A stretch of DNA of 64,000 nt from Alloboseaceae bacterium BT-24-1 (GTDB lineage Bacteria > Pseudomonadota > Alphaproteobacteria > Rhizobiales > Beijerinckiaceae), in NCBI GenBank assembly GCA_025846845.1, contig JAOYTL010000009.1:1-64000 (forward strand), written 5' to 3'. The position numbers and the translations under genes are program-made. Below the pieces are notes generated by a model that was not told the DNA's origin, searched no databases, and worked only from the letters and a program-made list of their open reading frames with translations. Every line of letters starts with the position of its first letter. Position 1 is the stretch's first letter. Positions 1 through 64,000 of the stretch are shown piece after piece.

Positions 1-127
1 CGGCACGATTTGTAGTGGTAGCTCGAGGTGTCGAACTCCAGGACCGCACAGGCCCGCCGGATCGACACCTGCCACTCACCACAGACCAAGCCGACGAGCT
101 CGCGCTTGCGACCAGGCCTTAGATTTT
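1..127 (-). CDS. IS3-family transposase OrfB, N-terminal part only
   Basis: In the -1 frame relative to OrfA the minus strand reads on through NLRPGRKRELVGLVCGEW and then a segment ending FDTSSYHYKS. This is the typical start of IS3 OrfB before its DDE integrase core. Entry is expected by a -1 ribosomal frameshift at the A-run near 125-130. The catalytic residues lie beyond the window, so completeness cannot be judged. Confidence 0.75.
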
Positions 128-385
128 TCGGCGGATGACGTCCTGCAGCATCTCACGGTCCAGCGCGAGGTCGGCAACGAGCTTGCGCAGCTTCGCATTC
201 TCGTCCTCAAGCTGCTTCAGCCGGCGCATCTCGGCCGGCAGCAGCCCGTCGTACTTCTTCTTCCAGTTGAAGTAAGTCGCCTGGCTAATCCCGGCCCGCC
301 GGCAGATCTCCGCCACAGGAAACCCGTCCGCGCCCTGCTTCAGGATGAACGCCTTCTGCGCATCCGAAAACTTCGAATCCTTCAT
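119..385 (-). CDS. IS3-family transposase OrfA
   Basis: This 88-residue protein has the usual OrfA layout. An N-terminal helix-turn-helix (SDAQKAFILKQ... ICRRAGISQATYFNWKKKY) recognises the inverted repeats. A leucine-zipper-like C-terminal helix (LKQLEDENAKLRKLVADLAL) follows. I chose the ATG at 385 over an upstream ATG at 409 because a GGAGGAG ribosome binding site sits at a suitable distance. The frame ends at a short A-run where a -1 shift would continue into OrfB, the standard way this family makes the OrfAB transposase. Its length is typical for the family. Confidence 0.85.
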   Translation of the reverse strand: MKDSKFSDAQKAFILKQGADGFPVAEICRRAGISQATYFNWKKKYDGLLPAEMRRLKQLEDENAKLRKLVADLALDREMLQDVIRRKI

Positions 386-458
386 CGTCTTCCGCTCCTC
401 CCAGCCCATGGGAAACGACGCAGAAAACTCTAGCTCAAAGCGATCCAGTTTTAGGGAC

Positions 459-749
459 TCGGATCACCCGCTCGTCGGCGAGGTGCGCGGCCTCGGCCTG
501 ATCGCGGCCGTCGAGCTCGTTGCCGACAAGGCGACGAAGCAGAAATTCGATCCGCCGGGGAAGGTCGGCCTCTATCTGTTCGAGCGTGCGCAGGAACATG
601 GGCTGATCGTCCGCGCGATCCAGGATCAAATCGCTTTCTGCCCGCCAATGATCATCACGGAGGCGCAGGTCGATACGCTGATCGAGCGTTTCGCGCGCGC
701 GCTCGAGGAAACGCAAGCCTGGATCGCAGCCGGCATGCTGGTGGTCTGA
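459..749 (+). pseudogene. class-III aminotransferase, C-terminal fragment
   Basis: The last ~96 codons of a PLP-dependent class-III (omega/4-aminobutyrate-type) aminotransferase remain. Recognisable blocks are the VGEVRGLGLIAAVELV segment and the C-terminal stretch from REs AQEHGLIVRAI to the helix TLIERFARALEET. The 5' part with the PLP lysine is separated from it by the IS3 element ending near 458, so the remnant has no start of its own and should be non-functional. The other half is presumably beyond the left window edge. Confidence 0.75.
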
Positions 750-1449
750 CGCGACGCATAGTGCAAGCTGCATTGCCTAGCTCGGGAGAGCCAGGCCAAG
801 CGGCATTCGGTCTGAACGTCGGACCATGACATCTCGCATCAACGCTCCTGCAGCTTGGGATTCAGGGCGTCGCTCAGGCCCTTGCCGACGAGGTGATGCA
901 GAGCACTGTGTCCAGGATCAAACCAGCCAGAAACGAACTCAGCGCTGGATAAAAACTGGGGGCAACGTCAGGCGGACTCGCCTGGCGCGCGAGGCCGCTA
1001 CCACTGGTTACTTCTACATGGCCCGACAGGAAATCATCGAGAGCCCTATCCCGAAGCTCGTGACGATCGAGGTCAGCTCTGACCCGATGCTGGATTCATT
1101 GATCACGTTTGTGGTTGAAGCGAAGGCCGATATCGCTCTTCTGCTACCGCCCGCACTGTCACCGCACACAAAGATTCTTTGGGCCAATTGATCCATGTTA
1201 GCTGCGATGCGGGCCCTTCGGAGGAGAGCTGCCAATCTTTGACCGCCCGAAGGCGCGCGCCAAGCGTTCAATGAACGCGGAGCCAACAAGACTGACGGAG
1301 CGTTCGGACTGTCGCCAACTACGCTTTCTCACGAATGCATAAGAATCGCGCTTCCATAATAGGATGATCGAAAGCATGCCTCGTCACTGAGGGTTTACGG
1401 AAGAGGCCGCATACAAAAGCGGCGGCTACTATCTAGATAGTCGGGCGGC
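750..1449. other. 700-bp stretch without a convincing gene
   Basis: Open frames of 121 codons (plus, 826-1191) and 91 codons (minus, 1014-1289) overlap here, but neither shows a recognisable domain or a good ribosome binding site. It may be decayed DNA around the IS3 insertion. I see no RNA gene in it. Confidence 0.5.
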
Positions 1450-3282
1450 GTGCTGAAACTTCAAAATAGCATTCTCGAATTGATCGCAAAGGGGGAAACC
1501 CTGGAGGCGACGACAGACCGTCTCTGCCGTGAAATAGAGTTACTTCTCCCGGATGTCTGGTGCTCCGTCCTGCGCGTGGACAGCGGAGGATTGCTGCATC
1601 CGCTCGCTGGACCGACATTTCCCGATGAGTATTCCGCCAGCCTCGACGGACTCATGATTGGTCCACAGGTTGGCTCTTGCGGCTCCGCTGCCTACTTTGG
1701 AATCGCTATTGCTTCTGCTGATATAGCAACCGATCCGCGCTGGACGGATTTCCGGCAGCCGGCATTGGCCCTCGGATTAAAGGCATGTTGGTCCAGTCCG
1801 ATATTTGACGCAAAAGGAGCCGTGCTCGGCACCTTCGCCTTCTATTTTCGAGAGCCACGAAATCCTACCGCGCGCGAGAAAGAGATTGTCGCGTCTTGTA
1901 CGTCCCTATGCGCCATCGCCATAGAGCGGGACCAACGCGTGACTGAGCGCGAGCGACGGGCTTTTGTTGACGCGTTGACCGACCTGCCGAACAGGGCAAG
2001 CTTCGACGTTTCATTAGCCCGGCTATCCTGTGCGGAAGCGGGCGCCTGGGCGCTTCTGCTTATCGACCTCGATAATCTGAAGACAATCAACGACACTTTT
2101 GGTCACGCTGCAGGAGATGCTCTTTTGCAGGCCGTCGCGGCCCGTGTGGGCGAGTGCGTGCTGCCAGGCCGCGTGTTTCGCTTGGGCGGGGACGAGTTTG
2201 CAGTGATTCTCCAGGGAGCAGATGCGCTCGCTGACGTCGCGGGAACGGCAGCACGAATTTTCCAGGCGCTGGCGGCGCCCGCCGATTGCGGTGGGCACGT
2301 GATTTTGCCGCGCGCCACGATCGGTGGCGCGGTACTTTCAACAGACGGTGGTGACGCCACAACAGTGCGAGAGCATGCTGACCTCGCCTTGTACCATGCC
2401 AAGGAAACTGGGCGCGGCCGATTTGTGCTATATTGGCCAGGAATGGGCAGCGCCATTAAAATCAGGATCGCGGCGATCCGTGACGTCGATATGGCTCTGC
2501 GCGAGGGTAGATTAGAGGCGCACTATCAGCCCGTCGTAAGGCTCGACACGCGGTCGATCGTAGGCCTGGAGGCTCTCTGCCGCCTTCGAAAGCCCGATGG
2601 TGAAATCATCACAGCTGCCGCCTTTCATGAGGCAACCTCTGATGTGCGCATCGCTTCGAATTTGACTGAATACATGATGGCCGCGGTCGCTGCAGACATC
2701 CGCTCATGGCTTGACCAGCGTATTCCGGTACAGCATGTGGGTCTCAACATCTCTTCCGCAGATTTTCACAGCGGAACTCTATTTTCTCGCCTCAAGAACG
2801 CTTTCGGCCGGCGGAACGTGCCACTAAAACACATCATTCTTGAGGTTACAGAATCCGTCTACCTCGGCCAGCGCGACCCGGTTGTCGCTCGTGAGATCAA
2901 GGCTCTGCGAGAAAACGGGCTGCGCGTCGCGCTCGATGACTTTGGTACTGGGTACGCCTCGCTCACCCATCTGCTCACTGTACCGATCGATATCATCAAG
3001 ATCGATAAGTCGTTTGTCGATCGATTAGGTCACGGAGATCCGAGCTTGACAATTGTCGAAGGTCTCGTCGACATCGCCCGCAAGCTCGACATTCGCGTTA
3101 TCGCGGAAGGCATCGAGAATGAAATCCAGGCAGGTCTCTTGACCGCCATCGGATGCAGGCTCGGTCAAGGCTATTTGTTCTCGAAAGCCGTTCCATACGA
3201 GGTCGTTACAGGACTTTTGCAACGCTTCGCGCAGAGGCTGCCGCCACAGAACGATGCTATGGTGGCTCGCGTTGCCAGCTAG
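1450..3282 (+). CDS. GAF-GGDEF-EAL cyclic-di-GMP signalling protein
   Basis: This 610-residue cytoplasmic protein has a GAF sensor domain (about residues 12-160), a diguanylate cyclase domain with intact RLGGDEF (246-250), and a phosphodiesterase domain with EALCR (374-378). The EAL domain keeps LNIS, EVTES, DDFGTGYASL, KIDKSFV and AEGIE-type motifs. Both catalytic domains therefore look competent for making and breaking c-di-GMP. No transmembrane segment is seen. The start is GTG at 1450; an in-frame stop lies 10 bases upstream and the ribosome binding site is weak. It stands alone, with no partner gene. The GAF ligand cannot be told from sequence. Confidence 0.9.
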   Translation: MLKLQNSILELIAKGETLEATTDRLCREIELLLPDVWCSVLRVDSGGLLHPLAGPTFPDEYSASLDGLMIGPQVGSCGSAAYFGIAIASADIATDPRWTDFRQPALALGLKACWSSPIFDAKGAVLGTFAFYFREPRNPTAREKEIVASCTSLCAIAIERDQRVTERERRAFVDALTDLPNRASFDVSLARLSCAEAGAWALLLIDLDNLKTINDTFGHAAGDALLQAVAARVGECVLPGRVFRLGGDEFAVILQGADALADVAGTAARIFQALAAPADCGGHVILPRATIGGAVLSTDGGDATTVREHADLALYHAKETGRGRFVLYWPGMGSAIKIRIAAIRDVDMALREGRLEAHYQPVVRLDTRSIVGLEALCRLRKPDGEIITAAAFHEATSDVRIASNLTEYMMAAVAADIRSWLDQRIPVQHVGLNISSADFHSGTLFSRLKNAFGRRNVPLKHIILEVTESVYLGQRDPVVAREIKALRENGLRVALDDFGTGYASLTHLLTVPIDIIKIDKSFVDRLGHGDPSLTIVEGLVDIARKLDIRVIAEGIENEIQAGLLTAIGCRLGQGYLFSKAVPYEVVTGLLQRFAQRLPPQNDAMVARVAS

Positions 3283-3416
3283 CGCGGCTCTTGTCGCGGC
3301 CAATCTCCACATAAATGATCCATCAAAAGAGGGTTAGTTCGGTTTTCTCGGCCTGACGACCTCTCGGATGAACCCACGCCTTGTGTCCGAGTGCTTCTAC
3401 CCCCTAGTCCGCACCG

Positions 3417-3806
3417 ATGAATGCCGTATTGCAATGGCGATGTAACTCACATCACGTCGCCAACAATGGCACGAAGATTGAACAGCAGCCTAGTCCGTCA
3501 TTGGGTTGCGTCAGAGTGGCACAAAATAGTTCTCCATCGGGGTACACGCCCGAAGAACGAGCTAAAGAGCTCATCGACGGGTTTACGACGACGCTGCATT
3601 CGTCGTCGATCCCGATTGTTCTTGCCAATCGAGAGAAGGCCCTAGCTCAGGCCACGTTGGCCATCTCGGCTGCTGAGCACGACGCTATCGCAGCGGTGGC
3701 AAAAATATTCGATCGGCTTGCGAGCTCGGGCGTCAGGACAATCTCGACGGAGAAGGCGGCCGAGCTGATTCACGAAATGATTGACGAGTCTCAGGCCTCC
3801 GACTGA
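3417..3806 (+). CDS. hypothetical protein
   Basis: A 129-codon frame whose second half is alanine-rich and predicted helical (SAAEHDAIAAVAKIFDRLASSG... EKAAELIHEMIDESQASD). The N-terminal 40 residues look less protein-like, so a later start is possible. No family is recognised, no strong ribosome binding site is seen, and the gene stands alone. It is kept because the helical half has a plausible composition. Confidence 0.35.
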   Translation: MNAVLQWRCNSHHVANNGTKIEQQPSPSLGCVRVAQNSSPSGYTPEERAKELIDGFTTTLHSSSIPIVLANREKALAQATLAISAAEHDAIAAVAKIFDRLASSGVRTISTEKAAELIHEMIDESQASD

Positions 3807-4183
3807 CCGTGCGAAGCAGCCGGTCGCGCTCCGCGGCATTGTCCCGGCTGAGTTGCCCCAGTGGCCCATCAGAAAAGGCTGCCGTGTGGTGGTACCGGCG
3901 GGGCATCGGGCTTTTGCCTCAGCGCGTCAGCGTTCATAATCGACTATTGTCGGACGCCACAGCTCGCTCGGCTTACGCCTAGCAATTTCGCGGTCGTCCT
4001 CCTGCCGGCGCGCCTGAATTTTCGCCTCGATCTGTGCGGCACCGAGGAAGTACGCGAGGGGTCCCAAGCCCTGAGCATTGGTGTCTGAGATTAACGCCTA
4101 CCTATGAGATCATCAGTCCGACGCAGGGGAATCCACGGTACACCTGAAGGCATTCCCCAATATCAGCCATGCACTTCCCCATT
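3807..4183. other. intergenic stretch, nothing recognised
   Basis: About 380 bases between a weak hypothetical gene and the next minus-strand gene. Short open frames here have no ribosome binding site or domain signal. Confidence 0.5.
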
Positions 4184-4480
4184 TTAATCAGGGCATTTGC
4201 GCGCGAGCTGATCGTACAAGTTCTCGTCTGCCACGTCCGCTTTCAGCGCGTTGGCGGTGTCTTCGTCAGGTGCCGATCGATCTGCAAAGTAGCGCTGGAA
4301 CGCATAGGCTGCCTTTTCGTCGGCAAAGCGCACTCGAAGCAGGCCGGACGATCCGAGTACGGAACCGATCTCGGCATCTACCTCCCACTCAGCCAGCCAG
4401 CCCTCGATATCGCGGAGCTTCGTTCGGAACCTGGCTCGGCCGATCTCTACGACAACATGGTGCGGGCGCGCGTCGCTCAT
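4184..4480 (-). CDS. small hypothetical protein
   Basis: A 98-residue charged protein beginning MSDARPHHVVVEIGRARF. The ATG at 4480 is preceded by a strong GGGAGGT ribosome binding site seven bases away, which is why I prefer it to longer in-frame starts. The body (RVRFADEKAAYAFQRYFADR) looks like a small alpha/beta fold that might bind nucleic acid or protein, but no family is recognised. The nearest gene on the same strand is the small membrane protein ending at 4716. Confidence 0.55.
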   Translation of the reverse strand: MSDARPHHVVVEIGRARFRTKLRDIEGWLAEWEVDAEIGSVLGSSGLLRVRFADEKAAYAFQRYFADRSAPDEDTANALKADVADENLYDQLARKCPD

Positions 4481-4715
4481 CGGCACCTCCCTGAGCATAG
4501 ATCGACAATCAATCCCCGCCCCCTTCGACGGCAGCATAATCGCCTCTGCACAGGGAGCACGCTTTGGCTTCTCGCTCAATCTACGCGACACCATCGCTCT
4601 CATCTTCTGGTGGCTCTGACGCTCCGATTGCGACCATAGCCAGCCGGATCTCGCCTTGGCGTCGTCGAGTGCCGCATTGAGCTGCCGCCCGGTCCATTCC
4701 ATCGAAAACGTGAAC

Positions 4716-4910
4716 CTAGGAGGCAATCGCCAGAGCGATAGCGATGGCAAGTAACAAAGGGCCCATCCACTTGAAGTGGCCAGCCACCATCGTCACCCAG
4801 GGGGGTTGGTTAGCGACATTGCCGGGCAACGGCACATAATTGAAGCCGACGGCCACCATCCACAGACCCGCACAAAACATGATGAACTCGTCGATATAGG
4901 CTGCGATCAT
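4716..4910 (-). CDS. small two-helix membrane protein
   Basis: This 64-residue protein has two hydrophobic segments (about residues 6-26 and 48-63) joined by a short polar loop rich in proline and asparagine. It starts MIAAYIDEFIMF at 4910 with a purine-rich AAGGCAAGAG upstream. No family is recognised and no function can be assigned. It precedes the 98-residue gene on the same strand by ~235 bases. Confidence 0.45.
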   Translation of the reverse strand: MIAAYIDEFIMFCAGLWMVAVGFNYVPLPGNVANQPPWVTMVAGHFKWMGPLLLAIAIALAIAS

Positions 4911-5030
4911 GACTCTTGCCTTGGGTATGAGGGCGTGTCCCTTTTCACCAGTCGAAGACACCCGAAGTCCGGCCTATGGCGCCTCATGCTAGGTCCGCAA
5001 GGGGTGGGAAGCTGACGTTTGTGAGTCAGC

Positions 5031-5288
5031 TCATTTGTCCCGCTTCCGCACAAGAATCAGAGCCTCGCATTCCAGCTCTGAGACTAAACGTTGGTATTCA
5101 TCGGCGAGCTTTGTCCCGGTAGGAGTAGTCGATTTTGCCCAGTAGCTGGCAGCCTCGCATGCAAGCTCATAGGCTTCGCAGAACTCGAGCAGCATGCTGC
5201 GGGAATCGCAGCTCATTTGGAGCCGCGCCCGTTTGTGAGGCCAGCGGAGCATTAGCCGAGCTAGACCGTAGCGCTGCGACTGCGTCAT
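5031..5288 (-). CDS. hypothetical protein
   Basis: An 85-residue, mostly helical protein (MTQSQRYGLARLMLRWPHK...) with three cysteines. I chose the ATG at 5288 because it follows an AGGTGA ribosome binding site at normal spacing; a longer frame continues upstream to 5441 without one. No domain is recognised. It has no operon partner. Confidence 0.45.
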   Translation of the reverse strand: MTQSQRYGLARLMLRWPHKRARLQMSCDSRSMLLEFCEAYELACEAASYWAKSTTPTGTKLADEYQRLVSELECEALILVRKRDK

Positions 5289-6140
5289 GCCAATCACCTG
5301 AGCAAGGAACACTATCATTGTCGCCGTCACGCGGAAGTCCGAAACGGGTGGCAAGCGGACAGCGACTGCATTCCCGCAAGCAGACATCGTTTTCGGCTGC
5401 GCCGAGCACCATGTCATGCGTTTGGCAAGCGGCTCACTCACGCCAAGCTACAGCTTGCCTCTTGCCTTTCAGAACCTGACCGCGAGGCTTGCCTTTCGCC
5501 AGCGGGGCGGCGGGGACGACTGAAACAGGCGAAAGGCCCGGCGCTGGCAGTGGGAGGCGCCAAGCTCAAGCTAGCACGCTGTAGCCGAGCTCGAATCACA
5601 GCTTCGAAGCTCAATTCCGCGGCTGGGCCGGCAAGCATTTTCTCTGCAATTGGCCGGCCGTGCGTAAATGTCAGACCTCTGCAATTTCGATCCCGGCCAT
5701 GAGCTCGACCTGCTCGTCACGACTTCCTTGCGTACGATGACAGCCGTTTGGATGGGGCTGACAATGATCAAGAAGGAGTCCGGACAGCGGACAACTTGAG
5801 ATCGATGGCGATCTCTCGCTGGCAAGGCTCCATGCAGCAATGGCTGGGACTCAGCGCCTTCGCCTCCGAACCGCGTCGAGTGCAATAACAGAGAAAACTG
5901 TTCCCTCGACGGGGCGACTGTCGCGCCAATGCCGAGGTTGGCTAGCGTCCCGATCGGAGACCTTCGATATGAGGTCCTGGGCGGGCCGTTGCTTGCGTGC
6001 ACCTGCTCGTAAGATGGCTAAGATGAGACTCTATCAGCCCAGTGCCACATCGATTTCTCTCACGCTGCCATCCAAGGCAAAGCGTTAACTTCTGCGTGCG
6101 ACCAATTTCCCGGGGGCTAGTAGAGGCGTGGATCGAAACG
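5289..6140. other. 850-bp stretch without a recognised gene
   Basis: Several overlapping open frames of 60-140 codons occur on both strands, as expected in GC-rich DNA, but none has a domain or a good ribosome binding site. It is the upstream region of the chemoreceptor-like gene at 6141. Confidence 0.5.
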
Positions 6141-7717
6141 ATGACGGCGCGCACCGGCGCCAGCGATAAGGGGCGGCTGGACGCTCTATTGCAGTGTTAC
6201 CATCTGTGGATCGGCCGAAAACTTGGCCTGCCAGACCTCGACGAAACTGAGGCGGGATTGCTGCGGCGCCTGCAGTCCGAAGTGTTCTCGGCCATCTTGC
6301 CACCGGTTCTCATCTCCAACATCGCGGCTGCGATCGTCACGGCGGCGGTAGCGATTTGGCACGGTTGGGTTTTAGCTGCGGTCGGCTGGCTCACATGCGT
6401 CGTTTTAATCGGCTTCGCCGGCTTGCGCCGGACGCAGGCACTCGAGGCACGCCAGCGTGTGCAGCCACCCTCAGAGCGGTTCACACGGCGCACGATTGTC
6501 GATTCGGCGATACTGGCTTTGCCGTGGCTTATCGCCGGGCTCTGGCTCAACCCGGCCCTCGTGCCAGAAATGGAAACGCTCGTCGCAACGATCATGGCTG
6601 GATTGATCTTCGCGGGCATCTTTGCCATGGCGAGCATGCCAGCTGCAGCACTGACCTTTTCAGGCATGGTCATGCTCGGGCGCTTGGCTCAGGTTATCTA
6701 CACACCTATTGATCAGGCGCTTTCTAATCTTGCATTGCTCCTTATCTATAGCGCCATACTGTTGGTGTCGTTGCGTGCTTTTGCGCGCCTTTATATTGAC
6801 CGTATTCGCTCCGCGCTTGTTGCTTCCAGATTGCGGGAAGAGGCACTGTCACGCGCAGCCCGCGAGGAGGACCGTAGGGAGGCCGCTGAGGCACATGCGC
6901 GCGGCTTCCGCGATGAGGTAGGCGACATCATGAACGCCTTCACGAACTCTGCGGGACGCATGACCGAGGCAGCCGTCATGCTGCGTACCATTGCGGGGGC
7001 GACGCATGGCTCTCTGACCAGAGCCGTCTCACGCGTTGCTTGCGCCAGCGACGATCTCTCATCCGTTGAGATCTGCTCTCGCCGCCTCGCAGACAGTGTC
7101 GGCCAAATCCGCCGCGAGACCGACACAACGAGCGGCCTTGTCAGCGCCGCCGCCGAGGATATCGAGGCCGCCATCGCCATCCGGGCCGAACTTACCGATG
7201 CGGTTCGCGATATCGGTGAGGTCTCGGAGGTGATCCGCGGCATTGCCACGCAGACAAATCTACTCGCTCTGAACGCCACGATAGAGGCGGCCCGAGCCGG
7301 CGCTGCCGGGCGGGGCTTTGCTGTCGTCGCAGGGGAGGTGAAGGATCTGGCTGCGCGCACTGCGACCGCAACGCAAGAAATCGGGATCAGGATCGAGGAG
7401 GTACGAACCGCCACGGAACGGTCTCTAGCGCTATGCGAAATATCGGTCAATCGACGGAAGCGATAGTCGACGCTACCAGCGGAATCGTGCACGCCGTCGA
7501 CGAACAGGCGAGCACGATAGACGCCATCGCATCTCTGTTGGCACGAGCTATCGCTCAGGCCGAGGAGGCAACAGGCGCGATGAAGCAGGTGGCTTTCGAT
7601 GCGGAGCGCACGCTAAGCAGTGGCGAAGAGATCGCGGATGCCGCAGCGGTGGTTGATGGGGAGGTCACGCGCCTAGGGCAAACCGTGACGCGTTTTTCAG
7701 GGCAGATGACAGGCTAG
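6141..7717 (+). pseudogene. methyl-accepting chemotaxis protein, frameshifted
   Basis: A transducer-like protein with about five to six membrane-spanning segments in its first 240 residues, a coiled coil, and a canonical signalling hairpin ([20 protein letters not shown] ... [15 protein letters not shown]). The frame breaks near 7430: the first frame runs on only to 7466, while the continuation [17 protein letters not shown] lies in another frame from 7433 to 7717. A one-base deletion (or two-base insertion) explains this. The start chosen is ATG 6141. No periplasmic ligand domain is visible, so it would have sensed through its membrane part. It could still work if this is a sequencing error. 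Confidence 0.75.
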
Positions 7718-7834
7718 GCCTCTTTGGCGCCGATAGTTGACCCTACCTGTTCGCCCGAAAGCTGACACTAAAGAACCAGCCCGCAAGGAAGGATCTCGAC
7801 GCGGCTGCGGCTGCGATCTGGAGTGACCTCCTGA

Positions 7835-8929
7835 TCAGGAACCACCTTGTGCACTGCAGAAGGCGCACGCATCGGCAGGGCGGAAGCTGAGCCAGACCTC
7901 GTCGCCGCGTGCCAGCGAGCCGACCACCTCGTGCCCGAAGGGCAGGCGAACCGACAAGGCCCGCCCGTCCAGGGTCGCTGCTGCGACCTGGAGATGGCTA
8001 CCGAGGAAGGTCAGATCGCCGATGACAGCGGGCAAAGCCGGCCCGGAAGCCGGCATCGCACGCGACAGGCTGATGCGTTCGGGCCGCAGCATCAGCTCGG
8101 CCTTGCCGGCAGCGGGGTTGCCGTGGAGCGGAACGCCGTCGACGGCCAGACCACCGCTCAGCCCGATGCTCGCCAAGCCGTCACGCACGGCAAGAACATC
8201 GCAAGGCAGGAAATCGCTGTCGCCGATGAATTCGGCGACGAAACGTGTGGCGGGGTTCTCGTAGAGCTCCGCGCCAGTACCGATCTGATCGATCACGCCC
8301 TTCGAGAAGACGGCGATGCGATCGGAGAGCCGCAGGGCTTCCTCCTGGTCATGGGTGACATAGAGGATCGTGACGCCCGTCTCCCGATGGATCCGGCGGA
8401 TCTCGCACTGGATTTCCTCGCGCAGCTTCTTGTCGAGCGCTGCCAACGGTTCGTCCATGAGCAGGACCGGCGGCTCGTAGACGAGCGCGCGGGCGAGCGC
8501 GACGCGCTGCTGCTGGCCGCCGGAGAGTTGCCCCGGCTTGCGCTGCGCGAAATCCTGCAGCCTGACCAGTTCGAGCATGCGCCCCACCTTCGCCGCAATC
8601 TCGGCCGCGGGCCTACGCCGAACGCTGAGCGGGAACCCGACATTCTCAGCCACGGTCAGATGCGGGAACAGGGTGTAGCGCTGAAAGACCATGCCGATAT
8701 TGCGTCGATGCGGCGGCACGTCGAGGATCGATTTTCCCTCGATCCTGATGTTGCCGCTGGTCGGCGTATCGAGTCCCGCCAGTGCGTAGAGCGTCGTGCT
8801 TTTACCCGAGCCGGAGGGGCCGAGGAAGGTCATGAACTCGCCCTTGCGGATCTCGAGGTTCACGTCCCGAACCGCGACGAACGAGCCGAAGTGCCGGCTG
8901 AGGCCGGCGATTTCGAGAAAAGGCGTCAT
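7835..8929 (-). CDS. ABC transporter ATPase, polyamine/PotA type
   Basis: This 364-residue ATPase would energise the importer encoded just upstream. Visible motifs are Walker [10 protein letters not shown] (37-45), Q-loop in [10 protein letters not shown], signature LSGGQ (135-139), Walker B LLMDEP (156-161) and the H-loop in YVTHDQ. A C-terminal TOBE-like domain follows, as in PotA/spermidine-type ATPases. The ATG at 8929 overlaps the stop of the permease gene by four bases (ATGA), which indicates translational coupling and fixes the start. It is the last gene of the long minus-strand operon beginning near 16848. The exact substrate cannot be read from sequence. Confidence 0.9.
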
Positions 8930-9729
8930 GAGGATTTGGCGAACCTTCGGGCGAGGCTGACGAGCAGCATGAGGACCAGGGTCAATGCGATCAGCAGGGT
9001 CGAGACGGCGGCGACGACAGGCGTGAGATCTTGGCGCAGCGTGCCCCAGATCTTGACCGGCAAGGTCTGGAGCGACGGACTCGCCATGAAGATCGCGAGC
9101 ACGACCTCGTCCCAGGAGGCAAGGAAGGAGAAGATCGCGGCGGAGAACAGCCCGCTGGCTATGGCCGGCAACGTCACCCGCAGCACTGCTTCGAGCGGGG
9201 TCGCGCCGCACAGCACCGCGGCATCCTCGATCGACTTGTCGAAGCCTTCGAGCGCCGTGCCGATCGAGAGGATCGAGAATGGCAGCGCCACCACGAGATG
9301 GGCGAGCACGAACCCCGTCACGGTGCCGTCGAGACCAACGCGCAGATAGAAGGCGTAGAGCGCGACCGCCAGCACCACCACCGGCAGGATCATCGGGGTG
9401 AGGAAGAACGCCTTCAGCGCCTCGCGTCCGCGGAAGCGGCCTCGGACCAATCCGAAGGCCGCCAGCGTCCCGATCAGCACCGAGAGCAGCGCGACCACGA
9501 CGGCGATCTTGAAGCTGGTCCAGGCGGCGTCGAGCCAGCTTGGATCGGCGAAGAGCTCGTCATACCAGCGCAGCGTCCAGGACGGCGGCGGGAAGATCAG
9601 CCATTGCGACGAGCCGAAGGACAGCGCCGCAATGAACAGGATGGGCAGGAGCAGGAAGACCGCGGTCAGGATCGTGACCGCAAGGAGCACCCAGCGCCAC
9701 CAGCCGAGCTTGTCCCAGTGCAGCAACAT
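8926..9729 (-). CDS. ABC transporter permease, PotC type
   Basis: A 267-residue inner-membrane permease with about six hydrophobic helices. The cytoplasmic coupling motif (AAVLCGATPLEAVLRVTLPAI) is the EAA loop that docks to the ATPase. It pairs with the PotB-type permease ending at 9731, one base upstream, and overlaps the ATPase gene by four bases. Family knowledge places such pairs in spermidine/putrescine- or 2-aminoethylphosphonate-type importers. The neighbouring oxidation genes suggest that the cargo is the substrate degraded by this operon. Confidence 0.9.
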   Translation of the reverse strand: MLLHWDKLGWWRWVLLAVTILTAVFLLLPILFIAALSFGSSQWLIFPPPSWTLRWYDELFADPSWLDAAWTSFKIAVVVALLSVLIGTLAAFGLVRGRFRGREALKAFFLTPMILPVVVLAVALYAFYLRVGLDGTVTGFVLAHLVVALPFSILSIGTALEGFDKSIEDAAVLCGATPLEAVLRVTLPAIASGLFSAAIFSFLASWDEVVLAIFMASPSLQTLPVKIWGTLRQDLTPVVAAVSTLLIALTLVLMLLVSLARRFAKSS

Positions 9730-9730
9730 G

Positions 9731-10603
9731 TCAGCGCCCTCCGAGGCCGGATGTGCCGAACAGCCTGAGCTGGAGGGTATAGAGCGAGAGAGTCACGCTC
9801 AGCAGGACCAGCGCCGCAGCGCCACCCATGCCCCAGTTCACCAGCGACTGGACGAACTGGGCGATGAGCTCGGCCAGCATCATGTTGGCCGTGCCGCCGA
9901 GCAGGGCTGGGGTGACGAAATAGCCGAGCGACATCACGAAGACCATCAGCCCGCCGACGGCGATGCCGGGCATGACGAGCGGCAGCAGCACGCGCCGGAA
10001 GGCCTGGGCGCGCGTCGCGCCGCATAGCGCCGCCGCCTGCAGGATGGCCGGGTCGATGCGGCGGATGACGCCATAGAGCGGCAGGATGACGAAGGGCAGC
10101 ATGATGTAGGTCATGCCAATGGTCACGCCCGTGAGGTTGTTCACGAGCGGCAAAGGCTGGTCGATGATCCCGAGGTCGATCAGCGTCCGGTTGATCACGC
10201 CCGTGCGCTGGAGCAGCACCATCCAGGCATAAGTGCGCGTGAGCAGGTTCGTCCACATCGAGAGCAGGAGCACGCCGAAGACCAGGCGCGACCAGATGGG
10301 CGGCATCAGTGCCAGCGCCCAGGCGGTCGGGAAGCCGATCAGCAGCGTCACCACTGTCACCACCGCCGATACGGTGAAAGTGTTGACGAGGATGCGGCTA
10401 TAGGTCGACGAGCCGAGCAGGGTGACGTAGTTGCTGAAGCCAGGCGCCGGCTCCAGCACGCTGCGCAGCAGCAGCGCCAGGACCGGCAGGGCGAAGAACA
10501 CGATCAGGAGCGACAAGGCCGGCAGAGCGAGCAGCAGCGAGGTTCGGCGCTGCCCTCGAGATGGCCCCACCAATGCGGTTGCTTGCGGCATGTGCGGCCT
10601 CAT
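9731..10603 (-). CDS. ABC transporter permease, PotB type
   Basis: A 290-residue permease with an N-terminal anchor helix (LLLALPALSLLIVFFALPVLALLL) and about six transmembrane segments. The EAA loop reads AAALCGATRAQAFRRVLLPLVMPGI. It probably forms a heterodimer with the PotC-type partner directly downstream. It lies 27 bases after the binding-protein gene in the same operon. Length and order (binding protein, permease, permease, ATPase) match polyamine-type importers. Confidence 0.9.
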   Translation of the reverse strand: MRPHMPQATALVGPSRGQRRTSLLLALPALSLLIVFFALPVLALLLRSVLEPAPGFSNYVTLLGSSTYSRILVNTFTVSAVVTVVTLLIGFPTAWALALMPPIWSRLVFGVLLLSMWTNLLTRTYAWMVLLQRTGVINRTLIDLGIIDQPLPLVNNLTGVTIGMTYIMLPFVILPLYGVIRRIDPAILQAAALCGATRAQAFRRVLLPLVMPGIAVGGLMVFVMSLGYFVTPALLGGTANMMLAELIAQFVQSLVNWGMGGAAALVLLSVTLSLYTLQLRLFGTSGLGGR

Positions 10604-10630
10604 CGCCCCTGATCGTTCAAGCTGCCATGG

Positions 10631-11638
10631 TCACTTCGATTGCCAAGCGTACCAGCGCTCGGCAATCGCATCGCGGTTCTTGGCCCAATAGGCCATGTCG
10701 GCATTGATCTGCCTGGCCGTTTGCTTGTCCGGCAGGGTCTTGGCAATGTCCGGGCTCATCAGGGCCGCCGAATCGAGATTGGTCGGGGCATAGCCGGTCC
10801 TCGCGGCGAAATCGGCCTGGGCCGGCGCCGAGGTCGCGAAGGCGATGAACTCCATCGCCGCCTTCTTGTCCTTGACGCCCTTGGGCATGACCAGGCTGTC
10901 GGCGGCGGTGATGTTGCCGTCCCAGGACGCCTCGACCTTGATGCCGGTCTTCTCGATCGCCGTGATGCGCCCGTTCCAGAAGCTGCCGAAGGGTGTCTCG
11001 CCCGAAGCCAGGAGCTGCTGCGACTGCGCGCCACCGGTCCACCAGACGATGTCCTTCTTGATCGTGTCGAGCTTCTTGAAGGCCCGGTCGAGATCGAGCG
11101 GGTAAAGCTTGTCGGCCGCGATGCCGTCCGCGAGCAGGGCGGCCTCGATCACGCCCGGCGCTGACCATTTGTAGAAGGCGCGCTTGCCGGGAAATTTCTG
11201 GGTGTCGAAGACCTCGGCCCAGTTCTGCGGGCAGGTCTTAGCTGCCTCCTTGTTGCAGCCGATCACGAAGGAATAATAGAAGCTACCGACGGAGTAGTCC
11301 GTGACGAAGCGCGGATCGAGCTTCGACTTGTCGATGATGCTGAAGTCGAGCTTTTCTAGCAGCCCCTTCTCGCCGGCCTGCACCGCGTAGTCACCCTCGA
11401 CGTCGACGACGTCCCAGGTCGGCTTGCCAGCCTCGACCATCGCCTTGATCTTGCCGTAGTCGGTCGGGCCGTCCTGCAACACCTTGGTGCCGCTCTTCTC
11501 GGCGAACTTCCCGATCCAGGCGCTCGTCTGCGCGGCCTGCGTCGTTCCTCCCCATGAGGTGAAAACAATGTCGGCACGGGCCGGCGAAGCCAGCGCGAGC
11601 GCGGCGGCCAGAGCCGCCAGCGATACCTTCAGCGTCAT
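10631..11638 (-). CDS. periplasmic binding protein of the ABC importer
   Basis: A 335-residue secreted protein. It has a clear signal peptide (MTLKVSLAALAAALALASPARA, cleavage after ARA) and a mature part beginning DIVFTSWGG, as in PotD/extracellular solute-binding family 1 proteins. Blocks such as WDVVDVEGDYAV and PQNWAEVFD fit this family. It would capture the substrate in the periplasm and deliver it to the two permeases downstream. The gap of 45 bases to the NIPSNAP gene upstream keeps it in the operon. Confidence 0.88.
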   Translation of the reverse strand: MTLKVSLAALAAALALASPARADIVFTSWGGTTQAAQTSAWIGKFAEKSGTKVLQDGPTDYGKIKAMVEAGKPTWDVVDVEGDYAVQAGEKGLLEKLDFSIIDKSKLDPRFVTDYSVGSFYYSFVIGCNKEAAKTCPQNWAEVFDTQKFPGKRAFYKWSAPGVIEAALLADGIAADKLYPLDLDRAFKKLDTIKKDIVWWTGGAQSQQLLASGETPFGSFWNGRITAIEKTGIKVEASWDGNITAADSLVMPKGVKDKKAAMEFIAFATSAPAQADFAARTGYAPTNLDSAALMSPDIAKTLPDKQTARQINADMAYWAKNRDAIAERWYAWQSK

Positions 11639-11683
11639 GTCCCTCTCCCTTTTCTCGTGTTCTGCTTCTTTACGTCCCTGCGC

Positions 11684-12010
11684 TCAGGCAGGTGGCTGCG
11701 GGCGCGGCGAGAACCGCGCCAACCTCATGATCTTGTTGTCGCCGGAGACGATCAGGTCGCGGATCTTCGGCAGGAAGGCCTGCCAGTCCGGATCGGCCTG
11801 GAGGCGAGCGCGGCGCGCCTCGCGCTCGTCTAGACTCGCATAGGCCCAGATGTGGACAATCTCGTTGAGCGGGCCGATCTCGGAATGGAGGTAGGCGACG
11901 AGCGTACCAAGATGGCGGGACTGGATGGCGATGCCTTCCTGCTCGACCGCGTCGAGATAAGCGGGAAGCGAACCGTTGCTGAGCCGATAGGTCCGGACCT
12001 CGTAGAACAT
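11684..12010 (-). CDS. NIPSNAP-family protein
   Basis: A 108-residue dimeric alpha-beta-barrel type protein. It starts MFYEVRTYRLSNGSLPAYLDA and contains the family-typical HIWAYASLDEREARRARLQADPDW segment. The shorter start at 12010 is chosen because the family begins at this point and the aldehyde dehydrogenase gene ends just upstream at 12021. NIPSNAP proteins often accompany catabolic monooxygenases, but their chemical role is rarely known. Here it sits between the dehydrogenase and the transporter in one operon. Confidence 0.8.
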   Translation of the reverse strand: MFYEVRTYRLSNGSLPAYLDAVEQEGIAIQSRHLGTLVAYLHSEIGPLNEIVHIWAYASLDEREARRARLQADPDWQAFLPKIRDLIVSGDNKIMRLARFSPRPQPPA

Positions 12011-12020
12011 TGCCGCCCCC

Positions 12021-13493
12021 TCACCGCATGACGAAAGGGTCGGGGATGGGGGCGTCCGAGGTCCGCAGCCAGACCGTCTTCGTGCGCGTGTAGTCGAGTG
12101 CGGCGGCAAGACCGCCCTCGCGGCCATGACCGGAGAGCTTGGTGCCGCCGAATGGTGCGATCGGCGAAACGGTGCGGTAGGTGTTGACCCAGACGATGCC
12201 GGCGCGCAGCGCCCGGATCATCCGGTGCGCGCGCGTCAGGTTTTGCGTGAACAGGCCGGCCGCCAGGCCGAAGGCGGAGTCGTTGGCGAGCCTGACCGCC
12301 TCGTCTTCGCTCTCGAACGTCACGACCGAGAGCACCGGCCCGAAGAACTCATCGCGCAGGGCCGGCAGCGTCGCCGGATCGCAGCCGTCGCAATCGATGA
12401 TGGTCGGCTGGAAGAAATAACCGGGACCGTCGATGGTGTGGCCGCCCGCGACCACCTTCGCCCCCAGATCGACGGACCGTGCGAGCGTGCGCTCGATATG
12501 CTCGCGCTGGCGCAAGGTGCAGAGCGGGCCGATCTCGGTCGCCATGTCGAGCGGGCTGCCGATCCGCGCCGCAGTTGCCTTGGCCGAGAGTCGCGACAGG
12601 AACTCGTCCTTGACGCGCCGGTCGAGGATCAGTCGGGAGCCGGCAACGCAGCTCTGGCCGCTGGCTGCGAAGATGCCCGCGACCTGCGCATTGACGGCGC
12701 TGTCGAGATCGGCGTCGGCAAAAACGATGAAGGGCGACTTGCCGCCGAGTTCCAACGAGGTCGAGGCGAGGTTCTCAGCCGACTGTCTAACGATATGGCG
12801 CGCCGTCGAAGGCCCACCGGTGAAGGCGACATGGGCGATCTTTGGGTGTCTGGCGAGAGCCGCGCCGCAACTGGGGCCGAAGCCGGTCAGCACATTGACG
12901 ACGCCTGGCGGGACGCCGGCCTCGTCGACGAGCTTGGCGAATTCGAGCAACGGGCCCGGCCCGTCCTCGGATGCCTTGACGACGAGCGTGCAGCCCGCGG
13001 CGAGCGCGGGTCCGATCTTCACGGCGGCGAGGAAGAGCTGGCTGTTCCAGGGCACGATCGCAGCGACGACGCCGATCGGCTCGCGCCTAAGCCAGACATC
13101 CATGTCGGGCTTGTCGATCGGCAGCGTCGCGCCCTCGATCTTGTCGGCAAGCCCGGCATAATAGCGATAGTAGTCGGCGACATAGGCGATCTGGGCCGAG
13201 GTCTCGCGGATGATCTTGCCGGTATCGCGGGTCTCGATCTCGGCGAGGCGCTGTGCATTGGCCGCAACCAGATCAGCGAGGCGGTAAAGCAGGCTGCCGC
13301 GCTGCGTTGCGGTCATCGCAGCCCAAGGGCCGGAGTATAGCGCGCGCTCGGCTGCCGCGACGGCGCGGTCGACCTCCTCCTCGCGCGCTTCTGGCATCTC
13401 GGCCCAGGCCTGCGCGGTGGCCGGATCGAGGCTCTCGAAGCGGGCAGCTCCGTCCTCGAAGGCGCCGTCGATATAGGCCTGGAAGCGCCGCAT
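12021..13493 (-). CDS. NAD(P)-dependent aldehyde dehydrogenase
   Basis: A 490-residue enzyme of the standard aldehyde dehydrogenase length that would oxidise an aldehyde to the carboxylate. The catalytic set is intact: Asn150 in PWN, Lys173 in VVKASE, Glu248 in LELGGKSP and the nucleophile Cys282 in SGQSCVAGSRL. The start MRRFQAYIDG at 13493 is preferred over a longer frame to 13586, because that extension would run deep into the monooxygenase gene. It lies five bases after the luciferase-like monooxygenase, so it probably acts on the product of that enzyme. Confidence 0.92.
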   Translation of the reverse strand: MRRFQAYIDGAFEDGAARFESLDPATAQAWAEMPEAREEEVDRAVAAAERALYSGPWAAMTATQRGSLLYRLADLVAANAQRLAEIETRDTGKIIRETSAQIAYVADYYRYYAGLADKIEGATLPIDKPDMDVWLRREPIGVVAAIVPWNSQLFLAAVKIGPALAAGCTLVVKASEDGPGPLLEFAKLVDEAGVPPGVVNVLTGFGPSCGAALARHPKIAHVAFTGGPSTARHIVRQSAENLASTSLELGGKSPFIVFADADLDSAVNAQVAGIFAASGQSCVAGSRLILDRRVKDEFLSRLSAKATAARIGSPLDMATEIGPLCTLRQREHIERTLARSVDLGAKVVAGGHTIDGPGYFFQPTIIDCDGCDPATLPALRDEFFGPVLSVVTFESEDEAVRLANDSAFGLAAGLFTQNLTRAHRMIRALRAGIVWVNTYRTVSPIAPFGGTKLSGHGREGGLAAALDYTRTKTVWLRTSDAPIPDPFVMR

Positions 13494-13498
13494 CGCTC

Positions 13499-14539
13499 TC
13501 ACCCCACGAAGGCCGGCATGACATCGGCGATGAAACGCTCCAGCGACGCCTTCTTGCGCGCGAAGCTCATGCCCGTGTCGATCCACAGCGAGTATTCGTC
13601 GTAGCCCATCGCCTCGTAGGACTTCAGCCGGGCGATGACCTCCTCTGGCGTGCCGACCGGCAGGTTCGTGCGCATCACCTGCGGCGAGACGGCGGGATTG
13701 GCCGCGAGCTCCTCCTCGCTCAGCGGCGCGATCAGGGCCTGGCTGATCGGGCGCTCGTTCTTGAACCAGGCGAAGAAGTAATTGTAGTAGACGCTCATCT
13801 CGCGCGCCGCCTGGGCAAGATCGGCCTCGTCGGTCCCGACATAAGTGTGCGCCAGCAGCATGATCCGCGGACGCGGCATGTGGGGTGTCGCCGAACAGGC
13901 CGCATTGAACTTGCCGATCAGACTCTCGACCTCGGCATCGCCGTTCCAGAGTGGCGTGACCTGGACGTTGCAGCCATTGGCGACCGCGAATTCGTGGCTG
14001 TTCGGATCGCGCGCCGCGACCCAGAGCGGCGGATGCGGCTGCTGCAGCGGCTTGGGCGCCGAGGTCGTCTTGGGAAACTGGTAGAACTGGCCGTCATGCG
14101 TGTAGTCGCCGGCCCACAGCCCCTTGATTGCAGGGATAAGCTCGCGCATGCGCAAACCGGCGTTCCAGGCGTCGAGCCCCGGCAGCAGTCGCTCGTACTC
14201 GAAATTATAGGCACCGCGCGCGATGCCGATATCGAGCCGCCCATCGCAGATGATGTCGGTCATGGCCGCCTCACCGGCGAGCTTGATCGGGTGCCAGAAC
14301 GGCGCGATCACTGTTGAAGTGCCGAGCCGGACGTTCTTCGTGCGCCGCGCCAGATCGGCGAGATTGATGAACGGGTTCGGCGCGATGGTGAATTCCATCC
14401 CGTGATGCTCGCCGGTCCAGATCGCGACCATTCCGCCGCGATCGGCGATCTCGCAGAGGCGGCAGAATTCCTCATAGAGGGTCTTCTGATCCTGGTCGGG
14501 CGTCAGCCGCTCCATATGGACGAAGAGCGAGAACTTCAC
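13499..14539 (-). CDS. luciferase-like flavin-dependent monooxygenase
   Basis: A 346-residue member of the bacterial luciferase-like (LLM) superfamily, a TIM barrel that uses reduced flavin and oxygen. Visible signatures are the N-terminal MKFSLFVHMER, the EHHGMEFTIAPNP strand, the LGTSTVIAPFWHPIKLAGEAAM block and the DIGIARGAYNFEY segment. It overlaps the flavin reductase gene by four bases, and that enzyme presumably supplies FMNH2. With the aldehyde dehydrogenase and hydrolase around it, the operon looks like oxidative breakdown of an imported organic, possibly nitrogenous, compound. The substrate is unknown. Confidence 0.9.
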   Translation of the reverse strand: MKFSLFVHMERLTPDQDQKTLYEEFCRLCEIADRGGMVAIWTGEHHGMEFTIAPNPFINLADLARRTKNVRLGTSTVIAPFWHPIKLAGEAAMTDIICDGRLDIGIARGAYNFEYERLLPGLDAWNAGLRMRELIPAIKGLWAGDYTHDGQFYQFPKTTSAPKPLQQPHPPLWVAARDPNSHEFAVANGCNVQVTPLWNGDAEVESLIGKFNAACSATPHMPRPRIMLLAHTYVGTDEADLAQAAREMSVYYNYFFAWFKNERPISQALIAPLSEEELAANPAVSPQVMRTNLPVGTPEEVIARLKSYEAMGYDEYSLWIDTGMSFARKKASLERFIADVMPAFVG

Positions 14540-15477
14540 GGGACTGCCCCTCCCATCGACAGCGGATGGACCTGGCCGGCGATCTCGTTGCCGACATAGA
14601 CCCCGAAATTGCCGAGGCTGCGCTCGGCGGCGAAGCGGTGCAGGATGTCTGCCGTCTGCGGCGAACTCAGCCGTTCAGCCGGCAGCTCCTCAGGCGCGAA
14701 AAGCCTACCTCGTGGCTCGGGCCCGGCTTCGATCGAGGCCCTGTAGACGATGTGTTGGCGCCTGCTGCTGCGATCCCCGAAGACCGAGAACAGGAAGCCG
14801 ACCGAGGCTGGACCGCCGCAGATCTCCGTCAGGTGCCGCGCCAGCACCTCCGCCGGATTGCCCTCGGCAACCATGATGCCTGGCAGCGCCCAGCGGCCGT
14901 CCTGATCCTCGACCAGCAGGATCCGTCCGTCCTGCTCGGCGACCGCCGCAGCGTCCACCAAGCCACCCTGCCCCAGAGCCTGGGTCTGTGCTTCCAGCGC
15001 CGCCGCGAAATAACCGCCGCGCGCATAGCCCAGGCCGTTGCGACCGCTATTGCGAAAGCCTTCGACGCGCCCAAGCAGGATGGCGTGATCGCCAGCCTCG
15101 ACGACGCGCTCCATCGCACAGTCGAACCAGGCTGCAGCACCGTCGAAGACCGGCGAGCCGGCGGGGCCGCGCTGCCAGTCGACCGAGGCGAAGCGATCCT
15201 CGACCGGGCGCGCGAAGGTATTCGAGACGTCCTTTTGATCCTCGGCCAGCACATTGACGGCGAAGCCGGAAGCCGCGGTGACCGCGGCATAACTGCGCGA
15301 GGTTCTGGCAATGCAGACCAGCAGCAGCGGCGGCGACAGCGAGACCGACGCGAAGGAGTTGGCGGTGAAGCCGAGCGGCTTGCCATCCGCTCCAAAGGCC
15401 GTGACCACCGTGACGCCGGTCATGAAGGCGCCGAATGCATCCCGCAGCGCGCGCGGGTCGTCGATTCCGCTCGTCAT
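14536..15477 (-). CDS. flavin reductase fused to a Nudix-like domain
   Basis: A 313-residue protein. Residues 1-165 match the FMN-binding split-barrel flavin reductases (DAFGAFMTGVTVVTAFG, GFTANSFASVSLSPPLLLVC, FAVNVLAEDQ, GRVEGF) that feed FMNH2 to two-component monooxygenases. Residues ~170-313 resemble a Nudix fold (ILLVEDQDGRWALPG), but the Nudix box is degenerate: GNPAEVLARHLTEICGG lacks the REXXEE glutamates. The tail is thus probably not a hydrolase and may bind a nucleotide or the partner enzyme. It overlaps both the monooxygenase gene downstream and the hydrolase gene upstream by four bases, so the three should be made in step. Confidence 0.85.
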   Translation of the reverse strand: MTSGIDDPRALRDAFGAFMTGVTVVTAFGADGKPLGFTANSFASVSLSPPLLLVCIARTSRSYAAVTAASGFAVNVLAEDQKDVSNTFARPVEDRFASVDWQRGPAGSPVFDGAAAWFDCAMERVVEAGDHAILLGRVEGFRNSGRNGLGYARGGYFAAALEAQTQALGQGGLVDAAAVAEQDGRILLVEDQDGRWALPGIMVAEGNPAEVLARHLTEICGGPASVGFLFSVFGDRSSRRQHIVYRASIEAGPEPRGRLFAPEELPAERLSSPQTADILHRFAAERSLGNFGVYVGNEIAGQVHPLSMGGAVP

Positions 15478-16274
15478 GCGGCCCTCCTTCCATCGAGCCA
15501 GGCCGCGAGAGCGGCGTTCACGAGATCGGGTGCTGTCAGGTTCACCATGTGGCGGTGACCTGCCACAATCACCGCCTCGCCATATGGCGCGGCCGCAGCC
15601 ATGGCGCGCGACATCTGCGGGGTCGAATTCGGGTCGTGCTCGCCAGTGAGGAACAGCGCCGGGCAGTTCACATCGGGCCAGGCGTCGGCATAGACGTCGT
15701 CGCCCTCGGCGAAGGCGGCATAGGCCGTGCCATAGCCTGCGACATCGACGCTGGCGAGCCAGTCGCGCACCAGTGCATAGGGTCCGCTGCCGACCTCCGA
15801 GGCCGAGAACCAGCGGGCCAGCGGCGCAGCGAGATCGACATGGCCTGCGTCGATCTCGCGCGAGCGGGCGATGACCGCGGCGCGAGCCTCCGGGCTACGC
15901 CGATAGACGCCGTTGATCAGCGCGACGCGGTCGATGCGCGCGCCATAGGTGGCGGCAGCACCCCCGGCGATCAGCGCGCCCATCGAATGCCCGGCGACCG
16001 CGACGCTGGTAAGGTTCAGATCGTCGAGGAAGCGACCGAACCACGCGACGAATTCCGGAAGCCGCGCGCCATACGGCAGACACTGGCTTCCACCATGGCC
16101 GGGCATGTCGATGGCAATGACGCGACGCAAACCGGAGAGCGCACGCAGTTGCGGCTCCCAGGCCTCGAGGCGCATGCCGACACCATGGATGAGGACCAGG
16201 GGCTCACCGCTGCCCGCCTCCTGATAGGTCGTGCCGTCGGCGGCCCTAGACCGCAGCAGGGTTGCTGACGTCAT
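15474..16274 (-). CDS. alpha/beta hydrolase
   Basis: A 266-residue hydrolase with nucleophile Ser97 in GHSMG, acid Asp214 in GEHDPN and base His240/242 in AGHRHMV. The oxyanion region HGVGMRLEAWEPQ is also present. The start at 16274 (MTSATLLRSRA) is chosen over a longer frame to 16379 because conservation with the fold begins there. It overlaps the upstream DUF1185 gene by 29 bases. In this operon it could open an ester, lactone or enol-lactone produced by the monooxygenase; that is inference from context. Confidence 0.88.
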   Translation of the reverse strand: MTSATLLRSRAADGTTYQEAGSGEPLVLIHGVGMRLEAWEPQLRALSGLRRVIAIDMPGHGGSQCLPYGARLPEFVAWFGRFLDDLNLTSVAVAGHSMGALIAGGAAATYGARIDRVALINGVYRRSPEARAAVIARSREIDAGHVDLAAPLARWFSASEVGSGPYALVRDWLASVDVAGYGTAYAAFAEGDDVYADAWPDVNCPALFLTGEHDPNSTPQMSRAMAAAAPYGEAVIVAGHRHMVNLTAPDLVNAALAAWLDGRRAA

Positions 16275-16848
16275 GACCCAGATCCTTGAGGTCCTGATAG
16301 CGGTCGCCGATCCGGTGATGCGGACGCCCGCCGACCGAAGCTCCGAGCGCAACGAGAATCTCGTCGGCGGCTGGCGCATCGGCGATGGCGGTCTGGATCG
16401 TCAGATAGTGCGAGCGCCTGCCCTCGTCGTTCTTATCCATCAGCGGGATCATCACCGGCGCATTGGCGGGACCGCGCGTATTGCAGAAGGCGAGATAGGA
16501 TTTGGCGCCGACGGCCGTGCGGTAGTAGTTGCCGAAGCGCAGTGTGTGGATCAGCGCTGAGGCATGCTCGACCTCGCCGTCGAGCCCGACCACCGCAGCC
16601 TTTCCGTAACCCTCGACGAGCTCGCCCGAGCCCACCGACTTCAGGATCATGCTGGTCAGCAGCTCGCCGAGCACCGGCGCGACTGCCTGGATTTCCGGCT
16701 TCAGATCCTCGACGAAGCCGCGGCCCGCCCAAGGGTTCTTGACCACGGCGATCGCCGCATGCAGCACCAGCGGCCTCGGGGCCGCCCTTCCGCCCTCGAT
16801 CAACGTCGTCTCGACGTGAAGCGATGTCTTGCGGATCTGAATACCCAT
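16246..16848 (-). CDS. DUF1185 'amino acid synthesis' family protein
   Basis: A 200-residue protein that I match to the DUF1185/AA_synth family by MGIQIRKTSLHVETTLIEGG, KNPWAGRGFVEDL, the VEHASALIHTLRFGNYYR block and the GGRPHHRIGDRYQD end. The biochemical role of this family is not established despite its name. Members are commonly found beside flavin-dependent monooxygenases, as here. It is the first gene of the minus-strand operon that runs to 7835. The promoter region at 16849-16920 carries the putative GntR operator. Confidence 0.8.
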   Translation of the reverse strand: MGIQIRKTSLHVETTLIEGGRAAPRPLVLHAAIAVVKNPWAGRGFVEDLKPEIQAVAPVLGELLTSMILKSVGSGELVEGYGKAAVVGLDGEVEHASALIHTLRFGNYYRTAVGAKSYLAFCNTRGPANAPVMIPLMDKNDEGRRSHYLTIQTAIADAPAADEILVALGASVGGRPHHRIGDRYQDLKDLGHDVSNPAAV

Positions 16849-16868
16849 ATCTGAGCCAGCCTCAAAAA

Positions 16869-16895
16869 TTGGAATACGATATTATGGTATTCCAA
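16869..16895. promoter_or_regulatory. putative GntR/FadR operator of the catabolic operon
   Basis: A perfect 9-bp inverted repeat, TTGGAATAC-N9-GTATTCCAA, lies about 20 bases upstream of the first gene of the minus-strand operon. Within it the 14-mer ATTATGGTATTCCA (16881-16894) recurs exactly at 23122-23135, and the 11-mer CGATATTATGG (16877-16887) recurs inverted at 24291-24301. Both other places lie just upstream of the binding-protein and GntR genes. This suggests one regulator for all three promoters. Confidence 0.65.
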
Positions 16896-16918
16896 AATAC
16901 AGGACGTCAAGCATCAAA

Positions 16919-17667
16919 ATGACGACGCGCGGAAGCCATGATATTTCAATTGCTTATGTTGTGGCCCGTTTGAGCGACCGCAAATCGGCGGCGGTCCACA
17001 GCGCACTGTGTGGACTCCGGCTGACTTCCTCGATCTTGGAAGCCGGGACGCGGTCGATAAGACGCTGCAGCGGCTGGTCACGGGCAACATCCTGCGTCGG
17101 ATCGATCGCGGCCTTTATGATCGGCCAAATTTCAACAAGCTCACAAATCAGAAAAGCCCACCCGATCCGCGCAGCGTTATCGACGCCGTTGCACGCCGCG
17201 ATCAGATTCGCGTTCTGGTGGACGGGATGACGGCGGCCAACGATCTTGGTCTAACCGACGCCGTGCCAGCCAAGATTATCGTCCACACCGACGCGCGCTT
17301 GAAGCCGATTGCCCTCGGCAACCTCGAGATCACCTTCCGTCCCACAGCCGCCAGCAAGCTCCATTGGGCCGGTCGCCCGGCGATGCGTCTTGTCCAGGCG
17401 CTGCATTGGCTGCGCGACATGATCGAGCGAGAGGATGAGCGCGACGTGCTGCGTCAGCGGCTGCAGCGCTTACTAGACGACCCAGACCAGGGCGAGGGAC
17501 TTCGCGCGGATCTGGCCGAGGGCCTGTCGACGTTGCCCGCATGGATGCAGGTCCTGTTGAAACCCATGCTGAGCAGAAATCCGGTTGAGGCGATTGGCCG
17601 GCGCAGTCAGGAGACGTCGTCGCCCATCTCTTCGTTACCGCGAGATCCACAGGCGTCGCGTCGATGA
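16919..17667 (+). pseudogene. AbiEi/DUF6088-type antitoxin, frameshifted
   Basis: Residues from VWTPADFLDLGSRDAVDKTLQRL onward match the intact antitoxin at 45050-45718 almost line by line (RRIDRGLYD, VDGMTAANDLGLT, HWAGRPAMRLVQALHWL). The N-terminal piece MTTRGSHDISIAYVVARLSDR lies in a different frame and must be joined by an indel near 16985. A shortened product from GTG 17008 (219 residues) could still be made, but it would lack part of the winged helix. The antitoxin sits directly before a truncated toxin gene, so this is a decayed AbiE pair. Confidence 0.75.
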
Positions 17668-17795
17668 AACCCGCCTACGATCAAGTCTTGAGCGCTGATG
17701 ACGAGACGCGGATGGGTCTCTTCTCCACCACGGCCCAGCGCCTGGGATCAACGCCGCAGAATGTCGAGAAAGACTTCCTACTCGCACCACGCTGA
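17664..17795 (+). pseudogene. AbiEii-type toxin, first 43 codons only
   Basis: The short frame starts MKPAYDQVLSADDE and contains AQRLGSTPQNVEKDFLL, which aligns with ANRLGTPIGNVEKDFWV in the intact nucleotidyltransferase toxin at 45715. It ends at a stop before the GG-S/T nucleotidyltransferase motif, so it cannot be active. The overlap with the antitoxin frame (start at 17664, antitoxin stop at 17665-17667) is the same coupling seen in the intact pair. Confidence 0.75.
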
Positions 17796-18214
17796 CGGTT
17801 TCGCTGCGTGACGCAAAGTCTGCTTCCAGGTGGGGGGCAAATTCCGGTGTTGGCCACATTGTATGGACCGGCTGCGTTTCACAACGGTTGGGCGCGGCAA
17901 CGGAAGTCGCTCATATGTATCCGGCCTACTGATCGGCTCGCGGGCCGTGGCCTTGATGGAGTACGCGCGCACCTTTGGCCTCATTAGCAGATCGGCCGTT
18001 CAGCGGCCAAAAGGGCCACCAGGCTCAGGGTGCGCATATTGAATCCGTTCCATATCTGTTCCATCACGAGCTCCTTGAGATGTTGTTAGATGGCGAATTT
18101 GTTGGTTCACGATACGAGCGGCGAGAGCGGCCCGCCATGAGTGCAGGGCCAAGTCGCTTGCGGCTGGAACCTCGTCACGTGCTATGGGTTCCCCGACCAA
18201 CGGGTTTGAGGCCA
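17796..18214. other. decayed stretch after the broken AbiE pair
   Basis: About 420 bases with only short overlapping frames. I recognise no domain; it probably contains remnants of lost DNA. Confidence 0.45.
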
Positions 18215-18445
18215 ATGTCGAAACCGACGCTCGAAAGCACGATCCTGAATTTGGCACATAGCTACGCGGAACCTGCTGATCTGCTGAAGGCGGTCCGCAA
18301 GGTGCACCCGAGCGCTTCCAAAAAGGACATCATGCACGCGACCTTGCGCACGATGATCGAAGCTGCAGAAGGCAAGGAGGGCATTGCCCGCCACCTGCAT
18401 AAGCTTGTCATGGATAATCGCAGCGGCGAGTTCGAAGGCGCATAG
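18215..18445 (+). CDS. small hypothetical protein
   Basis: A 76-residue helical protein (MSKPTLESTILNLAHSYAEPADLLKAVRKVHPSASKKDIMHATLRTMIEAAEG, written here in part) resembling small uncharacterised rhizobial proteins. ATG 18215 is chosen because the upstream in-frame extension has poor composition. No domain name can be given. It lies alone among transposon remnants. Confidence 0.45.
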   Translation: MSKPTLESTILNLAHSYAEPADLLKAVRKVHPSASKKDIMHATLRTMIEAAEGKEGIARHLHKLVMDNRSGEFEGA

Positions 18446-18589
18446 CGCCCGTTTTGATCTCGGACAGTGGAGCGATGCCGCAGCCCCGGTGTTCTCGACA
18501 GCGCCGAGCGCGCCACAACTCTAACAGAGGCCGCGCAACGAGCCCAGGAACTGCGGGCGGATCAACGAGCTCGCTTCTGACGCGAGACG

Positions 18590-18795
18590 CTGTTGCAGTT
18601 CTTCGAGCGGGCAGCACCTACGGTTGTGGGAATGGAATCGTGCGCGGGCTCTCCAAAGGATCGCCAGAAAGCTTCAGGCGCTGGGGCATAAAGTTCGCCT
18701 TATACCCGCACAGTTTATGAAGCCGTACGTGAAGTCGAACAAGAGCGACATCATTGATGCAGAGACCATCGCCGATGGCCGCCATGCGGCCTGGA
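18590..18795 (+). pseudogene. IS110-family transposase remnant
   Basis: One frame reads LLQFFERAAPTVVGMESCAG, and after a frameshift near 18650 another reads RKLQALGHKVRLIPAQFMKP followed by YVKSNKSDIIDAETIADG. Both are hallmark segments of the IS110 DEDD transposase N-terminal half. The rest is missing, so it is a dead fragment. Confidence 0.8.
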
Positions 18796-18844
18796 GAAGC
18801 TGCCTTGCCTTGCAAGATAAGGCCAGCAATGCCGAATTGTCAGG

Positions 18845-19414
18845 TCAGAACGGATTCCAGGTCGCCTCGGGCGTGAACTTGAGGTAGCTGAGGTTGACAC
18901 CGAGCCGCCAGCCGACGCCGGTGCGGATCGGCACGACCGTCACGCCGCCGGCGGTCAGCGCGGTGAAACCGAAGCCGCCGACGAAATAGACCGAGCCGTC
19001 GACCCCGGCGAAGCGCTGATAGAGTGCGCTCACGCTCGGCAGGTTGTAGATCAGCATCATGGTGCGGGCGCCGTCGCCGCCGAAATCGAAACCAACTGAA
19101 GGTCCTTGCCAGTAGACCTTGTGGTCTCCGGCATTGCGGGTGAACAGCGTGCCTTCGCCAAAACGCAGCCCACCGACAAAGGCGCCTGACGCCTCTTGGC
19201 CGAGCACATAGCCGTTCGGCTTGCCCCAGCGGCGCCCCGCCTCCTCAATCGTCCGTGCCAGCCCGCGTGAGGCATTTCCGAAGAACTGATGACCGGAGGC
19301 GACTAGCTCGCTTTGCGAGAAGGACCGCTCACTTTGCGCGGCGGCGGAGCCGGCGGCGAGCCCCGCACCGATCAGCAAGGTGCTGACGAGCAGAGTGCGG
19401 CAGATATGGTTCAT
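18845..19414 (-). CDS. DUF1134 envelope protein (EipA-like)
   Basis: A 189-residue exported protein. The N-terminal signal peptide (hydrophobic LLVSTLLIGAGLAAGSAAAQ) precedes a glycine-rich DUF1134 beta domain: GYVLGQEASGAFVGGLRFGEG, YWQGPSVGFDFGGDGARTM and GGFGFTALTAGGVTVVPIR. DUF1134 includes Brucella EipA, a periplasmic protein needed for envelope integrity. The start at 19414 follows GGAGG at eight bases. It looks intact although IS remnants lie on both sides, so it may be an additional copy of a chromosomal gene. Confidence 0.85.
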   Translation of the reverse strand: MNHICRTLLVSTLLIGAGLAAGSAAAQSERSFSQSELVASGHQFFGNASRGLARTIEEAGRRWGKPNGYVLGQEASGAFVGGLRFGEGTLFTRNAGDHKVYWQGPSVGFDFGGDGARTMMLIYNLPSVSALYQRFAGVDGSVYFVGGFGFTALTAGGVTVVPIRTGVGWRLGVNLSYLKFTPEATWNPF

Positions 19415-19648
19415 TCCATCGCCTCCAAGGCAAGAGTCGGCATTGGGCACCTGGCCTCCTGCCAGGGCTGTGTCGACGACCGAACGCCTCAATTCGCGCG
19501 ACCGCGGTACCTTCTGGATACGCTGCATAGGTACCCAAGGGGTGTACTGCAGTGCAGCACACGACTCAAAAGTCAAGGACTGGTGTCGATGAAGGCTGCA
19601 GCCAGGCATGCCAGTATCGTCCTCTACGCCCGCCGGATCGTCGGCTAG

Positions 19649-19965
<317 letters not shown>

Positions 19966-20060
19966 CTTTCGAGCCTTTGGAGGGCGCCAGGAATGACGCG
20001 CGAAATTCCGCAAGGTGCTTCACAACGGTATCGTCTTTTGGGGCGGCGCTCCGTTCCTAA

Positions 20061-20396
20061 CTACCACCAGTAGCCCGGGCCATAATAGTAGTCCGTCCCA
20101 TAGTAGTATGCGGGTTCGTAGTAAAAGCCGGGGCCATAATAAGGCCGGGACGCGCTAGCCGCGATCGCGCCGCCGACGACACCCGCCGCCACGCCCGCGG
20201 CAACCGCACTACCGGCTTCCCTCGAAGTACGGCGGTTTTCGATAAAGTTGGCCGAACGGCACTGACGATAGGCACTTGTCCCAGGGCGGAAACCCTGAGA
20301 CTGACAAGTCATTCCAGCTTCCACAATCGAATCCCGTGTGGTCTGGCAACCCGCAAGTAGTGCAGCCGCAGCGCCCAGAATTAAAATGCATCGCAT
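20061..20396 (-). CDS. small outer-membrane-type lipoprotein, tyrosine-rich tail
   Basis: A 111-residue lipoprotein. The signal sequence ends with the lipobox LLAGC (Cys17), so it should be lipidated. The middle holds a glycine-zipper-like stretch (AGSAVAAGVAAGVVGGAIAA) that could insert in a membrane. The C-terminus is almost entirely tyrosine, glycine and proline. ATG 20396 follows AAAGGA at seven bases. The family is a common uncharacterised alphaproteobacterial lipoprotein type. Confidence 0.75.
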   Translation of the reverse strand: MRCILILGAAAALLAGCQTTRDSIVEAGMTCQSQGFRPGTSAYRQCRSANFIENRRTSREAGSAVAAGVAAGVVGGAIAASASRPYYGPGFYYEPAYYYGTDYYYGPGYWW

Positions 20397-21139
20397 TATC
20401 GTTTCCTTTGCAGTTATGCGGTGTCGCCAAATCGATTTAGGCCAGTCCAAAATTGAAAAACATAAATACTGGAGATCATTTTGGTTCTCGGGGCGCCTGG
20501 CAGTGGTAATATTCACATGGTAGCTGAGTTATAGGCCGTTGGAGACAACAATTATTTCGAGGGAGGCGACGTCATGTGCCTCCAACACCGCTTTGGTCCG
20601 AAGCGCGGTCGATCATGCCCTCGACTGCAATGACTTCGAGAAGCCGCAAAATCAGCATAGGATCGGCGAAGCCGGACCAAGTGTTAGGGGCGGAAGAGGA
20701 CACCAATTCTGACATCTTACATGGAAAGCTGACCAGCGAACTAACGAGGGTCTAACATTGCGAGAACATTACGATATGCTTCGCTGCTCATGGTCACCTC
20801 GGGCAGCATGTGCTCGACGATAGCGGCGGACTGACTAACGGCAATCCATGCGGCGCAATGTCATGCGCATTAAGCTCTCAGACTGTTTGCCTATGCGCGG
20901 GCAGGTTTTGACCGAGACCGACACTTGCTGCCCGTGGAGATTTGAGGTTGTTTTACGCTGTCGAGACATAGCTCGGCAACTCCGACGCTCTTGCGGGCGT
21001 CCGGACGTGGCATTTTGTAATAGCTCGTGGGGCTAGCGAGTAAACACCGGAATGCTTCGGCGCTTTGCAACGCCCCGCCGCGAGCCAGATCCAATCGGGC
21101 GGCCTTCCTCCGCGTGGTATGGAAATGATCGGGCGATTG
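20397..21139. other. 740-bp stretch without a recognised gene
   Basis: Between the lipoprotein gene and the IS1182-like element. Only short frames without domain signal are present; the lipoprotein promoter should lie in the first 150 bases. Confidence 0.5.
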
Positions 21140-22640
21140 TGTTGGAGAAGTCGGCGTTTGAGCGGGGCTTGATCGGCACTGGACCTGCTGAACGGAGTCG
21201 CACCTCCTCAGGCGGGTTGAGCTTGCGGTTCGCTCGGCATGAGCTTTGCCATTTTCCTGAGGTTCTGGGCGGTGGCTGCGAGGAGGAACTCGTTGCGGGC
21301 ACCGCATGGTCCTCGCAGTCTCAAGCGGTCGAGTTTGAGGATGCGCTTCAGGTACGCGAACAGCATCTCGACCTGCTTCCGTTCGCGTCGCGAGGTGACG
21401 TTGGCATCGGTGGCGGCGATGTCGTGCCCATGTTGCGGGCGCCCTCGTGGATGGGGCGCAGAAGCTTGCGAGCAAGTTCCTTCGGACAGCAGCGCGGCTT
21501 CAGGGAACAGGTATCGCAGTCGCGCTTGACGGCTCTGTAGCGCATGAGGCCTTCACGATCGATGCCGCCGCGCGGCACCGCGACGGCGCACCGGAACTGC
21601 CAAAGCTCCTTGCCGCCTGGGCAGATGTAGAGATCGCGATCATGATCATAGGCGAAGTCGGATCGGCTGAAGGTGCCGTCCCGGCGCTGGGATTTGTCGA
21701 ACACCGGAACATGCGGCTCGATCCCGCGCTCGTGCACCAGCCAGGCGAGATTCTCGGCTGAGCCATAGGCTGCGTCCGCGACCAACTTCTTGGGCCAAGC
21801 GCCGAACCTGTCCTGGGTGCGCTCGATCATCGTCCACGCGGCGCCGACTTCGGCGTGCCGCACGGCCGTCGTCGCCTCCAGATCCATGATGGCGGCGTGC
21901 TTGAGGTCGATCAGATAGTTGGTCGCGTAGGCGAAGAAGGCTTGCCCGCCATGGGCAGCCGTCCAGCGTGTAGCAGGGGCTGCGGGCGAGATGAACTTCG
22001 GCGACCGGCGTCGCCGCGCCGAAGGCAGCGTCGTCCAGCACGGCCAGATACTCGCGCACCGCATGGTTTGCGACCTCGGGCGGCAACCCGTCACCGCCCG
22101 GCACCCGCTTTGGCGGTTTGCGTCCGCCTTGATCAGGCTGGCATCGACCGCGAAACCCTCGCCGCCGACCAGCCCTTCGTCCATGCAGCACCGGACCGTC
22201 GTCTCGAACACTTCGCGCAGCAGATCGCTGTCGCGGAAGCGGCCGTGGGGGTTCTTCGAGAAGGTCGAGTGATCGAGCACATCGCCCTCAAGCCCGAGCC
22301 GGCAAAACCACCGATAGGCGAGGTTCGGATGGACTTTGTCTGAGAGCCTGCGCTCGGAGTGGATGCCGAAGCAGGAGCCGGCGATCAGCATCCGGATCGT
22401 CAGTTCGGGATCGATCGAGGGCCGACCGGTCTCGCTATAGAACGGGCACAGATGCCGGACAGATCGACGAAGCGGTCGATCGCGCGAAGCAGGTGGTGGC
22501 CGGGACATGCCGCTCCAGGCTGAACTCGCAGAACAGAGCTTCCTGCAGCACCGTCCGCTCGCCCATCATCACGTTGCCCCCCATCCCGAGGACGGCTGAA
22601 TCAGAACTTCAAACCCGCAGCAATGCCGACTTCTTCAACA
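21140..22640 (-). mobile_element. IS1182-like element, decayed
   Basis: Imperfect terminal repeats bracket the element: TGTTGGAGAAGTCGGCGTT at 21140-21158 and AATGCCGACTTCTTCAACA at 22622-22640 (17 of 19 positions complementary). The transposase gene between them carries at least three frame breaks. The length of ~1.5 kb fits the family. Confidence 0.75.
21208..22569 (-). pseudogene. IS1182-family transposase, multiply frameshifted
   Basis: From ATG 22569 the product reads MMGERTVLQEALFCEFSLER, shifts frame near 22450 into SETGRPSIDPELTIRMLIAG, shifts out and back around 22100-21950, and shifts again near 21410 into QVEMLFAYLKRILKLDRLRL, ending at 21208. The DDE-type motifs (FAVDASLIKADANRQ, LVADAAYGSAENL) are recognisable. 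It cannot make a full transposase. Confidence 0.85.
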
Positions 22641-23121
22641 CCATCGGTCGAGAACGGACATCAGTCAGCTCACTTAGAAAGTCCGGTTCCGACTGCCGTG
22701 CCAACTTCCGCTTATGCGCCCCGTAGAACCGGTGCGAATAGCTTTGAACTCCATAACACGGATGTGCCGCCGGCCCCCGGTTCGACCTCCCGTTTGCCGG
22801 CGGCTACTCACCCGGGTCAAAAGCGGGGGAGCAGGCAAACCATCTCTCTAGACCACTAAACCAGCAACAAAGAATCTTGTAACATTAACAGCCATAGCTC
22901 GGTTGATTTATGAACCCGGAGCCTTCCCTCCGTGGCGCGAGCCTAGCAGTCGACCTCAGCGCGCCGGAAAGCGGTCATGGCGAGCTGCGCGCCCGGCTCT
23001 GCAGAGATATTGAGACGCCTCAAGCTGGCGGTGAGGAGCGAAGGGAGGCTCATCATGGGGAGCGGCTTTCCGGCAGCCGTAATGAGAAACCACCAGCCGC
23101 TGCGGTTTGTGCCTGCATGAA
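22641..23121. other. intergenic region upstream of the binding-protein gene
   Basis: No gene recognised. A stretch at 22756-22860 has some tRNA-like wording on the minus strand but does not fold into a proper cloverleaf. The last part leads into the operator at 23122. Confidence 0.5.
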
Positions 23122-23150
23122 ATTATGGTATTCCATACTACGGTATTATA
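23122..23150. promoter_or_regulatory. putative GntR/FadR operator
   Basis: Contains ATTATGGTATTCCA (23122-23135), identical to part of the site at 16869-16895. It forms the palindrome ATGG-TATT-CCAT (23125-23136), followed by a related half-site CGGTATTATA. It lies about 80-105 bases before the start of the binding-protein gene. The nearby GntR/FadR gene is the obvious candidate regulator. Confidence 0.65.
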
Positions 23151-23228
23151 TCTGACGTGCTGAAACTGCTGTGCGCATGTCCAAAATGCGCGGTCACGCA
23201 TAGGCGCGTTCAAAACTGCGAGGGGAAT

Positions 23229-24203
23229 ATGCGCGGCTTTGCCACCACAGCTATTGCGGCCCTGCTGGCTACGATCGGTTCGGGCTTGTCGCCGGCCAGG
23301 GCGGAATACCCCGAGCGACCGATCAAACTCGTGGTGCCCTATGCGGCCGGCGGCTCGTCCGACATCGTCGGCCGCCTTTTCGCCGAGCGGCTGGAGAAGA
23401 AGCTTGGGCAGCCCGTCGTGATCGAGAACGCCGGTGGGGCCGGCGGCGCCGTCGGCGCGCAAAGGGTAGTGGCGGCGGAAGCCGACGGCTACACGCTCCT
23501 GATCGGGGCCGGCTCGGAGATATTGATCCGCAAGCTGCTCCAGCCGACTCCCTATGACGGGCTAAAGGACTTGAGTGCGATCGCGATGATCGGAACGGGC
23601 CCGATGGTACTTGTCGGCAAGGCCTCCCTATCCGCCGCCGCGCTTCCCGACGTGCTAGCGCTCGCAAAAGCCAAGCCCGACTCCCTGTCCTATGGCAGCG
23701 CCGGTGCGGGCACGTTTATGCATTTGGTCGGCGAAGCCGTAAAGTCGCGCACGAGCACGCAGATAAGGCATGTCGCCTATCGCGGCGCCGCGCCGCTCAT
23801 GACCGATGTCATCGCCGGCCATGTCGAGCTCGGAGTCGCCTCGCTTGCCTCCGCGCTACCTTTCATCAAGGGGGGGCAGGCGAAAGCCTATGCGATCAGC
23901 TCAAGCAGCCGCGTCGCATTCGCGCCGGATATTCCTACCCTTGCGGAGTTTCCGGGGCTGGGAGGATTCGAGCTCGATCTCTGGATTGGGCTCTTCGGGC
24001 CGGCAAAGCTGCCTGCGGCGATCGTCGGCAAGTTGCGCGCCGCAACGGATCAGATCCTCGACGACCCGAAACTGAAAGCGAAACTGTCGGACCAGGCCAT
24101 CGTCGCCCGCAAGCTGCCCGGGCCGGATCTCGTGGCGTTCCTGCTGGATGCGAACGAAAAGTACAGGACGATTATCCGGGATGGCGGGATCCGGATCGAA
24201 TAG
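23229..24203 (+). CDS. tripartite tricarboxylate (Bug/TctC) binding protein
   Basis: A 324-residue secreted binding protein. A signal peptide (MRGFATTAIAALLATIGSGL, cleavage near ARA) precedes the Bug-type start EYPERPIKLVVPYAAGGSSD. Family blocks include VIENAGGAGGAVGAQ, YGSAGAGTFMHL and the VAYRGAAPLMTDVIAGHVEL loop. ATG 23229 is preferred because AGGGGA sits just before it and a signal peptide follows; a longer frame starts at 23157. No TctA/TctB membrane genes are nearby, so it would have to use a transporter encoded elsewhere or act as a sensor. The next gene on this strand is a GntR regulator. Confidence 0.88.
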   Translation: MRGFATTAIAALLATIGSGLSPARAEYPERPIKLVVPYAAGGSSDIVGRLFAERLEKKLGQPVVIENAGGAGGAVGAQRVVAAEADGYTLLIGAGSEILIRKLLQPTPYDGLKDLSAIAMIGTGPMVLVGKASLSAAALPDVLALAKAKPDSLSYGSAGAGTFMHLVGEAVKSRTSTQIRHVAYRGAAPLMTDVIAGHVELGVASLASALPFIKGGQAKAYAISSSSRVAFAPDIPTLAEFPGLGGFELDLWIGLFGPAKLPAAIVGKLRAATDQILDDPKLKAKLSDQAIVARKLPGPDLVAFLLDANEKYRTIIRDGGIRIE

Positions 24204-24290
24204 TGGCGCGGTGCCGTCCGGCCGCCAGCGAATGAGGCTCCTGCCGCGGGTTGATCGGGCGCCGGGCAAAGGCTAGGCAGCGCTGGTAGG

Positions 24291-24301
24291 CCATAATATC
24301 G
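24291..24301. promoter_or_regulatory. putative GntR operator half upstream of its own gene
   Basis: CCATAATATCG here is the exact reverse complement of CGATATTATGG at 16877-16887. It lies 43 bases before the ATG of the GntR gene, a normal place for autoregulation. Only this 11-bp part is conserved. Confidence 0.5.
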
Positions 24302-24343
24302 ATTGGGGCGCGGACATTCCTGTCGCGAGATTACGAGGCACGC

Positions 24344-25042
24344 ATGGCGAGCGCCTTCACCACTGAAGCCATCCGGGTCGAGCGTCCCAACAAGACTTTG
24401 CGGGAGCTGACCCTCGACAAGGTGCGCGACGCCATCACCAGCGGCTATTTTCGCCCGGGTGACCGGCTCATCGAGCGCGACCTCTGTGCGCAGCTCGGCG
24501 TCAGCCGCACTGTCGTCCGCGAAGTGCTGCGGCATCTGGAAACCGAAGGGCTCGTCACCAACCTGGCCAATCGGGGGCCGACCGTCGCGGAGCTCGATAC
24601 CGACGAGGCACGTCAGATCTACGAAATCCGCGGCGCTCTCGAAGGCATGGCGGCACGGCAATGTGCGGAGCGCGGCGATGCTGGCCTGGCCGACCGCCTG
24701 GCGACAGCGCTTGCCGCCATCGTCAAGGCCTATCGGGACAAGGACATGGCCGGCGTCCTCAGTAGGACGACGGATTTCTACGAGCTTTTGTTCAACGGCG
24801 TCGGGCTGCATGTCGCCTGGGATATCGAGAAGCAGCTCACGGGGCGCATCAATCATCTGCGCTCGATGACTATCCGGACCGAGGGGCGCGCCGTAGATGG
24901 TCCCGCCCGCATGGGCTCGATCGTCGAGGCTATCTGCAAGAAGGATGGCGAGGCCGCCCAGGCTGCGGCCATCGCACATGTCGAAAGCGCCAGCCGCATC
25001 GCCATAAGCCTGCTCGAAGCCGAACGCGCCGCGCGCGACTGA
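24344..25042 (+). CDS. GntR/FadR-family transcription regulator
   Basis: A 232-residue regulator. The N-terminal winged helix (LRELTLDKVRDAITSGYFRP, then LCAQLGVSRTVVREVLRHLE) is typical of GntR. The C-terminal helical FCD ligand domain (YEIRGALEGMAARQCAER onward, with His at IAHVES) places it in the FadR subfamily, whose members often bind an organic acid through a metal. Operator-like sequences before its own gene, before the binding-protein gene and before the 16.8 kb operon suggest that it controls all three, probably as a repressor released by substrate. Confidence 0.88.
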   Translation: MASAFTTEAIRVERPNKTLRELTLDKVRDAITSGYFRPGDRLIERDLCAQLGVSRTVVREVLRHLETEGLVTNLANRGPTVAELDTDEARQIYEIRGALEGMAARQCAERGDAGLADRLATALAAIVKAYRDKDMAGVLSRTTDFYELLFNGVGLHVAWDIEKQLTGRINHLRSMTIRTEGRAVDGPARMGSIVEAICKKDGEAAQAAAIAHVESASRIAISLLEAERAARD

Positions 25043-25191
25043 CAGCGCGGCGGCAGCTCGCATCCTGCCTTGATTATCCGGCCACGGAAATCGAGGACCA
25101 TCGTGGTCGCCGAGCTTTCGCGAGCGCACCTGACGGACCGCCTGAGATCCACGCTTGAACCATCATCTTCAGATCGGATCGGCTCTCATTC

Positions 25192-25266
25192 ATGTCCGAA
25201 ATAGGCATACACATTTCGGACATAAAGCAACTGCGTCCGTCCGAAAAATACCTACAAACTTCGGAC
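25192..25266. repeat. two GTCCGAA/TTCGGAC inverted repeats
   Basis: First repeat: ATGTCCGAAAT (25192-25202) and ATTTCGGACAT (25213-25223), perfect over 11 bp. Second: GTCCGAA (25239-25245) and TTCGGAC (25260-25266). Both have a 14-base gap between the GTCCGAA and TTCGGAC cores. The same architecture occurs at 45023-45049, directly before the AbiEi antitoxin. No antitoxin gene follows here, so this may be the operator of a deleted AbiE pair or a target in trans. Confidence 0.6.
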
Positions 25267-25295
25267 AGACTTTTTGCGCTCTGGGCGCTAACCAG

Positions 25296-25409
25296 TCATC
25301 TGATCAGCGGGACCAGCAGGATCGCCCCGACCACAACGACGATCGCCGCTCGAATCAGGATTCCATTGGCGCGTGCCATCTCTGTTTCAGAGGGGTTAGA
25401 CGCAAGCAT
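25296..25409 (-). CDS. possible 37-residue membrane peptide
   Basis: A short frame with one hydrophobic helix (ILIRAAIVVVVGAILLVPLI) after a polar start (MLASNPSETEMARANG). Composition suits a small membrane protein, but the ribosome binding site is unremarkable and no family is known. Confidence 0.3.
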   Translation of the reverse strand: MLASNPSETEMARANGILIRAAIVVVVGAILLVPLIR

Positions 25410-25905
25410 CGGCACTCGATCTGGCCGTGACGTTCTCGCGACCTTCTGAGTTCGACAAGAGATGTTACGTGGCTGAAGGCGATTCTCATAAGCGGCGTGA
25501 CCGACATGGCACGCGTGCTGTTGCAGCGAAAATTCGCATCCTGCCGCTTCCAAACTCCAAAACCATTTTGATGGCAATGCAGCAACCGAGCGAAGCGGCC
25601 ACTGGCCAAAAAAAGACCGGCATCCAAAAGGAGCCGGCCTGAAAGTGTGAAACATCCGGCGCAAGCGCCAAACATCTCAGAGGGGAACGGCTAGAACGAA
25701 CTCGACTTCGGGAGGAAACAGCAGAGCCCGTTCCAAACAACCGTGACTGCAATGTCAGGCAGCAGATGCCTTTTTGCAATGCAGCATTAGCTTCCCTTTG
25801 CCATGCGTCAGGCGCATGAATTTGCCCACATGCCTGCCATCATCCTGCAAATCAAGTTCGCCGCCGGGGCCGTTTGGCTCAGGTTACGGCGCGTTGCGAA
25901 TGCGG
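25410..25905. other. intergenic stretch, nothing recognised
   Basis: About 500 bases between the possible small membrane gene and the MucR gene. Only short frames without domain signal are seen on either strand. Confidence 0.5.
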
Positions 25906-26370
25906 TCAGGCGCTTGGCTTTGCGCGGGCCGCGCGCTTCGCCCTGGTCGGCTCGGCGGGCTCGGGAATCGGCGCGGCCTTGCGACCAAGCCCCATTGACC
26001 GTGCCAATGCGGAGCGGGCTTCAGCATAGTTGGGCGCGACCATGGGATAGTCGACAGGCAGGCCCCATTTCGTGCGGTATTGCTCCGGCGTCAGGGCGAA
26101 CTTGCTGCTCAGGTGCCGCTTCAACGATTTGAACTTCTTACCGTCTTCTAGGCAGATGATCGCGTCCGGAGTGACGGACTTCCTGATCGGAATCGCGGGC
26201 ACGAGCGCCGCCGCCGGAAGAGGTTCGGGCTCTCCGCCAAGTTTCCGAAGTGCAGCATGAGTGCTGGCGATGAGCTCGGCCAGATCGCCGCGCGGGACAT
26301 TGTTGTGCGCGACAAAGGCTGCAACGATCGCTGTCGTCAGATCGAGAAGTTCTTCTTTGGCTTCGGGCAT
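25906..26370 (-). CDS. MucR/Ros-family zinc-finger regulator
   Basis: A 154-residue MucR-type transcription regulator, a family that controls exopolysaccharide, motility and virulence genes in rhizobia and relatives. The N-terminal oligomerisation part (LLDLTTAIVAAFVAHNNVP) and the finger region (ICLEDGKKFKSLKRHL, LTPEQYRTKWGLP) are clear. Ligands Cys73, Asp76 and His86 are present, but the fourth ligand position, normally histidine five residues on, is Phe91 (SSKF instead of THH). ATG 26370 follows AGGTGAGGA. The gene stands alone. Confidence 0.88.
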   Translation of the reverse strand: MPEAKEELLDLTTAIVAAFVAHNNVPRGDLAELIASTHAALRKLGGEPEPLPAAALVPAIPIRKSVTPDAIICLEDGKKFKSLKRHLSSKFALTPEQYRTKWGLPVDYPMVAPNYAEARSALARSMGLGRKAAPIPEPAEPTRAKRAARAKPSA

Positions 26371-26631
26371 TCGATCCTCACCTGAAAATTCAATGCGGAC
26401 GATATCTATCCACCTGCGCCTTTTTACAAGCGTTTTGGCGATCGAGGCGGATCTTGCCGTGACGCCACAGGAGATTCTTCCCTACATCATAAATCTTTGA
26501 ATCAACCGGCCAGCCCCTTCTAACTTCGCTCACCGAGAAAGCAGAGGTTAGATCTTTTGTTGGATGACTGGGGTGCCTAATTCCAACCTGAGCGAACCTT
26601 GTTTCGCATCCGCGATGATCGCTAATGAGTG

Positions 26632-27035
26632 TCATTGCAAACCAGCAGCAAGCTCGTGAACGGTGGCGTCCGGGCATACCCGCCGCGCGATCTCACAAAG
26701 ATGCGGATGATGGGTGAGATAGATCATCTGCCCGACCTGCGCCATCTCAACGAAAAGGCGAAACGCCTCCTCGGCCCGGAAATCGTCAAAAGTCTCCATG
26801 ATGTCGTCGGCAATAAACGGAACCGGCTGCCGAGAGGCGACGAACTCGTAGTACCCAGCCACCCGCAGCGCGAGATAGAGCTGGAAGCGCGTCCCCTTCG
26901 ATAGCGCGGCGGCTTCTTTCGAGCCTCCGCCGGCCGCGAGCGCGATCAGGATCTCGCTGTCTTTCTCAGGCTGGGCGGCGAGCCCGGTATAGGCGCCACG
27001 GCTGATTGTCGCGAAGGCCTCGGAAGCACGCGCCA
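26632..27035 (-). pseudogene. YhaN-type ATPase, C-terminal fragment (duplicate)
   Basis: The last ~130 codons of the large ATPase at 33884-37369 appear again here: RASEAFATISRGAYTGLAAQ, then SKGTRFQLYLALRV, FIADDIMETFDDFRAEEAF and IYLTHHPHLCEIARRVCP. Identity to the full-length gene is high but not complete. There is no start codon before GTG 26862, and the piece ends abruptly at a junction with an unrelated monooxygenase fragment near 27035. Confidence 0.85.
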
Positions 27036-27574
27036 GGGCTGCGCCAGCGGCTCTGGTACGGCGGCGGCTCCGTCCGCTCGACGCGATGGGCGGGCGAGAA
27101 CAGCCTCCACCTTCTCGTCAGCAATCTCAACACAGCCAAGGAGACGGACGAATTCTTCACGACACAGCGGTGCCATGTCGAGACCTTCCACACGCATTGG
27201 TCCGGTGAGGGCAGGATCGCGTGGCTGTCGGGCGGGTCATCCTGCCGCTCGATGGCGCCGATGCCACGACGCGTCAGCGCTATCTCGACTATGCGACACG
27301 CCGGCATGCGCGCACGCTTGCGCCCCAGGGCGCGAGGCGCACCCTGTTCACGCCTGATCTCGTCGGCACGGCCGATGAACTCGTCCAGAGTCTGGCGCGT
27401 GATCCCATCGTGCCGCTTGCGGATACGCTGCGGCTGGAGCTCCCCTACAACTTCGCCGCGGCGAACTACCGGCAGATTATCGGCGATTTCGCCCGTCTAG
27501 TTGCTCCCGAACTCGGTTGGAGGTTGGCAGGCTCGATACCGGCCAAAGACCAGCCCGCCGCTGCTGCGGGGTAA
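27036..27574 (+). pseudogene. luciferase-like monooxygenase, C-terminal remnant
   Basis: One frame gives GLRQRLWYGGGSVRSTRWAG and LLVSNLNTAKETDEFF. After a frameshift near 27220 another gives VGRVILPLDGADATTRQRY and ADTLRLELPYNFAAANYRQI. These are C-terminal parts of an LLM-family oxidoreductase different from the intact one at 13499. No start is present. It directly abuts the YhaN fragment, marking a recombination junction. Confidence 0.75.
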
Positions 27575-27791
27575 GCCGAGGCATCGTCCGCTTGGCTCCC
27601 GGTGACGCGGGATGCCTTCACCTGGACACCCCATAGCGTGCAATCGATCCATCTCCACGAACCAATGGCGGCGGGTGGGCACCAAATCCGATATAATGGC
27701 TCAATCCGTCCGTTCTTCGTCTGGGCTGGGTATTTCCAGTTTTATTTCAATGATTAGCCTGCCTCTCGACCCACTACTCAAGGAGGCTCCA

Positions 27792-28352
27792 ATGTCCGAT
27801 ACCGCTCTCATCGTCATCGATGTGCAGGAATCCTTTCGGCACCGCGACTATTGGGACGAGCAGGCCGTGCCGGCCTTCATCGAACGCCAACAGGCGCTGA
27901 TCGATGGCGCGAAGGCTGCCGGTATTCCTGTCATTCAGGTTTTTCATGTCGCCGATAGCGGCTTTTTTTCGGAAGCCTCCAGGTTCGTCACAACGCTGAC
28001 GCCGCTCAGGATCGCGCCCGACGCCGTTTTCAGGAAGCGCCGCCATAGCGCCCTGGTGGGATCGGGTCTCGACGTCTGGCTGGTCGGTAACGGTATCCGA
28101 CGTGTCATCATCTCCGGCATCCGCACCGAACAGTGCTGCGAGACCACAACGCGCCACGCCTCCGATCTGGGCTATGCGGTCGACTATGTGGGTGAAGCGA
28201 CACTGACCTTCCCGATGACGGATGCGTCCGGTCGCGCCTGGAGTGCAGCCGAAATTCGCGCCCGCACCGAACTGGTCCTCGCCGGTCGTTTCGCCCGAAT
28301 CGCAACGGTGGAAGTAGCGCTTGCGGGCCCCGCGGAGAAGATCGCTGCATGA
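27792..28352 (+). CDS. isochorismatase-like cysteine hydrolase
   Basis: A 186-residue cysteine hydrolase of the isochorismatase/nicotinamidase fold, which cleaves amide or vinyl-ether bonds. The catalytic Asp lies in LIVIDVQESF, a basic residue in RKRRHSAL, and the nucleophile Cys in GIRTEQCCETTTRHA. ATG 27792 follows AGGAGG at five bases. It overlaps the next gene, a GlxA-type regulator, by four bases (ATGA), so the regulator probably controls this hydrolase. The substrate is not known. Confidence 0.88.
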   Translation: MSDTALIVIDVQESFRHRDYWDEQAVPAFIERQQALIDGAKAAGIPVIQVFHVADSGFFSEASRFVTTLTPLRIAPDAVFRKRRHSALVGSGLDVWLVGNGIRRVIISGIRTEQCCETTTRHASDLGYAVDYVGEATLTFPMTDASGRAWSAAEIRARTELVLAGRFARIATVEVALAGPAEKIAA

Positions 28353-29368
28353 AGGCGTATGCGCAGCAGCCGGTCGAGATCCCTGTTGTGGTGGTTGTGC
28401 CGCCGCGCGTGCTGCTGCTCGACATAGCGGGGCCCGTCGAGGTGCTGCGCAAGGCCAATCTCGAACAGGACAAGGTGTGTTTCACGATCGCCTATGTCGG
28501 CCCCTCGCCCGAGACCGGCAGTTCCATCGGATTGAGCGTCGCAGGCGTCCAGCCTCTGCCGGAGGGCCTCCCGGACCATGCGCTCGTGATTATGCCGGGT
28601 AGCGCCGAGATACCGCTCGGCCCGCCTCGTCCGGACTGGGAGCGGGATGCGCCCCAGGAGGCCGCCATCGTCGCCTGGCTGAAGCAGGTGATCAGACCGG
28701 GCATTCGCCTGGCGTCGATTTGTTCCGGCGCGCTCATTGCAGCGCGTGCCGGGCTCCTCGACGGTTACGAGTGCACCACGCATCATGCCTGCACCGCCGA
28801 GCTTGCCGAGTTCGCTCCGGCGGCGCGCATTCGGGAAAACCGGCTCTATGTCGAGGATGGAGAGCGGCTGACAAGCGCGGGCATCACCACCGGCACCGAT
28901 CTGATGCTCCATATCGTGGCTCAGATAAGCGGGCATGCAGTGGCGCTGGCCGTCGCCCGCTACCTTGTCGTCTATCTTCGCCGCGGCGGAGCCGATCCAC
29001 AGCTTTCTCCGTGGCTGGAGGGGCGTAACCACATTCACCCTATGATTCACCGCGTGCAGGATGCGGTCACGGCCGATCCCGCGGCCGATTGGTCGGTCGA
29101 ACGTTTGGCGGATGCCGCGGCCGCGAGCCCACGTAATCTCTCTCGCCTCTTCAACCTGCATTCCGGCATGAGCGTCACCGATTATGTCAACCGTATGCGG
29201 GTAGCGCTCGCGCATGATCTGCTGGCGGGCTCCCGGCTCGACATGGAGACAGTCGCCGAGAGGAGCGGCTTTGCCTCTTCCCGGCAGTTGCGCCGCGTCT
29301 GGAGTCGCCTTCATGAGGTCCCGCCAAGCAAAATTCGCGGCGGTGCCGTCACATTCGAGCGAGGCTAG
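28349..29368 (+). CDS. GlxA-type AraC regulator with DJ-1/PfpI domain
   Basis: A 339-residue transcription regulator. The N-terminal ~190 residues form a DJ-1/PfpI-like amidase fold (VVVVPPRVLLLDIAGPVEV, ASICSGALIAARAGLLDG) with a cysteine at the nucleophile elbow. The C-terminal ~100 residues are an AraC double helix-turn-helix (WSVERLADAAAASPRNLSRL, METVAERSGFASSRQLRRVW). It is translationally coupled to the upstream cysteine hydrolase, a common arrangement in which the regulator senses the hydrolase substrate. Confidence 0.9.
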   Translation: MKAYAQQPVEIPVVVVVPPRVLLLDIAGPVEVLRKANLEQDKVCFTIAYVGPSPETGSSIGLSVAGVQPLPEGLPDHALVIMPGSAEIPLGPPRPDWERDAPQEAAIVAWLKQVIRPGIRLASICSGALIAARAGLLDGYECTTHHACTAELAEFAPAARIRENRLYVEDGERLTSAGITTGTDLMLHIVAQISGHAVALAVARYLVVYLRRGGADPQLSPWLEGRNHIHPMIHRVQDAVTADPAADWSVERLADAAAASPRNLSRLFNLHSGMSVTDYVNRMRVALAHDLLAGSRLDMETVAERSGFASSRQLRRVWSRLHEVPPSKIRGGAVTFERG

Positions 29369-29461
29369 CGGCCGTGCGCGCATTGCAGGGCACGCGGCTC
29401 CACCTTCCCGAATCTGGTTAGGAAGCCAGCCCTCCTCGCTGGCTATGATCCAAATGGCCTT

Positions 29462-30349
29462 CTAAAGCCGGATCACTCCTCGCAGCACGACGATCCCGGC
29501 GCCGGAGAGTTCCGGCTCGGGCGTCAGCCGGATACGCAGAATGCTCCGGCGGCCCATTTTCGTACCTTGCTCGATCGCCAGTTCGTTGTTCCCGAGATTT
29601 CCCGTGGCGGCGAGATAGGCCGCCAGGGGGCCGGCAGCGGTTCCCGTCGCCGCATCCTCCCACAAGCCCACCGTGGGATTGAAGAAGCGGGTATAAGCCG
29701 TATCCGGCGCATCCGCATCGAAGGCGTAGATGTAGCAGCCTTCCGCTGCTGTCGTTTCAAGAACGGCCAGCAGTTTGGCAGCGTCCGGACGCGCCCTGTC
29801 CACTGCCCCGGCATCAAGAACACGCACCATCAGATGGGCTGCCCCGGTATCGGCGGGACGCGGCTTGGGTTCGCGGAGAATGTCCGCATGATCGAGACCG
29901 AGGGCGGCTGCCAGCGGCGCAACATCATCCAGCGGCTCCGACAGGCGCAACGGCGCCTGCCGCATACGGCCATGGACGCGACCGTCGATCGCTTCAAGCT
30001 CGATCCGCAGAACATCCGGGCCGATTTCTTGTTGAAACGTCCGAGCGGTTTCCAGCGAACCGAGATCGCCGTGCTCACCAAGCCAGAGCCAAGCGCCGAG
30101 GGCGTTGTGGCCAGCACCGAACACCTCCGCGCCGCTGGCGGTGAACGAGCGCAGTTTCCAGTCCGCACGCGCACTCCGCATGACGAATGTGGTTTCGGCC
30201 TGATTGAACTCGCCCGCGATCCGACGCATCGCGTCATCACTCAGTTCGTCGGCGCCTTGCACCACTGCGAGCGGATTGCCCGTCAATGGCGCATCGGCGA
30301 AAACATCGATGAGGCCTGCGACCAATTCCACCATTCCTTTGTCCACCAT
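29462..30349 (-). CDS. PhzF-family isomerase/epimerase-like protein
   Basis: A 295-residue protein of the PhzF (diaminopimelate-epimerase-like) fold. The family start GLIDVFADAPLTGNPLAVV, the catalytic glutamate in FNQAETTFV, the ASGAEVFGAGHNALGAW block and the ATGTAAGPLAAYLA motif are present. The reaction is unknown; PhzF itself isomerises a phenazine precursor. It is divergent from the LysR gene at 30448, which suggests control by that regulator. Confidence 0.87.
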   Translation of the reverse strand: MVDKGMVELVAGLIDVFADAPLTGNPLAVVQGADELSDDAMRRIAGEFNQAETTFVMRSARADWKLRSFTASGAEVFGAGHNALGAWLWLGEHGDLGSLETARTFQQEIGPDVLRIELEAIDGRVHGRMRQAPLRLSEPLDDVAPLAAALGLDHADILREPKPRPADTGAAHLMVRVLDAGAVDRARPDAAKLLAVLETTAAEGCYIYAFDADAPDTAYTRFFNPTVGLWEDAATGTAAGPLAAYLAATGNLGNNELAIEQGTKMGRRSILRIRLTPEPELSGAGIVVLRGVIRL

Positions 30350-30363
30350 GAATAAAATTGGCC

Positions 30364-30436
30364 ATTACCCGATTTTGAGAGTTATAAACTTATTCAAATC
30401 TGGGGTAAAAATCGAAATTCTCAGCTTCAAGCTGAG
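30364..30436. promoter_or_regulatory. divergent PhzF/LysR promoter region
   Basis: An inverted repeat with arms TTACCC (30365-30370) and GGGTAA (30403-30408) and related inner sequence GATTTTGA/TCAAATC lies between the two divergent starts, as expected for LysR binding. A perfect 8-bp hairpin CTCAGCTT-C-AAGCTGAG sits just before the LysR ribosome binding site. Confidence 0.5.
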
Positions 30437-30447
30437 GTGGATTCAGC

Positions 30448-31344
30448 ATGAATCGTACACGCCTTCCGTCACTATCCGCACTTCGCGCCTTCGAAGCCGC
30501 CGCACGGCGTGCGAGCTTCACGACGGCAGCCGAAGAGCTTTCGGTCACGCCCACCGCCATTAGCCATCAGATCAAGCAGCTCGAAGCCTATATGGGCTTA
30601 CGCGTTCTGAACCGAACCCCACGGGGCGTGACGCTGACCACGCAGGGCAAGATTCTCTATGAGGCGACAGCCTCCGGTTTCGGCGAGATAGAAAGGGTTG
30701 TCGCGCGATTGCGGGCCGTTACGGCCCCGGCAATCGTCACCCTCTCATCCACATCGGCATTTCTGAGCCACTGGCTGGTGCCCCGGATGGATGCGCTGCG
30801 CCAAACCATTCCGATGATCGATCTACGGCTGCACGCATCGAACGCCGTGGAAGACTTGCGCCCCGGAGGTATCGAAACCGCGATACGCTACGGGCGCGGC
30901 CCCTTCCCTGGCGTGGTCAGCTCATTTCTTTTCGCCGACACGATGACCCCCGTCTGCAGTCCTCGCCTAGGCATATCGAGGCTGGCCGATCTACCGGGCG
31001 CGACATTGATCCATATCGACGGGCGAAGTCACCCGACGCCTGCACCGGATTGGTCGCGTTGGTGCACGCAGGCGGGCGCCACAGGCATGGACGCCGATGC
31101 CGGCCCCCGTTTCCCAGACAGCATGCTGGCCGTCCAGGCAGCCATTGCTGGCCAGGGTGTGGTCATCGTCAGTCGGACATTGGTGGCGGACGCAATTGCC
31201 GCAGGCCTCCTGGAGGCTCCATTCTCCGGTGCGCTTGCTGGCGACGCCTATCATTTCGCCTGCGCCATAGGGCTGGAAACACGGCCCGACATCGTGGCAC
31301 TCAGGGAGTGGTTTCAGCGTTCCCTTTGCCAACATGGTCTTTGA
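30448..31344 (+). CDS. LysR-family regulator (GcvA-like)
   Basis: A 298-residue regulator that starts MNRTRLPSLSALRAFEAAAR with a winged helix ending ISHQIKQLEAYMGLRVLNR, the GcvA/AmpR subgroup pattern. The rest is a periplasmic-binding-like effector domain (LSSTSAFLSHWLVPRM, LRPGGIETAIRYGRG). GAGG lies before the ATG at normal spacing. Transcribed away from the PhzF gene, it most likely controls that gene and itself. Confidence 0.9.
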   Translation: MNRTRLPSLSALRAFEAAARRASFTTAAEELSVTPTAISHQIKQLEAYMGLRVLNRTPRGVTLTTQGKILYEATASGFGEIERVVARLRAVTAPAIVTLSSTSAFLSHWLVPRMDALRQTIPMIDLRLHASNAVEDLRPGGIETAIRYGRGPFPGVVSSFLFADTMTPVCSPRLGISRLADLPGATLIHIDGRSHPTPAPDWSRWCTQAGATGMDADAGPRFPDSMLAVQAAIAGQGVVIVSRTLVADAIAAGLLEAPFSGALAGDAYHFACAIGLETRPDIVALREWFQRSLCQHGL

Positions 31345-32116
31345 TTTGATTATGAAACGGATCCCAACCAAGCCTGAGCGCTCGCGAAGGATTGGCGCTG
31401 CGCTTGGACAGCGGCCATTGGCCTCTGATAGTTTGATCTGACAGCTAATTTGCTCGCGATCGCAAAAGCCTATGGCCAGATGCTCTGCGATCAAGAGCGA
31501 AACGGGCTCATTCTTGAAATTGGCTGCCAAGCTTCACGTTGTCTCTTCGTTGCAACCCTGATTGTCCGAACGACAATGACGCTCAAATTTATGCACCACC
31601 TTGGACTGCTCATTTGAGTCGCTTCAAGCGAAATCCCATCGTCCATTGCGACAGGCAGAGGCGGATATGCCGCCTTACCGGCAATCTTTGAAAGGACGTT
31701 TCATCGACGCTTGGCCTCTCATCAAGAAATATCGGAGCATTGTCTTTGCGATTATTAGACTGATCGTGGGATTTGCTGGAACATATTGCGCCGCGTCAAC
31801 AATGATAAAAGCACAATGATACATTAGTGGGCTACTATATCTTGAGAAACGCTGATGATCGATATCCCGTTCTTTGCAGGAATCATTCTGGCGAACGCGC
31901 CATCCTGTCGCCGCTGCAAATGTTGATGGGCTTAATAGGTCGGGCCTGATCGGCCACGCGCACAACAGACTTCCCACGATCCAAATTCAATGACGTTGCC
32001 TGGTGGTCGGCGATCGAGAGCTCATGCCCGCCAACCCTATGGCCGCGTCTACCCGCCAAACCAAGCCACCGAGCCGCGCCGAAGTGGTCGCTCATCGCCC
32101 GTTCAAGGAGAATCTC
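31345..32116. other. 770-bp stretch with no confident gene
   Basis: One small frame at 31667-31819 (51 codons, one hydrophobic stretch SIVFAIIRLIVGFAGTY) could encode a membrane peptide, but its support is weak. The base composition is lower in GC than the surroundings. Confidence 0.45.
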
Positions 32117-32340
32117 GTGTCTGTACCGCGTTCAAGTTCGAGGCATGTCCCGCATAGACCGGTCGCCCTCACCGCCCTGGCCTCGCTCGCTTCCGCCTGG
32201 CTGCTCGGCATCGTCGTTGGACCGGCCGCAGTTCAGGAGCCGCAGCGCGGCGGCGTCATCCAGTATGGGCATGCCCAGGAGCCACCTTGCCTTTACGGCT
32301 CATGGATCCAGCAATGGTATTTGCAGCGGCAGTTCGCCTC
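32117..32340 (+). pseudogene. family-5 (peptide/nickel-type) binding protein, N-terminal fragment
   Basis: GTG 32117, preceded by AAGGAG, opens a signal peptide (ALTALASLASAWLLGIVVG). The mature start EPQRGGVIQYGHAQEPPCLY followed by GSWIQQWYLQRQF matches the beginning of solute-binding family 5 proteins. The match stops at about 32340, where unrelated sequence begins. Confidence 0.65.
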
Positions 32341-32351
32341 CGACGAGCCAG

Positions 32352-32450
32352 GGCGAGATCGAATCTATTTGCTTCGCGCTCATCAACCAGGTGTTTCCGG
32401 CTGCCAAAGGCATTCGCTTGCTTGACGTGACGTTGTCGTCTCTTGTGGTG
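32352..32450 (+). pseudogene. possible DNA polymerase IV (DinB) C-terminal fragment
   Basis: The translation INQVFPAAKGIRLLDVTLSS resembles the end of the little-finger domain of DinB, where 'F-P-x-x-K-G-I-R-L-L-G-V-x-L-S' is common. Only about 30 codons remain, so the call is tentative. It sits between the binding-protein fragment and a toxin-antitoxin promoter. Confidence 0.45.
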
Positions 32451-32503
32451 AATGCGAACTTCGGGGCTGGGCAGCTCGACTGGCACTCTAGCACCCAAGC
32501 CGC

Positions 32504-32532
32504 ACAATCTGGACAACTCAGACAATCTGGAC
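32504..32532. repeat. direct repeat before the Xre-RES pair
   Basis: ACAATCTGGAC occurs at 32504-32514 and again at 32522-32532, an 18-base period. It lies 33-61 bases before the antitoxin ATG, where an autoregulatory operator would be expected. Confidence 0.5.
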
Positions 32533-32564
32533 TATATCAACCTCCAACGGGTATGGAGGCCAAC

Positions 32565-33281
32565 ATGGTCGCAACGGTTCGCAAGTCGGACGGTGGAGCA
32601 CAGTTCAACGTGAACAGCGCCGCCGTCGCCGACATTCTCGACGTGCTCGCCCGGCACAATCCCGGAATTTCCAGATCCGTGCTGAAGGGCAAGAGCAAGG
32701 TCGTCGCCGCGCTCACGGCGGCCGCTGTCCGGCTGTCTGACGAGCAGCAGCGCCAGATTCTGGCCCACGAAAACAACCTTGCCGAGGCAATGCAGACCGT
32801 GGTTGCCGGTCTCGCCGGCCGCCCCACTGAAAAGCTGCTTCAGCTCAAGGTCGAAAAGCCCGTCGAGGTCAGTCAGGGAGCCGGCTTGGCCGGCATGATG
32901 GATCTCGACGAAGGCCGCCGGCGTCTTGCTGCCTACGCGACGCCTGTTCGCCTTGAGGACTGGGCGGGGCCGGTTGCCGGACCGGGTGACATCGAAAAGG
33001 CATTCGGCACCAAGCGATCGACCCTGCATGACTGGCAAAGGCGAGGCGCTATCGTTGGGTTGCTCAAGGGCGAGCGCAAGCATGTCTTCCCCCTGGCGCA
33101 GTTCGTCGACGGCCGGCCGGTGGAAGGCATGTCGGACGTCACCAGGATCATCCGCAACCCGAGAGCCGCCTGGCAGTGGCTCATTCAGTCCAAGCCCAGC
33201 ATCGGTGGAACACCGCTCGATCGGCTCAAGGCTGGACATCTGGACGAGGTCATCGACGCGGCCAAACGTGACTTCGGCTGA
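32565..33281 (+). CDS. Xre/MbcA/ParS-type antitoxin
   Basis: A 238-residue protein, longer than the usual 120-170. The C-terminal half has a DNA-binding helix-turn-helix-like segment (EKAFGTKRSTLHDWQRRGAI) and the toxin-binding domain (IIRNPRAAWQWLIQSKPSIG, TPLDRLKAGHLDEVIDAA). The N-terminal ~100 residues (ILDVLARHNPGISRSVLKGK) are extra and unassigned. ATG 32565 follows GGAGG at short spacing; an ATG at 32553 is also in frame. The gene ends two bases before the RES toxin gene, so the two form an operon. Confidence 0.8.
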   Translation: MVATVRKSDGGAQFNVNSAAVADILDVLARHNPGISRSVLKGKSKVVAALTAAAVRLSDEQQRQILAHENNLAEAMQTVVAGLAGRPTEKLLQLKVEKPVEVSQGAGLAGMMDLDEGRRRLAAYATPVRLEDWAGPVAGPGDIEKAFGTKRSTLHDWQRRGAIVGLLKGERKHVFPLAQFVDGRPVEGMSDVTRIIRNPRAAWQWLIQSKPSIGGTPLDRLKAGHLDEVIDAAKRDFG

Positions 33282-33283
33282 TC

Positions 33284-33868
33284 GTGAAGCTTGATCCAAG
33301 GACCGTCGCGGAGCTTGCCCTAGCATTCCGGCCGCAATCCTACCTGCGCGTCATGCCGGCCGCACATGCCGCAACCCCGCTCGGCATGGGTTTTGGTCAT
33401 ACGCGCTTTTCGAGTCCCGATCGGGCGTTTCGGCTGGTCCACATCGCACGTGATCTCGCAACGGCAATCGCGGAGACCATTGTCCGGGACCGCTTCGAGG
33501 GTGCGACGGAACGCGTGCTCGACTACAGCGAGATCGAGGAATGGGCCGTTGCAGAGGTAACTGCGCCATCTCCTCTCCTGGTACTCGACCTACGAACGAC
33601 GGGATTGCTGAGGCTCGGCGTCAGTACTGACGCGGCCCGCGCCAAAGCACATCGAGAAGGACCGCAGCTCAGCAAGGCGGTCTACGACGCCTTCACGGTT
33701 GACGCCCTGCTCTATTCCTCCCGCCTGACCTCGGCCGAGTGCCTCGCGGTCTATGACCGCGCGGTGGACGTCAAACTGGTCTCCTCACCGGCGGTGAATC
33801 TCGTGCGCCACCCGGATCTGGTTCCCGCGCTGAAAACCGTCGGTGTCGCGATCCACAGAACAGCCTGA
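33284..33868 (+). CDS. RES-domain toxin (NAD+ phosphorylase type)
   Basis: A 194-residue RES-family protein. The pattern YLRVMPAAHAATPLGMGFGH, then RFSSPDRAFRLVHIARDLAT and AIAETIVRD matches RES toxins, which deplete NAD+ by phosphorolysis. It is more divergent than the two RES toxins at 53 and 54 kb: the usual GGRFN box is FGHTRFSS. The GTG start at 33284 follows the antitoxin stop by two bases. It converges on the YhaN-type ATPase gene 15 bases away. Confidence 0.8.
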   Translation: MKLDPRTVAELALAFRPQSYLRVMPAAHAATPLGMGFGHTRFSSPDRAFRLVHIARDLATAIAETIVRDRFEGATERVLDYSEIEEWAVAEVTAPSPLLVLDLRTTGLLRLGVSTDAARAKAHREGPQLSKAVYDAFTVDALLYSSRLTSAECLAVYDRAVDVKLVSSPAVNLVRHPDLVPALKTVGVAIHRTA

Positions 33869-33883
33869 GCGAGCTTGCGGAAC

Positions 33884-36800
33884 TCACCCACGCACTTGGA
33901 GCTCATGAATTTTCGCGCCCGGGCAAACCCGTCGTGCGATCTCGCAAAGGTGTGAATGATGCGTGAGGTAGATCACCTGCCCGACCTGCGCCATCCCGCC
34001 GAAGAGCCGGAACGTCTCCTCGGCCCGGAAATCATCGAAGGTCTCCATGATGTCATCAGCGACGAACGGAACGGGCTGCCGAGACGCGACGAATTCATAA
34101 TAACCAGCCACCCGCAGCGCGAGATAAAGCTGGAACCGCGTTCCCTTTGACAGCTCCGCAGCCTCTTTCGAGCCTCCGCCAGCCGAAAGCGCGATCAGGG
34201 TCTCGCCGTCCTTTTCCGGCTGGGCGGCGAGCCCGGTATAGGCGCCACGGCTGATCGTCGCAAAGGCTTGGGAGGCTCTTGCCATCATCGAGCTGCGATG
34301 CCGGTCGCGATAGGCGCGCAGCGCCTGTTCGGCTGCAGCAGCGCCGAGCTTCAGCCTGAGATAGCGGAGTGCACGATCTTCGATGTCGAGCAGCAGCGTG
34401 CGCTTCTCCTCCTCGATCCTTGCCACCGCGCCATCGCCGCCGACGGCCTCGACCCGATCGAGCGCCTTGCTGTGGACTGAAAACATGTCGCGGCTGCGCT
34501 GATCCTGATCATCGAAGCGAGCCTTTAGCTCGACAAGCTCAGCCTCCAGGGCGATGTGATCGGCACGATCGAGGACGGCTTCCGCCTCGTCCATCGTCGG
34601 CAGCCGAAGAGCAGCAAGGATGTCACGCTCGGCAACCTCGACCTGCGCCACCAACTCTGCCCTCTTTTCGATGGCAGACAGCTTGCCGGCAACCTCCGCC
34701 AGGGTCGCGACGCCGAAGAACGCGGTCATTTCCGTCTTGCGGTGATCGTAAACCGCCAAGGTCTCGGCGACCGTACGTTGCCGGGCTCGAGCAGCCTCAA
34801 GGTTTTGGGCCGCGGTCACCCGCCGTGTGCGTTCGGCGTGGGCTTGCTGAAGCTGAGCACTGACCGCCTGCGCCAGATCCAGGATATCGCCCGACGGCAC
34901 AACGATCCCCATCTCACTGGCGAGCGCTTCAGCCTCGTCGCGGAAGGCGGCCAGATCCTTCTCCATCTTGCCGATGCGATCGGCGAGACCGGCCTTTTTC
35001 TCCAGCACCGGGCCGAGTTCGGTGATGGCCGCGAGGATTTCGCGAACGGTCGCGAGCGCCGGTGTCATACCGCCCTCTCCTAGCCAACAGGCCGAGCAGG
35101 CTTTGGTCCATGAGGCGCTCCAGTCCCGGTCGGCCCCCGTGGCCTTTCCGACTTCGCGTTCGCGGCTCATCAGGTCGCGCTGCCGGTCATCCACACTGAC
35201 ACGCAAGGCCTTCAGCTCGACCTCCCGGTCGATCGCCCCCTGCCCCGCGACGAGCAGCGCCTCGAGCCGGGCATCGGCGCCCTGCGGGAGACCGGCCGCA
35301 TCGAGCGCCTTAGCTAGCCTATCTCGCACGGCCAGCGCGTCGGCATCCGCCTCGCGGAGATCGTTCTCCGCCGCACGGACGAGCGCCCTCGCCTCCAAAG
35401 CCTTGTCTCGACGGCCGAGCCAGGCCTCGAACTGAGGGAGCGACATGCTGTCCGACAGCGCCGGGCAGGTCGCAGCTACGGCTGCCGCGATCGCGCGCTG
35501 GAGGCCCTGCATAGCCGATGTCGCGGCATCTCGAAGTTCGCTGGCGCGATGGCCCTCCGCCTTCACGATGGCCAGTGCCTGGCTCGCCTGGTGGAGCTTT
35601 GCGACCTCCGCCATATGACCGAGCCGTCCGCTTGTGACGATGTCATCCCGCCGAAGCGCCGCCTCGAAGCCATCAGCGGAAGCCGTGTCGAGCTTGCCTC
35701 GATGATCCGCCCAGGCCTGCTCCCGGATTGCGCGGATGCTCGCGGCTTCCTGATCAGAGACGAGACCTGAGATCCCACTGAGCGCGTCCAGCTCGGCCGT
35801 CAGCCGGATCTGCTCCGTCGTCAGGCGCTCGACCTCGCCGGCATGCTGATCGGTCCGCTTCTGAGTCTCGGCGATCGCCAGCGTCCAGCGCTGAATCTCC
35901 GCCGCATCGGGAGCAGGCAGGTCGATAAGCTCGTCGCTATCACCGTTCCAGGGCCGCAGTTCGCGCATGCGATCCGCCAACGCTACGCGGGCGGCGTCAC
36001 GGGCCCGTTCGGCCAGTCGACGGCGCGCCGCGTGGTCGTCCGCCCGCGCGGCCGCAACGGTCGCCGCGAGCGATGCCATGCGCGTCTCTCGTCCCTGCGC
36101 GGCTTCCGGATCGCCGCCGGCCTCGCGCAGTCTCGCCTTCGCCTCGTCCAATCGCCGGCCAGCCTCGGATAGCTCATCGGCAGCCGAATTCAGCGCGGCC
36201 TCGATGCCGGAACGCGTTTCGATCAGGGCGCGAAGCGCGCCCACGATGGAGGCTCCCAGAACGAGGCGATCAGGGTCTGTCTCTCCGATCCGCTCGATGC
36301 GACCCAGGATCGTGCCGATCGCGAATTCGGCCTCGCGCAATTGCAGGCGGCGCTCAGGGATATCCTTCTCGGCCGTGACATGGCGGGCACGAAGATCGGT
36401 AAGCCGCTCGACCTTGTCGGCCAGCCGCAGCGCCGTCTCATCGACCACGATCGCGTCGAGTTGTCCTGACAGCTCCGCGATCTCCTCGGTGAGGCCTTGC
36501 GCGCGAATGCCGAGCTCGATCTCGTCCTTCTGCAGCTGCGGCAGCTCGTCGGCCCAGCCGCGCGGAGCGTCAGGAAGGTCGGCCAAGGGCGCGATACGCT
36601 CACGGAGCGCGCGCAGATCCGTCAGGCGCGGCAAGGCGTTCAGATGGCGCTGGATCTCGTCCATGCGCGCCTGAATCCGGCTGCGGCTGACGATGGCCTC
36701 CTCGTACTGGATGGCAGCCCGATCGCGCGCCTCGATGAGCTGCGCATAGTCCGACGCCAGGGTGTCGACCCGCTCCCGCTCTGCTTTGAGTTCCCCGAGC

Positions 36801-37369
36801 CCGGCCTTGAGGTCCGACAGCTCGCCGCTGCGGGCGCGGTACTTATAGAAGCCCTCGGCCTCGGTCTTGAGATCGACGAGACCTTTGCTGAGATCGGCCA
36901 GACCCGCGCTCGCGGAAAACAGGAGTTGGCCGAGATCGCCCTTGCTCGACAGGATGCTTTCGCCGCCTGCCTCCAGCGTCGCATCGTCGAGCGAGAACAT
37001 GGTGCGATAGGATTCGCGATCGATGGCGCCGAGTTCTCCCAGGAGGACGCCTTCAGCAATTGGCTGGTCCCGCACATCGAGCAAGCTGTTCTGTGGCCGC
37101 TTGATCCGGACGAGTTCCTGGGGACCGCCGGCGAGCTCAAAGGTCCCGCCGACCCGCATCGTCGGATAGGGGTGGATGAAGTTGAAGCGGCTGCGCGTCT
37201 CGATCCCGAAAAGGAGATCGAGAAAACCGGCCAGTGCCGTCGATTTTCCCGCCTCGTTGGGTCCGTAGACGATATGCAAGTCGGGCTGGCCTTCCACCCG
37301 CTCGCCAAATTCGATGCGATGATCGGTGAACTTGCCGTAGCGTGTGAGATCAAGGCACTTCAGGCGCAT
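33884..37369 (-). CDS. YhaN-type AAA ATPase (SbcC/Rad50-like)
   Basis: A 1161-residue ATPase with the two-ended SMC/Rad50 design. Walker A is GPNEAGKST (36-44), and a long alanine/glutamate-rich coiled-coil body follows (~190-1000). The C-terminal head has Walker B VPFVADDIMETFDD and the H-loop LTHHSHLCEIA. This is the architecture of YhaN, the SbcC-like partner of YhaO. The ATG overlaps the stop of the YhaO gene by one base (TGATG), so the two subunits are coupled. Likely role: DNA-end processing or defence. A partial duplicate of its 3' end lies at 26632-27035. Confidence 0.88.
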   Translation of the reverse strand: MRLKCLDLTRYGKFTDHRIEFGERVEGQPDLHIVYGPNEAGKSTALAGFLDLLFGIETRSRFNFIHPYPTMRVGGTFELAGGPQELVRIKRPQNSLLDVRDQPIAEGVLLGELGAIDRESYRTMFSLDDATLEAGGESILSSKGDLGQLLFSASAGLADLSKGLVDLKTEAEGFYKYRARSGELSDLKAGLGELKAERERVDTLASDYAQLIEARDRAAIQYEEAIVSRSRIQARMDEIQRHLNALPRLTDLRALRERIAPLADLPDAPRGWADELPQLQKDEIELGIRAQGLTEEIAELSGQLDAIVVDETALRLADKVERLTDLRARHVTAEKDIPERRLQLREAEFAIGTILGRIERIGETDPDRLVLGASIVGALRALIETRSGIEAALNSAADELSEAGRRLDEAKARLREAGGDPEAAQGRETRMASLAATVAAARADDHAARRRLAERARDAARVALADRMRELRPWNGDSDELIDLPAPDAAEIQRWTLAIAETQKRTDQHAGEVERLTTEQIRLTAELDALSGISGLVSDQEAASIRAIREQAWADHRGKLDTASADGFEAALRRDDIVTSGRLGHMAEVAKLHQASQALAIVKAEGHRASELRDAATSAMQGLQRAIAAAVAATCPALSDSMSLPQFEAWLGRRDKALEARALVRAAENDLREADADALAVRDRLAKALDAAGLPQGADARLEALLVAGQGAIDREVELKALRVSVDDRQRDLMSREREVGKATGADRDWSASWTKACSACWLGEGGMTPALATVREILAAITELGPVLEKKAGLADRIGKMEKDLAAFRDEAEALASEMGIVVPSGDILDLAQAVSAQLQQAHAERTRRVTAAQNLEAARARQRTVAETLAVYDHRKTEMTAFFGVATLAEVAGKLSAIEKRAELVAQVEVAERDILAALRLPTMDEAEAVLDRADHIALEAELVELKARFDDQDQRSRDMFSVHSKALDRVEAVGGDGAVARIEEEKRTLLLDIEDRALRYLRLKLGAAAAEQALRAYRDRHRSSMMARASQAFATISRGAYTGLAAQPEKDGETLIALSAGGGSKEAAELSKGTRFQLYLALRVAGYYEFVASRQPVPFVADDIMETFDDFRAEETFRLFGGMAQVGQVIYLTHHSHLCEIARRVCPGAKIHELQVRG

Positions 37370-38643
37370 CAGGAAACGCCGCCTTCCGCACCAGCATGAA
37401 GCCGGGCGAGCACGTCTTCGGACCCGTCCTTCGCTAGGGCCGCGATCGTGGCCTTGAACGCTTCCTCGTCTGAGCCGAGCAGGCTGCGGCATTCCTGCGG
37501 AAGCTGAGTCCTGAGCTCCTCGGCAATGGCCGCGACCTCGGTCTGGTAGACGTCGGAGCCGATGACCTCCTCGTCGATCAGGCGGCGCAGTTCAGTGAGC
37601 GGATCTGTCGAAGCGCTGGCCGCCACGCCGGGAGCCCGACAATCGACCTCGAGCTTCTCGACCCAGCAGCTCCCGATAACGGATGCCCGATCGTCAGCTT
37701 CCGTCTTGAGGAGATCGAGATCACGCCGGATGCGCCAGGCCAGGGGTGTTGCTCCCGTCACCCGCAAACGGGCGACAAGATGCTCCGAGGCGACATCGCT
37801 GCGCACCTGCTCCAGCGCTCGCGCCAACGCTGTGACGAGATCGCGCCAATCGTCGATCCCCGTCACATCGACGGCGACCCTCTCGAACTGCGCGATGCTG
37901 GTGACGCGCTCCTCGATCCGGATCGAGCGATCGTCGCCGATCGTGACCAGGGTCACGGATTTGGCGCCGGCCTCGTTGATGTCGCGGCCCTGCGGCATGC
38001 CGGGCATCACGATCGCGCAGCCGCCCTCGACGACCGAGCGTTTGTGGACATGGCCGAGAGCCCAGTAGTGGAAGCCGGTGCCCTGCAGATCAGCCAGGCT
38101 GCATGGCGCATAGAGATCGTGTCCTGCCGCGCCGGCCAGACTGGTATGCATCAGGCCGATATTCACGGCGCCCTCGACCGGTGGTCTGTACTTGCCGATC
38201 AGGCTTTCGGGGGCATGGGACTGCGCGAAACTGAGACCGTGAATCGCAACCGCGAACTGACCCCTGTCCCGCTCGATCGCGATCACCTCGGCGCGGCCGC
38301 CGAATAGCTTCACGGAATCCGGCAGCGTCAGCTCCTTGGTGATCCGCGACAGCGCATCATGATTGCCGCGGATGACGAAGACGCGGATGCCGGCCTCGTG
38401 CAGCCGCCGGAGCTGCTCGGCCAGGAACCGCGCCGTCTTCATCGAGGTCTGGTCGCCGTCATAGAGGTCGCCGGCCAGCAGCAGCGCATCAACCTGCTCG
38501 TCGAGGCACAGATCGACGACGCGAACGAAGGCGCGCCGGGTCGCGTTTCCGATCAGATCGGCGAGGTCCGGGTCACGCAGCGCGAGCGAGCGCAGCGGTG
38601 AATCCAGATGGATGTCGGCCGCATGAACAAAGCGATACGTCAC
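37369..38643 (-). CDS. YhaO/SbcD-type DNA exonuclease
   Basis: A 424-residue calcineurin-like metallophosphoesterase. Metal-ligand motifs in order are HAADIHLDSP, GDLYDG, RGNHDA, MHTSLAG and GHVHKR, the set used by SbcD/Mre11 nucleases. The C-terminal part (from ~300) would be the capping and partner-binding region. It is coupled to the YhaN-type ATPase downstream, and the pair should form a Mre11-Rad50-like complex. The gene lies 132 bases after the CoiA-like nuclease, so all four genes back to 44901 may be one transcript. Confidence 0.9.
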   Translation of the reverse strand: MTYRFVHAADIHLDSPLRSLALRDPDLADLIGNATRRAFVRVVDLCLDEQVDALLLAGDLYDGDQTSMKTARFLAEQLRRLHEAGIRVFVIRGNHDALSRITKELTLPDSVKLFGGRAEVIAIERDRGQFAVAIHGLSFAQSHAPESLIGKYRPPVEGAVNIGLMHTSLAGAAGHDLYAPCSLADLQGTGFHYWALGHVHKRSVVEGGCAIVMPGMPQGRDINEAGAKSVTLVTIGDDRSIRIEERVTSIAQFERVAVDVTGIDDWRDLVTALARALEQVRSDVASEHLVARLRVTGATPLAWRIRRDLDLLKTEADDRASVIGSCWVEKLEVDCRAPGVAASASTDPLTELRRLIDEEVIGSDVYQTEVAAIAEELRTQLPQECRSLLGSDEEAFKATIAALAKDGSEDVLARLHAGAEGGVS

Positions 38644-38775
38644 CGAATCTCCATCTCAAGGGCCTGCTAATCTGCTACTGCATATATTGAACAACTTGCC
38701 CAGCGCGAATGATACTGACGGCAGAATGGTCCGCGACCACCCAAGAGCCGGCCTCGAAATTGCCGGCACTGAGCA

Positions 38776-40860
38776 TCAGCGCCGCTTCTTCGGCTGCAGA
38801 ATCTCAATGCACCGGTCAGCAGTCTTGCTGTCGATTGCGAACTGCTCGGGGCGAGCTCTTAAGACCGGATGGTAATTTCGCATCCACAATTTGGTGCGTT
38901 CGTCTCCCAATAGCGCCTTCGCAATATCTTTTACCTTCTTCTGGGCCTCTTCCTTCGCCCGGGCTTGGGCACGTTCCAACTCTTGTTCTCGGATTCGCTT
39001 CTCCAGCGCACGCTCGGCGCGTACATACTCATCGTCGCTGACCGCGGCGACTTCTGACGGGATCCGCCCGTCGAGCCGGGCGTTTGGGGCAGCCAACCAT
39101 TCGTCTGCTACGGTCCCGAGGTTTTGCCGAGCCCAGGATCTCAGATTCGCAATCCGCCTGTTGGCTGCGGCCTGGAGCTCCAGTTGATGAGCTTCCTCGC
39201 GAGCTGCGAGCGCTTCGGCTTTCGCTGCCACCGATCTGGCGAGCTCAGCGTCCAGAGGAAGGCCGAGAAGGTCCAGATCCGGCTTCGGAAAAATGGCGAT
39301 CTGGTCCGACAAATTCGCCAGCTCGCTGTGCAGCGAGCGCCAGGCAGGTACATCGAAATGCAACGCCTGCCGGAGCGAATATCCACGCCCGGGCAATGGC
39401 TGCCGGGACCACGTGTCCAAATCGAACGATGCAACTTCGCCCGCAGGCAGCGCATTCAGTTTGTGCGTGATGACTGCTTTAATCTCCTCGAACCTCTTGG
39501 CCGGCCGCTGTCGAAGCTCGCGCGCGCTGGCAACAATTCTCGTAAGCGTGTCCGCAGCCCACCATGTGCCGGCGTCGCTGGATATCAGCAGGCCATCAGC
39601 CTGGAGCAGTTTAAAATAGAGCTGAATCGATCGCGCGGGGAGTTCGAAGGCCGGCACAAGCCTGCGAGCACCATCGATGGTGTCTCTTCCCGCTTCCTGA
39701 AACCACGTGTCGATCCAGCCTCTTTTCTCAAGAGCGGAATAGACATCAAACTCGAGCACTCCGTGCCGCCCGGCCTTCAGGAGTTCCTGCAACGCAGCCG
39801 CTTGCCACTCTGCAAGCGGAACTTTGAAACAGCCCGCCCCCTTCACATCGAGATTGATGTGCCCGCCGAGACCATCGCGGCGGAGCGCGCTTTCATAAGC
39901 ACCGCGGCCTCCTAGCTTGGCGGGTGGGCGATGCTGATACTTGCCCGCGAGTTCGCGAACCCTGGCAGCGAGTGCCTCAGCTTTTTCTTGTGACCGCTTT
40001 CGCGCCCGATCGCGGGCAGCGGAGCTCTTCGGATTATGAAGCCATTTGCGATCGGCCTGGAAGAGGATCTTCTCGACCAACTCCCCCAGCTTCACGTTGC
40101 GATAGGCTGACAGGTCGATTTCGATGGCCCCAATATCGAGCGTCCGGATGAACTCGATCTTCTCGGGACCACAGGCATGTGTGACCATGAACTCGATCAT
40201 CAGCTGACGATCGCCTTTGACCAGAATGACGTCAGGTACGATCTTGCCGGTGCGCTGCTCCAACGTTGCGGCATCGAATTTGAACGGGCGCTCCCTTACG
40301 ATGACCTCTGCCTCACCGGCTTCCGTAACGGTCAAAGCTGGAAGACCAATCTGGAGACGCTGGTCCAGCACCTCTTTGGCGAACTTGTGGAGAGCGCTCT
40401 CTCCTGCTGAGGCGCAGGTAACCCCGACTATTCCATGGTGAGCGAAATGATGGGCGAGTTCCTTGCCCTTCCGCGCAACCATACGCCGATCACAGCCGGG
40501 GCATTTGCAAGTGCAAGCCAACCCCGAAGGCACGTCATGAATCGAGACCAGCTTGCCGTGCTCGTTCTCCGCGACAACCGAGGTGCCATATCGACCGCAG
40601 TCGAAAAGTTCGCCCAAGCTCAGCTGATCGAGCCCCGCAGCACCTTCAGCAGAATCCGCCATGGATAGAGACGACCATAGGAGAACTCGGGACACAAGGA
40701 TCGCAAATCTATCTGCAAAGCACTCCTGACATTCCCCGGGTTTGGCGATCTCTAGATGCGGGCTCCGCTGCTCGCAATTCAGGCACGTATGCAGTAGCTC
40801 CGATGTTAGCCGCCACACATGAGAGGGATTGTCGCCTCGTGAAAACGGCCGGAGTCGCAA
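38776..40860 (-). CDS. CoiA-like nuclease-domain protein
   Basis: A 694-residue protein. An N-terminal CxxC pair (CLNC at 26-29, CQEC at 44-47) looks like a zinc ribbon. Next is the CoiA-like region: CKCPGCDRR (118-126), HHFAHH (137-142), SALHKF, and the PD-(D/E)xK-like core PDVILVK (209-215) ... IEFMVTH (222-228) ... EIDLS (247-251). The remaining 440 residues are helical and unassigned, ending in a charged coiled coil. The TTG start at 40860 is chosen because it includes the ribbon and lies 27 bases after the ATPase stop; ATG 40662 (628 residues) is the alternative. Probably a DNA nuclease acting with the SMC-like ATPase. Confidence 0.75.
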   Translation of the reverse strand: MRLRPFSRGDNPSHVWRLTSELLHTCLNCEQRSPHLEIAKPGECQECFADRFAILVSRVLLWSSLSMADSAEGAAGLDQLSLGELFDCGRYGTSVVAENEHGKLVSIHDVPSGLACTCKCPGCDRRMVARKGKELAHHFAHHGIVGVTCASAGESALHKFAKEVLDQRLQIGLPALTVTEAGEAEVIVRERPFKFDAATLEQRTGKIVPDVILVKGDRQLMIEFMVTHACGPEKIEFIRTLDIGAIEIDLSAYRNVKLGELVEKILFQADRKWLHNPKSSAARDRARKRSQEKAEALAARVRELAGKYQHRPPAKLGGRGAYESALRRDGLGGHINLDVKGAGCFKVPLAEWQAAALQELLKAGRHGVLEFDVYSALEKRGWIDTWFQEAGRDTIDGARRLVPAFELPARSIQLYFKLLQADGLLISSDAGTWWAADTLTRIVASARELRQRPAKRFEEIKAVITHKLNALPAGEVASFDLDTWSRQPLPGRGYSLRQALHFDVPAWRSLHSELANLSDQIAIFPKPDLDLLGLPLDAELARSVAAKAEALAAREEAHQLELQAAANRRIANLRSWARQNLGTVADEWLAAPNARLDGRIPSEVAAVSDDEYVRAERALEKRIREQELERAQARAKEEAQKKVKDIAKALLGDERTKLWMRNYHPVLRARPEQFAIDSKTADRCIEILQPKKRR

Positions 40861-40887
40861 TCCAAGGAAATGGCAACCCCAACGGCC

Positions 40888-43800
40888 CTAGAACAAAGTG
40901 CCGAGTACCTTCCAGGTCTGCTCGACGACTGGAATACCCGGTGTCGGTGCGATGCCGGTCACCGGAAACTGCACAAACTCCCCCTCGCCTGCCTGACCGA
41001 CATTTTCGAGATAGTAGACGGTTTGGGACCCCGGCATCGCTTTGCCGAGACGCTTGAGGTAGGCGAAGTGCTCGCTCGAAAATTCGTCTGCCCTGGTTAC
41101 GACTGCCAGAATACGACCATCGAGCAGCGAGATGTCCGGAGCGATACCTAGAAGAACATGGCCTGCGTCGAGCGCCACGGGGAAGGCGCTGTCGCCAATG
41201 ACACCCGCTGCGGCAACAACCTGCTCGAGGACCGGCGACCGATCCGCTTCGATGGCCTCGTCCTGCGACTTCGCAGGCGTGGTTTCATCGAAAAGCACGC
41301 CGATCACCTTGCTCAAATGCGCGCTGCTGCGCTGAACGAAATGCGTTTGCGGCGCGCGGGGATTTGTCGACGGCATCGTCTCCAGCGCGATCCGAGAGCG
41401 GTCCGACTTATCCAGCCCGATCCGCCGCGCATAAGTCTTGCCTGGTGTGCGAACGATCGCGAGGTCGCCGTTTCTGACCTCCGCCGCCGCCGACACGATG
41501 AGAGTCTGCCCTGGAAAAGCGACTATCCCTAGCGTCGGCGCTCTCAATGTGAACAGCGAGACGTCGCCGAGCGACGACAGGTCCAATCGATCTGTCGCCT
41601 GGTCGATCGTAGTCAGCGGAGCTCCGGCTGCACGAGCAGCCAGTCTGCCAACCACCGAAATCGGTGTGGTACGAAGTGTCGCGAGCTTCAAATCCGAAGT
41701 GGACTTTTGGGCCTCCGCCACGGCTTCCTCTGGCGGCAACCTGCCCATGAATCTCGCATAGGCGAGCCAACAAGCATCGATCGCCGAGAACACGTCCTCG
41801 TAGCTCCGTCTGACGGTCTCAGCCTCGACCGGCGTGATCTGATCAGCGCGCCCGTGGTGCGCTTTGTTGATGACATCCCGAAAGGGGGCACCGGACTTCA
41901 GCGCCGGCAGCTCCAGGAGCCGCCGAAACGGTTCTTCGTTGAATGGTTGCTCTCCACGGTTGCGGGCGTTGGCAATCTTGCCGAGCAAATCGCCCATCGT
42001 CGGATCATGTAGGACCGCAGGATCAGACGCGAGCAGATCCCAAAGCTTGATTTCAATGCGTACTCGAACCGGATAGACGAACGCGCGGGCCATGCCGGCG
42101 TCGTTCGGGTCGGTCTTCTGCCAATGCTCGCAACGGACGCGAACCTCATCGACTACCGGGGCGAGACTCACCGTGCATTTCGAAGTCGAGATCGCGGAAA
42201 ACTCCCACGTCTCGGTTCGTACTGCCCCCAGTGCGCGTTTGTCGGCGGCGACAAAGGCCTCAATTGTGGGAATGAACGCGAAATCATTGCTGACGATGAT
42301 CGGATTGATGCCCTCGGCGATCAACCAAGGCACCGTAGCGGCGAGGTTGGCGATATTTCCCGGATCGAGCAGGTCCTGGGGGTCATCCATGAGGACGGCC
42401 GAAATGCCGCCCGATCGTGACCAGACCTGTTGCCAAAGCGCCAGCACGAAGGCGGAGAGAAAGGCGCGCAACGCCGACGCATTCATGACGTGATGGGCCT
42501 CAACCAGATGCTGCCCGTGGGCCGCGAGGAACGTGAAGCCGTCGCTCTTCGCAGGGTCTAATCCTGCATATTCCGGAGCCTGAACGAAATGGGCCCTGTA
42601 CATGCGATGTGACCAGGACGTCGCCTTCTCCTGCAAATCTGTGATCAGTCCGGCAACCTGATTATGCACGAGGTCTGGGAAGCTCTTGAACGGCTCGACG
42701 GCATTGGCCGCCCGGACCAGCTTTTCAATTCGCGCCCGAACCTTGGCCCACCGCTCGCAGGTTTCTTTGATTTGGCCCAACTGGCTACGAATGCCGGCGA
42801 AAACGCTGGCCGCATCAAGGTGGCCCTTCAGGACGTTCATTTGCCCATGGATGGTCCGTTCGTTGGCCGAGAGCGCCGTTTCGTCAGCATCGGTGCGCAT
42901 CACTTTCAGGACAGCGGCTCGCGCGAAGTCGGCGTTGATGGTGCGATAGCGGGAAAGCGCAATCGCTCGTCGCACGGTGCGCATCGCCGCACGCAGCTTC
43001 TCGTTGTCGGGAATCTGAGCTGGTAGATTGACACCGGGCAGCGGCTCGCGCTCAGGAGCATCCTTCCAAGCCGCCGCGCAAAGCGCGCCGATACCCTTGG
43101 CCATCGGCTTGAGGGGATCCGGAAACTCGGTGAGCTGGAAGATTTCCTTCGACAGAGCCGTACCGTAAACCGAGCCCAGATCGTCCGGAACAGCGTCGTC
43201 GACAAACCTACGCAGCTTCTCGGGAAGACGATCGCGTAGGCCTTTCTTCGTGTCGCGCTCCCATTCGGCCGCCGTCTTCAACATCGCAGCGTCAGCGTCG
43301 CGGGCATCATCAAGCGCCTGCGCCACCGATTTATTCAGCAAGGCGTCAGTGGGGATCGCGCCGGGCTGGAGGAGATCACGCTCGCAAACCGGACAAGCGG
43401 TGAAGGCGTGGTCCGGATGCACGGTGTCATGCCATTTCGCCACAAGACCGTAGAGGCGAAGTCGATCTGCCCGCTCGGCATGGGAAAGCTGCGCGACGAG
43501 CGTCGCCGCCTCCCGCTCGACGTCCAGCAACACCGTCGCAGCCGCCGTTAACTCCGCGTCGCTCAGTTCGCCAAGGCTTTGCGCAAGCTGCATCGACGGA
43601 AGCCCCTTGAGCGCGACACCGCTGAAGCAATGCTCGGCCGCCCTGATAGCCTCACCAAAGCGTTTGATCTGGCTGTCGTTCGTAAGAGGCGGGAGAGAAC
43701 CGAGAATCAGTAGCGCGTCCGCTGCAGCTTTTTCCTCGGCCGACTTCAGGAGTTGCTCGGCCTGATCGAGACCGCCCTTCCAGTCATCCGGGGCCGTCTC

Positions 43801-44901
43801 GCTAGGCGTGGCAACGCAGCTCAGATTTGGCAGACCCTCGCTGTCCTTGAGGAGGTCCTGGAGCGTCGACAACTGTTTGGCTGCAATGCCCTCGCATTGC
43901 TCCTTTTCCTCTGTGGCCTGCTTCGGGTATTTTTCGGTCAAGCGCTCGTGTAGGCGGCCACTGCGGGTTCCGAAGTGAGCCAGTGGCCGTAGGCCGGTCA
44001 AAGTCGACACCGCCTGCGATAGGGTCGTCTTGTCATCGAAGCGGGTCGCCGCGGCGATCCCAGGCATCAAGGTGCCGACCTGCAACGCCAGTTCCGACAA
44101 TCGGAGTGTTTCGAGCCCGATAGCCGTCGTCTTGAAGGACTTTTTCCCGTCTCGCTCGAGGCGGCGCTCGACCTCGACCTCGCTTCCATCGACCAATGAC
44201 CTGAACTTCAGGCGCACCCAGGTATCGATCTGCGGCTGCCCGTCGACGGCCAGCAACTCGTCTTCCGTTGGTATCGGTACGATCGGCGGCAGCTCGAACG
44301 TGGTGTTCGGCTCGCCGCTGTCCTGGTTGGCGATCTGGACCGTGATGGGCGTGTGCAGGGCGGAAGGAAGGCCTTGGGAACGATGCCCATAACCCGTAAG
44401 GCACCAGCAAATGGCGCTGATCAGCGACGTCTTGCCTGCGCCATTGAAACCGCGAAAGAGCGTGACATGCCGGGAAAGATCGAGTGCGAAGGGACTAGGG
44501 GCCGCCCCCTTCTCATCGCAATGGCGGTGCAATCCACGGAAACGGTGCGCTGTAATCCCAATTAATTGCCACCGTTGTTGTTGGCTTGCTGGCCGCGTTG
44601 CCGGAGCGGTTACCTTGGCGGGTTTGTCCAATGCCTCTAATAGTCGATCAATCTCGCCATCGAGGATGTTCGTGTCCTTGTCGGGGTTCCAATAGGCCTG
44701 CCGGCTCTGATTGTAGAACGCCAGCACTGTGCGACTGTCTTGAAGCGGCAGTGAGAAATCGGCTCCGCCCGAAACCTGCAAGGCGTTTCCAGCCGCCAAA
44801 TGCAGGACGACTTCATCCAACGTTAGGTCTGCAATATTGATCGCCACATGACCCCCAGTAGCCGTGCGAGCATGGCCCTCGGCCTGCCGATTCTGCTGCA
44901 A
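40888..44901 (-). CDS. giant SMC-like ATPase with S24-like C-terminal domains
   Basis: A 1337-residue protein. Walker A is GFNGAGKTS (152-159 region) followed by ICWCLTGYGHRS. A coiled-coil body has a Rad50-like zinc-hook motif CPVC (503-506). The distal head has SALRAFLSAFVLALWQQV as signature-like helix and Walker B AVLMDDPQDLLDPG (835-848), with Asp where most have Glu. After the head, residues ~1115-1205 (EVRNGDLAIVRTPGKTYARR) and ~1235-1337 (LLDGRILAVV, FAYLKRLGKAMPG) resemble two S24/LexA-type beta domains lacking the GxSM serine. GTG 44847 is a possible alternative start. It is the first gene of the four-gene run down to 33884. Confidence 0.75.
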   Translation of the reverse strand: MQQNRQAEGHARTATGGHVAINIADLTLDEVVLHLAAGNALQVSGGADFSLPLQDSRTVLAFYNQSRQAYWNPDKDTNILDGEIDRLLEALDKPAKVTAPATRPASQQQRWQLIGITAHRFRGLHRHCDEKGAAPSPFALDLSRHVTLFRGFNGAGKTSLISAICWCLTGYGHRSQGLPSALHTPITVQIANQDSGEPNTTFELPPIVPIPTEDELLAVDGQPQIDTWVRLKFRSLVDGSEVEVERRLERDGKKSFKTTAIGLETLRLSELALQVGTLMPGIAAATRFDDKTTLSQAVSTLTGLRPLAHFGTRSGRLHERLTEKYPKQATEEKEQCEGIAAKQLSTLQDLLKDSEGLPNLSCVATPSETAPDDWKGGLDQAEQLLKSAEEKAAADALLILGSLPPLTNDSQIKRFGEAIRAAEHCFSGVALKGLPSMQLAQSLGELSDAELTAAATVLLDVEREAATLVAQLSHAERADRLRLYGLVAKWHDTVHPDHAFTACPVCERDLLQPGAIPTDALLNKSVAQALDDARDADAAMLKTAAEWERDTKKGLRDRLPEKLRRFVDDAVPDDLGSVYGTALSKEIFQLTEFPDPLKPMAKGIGALCAAAWKDAPEREPLPGVNLPAQIPDNEKLRAAMRTVRRAIALSRYRTINADFARAAVLKVMRTDADETALSANERTIHGQMNVLKGHLDAASVFAGIRSQLGQIKETCERWAKVRARIEKLVRAANAVEPFKSFPDLVHNQVAGLITDLQEKATSWSHRMYRAHFVQAPEYAGLDPAKSDGFTFLAAHGQHLVEAHHVMNASALRAFLSAFVLALWQQVWSRSGGISAVLMDDPQDLLDPGNIANLAATVPWLIAEGINPIIVSNDFAFIPTIEAFVAADKRALGAVRTETWEFSAISTSKCTVSLAPVVDEVRVRCEHWQKTDPNDAGMARAFVYPVRVRIEIKLWDLLASDPAVLHDPTMGDLLGKIANARNRGEQPFNEEPFRRLLELPALKSGAPFRDVINKAHHGRADQITPVEAETVRRSYEDVFSAIDACWLAYARFMGRLPPEEAVAEAQKSTSDLKLATLRTTPISVVGRLAARAAGAPLTTIDQATDRLDLSSLGDVSLFTLRAPTLGIVAFPGQTLIVSAAAEVRNGDLAIVRTPGKTYARRIGLDKSDRSRIALETMPSTNPRAPQTHFVQRSSAHLSKVIGVLFDETTPAKSQDEAIEADRSPVLEQVVAAAGVIGDSAFPVALDAGHVLLGIAPDISLLDGRILAVVTRADEFSSEHFAYLKRLGKAMPGSQTVYYLENVGQAGEGEFVQFPVTGIAPTPGIPVVEQTWKVLGTLF

Positions 44902-45022
44902 TTCTGATTAAACGAACAAAGACGCAAGATTCCCTCAAATCTCGACGCTCTCAACAATTAATCGCTGAGGGGCTCCCGGCGCTGTCCGAAGAATGCAGCA
45001 TTGTTAGGGCACCCTCGACAGC

Positions 45023-45049
45023 GTCCGAAATTTGCATCATATTTCGGAC
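45023..45049. promoter_or_regulatory. inverted-repeat operator of the AbiE pair
   Basis: GTCCGAAAT (45023-45031), a 9-base gap, then ATTTCGGAC (45041-45049), ending exactly at the ATG at 45050. A third copy of GTCCGAA lies at 44984-44990. AbiEi antitoxins are known to repress their own promoter by binding inverted repeats. The related repeats at 25192-25266 have no gene beside them. Confidence 0.7.
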
Positions 45050-45718
45050 ATGCTCGATCAACCGGCCACGGACCTTCGGCGGCGCCTTATGGCGCGTATT
45101 GACGCGACGCCGGCAGAGGTGTGGACGCCCAGCGATTTCGCCGACCTCGCCAGCCGCGCTGCCATCGACAAGACATTGCAACGCCTCGTCGCGGCAGGCG
45201 AACTCCGTCGCATCGATCGTGGGCTCTACGACAAGCCGCGAAAAAGCAACCTCACCGGCAAGACGGCGGTCCCCGACTATCGCGCTGTGATCAGAGCCGT
45301 AACGCGGCGGGACCAAGCCCGCGTCGTGGTCGACGGCATGACCGCCGCAAACGACCTCGGCCTCACCACGGCGGTCCCAGCGCGCATTGAAGTGCTGATC
45401 GATGCCCGCTTGAAACCGATCACGCTCGGGAAGCAGGTCATCCATTTCAAATCGGCCGCACCCAGCCGTCTCTACTGGGCGGGACGCCCAGGCATGCGCG
45501 TCGTCCAAGCACTCTACTGGATGCAGGATATGATGAGTACGGAAGACGATCTACGGAGCGTCGAGAACCAACTTCGCAGGCTGCTCACCGCTCCAAAGCA
45601 TGGAAAGGAGATACGCGAGGATCTTCGCGCGGGGCTCTCTGCCATGCCAATCTGGATGCAGGATTTTCTCCGGCCCCTTCTCGATCCTATGAATGGCGAG
45701 CTGGAGAAGCACTCGTGA
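45050..45718 (+). CDS. AbiEi/DUF6088-type antitoxin
   Basis: A 222-residue type IV antitoxin. The N-terminal winged helix (VWTPSDFADLASRAAIDKTL, RRIDRGLYDKP) binds the operator. The C-terminal part (VVVDGMTAANDLGL, YWAGRPGMRVVQALYWM) is the AbiEi antitoxin domain. The ATG at 45050 directly abuts the inverted repeat, so no Shine-Dalgarno is possible and the mRNA may be leaderless; an internal ATG at MARIDATPAEV is the alternative. It overlaps the toxin gene by four bases. A broken paralogue lies at 16919. Confidence 0.85.
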   Translation: MLDQPATDLRRRLMARIDATPAEVWTPSDFADLASRAAIDKTLQRLVAAGELRRIDRGLYDKPRKSNLTGKTAVPDYRAVIRAVTRRDQARVVVDGMTAANDLGLTTAVPARIEVLIDARLKPITLGKQVIHFKSAAPSRLYWAGRPGMRVVQALYWMQDMMSTEDDLRSVENQLRRLLTAPKHGKEIREDLRAGLSAMPIWMQDFLRPLLDPMNGELEKHS

Positions 45719-46755
45719 GTGCTGTTGCCTATGCCGAAGTCATCTCAGCCGCACCCGCCGAGAAGCTCGACCTCTTTTTGACCACAGCAAACCGGCTCGG
45801 CACGCCGATCGGCAATGTCGAAAAGGATTTTTGGGTCTGCTGGACTCTCGACGCCCTCTATCGTGAACGACCAGCGGGAGGGCCGCGCCTATTGTTCAAG
45901 GGCGGAACATCGCTATCGAAAGCCTATGGGCTCATTGAGCGGTTTTCGGAAGACATCGACGTCACGGTGTTTCGTGACGATCTCGACGAGCCCGCTTCCG
46001 TGGAAGAGCTCGAGGCACTGTCGAACAACAGGCGCCGCGCTCGTCTGGACGCGATTCGCGACGCTTGTCGCAGCTATATCACCGGCGCGCTGCACGAATT
46101 CCTGGCCGAACACCTTGCTGCAGCGACGGACGGAAAAGGCCGAGTCGAGATCGATGAGGCAGACCCCGACCGACAGACGCTTCTGGTCTGGTATCCAGAG
46201 GTTGAGCCGCGCGATGAGTCATACGTGCGACCGGCAGTGCGGATCGAGTCCGGCGCCAAGTCGGCACTCGACCCCAACCAGCCCAGGAACATCCGGCCTT
46301 ACATTGCCGACGATGCGGGCGGACTCGATCTCACGGTTGCGAATGTCACAACGATCAATGGGGAACGCACGTTTTGGGACAAGGTGGTGATCGCACACGG
46401 CCTGCGGCGCTGGTTCGAGCGCCGCGGCGAGCTGCGCCAGGCAGGCCAGCGGGTTTCGCGCCACTTCTATGATCTCCACTGCCTCTTCGCATCGGACATC
46501 GGCCGGACAGCATTAGCCGATGCTGCGCTGGGAGCAGACTGTGTTCGCCATGCGCTCATGTTCTTCAATCGGACCGACTACGACCTGGCCACGGCCGCAG
46601 CCGGATCATTTGCACTCGTGCCAACAGCAGCAATGATCGACGCGCTTGCGCGCGACTATGCAAACATGACGCCCATGATTTTCGGCGAAGCCCCTCGCTT
46701 CGAAGAAATCCTAGCCTCGATGGAAATGATTGAACGAGCGGCGAACGGAGCATAG
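45715..46755 (+). CDS. AbiEii-type nucleotidyltransferase toxin
   Basis: A 346-residue toxin with the nucleotidyltransferase motif LLFKGGTSLSKAYGL (Gly63-Lys69) and the metal-binding ED-ID pair Asp80/Asp82 in FSEDIDVTVF. AbiEii-family enzymes arrest growth by transferring nucleotides, in known cases to tRNA, and can abort phage infection. The GTG start at 45715 overlaps the antitoxin stop (GTGA). Further conserved parts include KVVIAHGLRRWFERR and SRHFYDLHCLF. All key residues are intact, so the pair should be functional. Confidence 0.88.
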   Translation: MSAVAYAEVISAAPAEKLDLFLTTANRLGTPIGNVEKDFWVCWTLDALYRERPAGGPRLLFKGGTSLSKAYGLIERFSEDIDVTVFRDDLDEPASVEELEALSNNRRRARLDAIRDACRSYITGALHEFLAEHLAAATDGKGRVEIDEADPDRQTLLVWYPEVEPRDESYVRPAVRIESGAKSALDPNQPRNIRPYIADDAGGLDLTVANVTTINGERTFWDKVVIAHGLRRWFERRGELRQAGQRVSRHFYDLHCLFASDIGRTALADAALGADCVRHALMFFNRTDYDLATAAAGSFALVPTAAMIDALARDYANMTPMIFGEAPRFEEILASMEMIERAANGA

Positions 46756-46816
46756 CAAGGACAGGCGAAGCGTACGCCAGGCCCTGCATGGGTGAGAGCA
46801 AATAGCGCGCACATCC

Positions 46817-46972
46817 TCAGTGCCGGTGCAGTAGAGCGCGGAGGATGTTGGCGATGCCGCCGATAAAGACAGCGATCAGCAGCAGGACCAGGAAGCCGGG
46901 CGGCAAATCGGGGGATTCTGCGCGGATGCCGCCCCATGCGCCCAGCCGATCACCAAGAGATAGACAAGCCAT
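46817..46972 (-). CDS. possible 51-residue membrane protein
   Basis: A small frame ends with a hydrophobic helix and a basic tail (GFLVLLLIAVFIGGIANILR, then ALLHRH). Its shape is that of a single-pass membrane peptide. The ATG at 46972 has no strong ribosome binding site, so support is modest. Confidence 0.35.
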   Translation of the reverse strand: MACLSLGDRLGAWGGIRAESPDLPPGFLVLLLIAVFIGGIANILRALLHRH

Positions 46973-47007
46973 GCCGTCCGTGATGGTTGAACTGCAAGGC
47001 GGAGAGC

Positions 47008-47532
47008 ATGTTCAAACGAGCGGATGAATTGCACACGCCCGACCCCTACTTTTCCGGGGTGGCCGGTTTCGTTGGCAGCGGCCTTGAACAGCTGCATGAT
47101 GACATGAGCAGGATGGAACTACACGAAGGGGTCCCGGACGCAGTCCGTAGATGCCATGACGCACTGCGTCACACCTATATCTACTCGTACTATTCCTACG
47201 ACCTCTTGACCGTTGCGGCGGCACAGACCTTTCCGTGCCTTGAGTTGGCGCTGCGGGAGCGCCTGGGTTCTCAGTTCGTCGGCAGACTCGATAGGAAGGG
47301 AAAGGCGAGACCTCCTCCCATGCTCGACGAGTTGCTCAGGGCCGCAAAGGCCCAGAATCTGATCTCGGCCGATGTGGAAGGGCTGAATCATCTGCGAAAC
47401 ATGTTCGCCCATGGCACCGACACGGTTCTGAACCCGCCAATGTTTCTGATACCCTTCCAACTGGTCACCGAAACGATCGCCGAGCTGTTCGCGAGCCCGT
47501 CACAGCCCTCGAAAAAGCTTCAGGCAGGCTGA
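47008..47532 (+). CDS. HEPN-like protein of unknown function
   Basis: A 174-residue helical protein. Near its end it carries LNHLRNMFAHGTD, in which Arg130-Asn131 and His135 form an R-N-x3-H (Rx4H) motif as used by HEPN ribonucleases and their non-catalytic relatives. The middle has a run YIYSYYSYDLL and the acidic-hydrophobic helix LELALRERLG that often precedes this motif. ATG 47008 follows GGAG closely. It lies downstream of the AbiE pair and converges on the ThiF-like gene. Family assignment is by motif only. Confidence 0.5.
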   Translation: MFKRADELHTPDPYFSGVAGFVGSGLEQLHDDMSRMELHEGVPDAVRRCHDALRHTYIYSYYSYDLLTVAAAQTFPCLELALRERLGSQFVGRLDRKGKARPPPMLDELLRAAKAQNLISADVEGLNHLRNMFAHGTDTVLNPPMFLIPFQLVTETIAELFASPSQPSKKLQAG

Positions 47533-47535
47533 CAT

Positions 47536-47600
47536 TTCACGCGGCCGCGGGCAGACGCTTCGCACGATCTCGCACAGATGCTGGTGACGGGCGGCCAAGC
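47536..47600 (-). pseudogene. short YhaN 3'-end remnant
   Basis: The minus strand encodes RHQHLCEIVRSVCPRP, which resembles HHSHLCEIARRVCPG near the end of the YhaN-type ATPase at 33884. Only about 20 codons are recognisable, so it could be coincidence, but the DNA wording (cgatctcgca) is also shared. Confidence 0.4.
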
Positions 47601-47659
47601 ATTATTTGCGCACGCCGACCTATATCGAAAATCGGGATAAGCGCGGATCGGAGCTCGAG

Positions 47660-48733
47660 CTAAGCCGCCTCGTCCGCGTGAGCCTCGCCACAGGCGGTGC
47701 AACGCAAGTGCGACCATGGCCAATCAACCGTTCGCACGCCGCTGTGATGCTCACCATATTCAGACAGCCACGCTTCGCTTAGGCGACCGCCGAGATCGGC
47801 GATACGCCGAGCCGATGTGACGAGTACCCGGCTGAACGACTGCGACGGCGGCGTGAGGAGGCAGTCGAGCGCCAGTTCGCTGAGCATTGCGGTCACGTAG
47901 TTGAGCTCGACCGGCCCGTAAGGTTGGTAGTGCGCGCCACACGCGGGCTCTTCCCAATTGGCGTCGCCGCCATCCGGCCAGTCCACGACCCTGAACGCCG
48001 GCGTGCCGGTCCGACCGATGTGACATTGCAGACAACCGCCCTCACCTGCGATTGCCACGCCGTGCCCGGCGCAGGCATGAACTTCGGTCCAGCTGTACAG
48101 GATCGGCTGAACCCGACCCTGGGCAAGATGCCAGCGGTTGAGCGCATTCTCGGCGGCCCAGCTGCCCGTCGCAGCGACGATCAGGTCGGCCGCTTCCAGG
48201 AGGTTAGGATCGTTTGCGAGCACATAATGCAGATCGCAAACCCTGTGCTCGACCTGAAGATGGGGAAAATCAGCCTGCAATCGCTCAGCCAACGCCTCGG
48301 ACTTGTGCCGGCCGACCGCTGACGCGCCCAACGGGTGGCGGCCGACGTTCGGCCAAGAGAGCTTTTCGGGGTCGATCAGGACAAGGCGACCGACGCCAGC
48401 CTGCGCGAGGGCGCAGGCGATCGGCGCACCGACCGATCCGCAGCCGATCAACACGACCGTCGCGCCCAACAGCCTCTCTGTGCGGGAATCGCTGCCGCGG
48501 CCATGAACCCACATTGCATCCGCCCGTTGAAGTGAGCTGCGAATGACAGGGCCGGCGCCGAAAAAACGGGCCAGCAAGACCGGCTTAGGCGTGTGGCCAG
48601 GCCGAAAGCCCTTCGACAGGGGTTCCCGTGTCGACCGTGGAGTCGACTTCAGGTATTTCGGATTGGGCACCTTGACGCCGACCAAGCCGACGCCGCCCCG
48701 ACCCGTCGCACCCAAGATAACGGCGAGAGGCAT
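47660..48733 (-). CDS. ThiF/E1-like adenylating enzyme, 5'-truncated
   Basis: A 357-residue product with an E1-like Rossmann fold: VVLIGCGSVGAPIACALAQA (94-112), LVLIDPEKLSWPNVGRH, AATGSWAAENALNRWHLA. A CxxC occurs at 234-237 and the very C-terminus (CTAC 346-349), and ACGAHYQPYGPVE holds a candidate catalytic cysteine. Coding-like sequence continues in frame upstream of ATG 48733 (VSLSNLPDWLLPDGASA) to a stop near 48820 without any start, so the N-terminal part, perhaps an E2-like domain as in E2-E1 fusions, has been lost. No ubiquitin-like or JAB protease gene is adjacent. Confidence 0.7.
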   Translation of the reverse strand: MPLAVILGATGRGGVGLVGVKVPNPKYLKSTPRSTREPLSKGFRPGHTPKPVLLARFFGAGPVIRSSLQRADAMWVHGRGSDSRTERLLGATVVLIGCGSVGAPIACALAQAGVGRLVLIDPEKLSWPNVGRHPLGASAVGRHKSEALAERLQADFPHLQVEHRVCDLHYVLANDPNLLEAADLIVAATGSWAAENALNRWHLAQGRVQPILYSWTEVHACAGHGVAIAGEGGCLQCHIGRTGTPAFRVVDWPDGGDANWEEPACGAHYQPYGPVELNYVTAMLSELALDCLLTPPSQSFSRVLVTSARRIADLGGRLSEAWLSEYGEHHSGVRTVDWPWSHLRCTACGEAHADEAA

Positions 48734-48998
48734 TGCAGACGCTCCATCAGGAAGAAGCCAGTCAGGTAGGTTACTCAGGCTAACATGCCGCCAAACCGCA
48801 ATTCTGAAAGGCTTTCAGCCGCGTGCTTCGCCCGTTGAGCCGCTCCGCAAACGAGATTGCCGGAAAGCGGGCGTTGCGCGAGGCGGCTAAGGGCCACCCA
48901 CGGAAGTGAGCCGGACCTGTTGCCACCAGTCGCGGTGCTCCAGCTTGCCGATTTCGCGCGCCGTGGCATGGTGCGGTGTCTGACCAAGGAGCTGCGCG

Positions 48999-49208
48999 AT
49001 GGCGACAGGTACAGTAAAGTGGTTCAATTCGACCAAGGGTTTTGGTTTCATTCAGCCGGATGACGGCGGCCAGGATGTCTTCGTTCACATCAGCGCCGCC
49101 GAGCGGGCCGGTCTGCGCGACCTCCGGGACGGGCAGAAGATTTCCTATGAGCTCGTTCAAGACAAGCGGTCGGGCAAGGCGTCGGCGGACAATTTGCGCG
49201 CCGAGTGA
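48999..49208 (+). CDS. cold-shock protein, CspA family
   Basis: A 69-residue single OB-fold RNA-binding protein. It has the RNP motifs [10 protein letters not shown] and DVFVHISA and the start [14 protein letters not shown]. Length and sequence are typical. Such proteins melt RNA structure in the cytoplasm; on plasmids they are usually additional copies. It is transcribed alone. Confidence 0.95.
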
Positions 49209-49263
49209 GGCTCTGGCGCCGGACCGGCACGCTGCAATGGCGCTTGCCGACCAAGGCTGACAA

Positions 49264-49974
49264 TCAGGACTCCAAACCGTCCGCGGCCTCCGGTTCGTCG
49301 ATGGTATCGCCGCTGGGCCCCTCTTCGTCCGATCCTTCATCACCAATCCCGATCGGGATCTCATCGGCCAGAAGGCTGTCCTTGGTGAGCAGCCCGGCAT
49401 CCTCGAGCTTTTCGATGTCGGGCAGGTCACGCAGGCTGGCGAGGCCGAACACACACAGGAATTTCTCGGTCGTCACATAGGTGTAAGGCGCCCCGGGCTC
49501 CGGGCTGCGCGGCCCAGCCGCGATGACGCCGGCGCGCTTCAGCGCCGCGACGGTGTCGCGGCTCATCTCCTTGCCAAAGACCTTTCCGAGCTCACCGCGG
49601 GTGATCGGCTGGAGATAGGCAATGCCGGATAAAAACAGCATCTCGGTCGCGGACAGGCCGACCATCGGCTGCGGCACGCCCGACACCGCCCGGATCGCCG
49701 GCGCAAAGGCCGATCGCGTGCGGTGGTGCCAGCCGCCGGCGACGGCGACGAGATCGTAGGGCCGGCCGCGCAATTCCTCGCGGATGTCGGCGATGATCAG
49801 GTCGAGCGCGCAGTCGCGGCCAACGACCTGGGCCAGCGCCTCGCGCGGCACCGGCTCGGGCGCGGCAAAGATCACCGCCTCAACCCGGCCCATCCATTCG
49901 CGCCAGCGTAAGTCGGACGGCAGATCGGCCAGTTCGGTATCGATTGCGATCTCAGCTTTTGGACGACGCACCAT
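49264..49974 (-). CDS. scpB: ScpB-like SMC-complex subunit
   Basis: A 236-residue protein with the tandem winged helices of ScpB: REWMGRVEAVIFAAPEPVPR, VGLSATEMLFLSGIAYLQPI, YVTTEKFLCVFGLASLRDLP. In chromosomes ScpB bridges SMC and kleisin for chromosome condensation. Here no scpA is adjacent; instead it is paired, four bases apart, with a DUF1403 gene, a combination known from rhizobial replicons. A role in plasmid condensation or segregation is inferred. The C-terminal tail is acidic. Confidence 0.88.
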   Translation of the reverse strand: MVRRPKAEIAIDTELADLPSDLRWREWMGRVEAVIFAAPEPVPREALAQVVGRDCALDLIIADIREELRGRPYDLVAVAGGWHHRTRSAFAPAIRAVSGVPQPMVGLSATEMLFLSGIAYLQPITRGELGKVFGKEMSRDTVAALKRAGVIAAGPRSPEPGAPYTYVTTEKFLCVFGLASLRDLPDIEKLEDAGLLTKDSLLADEIPIGIGDEGSDEEGPSGDTIDEPEAADGLES

Positions 49975-49977
49975 GGC

Positions 49978-50934
49978 TCAGAGCCCATAGATGCGGAAGG
50001 TCGGCCGGCCCGACAATTCGCGCAGGGCACCGAGCGCCACCAGGCGGTCGAACAGCCGGCGCAAGCCGCGATCCGAAATGCCGCCGATGTTTGCCGAGCT
50101 CGCCAACGCATCCTCGCTGAGCAAAGCCACGATTACCGCTCCCGACCCTTTTGCCCGCAGTTTTGGCGCCGCGGCCTGGAGGACCTCGGCGCGACGCGCG
50201 AGCTCGCCGGCCAGGTCGATCGCGCCGGCCGCCGCTTGCGCATAGGCCAGCGCGAGCGCCTGCTGCCAGCCCTCGCCGCCTGGGCGCGGCCGCTTGCCGG
50301 CCGCGCCGCGCCGGGCGTTTGGATCCAGGATCGCCGAGGTCACCAGCGGCACCGGCACAGGCCATTTGAGTTTTTGGGCAAGCACGGCGTCGGCCAGCCA
50401 GAGCGCCAGCACTTCGGCATCCGGGCGAACTCGCACGACACGCTCGGTCAGCTCGGCCAACGCCACGATCGCCGTCCGATCCGATCGGGTCGCCTCGATA
50501 GCCCGATCGGCCAACGCTGCGAATTCGGCCGCGTTCAAAACCAGACCAAAACCGGCCGCGGCCCGCGCGATCGCATCTGGCGAAAAATCCGGAGAGCGCG
50601 CGACGAGCTGGCGCCAGGCGAGCAGGACGCGCCCGGCGGGACCAGGATCGTCGCCGGGCCGGCGCAGCAGCTGGACATCGCGCAATTGGTTCTGATCCTC
50701 CCGGCGGCCGATCAGGCGCAGGCTGGCGGCCGCGGCCTGTAGCGCCAGGCGCTGGCGCCAGACGCCGCTCCAGGGCGGGTTTTCGCGGGCGATCGCGTCG
50801 AGCGCGGCCAAGCTGGCGCCGGCCAGAAATGCCGCATCAACCACCTGAGATGACTGCGCTTTTGGTCGCGCCCAGGCAGGCACGGGACGGATCGTCGAGG
50901 GTGGCGAAGCCAGGGGCGCGGCACGGCGAAGCAT
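49978..50934 (-). CDS. DUF1403 family protein
   Basis: A 318-residue, alanine-rich helical protein. It matches the DUF1403 family (DAAFLAGASLAALDAIARE, WRQRLALQAAAASLRLIGRR, ISDRGLRRLFDRLVALGALR). No biochemical function is known. The last ~90 residues look like a winged helix (LLSEDALASSANIGGISDRG). It is followed by scpB three bases later, so the two are co-expressed and DUF1403 might take the place of a kleisin-like partner; that is inference. Confidence 0.8.
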   Translation of the reverse strand: MLRRAAPLASPPSTIRPVPAWARPKAQSSQVVDAAFLAGASLAALDAIARENPPWSGVWRQRLALQAAAASLRLIGRREDQNQLRDVQLLRRPGDDPGPAGRVLLAWRQLVARSPDFSPDAIARAAAGFGLVLNAAEFAALADRAIEATRSDRTAIVALAELTERVVRVRPDAEVLALWLADAVLAQKLKWPVPVPLVTSAILDPNARRGAAGKRPRPGGEGWQQALALAYAQAAAGAIDLAGELARRAEVLQAAAPKLRAKGSGAVIVALLSEDALASSANIGGISDRGLRRLFDRLVALGALRELSGRPTFRIYGL

Positions 50935-51144
50935 GTGCTAAGTCTAGCGTGAGGCGGCGCTTCAGGCCACAGAATTTCATACAAAGCGCCGAGCTTGTCG
51001 TGCGATAATAACGACTGATAATCTTGTATTATCGTTCGTTTGGTTCTTTATAGAGAGCCCTGGTGCGAAACACGCTTCTGGGCGATCAGAGGCGCCTGCG
51101 CGCCGGGACAACGCGGCGCATTCGCCGTGCGCGGGTGTTGTGCT

Positions 51145-51194
51145 TTGACATCGGGCGAACATGCGCTTAAATAGCTAGCTAGTCTAGCTAGGAG
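51145..51194 (+). promoter_or_regulatory. promoter and operator of the Phd-VapC pair
   Basis: A consensus -35 TTGACA (51145-51150), a 17-base spacer and a weaker -10 TAAATA (51168-51173) are followed by the repeated palindrome TAGCTAGCTAGTCTAGCTA (51172-51190) and AGGAG before the ATG at 51202. The palindromes overlap the expected start of transcription, as in Phd-type autoregulation. Confidence 0.65.
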
Positions 51195-51201
51195 TATAGG
51201 G

Positions 51202-51456
51202 ATGGACTGGCCGCTTCAGGACGCCAAGAACCACTTTTCGAAGGTGGTGCAGCGCGCGCGCAGCGAGGGACCGCAGGTCGTCACCTTGCGCGGAGAACGC
51301 GCGGCCGTCGTGTTGTCGGCACGCGACTATGACGCGCTCCGTGCCGGCCGGCCGACCCTGGTCGATGATCTGCTCGCCGGCCCCACCTGGGACGATGACC
51401 TGGTCGAGGCGGTCTCGGCACGCGCCAAGACCCCAAGCCGGGATATCGCGTTCTAA
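51202..51456 (+). CDS. Phd/YefM-type antitoxin
   Basis: An 84-residue antitoxin. The N-terminal Phd/YefM DNA-binding fold (WPLQDAKNHFSKVVQRA, PQVVTLRGERAAVVLSARDY) is followed by a toxin-neutralising tail. AGGAG lies nine bases before the ATG. Its stop codon overlaps the toxin start by one base, so the two are coupled. It should both repress the promoter and neutralise the PIN toxin. Confidence 0.9.
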   Translation: MDWPLQDAKNHFSKVVQRARSEGPQVVTLRGERAAVVLSARDYDALRAGRPTLVDDLLAGPTWDDDLVEAVSARAKTPSRDIAF

Positions 51457-51860
51457 TGTACCTGGTCGACACCAACATCGTGTCCGAGGCGCGGCGGGGC
51501 ACCGCGGAGGCGGTCTCCTGGCTGCGCTCGGTCGATCCGTTCAGCGTGCATCTCAGCGTCATCACGCTTGGTGAGGTCATGCGCGGGATCATGCTGAAGC
51601 AGAAGTCCGATCCGAAAGCGGCCGGCCATCTCGGCGAATGGCTGCGCAAGCTACGCCATGATCATGGCGATCGGATCCTGCCGATCACTGACCAGATCGC
51701 CGTCGAATGGGGGCGTGTTGCCGCGCTACGGCCGCGCGGCGATGCCGATGGCCTGATCGCGGCAACGGCCATCGTTCACGACCTGATTGTGGTAACCCGC
51801 AATGCCGGCGATTTCGACGATACCGGCGCGTCGGTCATCAACCCGTGGGAGCTCGCCTGA
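51456..51860 (+). CDS. VapC-type PIN-domain toxin
   Basis: A 134-residue PIN-domain ribonuclease. Acidic metal ligands are visible: Asp5 in YLVDTNIVSE, Glu40 in ITLGEVMRG, Asp in DADGLIAATA and Asp in NAGDFDDTG. Length is typical. With the Phd-type antitoxin it forms a plasmid-stabilising toxin-antitoxin pair close to the integrase and repABC genes. Confidence 0.92.
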   Translation: MYLVDTNIVSEARRGTAEAVSWLRSVDPFSVHLSVITLGEVMRGIMLKQKSDPKAAGHLGEWLRKLRHDHGDRILPITDQIAVEWGRVAALRPRGDADGLIAATAIVHDLIVVTRNAGDFDDTGASVINPWELA

Positions 51861-51887
51861 CCGAGGCACCAAGATGATGGGAGTGCC

Positions 51888-52970
51888 ATGAGCGACGATC
51901 TGGACGAGCCGCGGGGTGCTCCGCCCGCCCCTCTCGTGACTCAGAAGCCGGCCGAACCCGCAGCGCGCGGATCGGCAGGCGTGTCCGCGCAGCTCTACGA
52001 CCTGGCTGAGCGCGCCCGCAACTACGTCGAGGCCGCAAGTTCGGCCAACACGCGGCGCGCTTATGCCAGCGACTGGAAGCATTTCTCGGCGTGGTGCCGG
52101 CGCCAGAACCTCCCTCCCCTCCCCCCGGATTCGCAGATCGTCGGGCTCTACATCACAGCTCAAGCCTCCGGCGCTGCGACCGCGAACCGGAAACCCTCGT
52201 CGGTGGGAACGATCGAGCGCCGCCTGTCGGCGCTGAGCTGGAATTTTGCCCAACGCGGCCAGCCGCTCGACCGCCAGGACCGCCACATCGCCACGGTGCT
52301 GGCCGGCATCCGCAACACCCACGCCGCCCCTCCCCGTCAGAAGGAAGCCGTGCTGCCGGAGGACGTCATCGCTATGCTCGAGACGCTTGGTCGCGGCTCT
52401 CTGCGCGGCCTGCGCGATCGCGCCATGCTCCTGCTCGGCTTTGCCGGCGGGCTGCGCCGTTCCGAGATCGTCGGGCTCGATGCCGACCGCGATCAGAGCG
52501 AGGACGGCCGCGGCTGGGTCGAGATCCTCGACAAGGGGCTCATCGTCACCATGCGCGGCAAGACCGGTTGGCGTGAGGTCGAGATCGGTCGCGGCTCGTC
52601 GGACGCCACCTGCCCCGTCGTCGCGCTGCAGACCTGGCTCAGGCTCGCCCGCATCGCCCATGGGCCGCTGTTCCGGCGCGTGACCGGCCAAGGCAAGGCG
52701 GTCGGGCCCGAGCGATTGACCGATCAGCAAGTCGCCCGCCTGGTCAAGCGCACGGCCCTTGCCGCCGGCGTCTGCAGCGACCTGCCGGAAGGCGAGCGGG
52801 CGGGGAAATTCGCCGGGCACTCGCTCCGCGCCGGCCTCGCCTCGTCCGCGGAAGTGGACGAGCGCTATGTCCAGAAGCAGCTCGGTCACGCCTCGGCCGA
52901 GATGACCCGGCGCTATCAGCGTCGGCGCGATCGCTTCCGCGTCAATCTGACCAAGGCTGCGGGGCTGTAA
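51888..52970 (+). CDS. tyrosine recombinase (site-specific integrase)
   Basis: A 360-residue recombinase. The N-terminal SAM-like arm domain (SANTRRAYASDWKHFSAWCR) is followed by the catalytic domain with Arg190 in GGLRRSEIVGL, the lysine hairpin MRGKTGWREVEIG, the HxxR motif in AGHSLRAGLAS, LGHAS and the nucleophilic Tyr in MTRRYQRR. All catalytic residues are present. It starts 28 bases after the VapC gene. In this setting, near repABC, it may resolve plasmid dimers or drive integration. No attachment site could be identified. Confidence 0.9.
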   Translation: MSDDLDEPRGAPPAPLVTQKPAEPAARGSAGVSAQLYDLAERARNYVEAASSANTRRAYASDWKHFSAWCRRQNLPPLPPDSQIVGLYITAQASGAATANRKPSSVGTIERRLSALSWNFAQRGQPLDRQDRHIATVLAGIRNTHAAPPRQKEAVLPEDVIAMLETLGRGSLRGLRDRAMLLLGFAGGLRRSEIVGLDADRDQSEDGRGWVEILDKGLIVTMRGKTGWREVEIGRGSSDATCPVVALQTWLRLARIAHGPLFRRVTGQGKAVGPERLTDQQVARLVKRTALAAGVCSDLPEGERAGKFAGHSLRAGLASSAEVDERYVQKQLGHASAEMTRRYQRRRDRFRVNLTKAAGL

Positions 52971-53084
52971 GCGTCCCCTCCCCTGCCGACGTGACGCGTC
53001 AAGGATCCCTGTGGAGGGTCAGGAAGGCCGCAGCTCTTCCCTACCTTCTCGTGCCATTGGTTTCCAATCACGCCATCCCTCCCG

Positions 53085-53591
53085 TCACTTCGGGGAAAGC
53101 CGCCCTTCATCATCGATGAGGATCAATTTCGACGGAGTGCTTGGTCCCCAGGACCAGAGGACAAGGTTCATCTCGTCCATGCCAGCGCCGGCGGCAAAAC
53201 TGCGAACGAGGATGCCGTGATAGCCGCCCAAAATCAGCTTGTTGGCGAAGGCCTGAGTCTGAGAGACCCCGAGTTTCATCATGTCGTTGCGCCACGTATC
53301 GGCCGCAAGCTGGTTGGGCGTGATGCCTTCCGCTGTGAGCGCGCCGAGATTTCGCGTGTCGAAGATACGTTCAATCTCGGCCTCGTAGCAGACCAAAGTC
53401 GTTGGCTGAAGATTGCCAATCTGGTTGGCTTCACGCAACGCGGTTAGTGCAGTGCGAGAGGTGTAAAGCGCGGCGACGCCCTTGGCGTTGAAGCGCCCTC
53501 CGTATTTTTGCGCGCCCGCACCGGACAGGGGATCGTGCGCGTAGATCGGATTGAGTGCGCGGTAGAGCTTGCCGCTGTAGCCCAGAGCCAT
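53085..53591 (-). CDS. RES-domain toxin, module 2
   Basis: A 168-residue RES toxin with the classical boxes LYRALNPIYAHDPLSG, GAQKYGGRFNAKGVAALYTS and LTALREANQIG, and the C-terminal GMDEMNLVLWSWG. RES toxins degrade NAD+. It lies two bases after its Xre/ParS-type antitoxin. Its C-terminus is similar to the neighbouring RES gene at 54260 (NDLNLVLWKWGPELP), so the two arose by duplication or are close relatives. Confidence 0.9.
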   Translation of the reverse strand: MALGYSGKLYRALNPIYAHDPLSGAGAQKYGGRFNAKGVAALYTSRTALTALREANQIGNLQPTTLVCYEAEIERIFDTRNLGALTAEGITPNQLAADTWRNDMMKLGVSQTQAFANKLILGGYHGILVRSFAAGAGMDEMNLVLWSWGPSTPSKLILIDDEGRLSPK

Positions 53592-53593
53592 GG

Positions 53594-53944
53594 TCAGGCA
53601 TGCACTCCGGCGTCCACTGCATCGATATATTCGAGAACGTCATCGACCCGGCCAGCCTTCACCAGTTGCATGGCCGTCTGTCCCGAGAAACCTGCAAGCG
53701 GCTCAGAGCGATACCAGGCGTAGGCGATCAGGTTGGAGCCGAAGCGCGGCTCGACCTTATTGATAACTTCGAGCATTGTGCGCAGGCGCTTCTGCGTATT
53801 CGCTGCCGCGATGCGCTTCTTCCGCTGCATGGCGTCACGCCCAAGCCCAACGGTGCTGGCAAGCTCGGCGCTGTTTGTCATGAACGCATCGGCAATCTTC
53901 TTGGGATCGAAAATGCCTCGCTGGGCAAAATTGGCGAGGGCCAT
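53594..53944 (-). CDS. Xre/MbcA/ParS-type antitoxin, module 2
   Basis: A 116-residue antitoxin. The DNA-binding part includes KKIADAFMTNSAELASTVGLG, and the toxin-binding part RLRTMLEVINKVEPRFGSNL, AYAWYRSEPLAGFSGQTAMQ and LVKAGRVDDVLEYID. The ATG at 53944 is chosen because GGAG lies seven bases upstream; frames extend to 53950 and 54037. It is followed by its RES toxin two bases downstream. Confidence 0.85.
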   Translation of the reverse strand: MALANFAQRGIFDPKKIADAFMTNSAELASTVGLGRDAMQRKKRIAAANTQKRLRTMLEVINKVEPRFGSNLIAYAWYRSEPLAGFSGQTAMQLVKAGRVDDVLEYIDAVDAGVHA

Positions 53945-54009
53945 GATCATGCTCCGGGGTTCGCGCCTCATCAAGTGACGCAGTATCGCGTCAAAATATG
54001 TGGACTTCA

Positions 54010-54260
54010 AGGCCCCTCCACTTTCCCCACTAACCACACCCCAGCCTTCTTAGCCCGAGTGCCACTTCGCCATTCTGAGCAGTCAATCCTCGAGTTGTCT
54101 CGACGGCATCGAGATCTCCGTAGAGATTCAGACGCTGCCGGTCGGCGCTGCCCCCAGCGTCCCCATTCGCGCACGACGGTCGCGTGCCCGGCGCGACAGG
54201 GTCGGTGGAGAATGGCCACGAGGCGGTGGCAACAAAGTCCCCTCGCCTGCTGCTCAATGT
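54010..54260 (-). pseudogene. WGR-domain remnant, module 2
   Basis: One frame gives VVREWGRWGQ and, after a frameshift, another gives QRLNLYGDLDAVETTRGLTA. These align with VREWGRWGRPGRRRLDLYGD in the intact WGR gene at 55696. The piece lies between the two RES-Xre pairs in the same relative position that the intact WGR gene has for module 1. Confidence 0.7.
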
Positions 54261-54778
54261 CAGCGCCAGGACAGTTGCTCTTTCGGAAGCCGACCACTCG
54301 GATCGACGACGATCACCTTGTGCGGCAGCTCCGGCCCCCATTTCCAAAGCACCAGGTTGAGATCATTCGCTTCGGCGCCTGGTGCAAAGCTGGGCACGCA
54401 GATGCCGGCAGCGTCCTGCGAACTCAGTCGTTCATAGATCGACCAGGACTGGGGCCGACAGCCATCGGCGAGGGCTGCGGCCCAAGCGCAAGCCATCACA
54501 TCAAATTCGACCGCGTGCTCCCGCCGACCCTCCGCGGTCGTCAGATCGGCGATATCCTCGCAATCGATCTCGTAGGAGCATAGGACGCATGGGTCGATCC
54601 GATGCGCGAAGCCCTGATTGGCCTCCTTGATCGCCGTCATGATGCTCAAGCCCAGATAGAGCGGAGGAACCCCTTTCGGGTTGAAGCGAGCCCCCCTGAT
54701 TGCGGCGCCGTCCCCGGACGTCGGCTTGAAGGCCCACCGCGGATCATGCGCTCGATAGCAGATCCCGACGAACCTCAC
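54260..54778 (-). CDS. RES-domain toxin, module 1
   Basis: A 172-residue RES toxin: ICYRAHDPRWAFKPTSGDGA, IRGARFNPKGVPPLYLGLSI, MTAIKEANQG, and the C-terminal segment EANDLNLVLWKWGPELPHKV. The GTG start at 54778 overlaps the antitoxin stop by four bases (GTGA), which fixes the start and shows coupling. The predicted activity is NAD+ phosphorolysis. The Arg, Tyr and Glu positions typical of the active site are present. Confidence 0.9.
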   Translation of the reverse strand: MRFVGICYRAHDPRWAFKPTSGDGAAIRGARFNPKGVPPLYLGLSIMTAIKEANQGFAHRIDPCVLCSYEIDCEDIADLTTAEGRREHAVEFDVMACAWAAALADGCRPQSWSIYERLSSQDAAGICVPSFAPGAEANDLNLVLWKWGPELPHKVIVVDPSGRLPKEQLSWR

Positions 54779-55203
54779 GCAAATCCGCCGACAGCCATAT
54801 GGTCGAGGTAGTCCCGGACGGCCGCGGCCTTGCCATCCTTGACGAGGGCCTCGGCGGTCCGCCCGCCGAAGGCCGGTAGTGGCTGGGCCCGATACCAAGC
54901 CATGGCCTGTTCCTTGCCACCAGCCCACTCGGCGACGCGGCTGATGATCTCCAGCATTTCACGAAGCCGCCCCTGGGCCTTTGGCGCAGTGCTGCGCTCG
55001 ACCCGGTAGAGGGTCTCGCGCGCAAGACCAGCCGTGTCCGCGAGCTGGGACTTGGACATCCCAAAGCCGTCCGCGAGCTGACCGATCGCGATCCTGCCAG
55101 CCCGATCCATATAGGACAGGACCAACGACTCGCTCCGAGATGAAGCCTTCAAGGCTTGAGCCATCATCGCCGCCATATCAGCTGCCACATTATCTGTGCG
55201 CAA
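54775..55203 (-). CDS. Xre/MbcA/ParS-type antitoxin, module 1
   Basis: A 142-residue antitoxin. The Xre-like helix-turn-helix (FGMSKSQLADTAGLARETLY, RVERSTAPKAQGRL) is followed by the toxin-binding domain (EMLEIISRVAEWAGGKEQAM, AWYRAQPLPAFGGRTAEALV, VRDYLDHMAVGG). It is coupled by overlap to the RES gene. Start ATG 55203. It should repress its own promoter in the 130 bases upstream. Confidence 0.9.
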   Translation of the reverse strand: MRTDNVAADMAAMMAQALKASSRSESLVLSYMDRAGRIAIGQLADGFGMSKSQLADTAGLARETLYRVERSTAPKAQGRLREMLEIISRVAEWAGGKEQAMAWYRAQPLPAFGGRTAEALVKDGKAAAVRDYLDHMAVGGFA

Positions 55204-55337
55204 TATATGGCATCCTCAACCTAGTTGCAATCAGCCGTCGGACCATCGCCCAATCATCGGCGCCAGATCCCTCTCGTTGCAGAAGTCAGCTTGCGCGGGC
55301 GATCGACGTGGGCGCGCGTCCAGAGAGAGAGGCCCCT

Positions 55338-55604
55338 TCAGCTCTCCATGTCTGCTGGAGCTGATTCCGCTATTGCAGATGGGTCCGATATGCGTAGCTC
55401 CAGGCCTTGCAGGTTCAGCCAGGCCGCAATCTCGCGTGCCCGGGTCAGGCCAATACCCAGCTCCTTCAGCAACTCGCCCAGAGAATAGGCCGCGGCAATT
55501 TCGCTGAGCTTCAGACCGCGCTGTTTCAGGCTACGCCCACCCAAATGAGCATAGCGACCGTGCAAGAGCACGTTTCGGGCAACGCGGGGGAGGCGATGCG
55601 GCAT
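55338..55604 (-). CDS. hypothetical protein between WGR and antitoxin genes
   Basis: An 88-residue frame whose last 60 residues look protein-like (RSLKQRGLKLSEIAAAYSLG, ELLKELGIGLTRAREIAAWL). The pattern suggests a small helical DNA- or protein-binding domain, but no family is recognised. The start at 55604 has no clear ribosome binding site, and the frame continues upstream, so the N-terminus is uncertain. Confidence 0.4.
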   Translation of the reverse strand: MPHRLPRVARNVLLHGRYAHLGGRSLKQRGLKLSEIAAAYSLGELLKELGIGLTRAREIAAWLNLQGLELRISDPSAIAESAPADMES

Positions 55605-55695
55605 GAAGGCTATTATCGCTGCTCCATCACCACGATCAAGAAGCACGGCTACCGGCGCGACAAATCGCATTTCCTGCGTCTGCGGCCGAGGAACC

Positions 55696-56007
55696 CTATA
55701 TCTGTCGAGCTCGATCAAGATCCTCCCAGCCCTTTCCCGTCTGCAGCACGATCCGATAGCCACGCTTCGTTTTTCTGCGTAGCCAATCCTCGAGCGCCTC
55801 AGCGGCTTCATCGAGATCTCCGTAGAGATCGAGACGGCGCCGGCCGGGCCTGCCCCATCGTCCCCATTCGCGCACCAGAGCCGCGTCGCCAAACAGCGTT
55901 GGTTCCACGGCCAGCACATAGAACCGAGCCATGTTTTGCCGCGGGTCGCTGCGATCCAGCACCAGCATCTGCAGGCGGGGCGAGGTCGTCTCGATGGAGC
56001 TGTCCAT
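55696..56007 (-). CDS. WGR-domain protein, module 1
   Basis: A 103-residue protein consisting of one WGR domain: ARFYVLAVEPTLFGDAALVR, EWGRWGRPGRRRLDLYGD, then AAEALEDWLRRKTKRGYR. WGR domains bind DNA ends or nucleic acid in PARPs and many bacterial proteins. ATG 56007 is chosen from the domain boundary; a longer frame goes to 56079. It lies between repC and the RES-Xre pairs, and a decayed copy precedes module 2. Confidence 0.8.
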   Translation of the reverse strand: MDSSIETTSPRLQMLVLDRSDPRQNMARFYVLAVEPTLFGDAALVREWGRWGRPGRRRLDLYGDLDEAAEALEDWLRRKTKRGYRIVLQTGKGWEDLDRARQI

Positions 56008-56117
56008 GCGCGCATCTCGCGCCTGGTCCAAGCCCCCGTCCAACGCAAAGGTTGAATCGATCCGCCGCCACCGATTCACATCGTCGATGACACGTTCCGT
56101 TTGCGAGCTCTCCGCGG

Positions 56118-57344
56118 CTAGGCACGTTGCTTCTCACGCTTGCGGCTGCCGATCAGCGCCATCAACATCGGTCCGAGTGAGAATTCACCCGCTTCGGCCC
56201 TTCGTGTCAGCCCGCGCAGATACCCCCCAGCGCTACTGATCGCTTCGCCACGTTGCAGAATGGCCGCCAAGACGACCGCCGCCTCGCTCTCGCCCATAAC
56301 GCTTTGCGCATCGAACCAGGCGCTGGGGCTGATCCCCAGCATCGGGCGCACAACCGCCACCGCAGCCTGGAAGTCTCGCCAGTTGCTGATCCCGCCTCGG
56401 CTGTAGTCGATGATGTCGGGGCAAGCGTCCAGAACCATCCCTAGCGGGTATGTCCTTTCCGGCATCCGCACCGGTTCCGGCTCGAGTGCGACAATCGCCC
56501 CCCTGCTCTCTGGAGAGCGTGGTTCAAGATCAGTAAGGGAGTCTGGATTTGAATTCTGTATGTGACGCTCAGAATGAGACTCATTGCCGCTCGGATTCTG
56601 AGTTTTTACATAATCTTCCAGCAGGTTGAGGATTTCGTCGGCGAGCAGCGATAGCTCCGTCGCAATCCCCTCGAGAGCCTCACGCGGTGCAGCGCGCGGA
56701 ATCCGACCAGCGATACTCCGGTAGAGCTCATGCAGCGTCATCCAGTCGGGGCCCTGGCCGCTGGACTGCGTCGGTACGCCCTCCTCCATCCCCACCGCGA
56801 TCATCTTGCAGATGTCCCGACGGCAGATCGTGATCCGCTCTCGAACGAGCTTCAGCGCACGGTCTTCGGCGAGGACCTCCTCCGCCAGCGCTTCGAATTC
56901 TTCGGCGCGGACGACCAGCGGGGCCAGGTCGAAGCCGAAAGCGAGCTCGATCTCCCCGCCCCTGCCCTTGCGGACATAGCGCTTGCCGTTCGGGCTATCG
57001 CGACGGATGATCAACCCGCTATCGACGAGGACCGCGAGATGGCGGCGCAATGTCGCCGGCGGCATGCCATGAGCACGCAGGCAGAGTTGCTGGTTGGACG
57101 GAAACACCACCAGCCCCTCGCCTGTCAGCACCGTCTCCGGATGAAACGTCAGCAGCGCGTCCAGGACGGCCAAGGCACGCTCCGTGACGCCCAGCCGGTT
57201 CTTGGCCGTGCAGATCGCTCGGAAGATATTCCATTTGTGGACCGCCTTTTCCGGCGGCCGCTCCTTCGCGTTCGCCTGACTTGCCACATGCGCAAGCGTC
57301 AGCATCCGCCGCCCAAAGGGCGTCGTCGACAATCTCGGTTCCAT
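56118..57344 (-). CDS. repC: RepC replication initiator
   Basis: A 408-residue RepC protein, the initiator of repABC plasmids. The N-terminal winged-helix region (KWNIFRAICTAKNRLGVTER, AVLDALLTFHPETVLTGEGL, FPSNQQLCLRAHGMPPATLR) and the C-terminal GISNWRDFQAAVAVVRPMLG block are typical. RepC binds the origin, which in this family lies inside repC itself, usually in an AT-richer segment; 56520-56620 fits. Translation should be limited by the antisense RNA encoded upstream at 57448-57497. Third gene of the repABC operon. Confidence 0.95.
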   Translation of the reverse strand: MEPRLSTTPFGRRMLTLAHVASQANAKERPPEKAVHKWNIFRAICTAKNRLGVTERALAVLDALLTFHPETVLTGEGLVVFPSNQQLCLRAHGMPPATLRRHLAVLVDSGLIIRRDSPNGKRYVRKGRGGEIELAFGFDLAPLVVRAEEFEALAEEVLAEDRALKLVRERITICRRDICKMIAVGMEEGVPTQSSGQGPDWMTLHELYRSIAGRIPRAAPREALEGIATELSLLADEILNLLEDYVKTQNPSGNESHSERHIQNSNPDSLTDLEPRSPESRGAIVALEPEPVRMPERTYPLGMVLDACPDIIDYSRGGISNWRDFQAAVAVVRPMLGISPSAWFDAQSVMGESEAAVVLAAILQRGEAISSAGGYLRGLTRRAEAGEFSLGPMLMALIGSRKREKQRA

Positions 57345-57447
57345 TCCCTTTGCCTTTCCTTAGGCAAAAGAAGTCGGCTCGCCGAAACGACGCTGAATCT
57401 CAAATGAGACTCTTGACGGTGATTCTTGGAAGTGCGATTCTCAGAGT

Positions 57448-57497
57448 TGCCACACTAGGAGAAGGGCTTCCGGAACTTTGTTTCGGGGGCCTTTTTC
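57448..57497 (+). ncRNA. antisense ctRNA (incompatibility RNA) of repABC
   Basis: Between repB and repC the plus strand has a -35 TTGACG (57413-57418), a 17-base spacer and a -10-like GATTCT (57436-57441). A strong terminator follows ending at 57496. The predicted ~50-nt RNA lies opposite the repC leader, exactly where all known repABC plasmids encode the small RNA that represses repC and determines incompatibility. The start point is estimated from the promoter. Confidence 0.75.
57465..57496 (+). terminator. intrinsic terminator of the ctRNA
   Basis: Arms GGCTTCCGGAAC (57465-57476) and GTTTCGGGGGCC (57480-57491) pair over all 12 positions in RNA, counting G-U pairs, around a three-base loop, followed by TTTTT. 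The hairpin is also the expected contact site with the repC mRNA. Confidence 0.8.
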
Positions 57498-57553
57498 TTT
57501 GCCGTTGGTTATCCTTTGATGGCTGCGTAATCCGGAGCGACCGCTCCGTCGTG

Positions 57554-58555
57554 TCATCCAGAACGGCTCGCCTTGAATGCGGCGAACAATTCCGGAAGTT
57601 CTTTTTCGACGAATGCGGCGAAATCATCGCCGTGCTCGCCATGCACGATTGAAATGATAGTTCGCTTTTTTGAGCTCGACACGCTCGCGAGCTCGTCACC
57701 CGTAGCGGCAGTAATTCTGCGCGAGCCTCCGCCAGAGCGCGCGGAGCTTCCTTTCGACAACGCAGCCTTAAATACTGCGAGGAACCGATCCTCCGAAGAC
57801 CGCCGTTGAAATTCATGCGCAGCCACACATTCTGTGACGCGCTTCTCTGCGCCTGTCTCTGCCAGCGCCTCAGCAAGCCCTAACCACCGGGCTCGACCGA
57901 TCTTAGGGGCGCGACCAATTGCGTGCACAAAATCAGCTGGAATCGAGCGCGCAACTGCCACAAGCTTGGAAACCTCGGCGCGGTCAATCGCCAGAGCCTG
58001 CTGAACAATGGATCGGCTGTGGCCGGCCTGTTCGAGTCGGAGGGCGAAGACGGCGCGCTCGATAAACGTTAAATCTTCGCGCGCAGCGTTTTCGATGCCT
58101 TGTGCAATGGCAAGATCCGCATCCGATAACGGTCGGATGATAGACTTTACCGACAGCCCAAGCTCGCGCGCGGCACGAACGCGCCTATGCCCATAGGCAA
58201 TCTGGTATCGATTGGTAGCGGTAGGGTCCTCTCGCAAAAGTACCGGGACGCCCTGACCTTGCTCGCGTATCGACTCCTTCAGCGCTTCGAACGACTGCGT
58301 ATCCTGGTCGTCGAAACGGTCGCGAAATGGCGAAGGAGCGATCAGGACAGGGTCGATTTCAACGACCGCCTGCCCCGCTCCCATTCGCCGGCGAAGCTCT
58401 TCGTTTTCGCGTTCGACATCGGAGAAAGTGTTTTGCAGGGAGCGGATCGAACCAGAGGCAACCCGCGGTAGAGCTGAGGCCGTGTTGTCTGCGGACAACA
58501 CGGACGAAGGGGTGCTGGCGAAAAGCGATTTGATTGCGTCGGCGCGCTTGTTCAT
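57554..58555 (-). CDS. repB: RepB (ParB-family) partition protein
   Basis: A 333-residue centromere-binding protein. The ParB/Srx-like CTPase region holds VVEIDPVLIAPSPFRDRF, YQIAYGHRRVRAARELGL and the ENAAREDLTFIERA box. A helix-turn-helix follows (RSIVQQALAIDRAEVSKLVA). It binds the parS sites and acts with RepA in segregation. The ATG at 58555 overlaps the repA stop by four bases. One parS site lies inside its own first codons. Confidence 0.95.
   Translation of the reverse strand: MNKRADAIKSLFASTPSSVLSADNTASALPRVASGSIRSLQNTFSDVERENEELRRRMGAGQAVVEIDPVLIAPSPFRDRFDDQDTQSFEALKESIREQGQGVPVLLREDPTATNRYQIAYGHRRVRAARELGLSVKSIIRPLSDADLAIAQGIENAAREDLTFIERAVFALRLEQAGHSRSIVQQALAIDRAEVSKLVAVARSIPADFVHAIGRAPKIGRARWLGLAEALAETGAEKRVTECVAAHEFQRRSSEDRFLAVFKAALSKGSSARSGGGSRRITAATGDELASVSSSKKRTIISIVHGEHGDDFAAFVEKELPELFAAFKASRSG
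58484..58499. promoter_or_regulatory. parS centromere site inside repB
   Basis: GTTGTCTGCGGACAAC is a palindrome matching the repABC parS consensus GTTNNCNGCNGNNAAC. It lies within the first 25 codons of repB. Confidence 0.85.
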
Positions 58556-59760
58556 CGGCCCCAGACCTCTTTCATGAGGGTCACGATCTCTGCGTTCACC
58601 GAATCGACTGATTCCAGGGCGCGATCATAAGCCGCGCGGCCTACAGAGCCGCGATCCAACTCGTAGAGCGATTGCTTGGTAAGGCCTGAGTTGGCGATCG
58701 CGGTCGATTTCCAAGCCGTTGCCTTGAGCACATCGTCACCGAACAAATTCCGCAGCAGAGCGACGATCTGCGACTCCGGCACGTCATTGGGATCATGCCG
58801 TGTTACGACATAGCGGATGAAATCATAGTCGAGTCGTCCACCAGCATTCTCGATGATTGCCATCAGATCGGACGTCATTAGCAAAAACTGGCTCATCGAC
58901 GCGACGTCAACCATCTGAGGATGGATCGTCACCAACATAGCCGTCGCTGCGTTTAGCGCCCCCATTGTTAGATATCCAAGCTGCGGTGGACAGTCGATGA
59001 CGACAACGTCGAACTGATCGGCGACCTGATCGATAGCGCCGGCGACCCGGCGAAAGAACAGCTCATGCCCCCTCACACCGCGATCGAGCATGGCGCGCGG
59101 TGTATGATGCTCGAACTCCATCAGTTCCAGATTGCCAGGCACAAGCCCGACGCCTTCAAAATAGGTTTCGCGAACGACCTCTTGCATCGGTCTGCGCTGA
59201 TCATCGTATCGAATCGCTCCGTAGAGCGTTGCGTTCTCTGGAATGTCGAACTCAGGCTGATAACCAAACATCGCCGACAGCGACGCCTGGGGGTCGAGGT
59301 CAATCGCTAGCACCCTGAAGCCCTGGAGTGCGAGAAACTGCGTCAGATAAAGCGCTGTCGTTGTTTTGGCCGAGCCGCCTTTGAAATTTGCGACCGTAAT
59401 AATTTGCAGTTTTTCACCGTTTCGCCGGCTGGGCGAAAACTGGAGGGCTTCGCGCGGGCGCGCCGAGCTCAGATAGCTGCGCAGCTCGTTAACCTGCCCA
59501 AGGGTGTAAGATCTGCGGCCAGCTGATCCAATCGCAGGGGCAGGGCCGAGGCCGTCAATCGACAACTGCCTGAGATAGCCGTCCGACACTCCCACGATCC
59601 GTGAGACTTCGCCCGAGGTAAAGGACCGTAGCGACTTGCGTGCAGACGGAGGAAAGAGCGATGTTCCGAGGGAGCGCAATTGGTTCGACAACGCCGCGGC
59701 ATGCCGCGACACTCGCGACGACGCGAGCTCGATTTGTGCTGAAGGGGCGGCGGCTGTCAT
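58552..59760 (-). CDS. repA: RepA (ParA-family) partition ATPase
   Basis: A 402-residue ParA-type ATPase. The N-terminal ~110 residues form a helix-turn-helix operator-binding domain (FTSGEVSRIVGVSDGYLRQL). The deviant Walker A KGGSAKTTT (127-135), IDLDPQASLSAMFGYQPE and VVVIDCPPQLGYLTMGALNA follow. RepA drives plasmid segregation and, with RepB, represses the operon. First gene of repABC; the promoter should be in the ~120 bases upstream beside a parS site. Confidence 0.95.
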   Translation of the reverse strand: MTAAAPSAQIELASSRVSRHAAALSNQLRSLGTSLFPPSARKSLRSFTSGEVSRIVGVSDGYLRQLSIDGLGPAPAIGSAGRRSYTLGQVNELRSYLSSARPREALQFSPSRRNGEKLQIITVANFKGGSAKTTTALYLTQFLALQGFRVLAIDLDPQASLSAMFGYQPEFDIPENATLYGAIRYDDQRRPMQEVVRETYFEGVGLVPGNLELMEFEHHTPRAMLDRGVRGHELFFRRVAGAIDQVADQFDVVVIDCPPQLGYLTMGALNAATAMLVTIHPQMVDVASMSQFLLMTSDLMAIIENAGGRLDYDFIRYVVTRHDPNDVPESQIVALLRNLFGDDVLKATAWKSTAIANSGLTKQSLYELDRGSVGRAAYDRALESVDSVNAEIVTLMKEVWGR

Positions 59761-59885
59761 GTCGTTTCTCGCTCAAGACGGATTGCGAGCGTCAGACGCC
59801 CTCTTTCCGTCTCAGGAAGACGCCATGATTCTACGCCGGCGGCAAGAAATTTTAGGTTAACGAGTTCTTAACGGCCCACAGCTGC

Positions 59886-59901
59886 GTTGTCCGCAGACAA
59901 C
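59886..59901. promoter_or_regulatory. parS centromere site upstream of repA
   Basis: GTTGTCCGCAGACAAC fits the consensus GTTNNCNGCNGNNAAC, is a near-perfect palindrome, and lies 126 bases before the repA start. It differs from the site in repB only in the central bases. Confidence 0.85.
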
Positions 59902-60574
59902 AACGCCCCGAAGAAACCCACTCGCAGGTGGAGTGGCGGGGGATTGGTTGGCAGAGTTTCGTGGGAGCGACCTGCGCATGAAACGCATACTTCGCCCCAC
60001 CGGCCAGCCGCTCGAGCGGCTGCGCGCGCGATGGATATCGGTTCGACGGTCGCGCTCACCCGCGGCTGCCGAGTGTAGCCCCCGCGATCGACGTCGACTT
60101 CCGCAACGGGGGCCTAGATACACCGACTGTGCTGCTTGCCACTGCGCTTCCGATTGCGGCCTGATCCGCGAGGACGAGTTCTTCACGATCCGGTCAGCGT
60201 CTCTTGCCGTAGGCTTGGCCTGCCTGCGGCGCGGCGCCTCCCGCCTGATGACGGGGCTGTCAGGCGCTGCTGTGCCACTCAAATCTCCGTGACAAACCCA
60301 ATATGCCGCGTGCATCCCGCCAGTCAGCCGGCTCCGGTCGCACCTGAAGCGGGGAGGGGGGTCCGATCGATCGCACCGGCGGTGGGATCGCGTCGAATGT
60401 CAGTCATGACCATCTTGCGTCTTACGTTGATCTGGCCTCTGCACCCTTTCGGTCGAGGCCTGTAGCCTCCCGCTTCGCTGTGCTCGGACCAGTTTGATAT
60501 CGTCCTGGCGAGCCTTCCCCCAGGCTAGGGCTTCGGAACGTGCTTCTCCCGACGATAGCCGTGTGCGTGCCCCG
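59902..60574. other. 670-bp region upstream of repABC, no recognised gene
   Basis: Between the parS site and the XRE gene. Short frames on both strands have arginine-rich translations and no domain. Further regulatory sequence for repA may be here. Confidence 0.5.
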
Positions 60575-60781
60575 TCATTCCTTCAGCAGGTCCGCCGCTT
60601 TCACGTTGAGAGCAACCGCGGCCCGATGAAGTGTGGTGACAGTTGGATTGCGCACCCCACGCTCGATGCCGCTCACGTAAGTCTGCTCCACCCCCATCCG
60701 GACAGCCAACTCTTCCTGGGAAAGCCTTGCCGAGGTACGGAGAGCCCGCACGTTCCTCCCCAAGATTTGCCGCACATTCAT
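60575..60781 (-). CDS. small XRE-family regulator
   Basis: A 68-residue protein that is a single Xre/Cro helix-turn-helix domain: NVRALRTSARLSQEELAVRM, GVEQTYVSGIERGVRNPTVT, TLHRAAVALNVKAADLL. The start at 60781 is where the domain begins. A TATAAT hexamer on the minus strand near 60816-60821 could be its -10. It is divergent from the next plus-strand gene and may control it. Confidence 0.88.
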   Translation of the reverse strand: MNVRQILGRNVRALRTSARLSQEELAVRMGVEQTYVSGIERGVRNPTVTTLHRAAVALNVKAADLLKE

Positions 60782-60868
60782 ACATCGACGGAAGCGGAGT
60801 GGGGCTTGCACCGCTAGGTATTATAGTATCTAAATTGACTTCATTAGGGACGGTGAGCCGAGGGCGCA

Positions 60869-61207
60869 GTGAGCGGTCGACAGTACGAGCTCAATGGGTT
60901 TACACGCCTGACCTTCGAATTCTCGATCGACAAGCTGGAGCATGAGCCGACGCGCATGGAGTTCGGCATTAGCGCGACGGGAGCACCGACCACTTGCGAG
61001 CGGTGGCTGAGCCTTTTCGAGCATTGGTGCGAGCTTCGCGACCTCCGCCCAGAGGTCTTGCCTGGAAGCTTGAACAACGACACCGCAACGACACGAGTGG
61101 TGATGACTCTTGAGGTGGCTACCATCGGCGAAATGATGGGCTCGGAGTGGAAGCGGTGCCTCGAGGATGAATTTGGCTACTCATTTGCGGAGTATGCCGC
61201 CCAATAG
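60869..61207 (+). CDS. hypothetical protein
   Basis: A 112-residue, GTG-started protein of mixed alpha-beta pattern (TRLTFEFSIDKLEHEPTRME, WLSLFEHWCELRDLRPEVLP, WKRCLEDEFGYSFAEYAAQ). No family is recognised and no clear ribosome binding site is seen. It lies divergent to the XRE regulator. Confidence 0.45.
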   Translation: MSGRQYELNGFTRLTFEFSIDKLEHEPTRMEFGISATGAPTTCERWLSLFEHWCELRDLRPEVLPGSLNNDTATTRVVMTLEVATIGEMMGSEWKRCLEDEFGYSFAEYAAQ

Positions 61208-61388
61208 CTCGCGCAGGCATGTTTCTCACTGAGCTCTCAGCTTCGCCGCGGTGGATTGCCTGTTGCCACAGAGCGGTCCAATCGCAACGAGCGCACTGGG
61301 TCTGGCGAACTTCAAGGCCTGGTCACGATCCATCTGGAACGGCTCTCCGCGCGGCCGTTCGCCCAACCCGGCCTGCAAGGACCTGATA

Positions 61389-61835
61389 GTGAAAGAACCG
61401 ACCGACGAGGAGCGTGCGCGCGTCAGCGGCCCCGTCATGCGGACGTTCGAGAACATTGCAAAGCGGTGGGATCTGCCCGAGCGGCGGCGGCTTCAAATCC
61501 TTGGCTGCAATCAGCGGGACTTTCGCAACTGGGTTCGCCTTGCTCGACGGCACCAGCCGCTAGTCCTCGAAACAAACACCTTGATGAGAATCTCGGCGAT
61601 CCTCGGAGTCTTTGCTGGCTTGCGACAGTTCGGAAAAACGGCCGAGGAGGAAAAGCACTGGCTGTTGAGCCCAATTCCTGTCGCTCCGTTCGCAGGCCAG
61701 GCGCCGATCGGTTTGCTGAGTGAGTCTTTCGAGCGTCAGATCGACGTTCGGCGCTACCTGGAAGCAATTGTTCCCAGCAGCATTCCCAATGAAGCCGACG
61801 CGATCGTCGAGCCGTACTCCATCGAATGGCACTGA
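61389..61835 (+). CDS. Xre/MbcA/ParS-type protein without RES partner
   Basis: A 148-residue protein resembling the RES antitoxins: VMRTFENIAKRWDLPERRRL, NQRDFRNWVRLARRHQPLVL, MRISAILGVFAGLRQF, then LLSESFERQIDVRRYLEAIV. GTG 61389 is chosen because AAGGA lies nine bases upstream; a frame extends to 61251 with poor composition. No RES gene follows. Six bases downstream is a HAD hydrolase, then a metallophosphoesterase. It may serve as antitoxin or regulator for those, or be an orphan. Confidence 0.7.
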   Translation: MKEPTDEERARVSGPVMRTFENIAKRWDLPERRRLQILGCNQRDFRNWVRLARRHQPLVLETNTLMRISAILGVFAGLRQFGKTAEEEKHWLLSPIPVAPFAGQAPIGLLSESFERQIDVRRYLEAIVPSSIPNEADAIVEPYSIEWH

Positions 61836-61841
61836 CGGGTT

Positions 61842-62486
61842 ATGGCTGAGGTTCGAGCCATTTGCTTCGATGCGTTCGGAACGCTGGTCGAGATCAGCGA
61901 TAAGCGCCGACCATTCCGGGCTTTGCTCGCAGGGCAGGGGAGGGGACAGCCACCAGATGATCCGTTGATCCGCCCCTTAAGCCTGCGAGATCTCGCTCGG
62001 AAGCTCGCCATCACGACTAGCGAAGCTCGCCTTCTGGAGTTGGAACAAGACCTCGCGTCCGAGTGCTCATCGATCCGACTGCGAGCAGGCATGGACCGAA
62101 TCTGGTCTGCAATACGACAGTCCAATCTACGGATCGGTGTCTGTTCAAACCTTGCCCAGCCCTACGCCGAGCCGTTCCTAGCTCAACTACCGGATATCCC
62201 GGACGTGATCATCCTGTCGTTCGAGGCAGGCCTGCTCAAACCACAGCCGGGAATCTTTCATCTCGTATGCGCGCGGTTCGGCCTTCCTGCCGAGCAAATC
62301 CTGTTTGTCGGCGACACGTTAGAGGCCGACATCCTGGGGCCGCGAGCGATCGGCATGCCCGCGATGAGCATCGCCGATCTCGAAGCCGCTCTATCCGGAC
62401 AATCGTCCGGATCATCTCTTGCCGAGACCCCATCCCTTCCGATCCGCCAGCTACTCGATCGATTGCACCAATGCGCCTGCTCGTGA
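61842..62486 (+). CDS. HAD-superfamily hydrolase
   Basis: A 214-residue phosphatase-type HAD protein. Motif I is CFDAFGTLVE (nucleophile Asp), motif II VCSNLAQPYAEP, motif III lysine in SFEAGLLKPQPGIFHL, and motif IV FVGDTLEADILGP. The Asp+2 position is Phe instead of Asp, as in dehalogenase-like and some phosphatase members. It overlaps the metallophosphoesterase gene by 16 bases and follows the Xre/ParS-type gene by six, so the three should be co-expressed. Confidence 0.85.
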   Translation: MAEVRAICFDAFGTLVEISDKRRPFRALLAGQGRGQPPDDPLIRPLSLRDLARKLAITTSEARLLELEQDLASECSSIRLRAGMDRIWSAIRQSNLRIGVCSNLAQPYAEPFLAQLPDIPDVIILSFEAGLLKPQPGIFHLVCARFGLPAEQILFVGDTLEADILGPRAIGMPAMSIADLEAALSGQSSGSSLAETPSLPIRQLLDRLHQCACS

Positions 62487-63259
62487 TCTCAGATCTGCAC
62501 CTCGAATTCGGCCCGTTCAAATTTCCTTCGCCTCTACCGGACTTCGACGTCGCGGTGTTCGCCGGCGATATCGGCAAACCGATCACTGCCGCGGTCGACT
62601 GGATGCAATCGGAGCGGCAGAAAGCCCTGAAGGACCGTCCGATCGTTTACGTGCCTGGCAACCACGAATTCTACGGCAGCGAGCTGAAGTCGGCCATTGC
62701 CGACGGCAGCGCGGCGGCAGAGTTGGGGGACATCAACCTGCTCACCCGCCAATCGGTCGTCATCGACGGCGTGCGCTTCATCGGCTGCATTCTGTGGACG
62801 GATTATCGGCTGCTCTACAAGCCCAAGATATCGATGATCATGGCCGGGCAGGAGCTCAACGATCATCGGCTGATCCGGTATCGCGAGGATGACGGCCACT
62901 ACAGCCGATTCATGCCATGGCACGCTGCTGCCGAGCATAGGCTCGACCTGGCATTCATCCGCAGCGAACTCGCGACGCAGCACAATGGGGCTACGGTCGT
63001 TGTCACTCATCACGCGCCCCATCCAGGATCCGTGCAGCCCCGTCATCAAGGAAGCACGCTCTCGCCCGCCTTCGCATCGGATCTCAGCGCCTTGATCGAG
63101 GAGTACCAACCCGAGCTCTGGATCCATGGTCATGATCACGGATCGCACGACTACAGAGTGGGGCGCACGCGCATCCTGGCCAATCAGGCCGGCTACCCAA
63201 ATCTTCACGAAGATCGAGAGAATCCAGGCTTCGATCCCGCCTGCGTTGTCGAGGTCTGA
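62471..63259 (+). CDS. calcineurin-like metallophosphoesterase
   Basis: A 262-residue phosphoesterase with the full metal-binding set: VISDLHLEFG, VFAGDIGKP, YVPGNHEFYGS, VVVTHHAPHPGS and WIHGHDHGSHDY. Substrates of this group range from nucleotides to nucleic acid and proteins. ATG 62471 lies inside the end of the HAD gene; the protein starts MRLLVISDLH, the usual beginning. No ribosome binding site of its own is clear, so it is likely translated by coupling. Confidence 0.88.
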   Translation: MRLLVISDLHLEFGPFKFPSPLPDFDVAVFAGDIGKPITAAVDWMQSERQKALKDRPIVYVPGNHEFYGSELKSAIADGSAAAELGDINLLTRQSVVIDGVRFIGCILWTDYRLLYKPKISMIMAGQELNDHRLIRYREDDGHYSRFMPWHAAAEHRLDLAFIRSELATQHNGATVVVTHHAPHPGSVQPRHQGSTLSPAFASDLSALIEEYQPELWIHGHDHGSHDYRVGRTRILANQAGYPNLHEDRENPGFDPACVVEV

Positions 63260-63620
63260 GCGAACGACCAGCAGATTTGTCCGATTTCTCTACTATGCCT
63301 AAGCCGGACCACCCAATCGGGGCAGGCCAGGTGCCCGAAATCGCTCGAAAATGGCGTTCTACGAGCTGCACGCAGGGGTTAGATGCGCCACTTCCAGACA
63401 TTCGCCGGCTGCCCTAAAGCGGACGTGGATCACCAGCAGTGACAACGTCGGGCAGAGCCGAGCGCCTCCTCAATTGCGGAACTTTTCCTGCAATCGCGGC
63501 AACACTATGCCTCGCTTTTCACAGGCGGCCTCGGCGCGATACACGGAACCGGCAGCGCCCCCTTCTTTCTACCCCTGGTTGATGTTAGGGTCATGTTGTA
63601 ATAGATTCCGAGGGGCTTCC
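63260..63620. other. intergenic stretch before the last gene
   Basis: 360 bases without recognised gene. It should hold the promoter of the gene at 63621. Confidence 0.5.
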
Positions 63621-64000
63621 ATGGTACTTGACATTGCTTCGGCTTCTGAATTTGTCCGAGCAGTTGAGCTCCCACTCGCACAATTGTCGGACGCGCTGAG
63701 TGCAGAGCAGGCGCTTGAAGCCGGCAAGACTAATGCAACCGTTGTCGGCTCGGATGTAATCTCCTTCACCGCCGAGGTGAAGCCAGAGATGCGTCAGGCG
63801 ATCATCGATTCCGCTTTACTCGCGCAACTCGCTGCGACGCGCAAGGTCGCCGACGCCTCGAAGGTCTACGACTGGTACGACACCTACTTTACGACGCTGA
63901 AGAACGTCGGCTGGGTGGTGCAGGACCACGGGTTCGCCGAGTTCACCGAGACGGCGAACGACGTCGAAGCGCACAAGGCGGTGCTCGACATCGCAGCCGG
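63621..64000 (+). CDS. unidentified gene, cut by window end
   Basis: An open frame from ATG 63621, preceded by GAGGGG at six bases, runs off the window after 126 codons. The translation (MVLDIASASEFVRAVELPLA ... VYDWYDTYFTTLKNVGWVVQ, FAEFTETANDVEAHKAVLDI) looks like real protein, helical and acidic. No family is recognised. Confidence 0.7.
   Translation, partial: MVLDIASASEFVRAVELPLAQLSDALSAEQALEAGKTNATVVGSDVISFTAEVKPEMRQAIIDSALLAQLAATRKVADASKVYDWYDTYFTTLKNVGWVVQDHGFAEFTETANDVEAHKAVLDIAA

Follow-up and report, generated by a model that had tools for sequence, protein, structure and literature searches.

The locus raises the question of whether two large neighbouring genes in a defence island act together as an immune system, or whether one of them may be sufficient. 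The window, which is the whole stretch of 64,000 nucleotides analysed here (Alloboseaceae bacterium BT-24-1, contig JAOYTL010000009.1), carries two long open reading frames on the minus strand, one at 40888-44901 encoding an ATPase of 1337 residues and one at 38776-40860 encoding a CoiA-like protein of 694 residues. AbiE and YhaO-YhaN flank the two frames, and RES and Xre lie further out. The island setting noted in the preliminary description, in which the ATPase sits with AbiE and Xre-RES, was confirmed, as was the repABC type of the replicon, with repC-repB-repA found at 56118-59760.

Both frames are probably over-extended at their starts. Alignments of the CoiA-like protein with its best plasmid homologues begin only at residue 77 or 95 of 694, and an ATG is present inside its frame at 40662. 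The 27-bp gap first reported between the genes matches the raw frames, but it is unlikely to be real because it rests on the over-long CoiA-like frame; the true gap is probably about 225 bp. The ATPase frame is not a chance frame, since its dN/dS against the L017 locus was 0.08, and values ranged from 0.065 to 0.123 in the pairs for which estimation was possible (8/10).

The preliminary description proposed the ATPase and the CoiA-like nuclease as a two-gene defence pair. The genes are adjacent and on the same strand in the window, and a CoiA-like gene is also present in L020, where it lies 499 bp downstream, and at a distance of about 5 kb in L011 and L027. However, neither conserved adjacency nor co-occurrence was found. 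In L017, which has the closest relative of the ATPase (92% identical), the order AbiE, ATPase, YhaO, YhaN is preserved but the CoiA-like gene is missing, and the locus comparison delimits a probable insertion in the window (Table 1). Among 12 ATPase genomes tested, one contained CoiA (a genome is probably counted twice in the 12, as G187 and the genome of L018 have identical ATPases), and the ATPase was present in none of the three other CoiA-carrying genomes that came from a search of 297 genomes. Absence of co-occurrence elsewhere had been named beforehand as the result that would speak against the pair, and it was observed as far as these genomes go. The CoiA neighbour cluster consists of the window locus and L020 only; as the L020 CoiA-like protein is 29% identical to that of the window and the ATPase 84%, the two were not inherited together. 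The pair was rejected on the absence of the CoiA-like gene from the otherwise matching L017 locus and on these counts, and a two-gene system is highly improbable. The CoiA-like gene is probably an insertion or passenger and not part of the system, and the case illustrates that adjacency in a defence island can reflect insertion.

The CoiA assignment itself stood in part. Residues of about 100-277 match plasmid proteins annotated as 'competence protein CoiA family', but the Pfam CoiA_N match (E 0.0042) was below the cut-off, and no PADLOC (2023) match was obtained at E <= 0.1. The Cys pairs CLNC and CQEC are located upstream of the likely start, while a CTCKCPGC cluster is inside the gene. A pangenome screen in E. 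coli (PMC9519451) includes a CoiA-domain protein among its systems; the domain is shared only by the gene next to the ATPase, not by the ATPase itself. The protein also gave a weak match to Xre_MbcA_ParS_C over 22 residues (E 7.4e-5, below the cut-off).

The ATPase was described as Rad50-like, and the Pfam AAA_23 match above the cut-off (E 2.7e-10) agreed with this. The protein consists of an ABC head with a CPVC hook, followed by a helical domain and two LexA/S24-peptidase-like repeats. Relatives were aligned in 79 rows using frames of >=1200 residues, with 14 of the 92 collected loci dropped for shorter, broken or contig-cut frames; about 76 rows are independent because the own-genome copy is present twice together with two identical or near-identical pairs. 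The CPVC zinc hook is genuine, both Cys being present throughout the alignment, whereas the invariance of Walker B is partly by construction because the scan of genome contigs selected for DDPQ (it retained the best 80 of 96).

Table 1. Positions of the features within the window; residues are those of the 1319-residue ATPase.
Feature	Position	Strand	Remarks
ATPase gene, likely extent	40888..44847	-	probable GTG start at 44847, 1319 aa; ORF reaches 44901
N-terminal conserved piece, residues 1-90	44578..44847	-	
Walker A, residues 133-140	44428..44451	-	K139 in 78/79
CPVC zinc hook, residues 485-488	43384..43395	-	C485, C488 in 79/79
Signature-like NASALR, residues 789-794	42466..42483	-	
Walker B DDPQ, residues 821-824	42376..42387	-	
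Helical domain, residues 905-1050	41698..42135	-	probable RloC/PrrC-like (HEPN) nuclease
R928-x3-E932	42052..42066	-	both residues in 79/79
H997-H998	41854..41859	-	both residues in 79/79
LexA/S24-like repeat 1, residues 1055-1185	41293..41685	-	without dyad
LexA/S24-like repeat 2, residues 1186-1319	40891..41292	-	
S1220	41188..41190	-	aligned to LexA catalytic Ser; 79/79
K1265	41053..41055	-	aligned to LexA catalytic Lys; 78/79, one gap
CoiA-like gene, likely extent	38776..40662	-	628 aa, ATG start; judged passenger outside the system
Probable insertion of 2,208 bp, not present in L017	38664..40871	.	locus comparison
AbiE	45032-46755		
YhaO-YhaN	33884-38643		

A Foldseek search of the PDB with the predicted model of the ATPase ranked Rad50 first and a chain of Lamassu LmuACB second, and the first 14 ranks were Rad50, Lamassu and Smc5/6 chains. 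The ATPase and arms thus share their fold with Lamassu LmuB and Rad50/SbcC, from which the window protein differs in having a probable nuclease in the same chain. The LmuB models of PADLOC cover only short stretches of the ATPase (best 139-170, E 1.5e-11), neither LmuA nor LmuC was seen beside it within the window, and the locus does not qualify as Lamassu, LmuA being absent from the PADLOC matches of the ten window proteins scanned. Compared with Rad50/SbcC, the ATPase here is without a regular Mre11/SbcD partner. Sequence searches of the PDB with the ATPase and the CoiA-like protein as single proteins gave chance-level matches only.

The first reading passed over the C-terminal third of the ATPase, which is the most informative part. 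The helical domain, all-helical in the predicted model, is probably a HEPN-type RNase like those of PrrC and RloC, since its R-x3-E and His-His resemble the RloC/PrrC nuclease triad. RloC is a zinc-hook ABC ATPase with a C-terminal anticodon nuclease (PF13166; PADLOC PDC-S06), and its ABC head is split by zinc-hook arms, as in our protein. An hhalign comparison of the ATPase with 16 PF13166 proteins gave a probability of 97.6 (E 3.3e-12), spanning Walker B to R-x3-E; this match is restricted to residues 770-930, and the Walker A part gave a probability of 0.4. Two control profiles of SbcC-like proteins, with 5 and 3 sequences, instead gave alignments in the Walker A region. In both proteins R-x3-E follows the H-loop at a similar distance, with an H-loop-to-R spacing of 62-74 in the 79 ATPase rows and 66-87 in RloC, the latter range resting on the 7 of 16 RloC proteins caught by the pattern. 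Both also have a His towards the end of the helical domain, and an Asn four residues before it occurs in 78/79 ATPase rows and, among the 14 RloC proteins whose C-terminus was readable, in 9.

The published RloC triad is R-x3-E-x36-52-H, often with Ser before His (PMC2610378), and the spacing of 64-71 residues from E932 to H997 in our family is beyond this range. Unlike RloC, the window ATPase also has an extra N-terminal piece and the tandem LexA-like tail, and it is longer (1319 residues, compared with 725-797 in the full-length RloC frames examined). The helical domain by itself was not significantly similar to the RloC C-terminal domain (E 0.046, probability 1.2; L152 and L157, RloC rows without a C-terminus, were omitted). 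Pfam HEPN models did not match the helical domain, HEPN structures were absent from the 50 matches listed in either of two PDB Foldseek runs, and PF13166 did not match the ATPase at E <= 1. PDC-S06 was not among the 25 listed of the 44 PADLOC families matching the ATPase; that model does recognise two RloC proteins (E 3.5e-284 and 4.1e-142), and one RloC protein had no PDB match at E <= 1.

The LexA-like nature of the tail is well supported. Peptidase_S24 of Pfam matches 51/61 members at E <= 1 (best 4.3e-8), and a profile search of the PDB matched 11 LexA sequences (best E 0.0017), with repeat 1 as the best stretch. Foldseek of a predicted model with a mean pLDDT of 86.4 placed LexA chains first (probability 1.00, E 5.3e-4), and LexA/CI-type repressors top the match list from a viral structure library. 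Repeat 1 aligns with repeat 2 in a profile alignment (E 8.3e-5), and repeat 2 by itself matched LexA weakly (E 0.001, probability 21). As in LexA, UmuD and CI, which share this fold, there is a Ser-Lys dyad, and it is invariant even in rows of about 22% identity; it is found in repeat 2 only, repeat 1 having Arg at the Lys position. The tail differs from these proteins in its two repeats and its fusion to an ATPase. LexA cleaves itself at an Ala-Gly bond. A segment of the LexA cleavage loop can be aligned to the region where repeat 1 begins, but the Ala-Gly bond is not conserved in the 79 rows examined; A1071 is present in 79/79, and the next residue is F in 47, R in 23, H in 4 and others. HTH families were absent from the Pfam matches of the tail members and the whole ATPase. 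In 398 genomes of the phylum, the tail profile matched in full twice, each time an ATPase of the family (in the own genome and in G187); G069 gave a fragment, and six other matches were to repeat 1 in frames of 208-285 residues, which are probably repressors.

Taken together, we give even chances to a scheme in which the ATPase alone, as an RloC-like protein, senses DNA damage or invading DNA and a built-in LexA-type protease module gates its nuclease. By analogy with RloC and from the fold, the ABC heads, which resemble those of Rad50 and Lamassu, and the zinc-hook arms would bind broken or invading DNA, and an ATP-driven rearrangement would reach the helical domain carrying R-x3-E and His-His. 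The motif and its register suggest that this RNase would cut tRNA or another RNA so that translation stops. The tandem tail may restrain the nuclease and, once the head is engaged or a RecA filament is met, may cut its own chain or a partner to give a lasting switch. Self-cleavage and phage defence are putative activities of the ATPase. It is rather unlikely that the protein is a stand-alone sensor with the tail as its working end, either as a protease on another protein or as a dock for the RecA filament, and with a purely structural helical domain. Such a protein would fit the invariant S24 dyad, which is better supported than the nuclease, and the lack of a significant match for the isolated helical domain; but the invariance of R928, E932, H997 and H998 equals that of the dyad, and these residues occupy RloC-like positions after the H-loop.

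On the reading of a gated nuclease, we tentatively suggest that an RNase of the RloC lineage captured SOS-switch chemistry, with a pseudo-dimeric LexA-type module that self-cleaves on sensing DNA damage or phage DNA and makes the protein a one-way, protease-triggered suicide device. If true, a LexA-type self-cleaving domain would serve as an immune fuse instead of functioning in transcription or mutagenesis, and the family would tie SOS-style self-cleavage to RNA-based shutdown. RloC-type nucleases need to be silent until DNA breaks, and a LexA-type module on the same chain bears on how they are switched. S1220 and K1265 can be changed without touching the ATPase or nuclease, which offers a clean test of switching.

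The ATPase was thought not to belong to a named system, and indeed none of the models scanned in PADLOC (2023), NCBIfam, Pfam and PHROGs names it more specifically than as a generic ABC or S24 match. Searches of the open-access literature listed no description of an ABC-HEPN-LexA/S24 protein, and a term look-up in PMC12839542, PMC10586767, PMC10853773 and PMC3710099 did not return LexA/S24 terms. It is apparently an undescribed protein in which a motor that senses DNA is joined to a domain that probably cuts RNA and to a LexA-like tail, and our analysis suggests that it may be a one-gene defence system. As described in PMC12799240, Hachiman, AVAST, Lamassu and DRT have pairs in which the protease is trypsin-like and the nuclease is a separate DNase of the MBL fold. 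The common idea is a nuclease that is inactive until a protease acts, whereas in the window protein a single chain carries both the LexA-type module and the probable RNase.

The ATPase is sporadic and mostly stands alone in its loci. A YhaO/SbcD-like gene was found in 12/92 of them, directly downstream in L008, L017, L025, L027 and L028, and together with the Rad50-like fold of the model this would suit a non-immune DNA-repair or plasmid-maintenance protein partnered with that phosphoesterase. This role is distinctly unlikely, as that search, run on flanks of differing length, did not show the gene in the other 80 loci, the YhaO-like relatives differ in orientation and family, and the ATPase is present in just 6/199 genomes of the order. 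Among near neighbours, 127 proteins match 107 PADLOC families at E <= 1e-15, and the 25 families listed of these include PDC-M01A, AriA, SngC, BrxHI and others with 2-3 proteins each; we do not claim enrichment of defence genes because generic ABC models are included and the counts have no control set. The set of neighbours is what remained of 140 candidates once eight long ones, four fragments of the ATPase and a further one from L096 were removed, with YhaO in place of one L017 frame. At least five loci came from viral contigs, where about 45-76 residues in the Walker A region were matched, and near-identical copies of the ATPase were found in different orders (L054, L070).

The two long minus-strand ORFs of the preliminary description were confirmed in the window, together with their setting between AbiE and Xre-RES genes, beside YhaO/YhaN, on a replicon carrying repABC. 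The AAA_23 head in the ATPase ORF scored over the Pfam cut-off, and the CoiA_N match in the CoiA-like ORF was sub-threshold. The CoiA-like ORF was probably called too long at its 5' end: alignment of its best plasmid homologues begins at residue 77 (Bosea) or 95 (Methylorubrum), and an ATG is present inside the ORF at 40662. As this start is likelier, the gap between the two genes becomes 225 bp, not the 27 bases first given. For the ATPase, the GTG at 44847 is the probable start, giving 1319 aa.

Features of the window and of the ATPase (residues counted from the GTG start)
Feature	Position	Strand	Remark
ATPase ORF	40888-44901	minus	long ORF in window
CoiA-like ORF	38776-40860	minus	long ORF in window
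Left of pair			YhaO, YhaN, RES, Xre
Right of pair			AbiEi-AbiEii, ThiF-domain gene, ScpB, DUF1403, integrase, repC-repB-repA
ThiF-domain gene	47660-48733		flanked by AbiEii and ScpB
ScpB, DUF1403, integrase, repC-repB-repA	49264-59760
N-terminal conserved piece	residues 1-90
ABC ATPase	residues ~90-900
Walker A	residues 133-140
CPVC zinc hook	residues 485-488
NASALR, signature-like	residues 789-794
DDPQ	residues 821-824
H-loop	near residue 854
Helical domain	residues ~899-1048		seven helices in predicted model
Two LexA/S24-like repeats	residues 1055-1319

It had been proposed that the two genes form a defence pair. The CoiA-like gene is missing at L017, the closest ATPase relative outside the own genome (92% identity, among the best 80 of 96 relatives), where AbiEii-AbiEi is divergent from the ATPase and YhaO and YhaN follow it. 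In blastn, window 40872-44932 aligned to L017 8915-12976 and window 35556-38663 to L017 12974-16078. Because these blocks abut in L017, the window has 2,208 additional bases, 38664-40871, in which the CoiA-like gene lies. As this stretch is absent elsewhere, a gain in the window is suggested and not a loss in L017. When co-occurrence was checked, a CoiA relative was found in 1 of the 12 ATPase genomes tested (one genome probably counted twice), that of L020. A search of 297 genomes of the order gave three others with a CoiA relative, none with a full ATPase; the ATPase profile matched nothing in one of them and only stretches of 50-60 residues at Walker B in the other two. At L020 the ATPase is 84% identical to that of the window and the CoiA-like protein 29%, and the CoiA-like gene there was acquired separately, at nearly the same site. 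The extra stretch, the rare co-occurrence and these discordant identities led us to reject a two-gene system.

This second CoiA-like gene lies at L020 13459-15366, 499 bp downstream of the ATPase copy, and the neighbour cluster of the window's CoiA-like protein contained only L020 and the window's own locus. CoiA-domain genes were also found ~5 kb from the ATPase in L011 and L027, a pattern expected of island passengers, and a YhaO/SbcD-like gene is a commoner neighbour than CoiA (12/92 ATPase loci). PMC9519451 lists a CoiA domain among defence proteins found in an E. coli screen; the inserted gene may therefore be a defence gene in its own right.

In the ATPase, the CPVC zinc hook noted earlier was verified, and DDPQ was kept in 79/79 rows of the alignment, a motif for which the genome scan had selected. 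The predicted model of residues 88-1052 (mean pLDDT 86.9) resembles by fold both Rad50, its first PDB match (E 1.8e-11), and a Lamassu LmuACB chain, its second (E 8.3e-8).

Within the helical domain, R928, E932, H997 and H998 were each found in 79/79 rows and N994 in 78/79. According to PMC2610378, RloC is defined by a zinc-hook ABC ATPase and the motif R-x3-E-x36-52-H, often with Ser before the His, and replacing any of the three motif residues abolished the activity of G. kaustophilus RloC. The nucleases of RloC and PrrC are classed as HEPN domains (PMC3710099). Compared with 16 PF13166 proteins drawn from genomes of its class and phylum, the ATPase profile aligned at residues 770-930 (prob 97.6, E 3.3e-12), placing R928-x3-E932 onto the RloC R-x3-E, whereas two control SbcC-like profiles (5 and 3 sequences) aligned best near Walker A. 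The distance from H-loop to Arg is 62-74 in the 79 rows and 66-87 in the 7/16 RloC proteins caught by the pattern. Of the 14 RloC proteins whose C-terminus could be read, 9 have an Asn four residues before the triad-like His, the same offset as N994-H998. However, the helical domain alone did not match RloC significantly (E 0.046, prob 1.2), and the E-to-H997 spacing is 64-71, unlike the 36-52 of RloC. No HEPN model matched the helical domain in Pfam, no HEPN structure was among the PDB Foldseek matches listed for either model, and of RloC's own models, PF13166 gave no match to the ATPase at E <= 1 and PDC-S06 was not among the PADLOC matches listed for it. We therefore take it as probable that the ATPase works like RloC, and do not claim that it is RloC itself.

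The C-terminal tail resembled LexA. Peptidase_S24 matched 51/61 members at E <= 1 (best 4.3e-8), and in the PDB the profile matched 11 distinct LexA sequences (best E 0.0017), the best stretch being repeat 1. Foldseek of the AlphaFold2 model of helical domain and tail (mean pLDDT 86.4) placed LexA chains first (prob 1.00, E 5.3e-4); CI and UmuD' ranked lower. The superpositions were loose overall, as expected because the tail is a repeat pair; the tightest listed was 3.0 A over 98 columns, with a mycobacterial LexA domain. Against a profile of 17 LexA-type proteins, repeat 1 was covered from the cleavage-loop segment onward (E 4.5e-5, prob 69) and repeat 2 was placed on the catalytic core (E 0.001, prob 21), aligning S1220 (79/79) with the LexA Ser and K1265 (78/79 and one gap) with the Lys. 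The repeats also aligned with each other (E 8.3e-5), and repeat 1 has Arg in place of Lys in 78/79 rows. The Ala-Gly bond of LexA is not kept, as the invariant A1071 is mostly followed by Phe or Arg. Across 398 genomes of the phylum, the helical-plus-tail profile had only two full-length matches, both ATPases of the same family.

The whole ATPase was named by no scanned model (Pfam, PADLOC 2023, NCBIfam, PHROGs). Searches of mostly open-access literature listed no description of an ABC-HEPN-LexA protein, and term look-ups found neither LexA nor S24 in the related papers PMC3710099, PMC10853773, PMC12839542 and PMC10586767. We filed the ATPase with the ABC-ATPase-fused HEPN nucleases, as a variant of those.

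PMC3874168 reported that the RloC nuclease is activated and kept active by linear DNA, and by analogy DNA ends would be sensed here by the zinc-hook ATPase. RNA, perhaps tRNA, would be the substrate of the helical domain, and the LexA-like module would hold this nuclease and free it by self-cleavage, in a putative defence role. LexA docks on RecA filaments, and such docking, or movement of the ATPase, could set off the self-cleavage. Of this scheme, the analysis shows the domains, the invariant residues and the predicted folds, while the RNA target, the trigger, the self-cleavage and the defence role are inferred. Nuclease release by proteolysis is established in other systems, with other enzymes (PMC12799240).

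Genome contigs scanned with an 11-row ATPase alignment gave 96 relatives; the best 80 of 96, which were kept, were mostly from Alphaproteobacteria, the rest including Beta- and Gammaproteobacteria, a Granulicella and a Nitrospira MAG. The plasmid collection had 26 matching records, 13 of which cover 80% or more of the query. In the order, 6/199 genomes matched, counting the own genome, an 87-residue fragment and a borderline ABC match. The ATPases of L054 (Paracoccus) and L070 (Kaistia), at 8974-12888, are almost identical and their upstream genes belong to the same clusters, which suggests that the region moved recently from one order to another or that a contig is misassigned.

The neighbours of the ATPase loci vary; 127 near neighbours matched 107 PADLOC families at E <= 1e-15, a count made without a control set. 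On plasmids, the ATPase, whole or as a fragment, recurs beside integrase, DUF1403 and ScpB (L008, L178, L179, L181), with repABC genes at L008 and L181. On these rhizobial plasmids the integrase-DUF1403-ScpB block adjoins varying defence and toxin-antitoxin genes, and it is likely a plasmid hotspot.

The ATPase is under purifying selection (dN/dS 0.065-0.123 in the 8/10 pairs with estimable dS). Broken or split copies occur at L028, L029, L039, L043, L048, L052, L063 and L089. The L039 copy is split and 37-39% identical to that of the window; its contig bears the title Mycobacterium sp. KBS0706, which may reflect a misnamed record or a transfer. On the Pseudomonas veronii plasmid pPVG21 (L009 5859-7786), a SLATT gene and one for a reverse transcriptase immediately precede the ATPase and share its strand.
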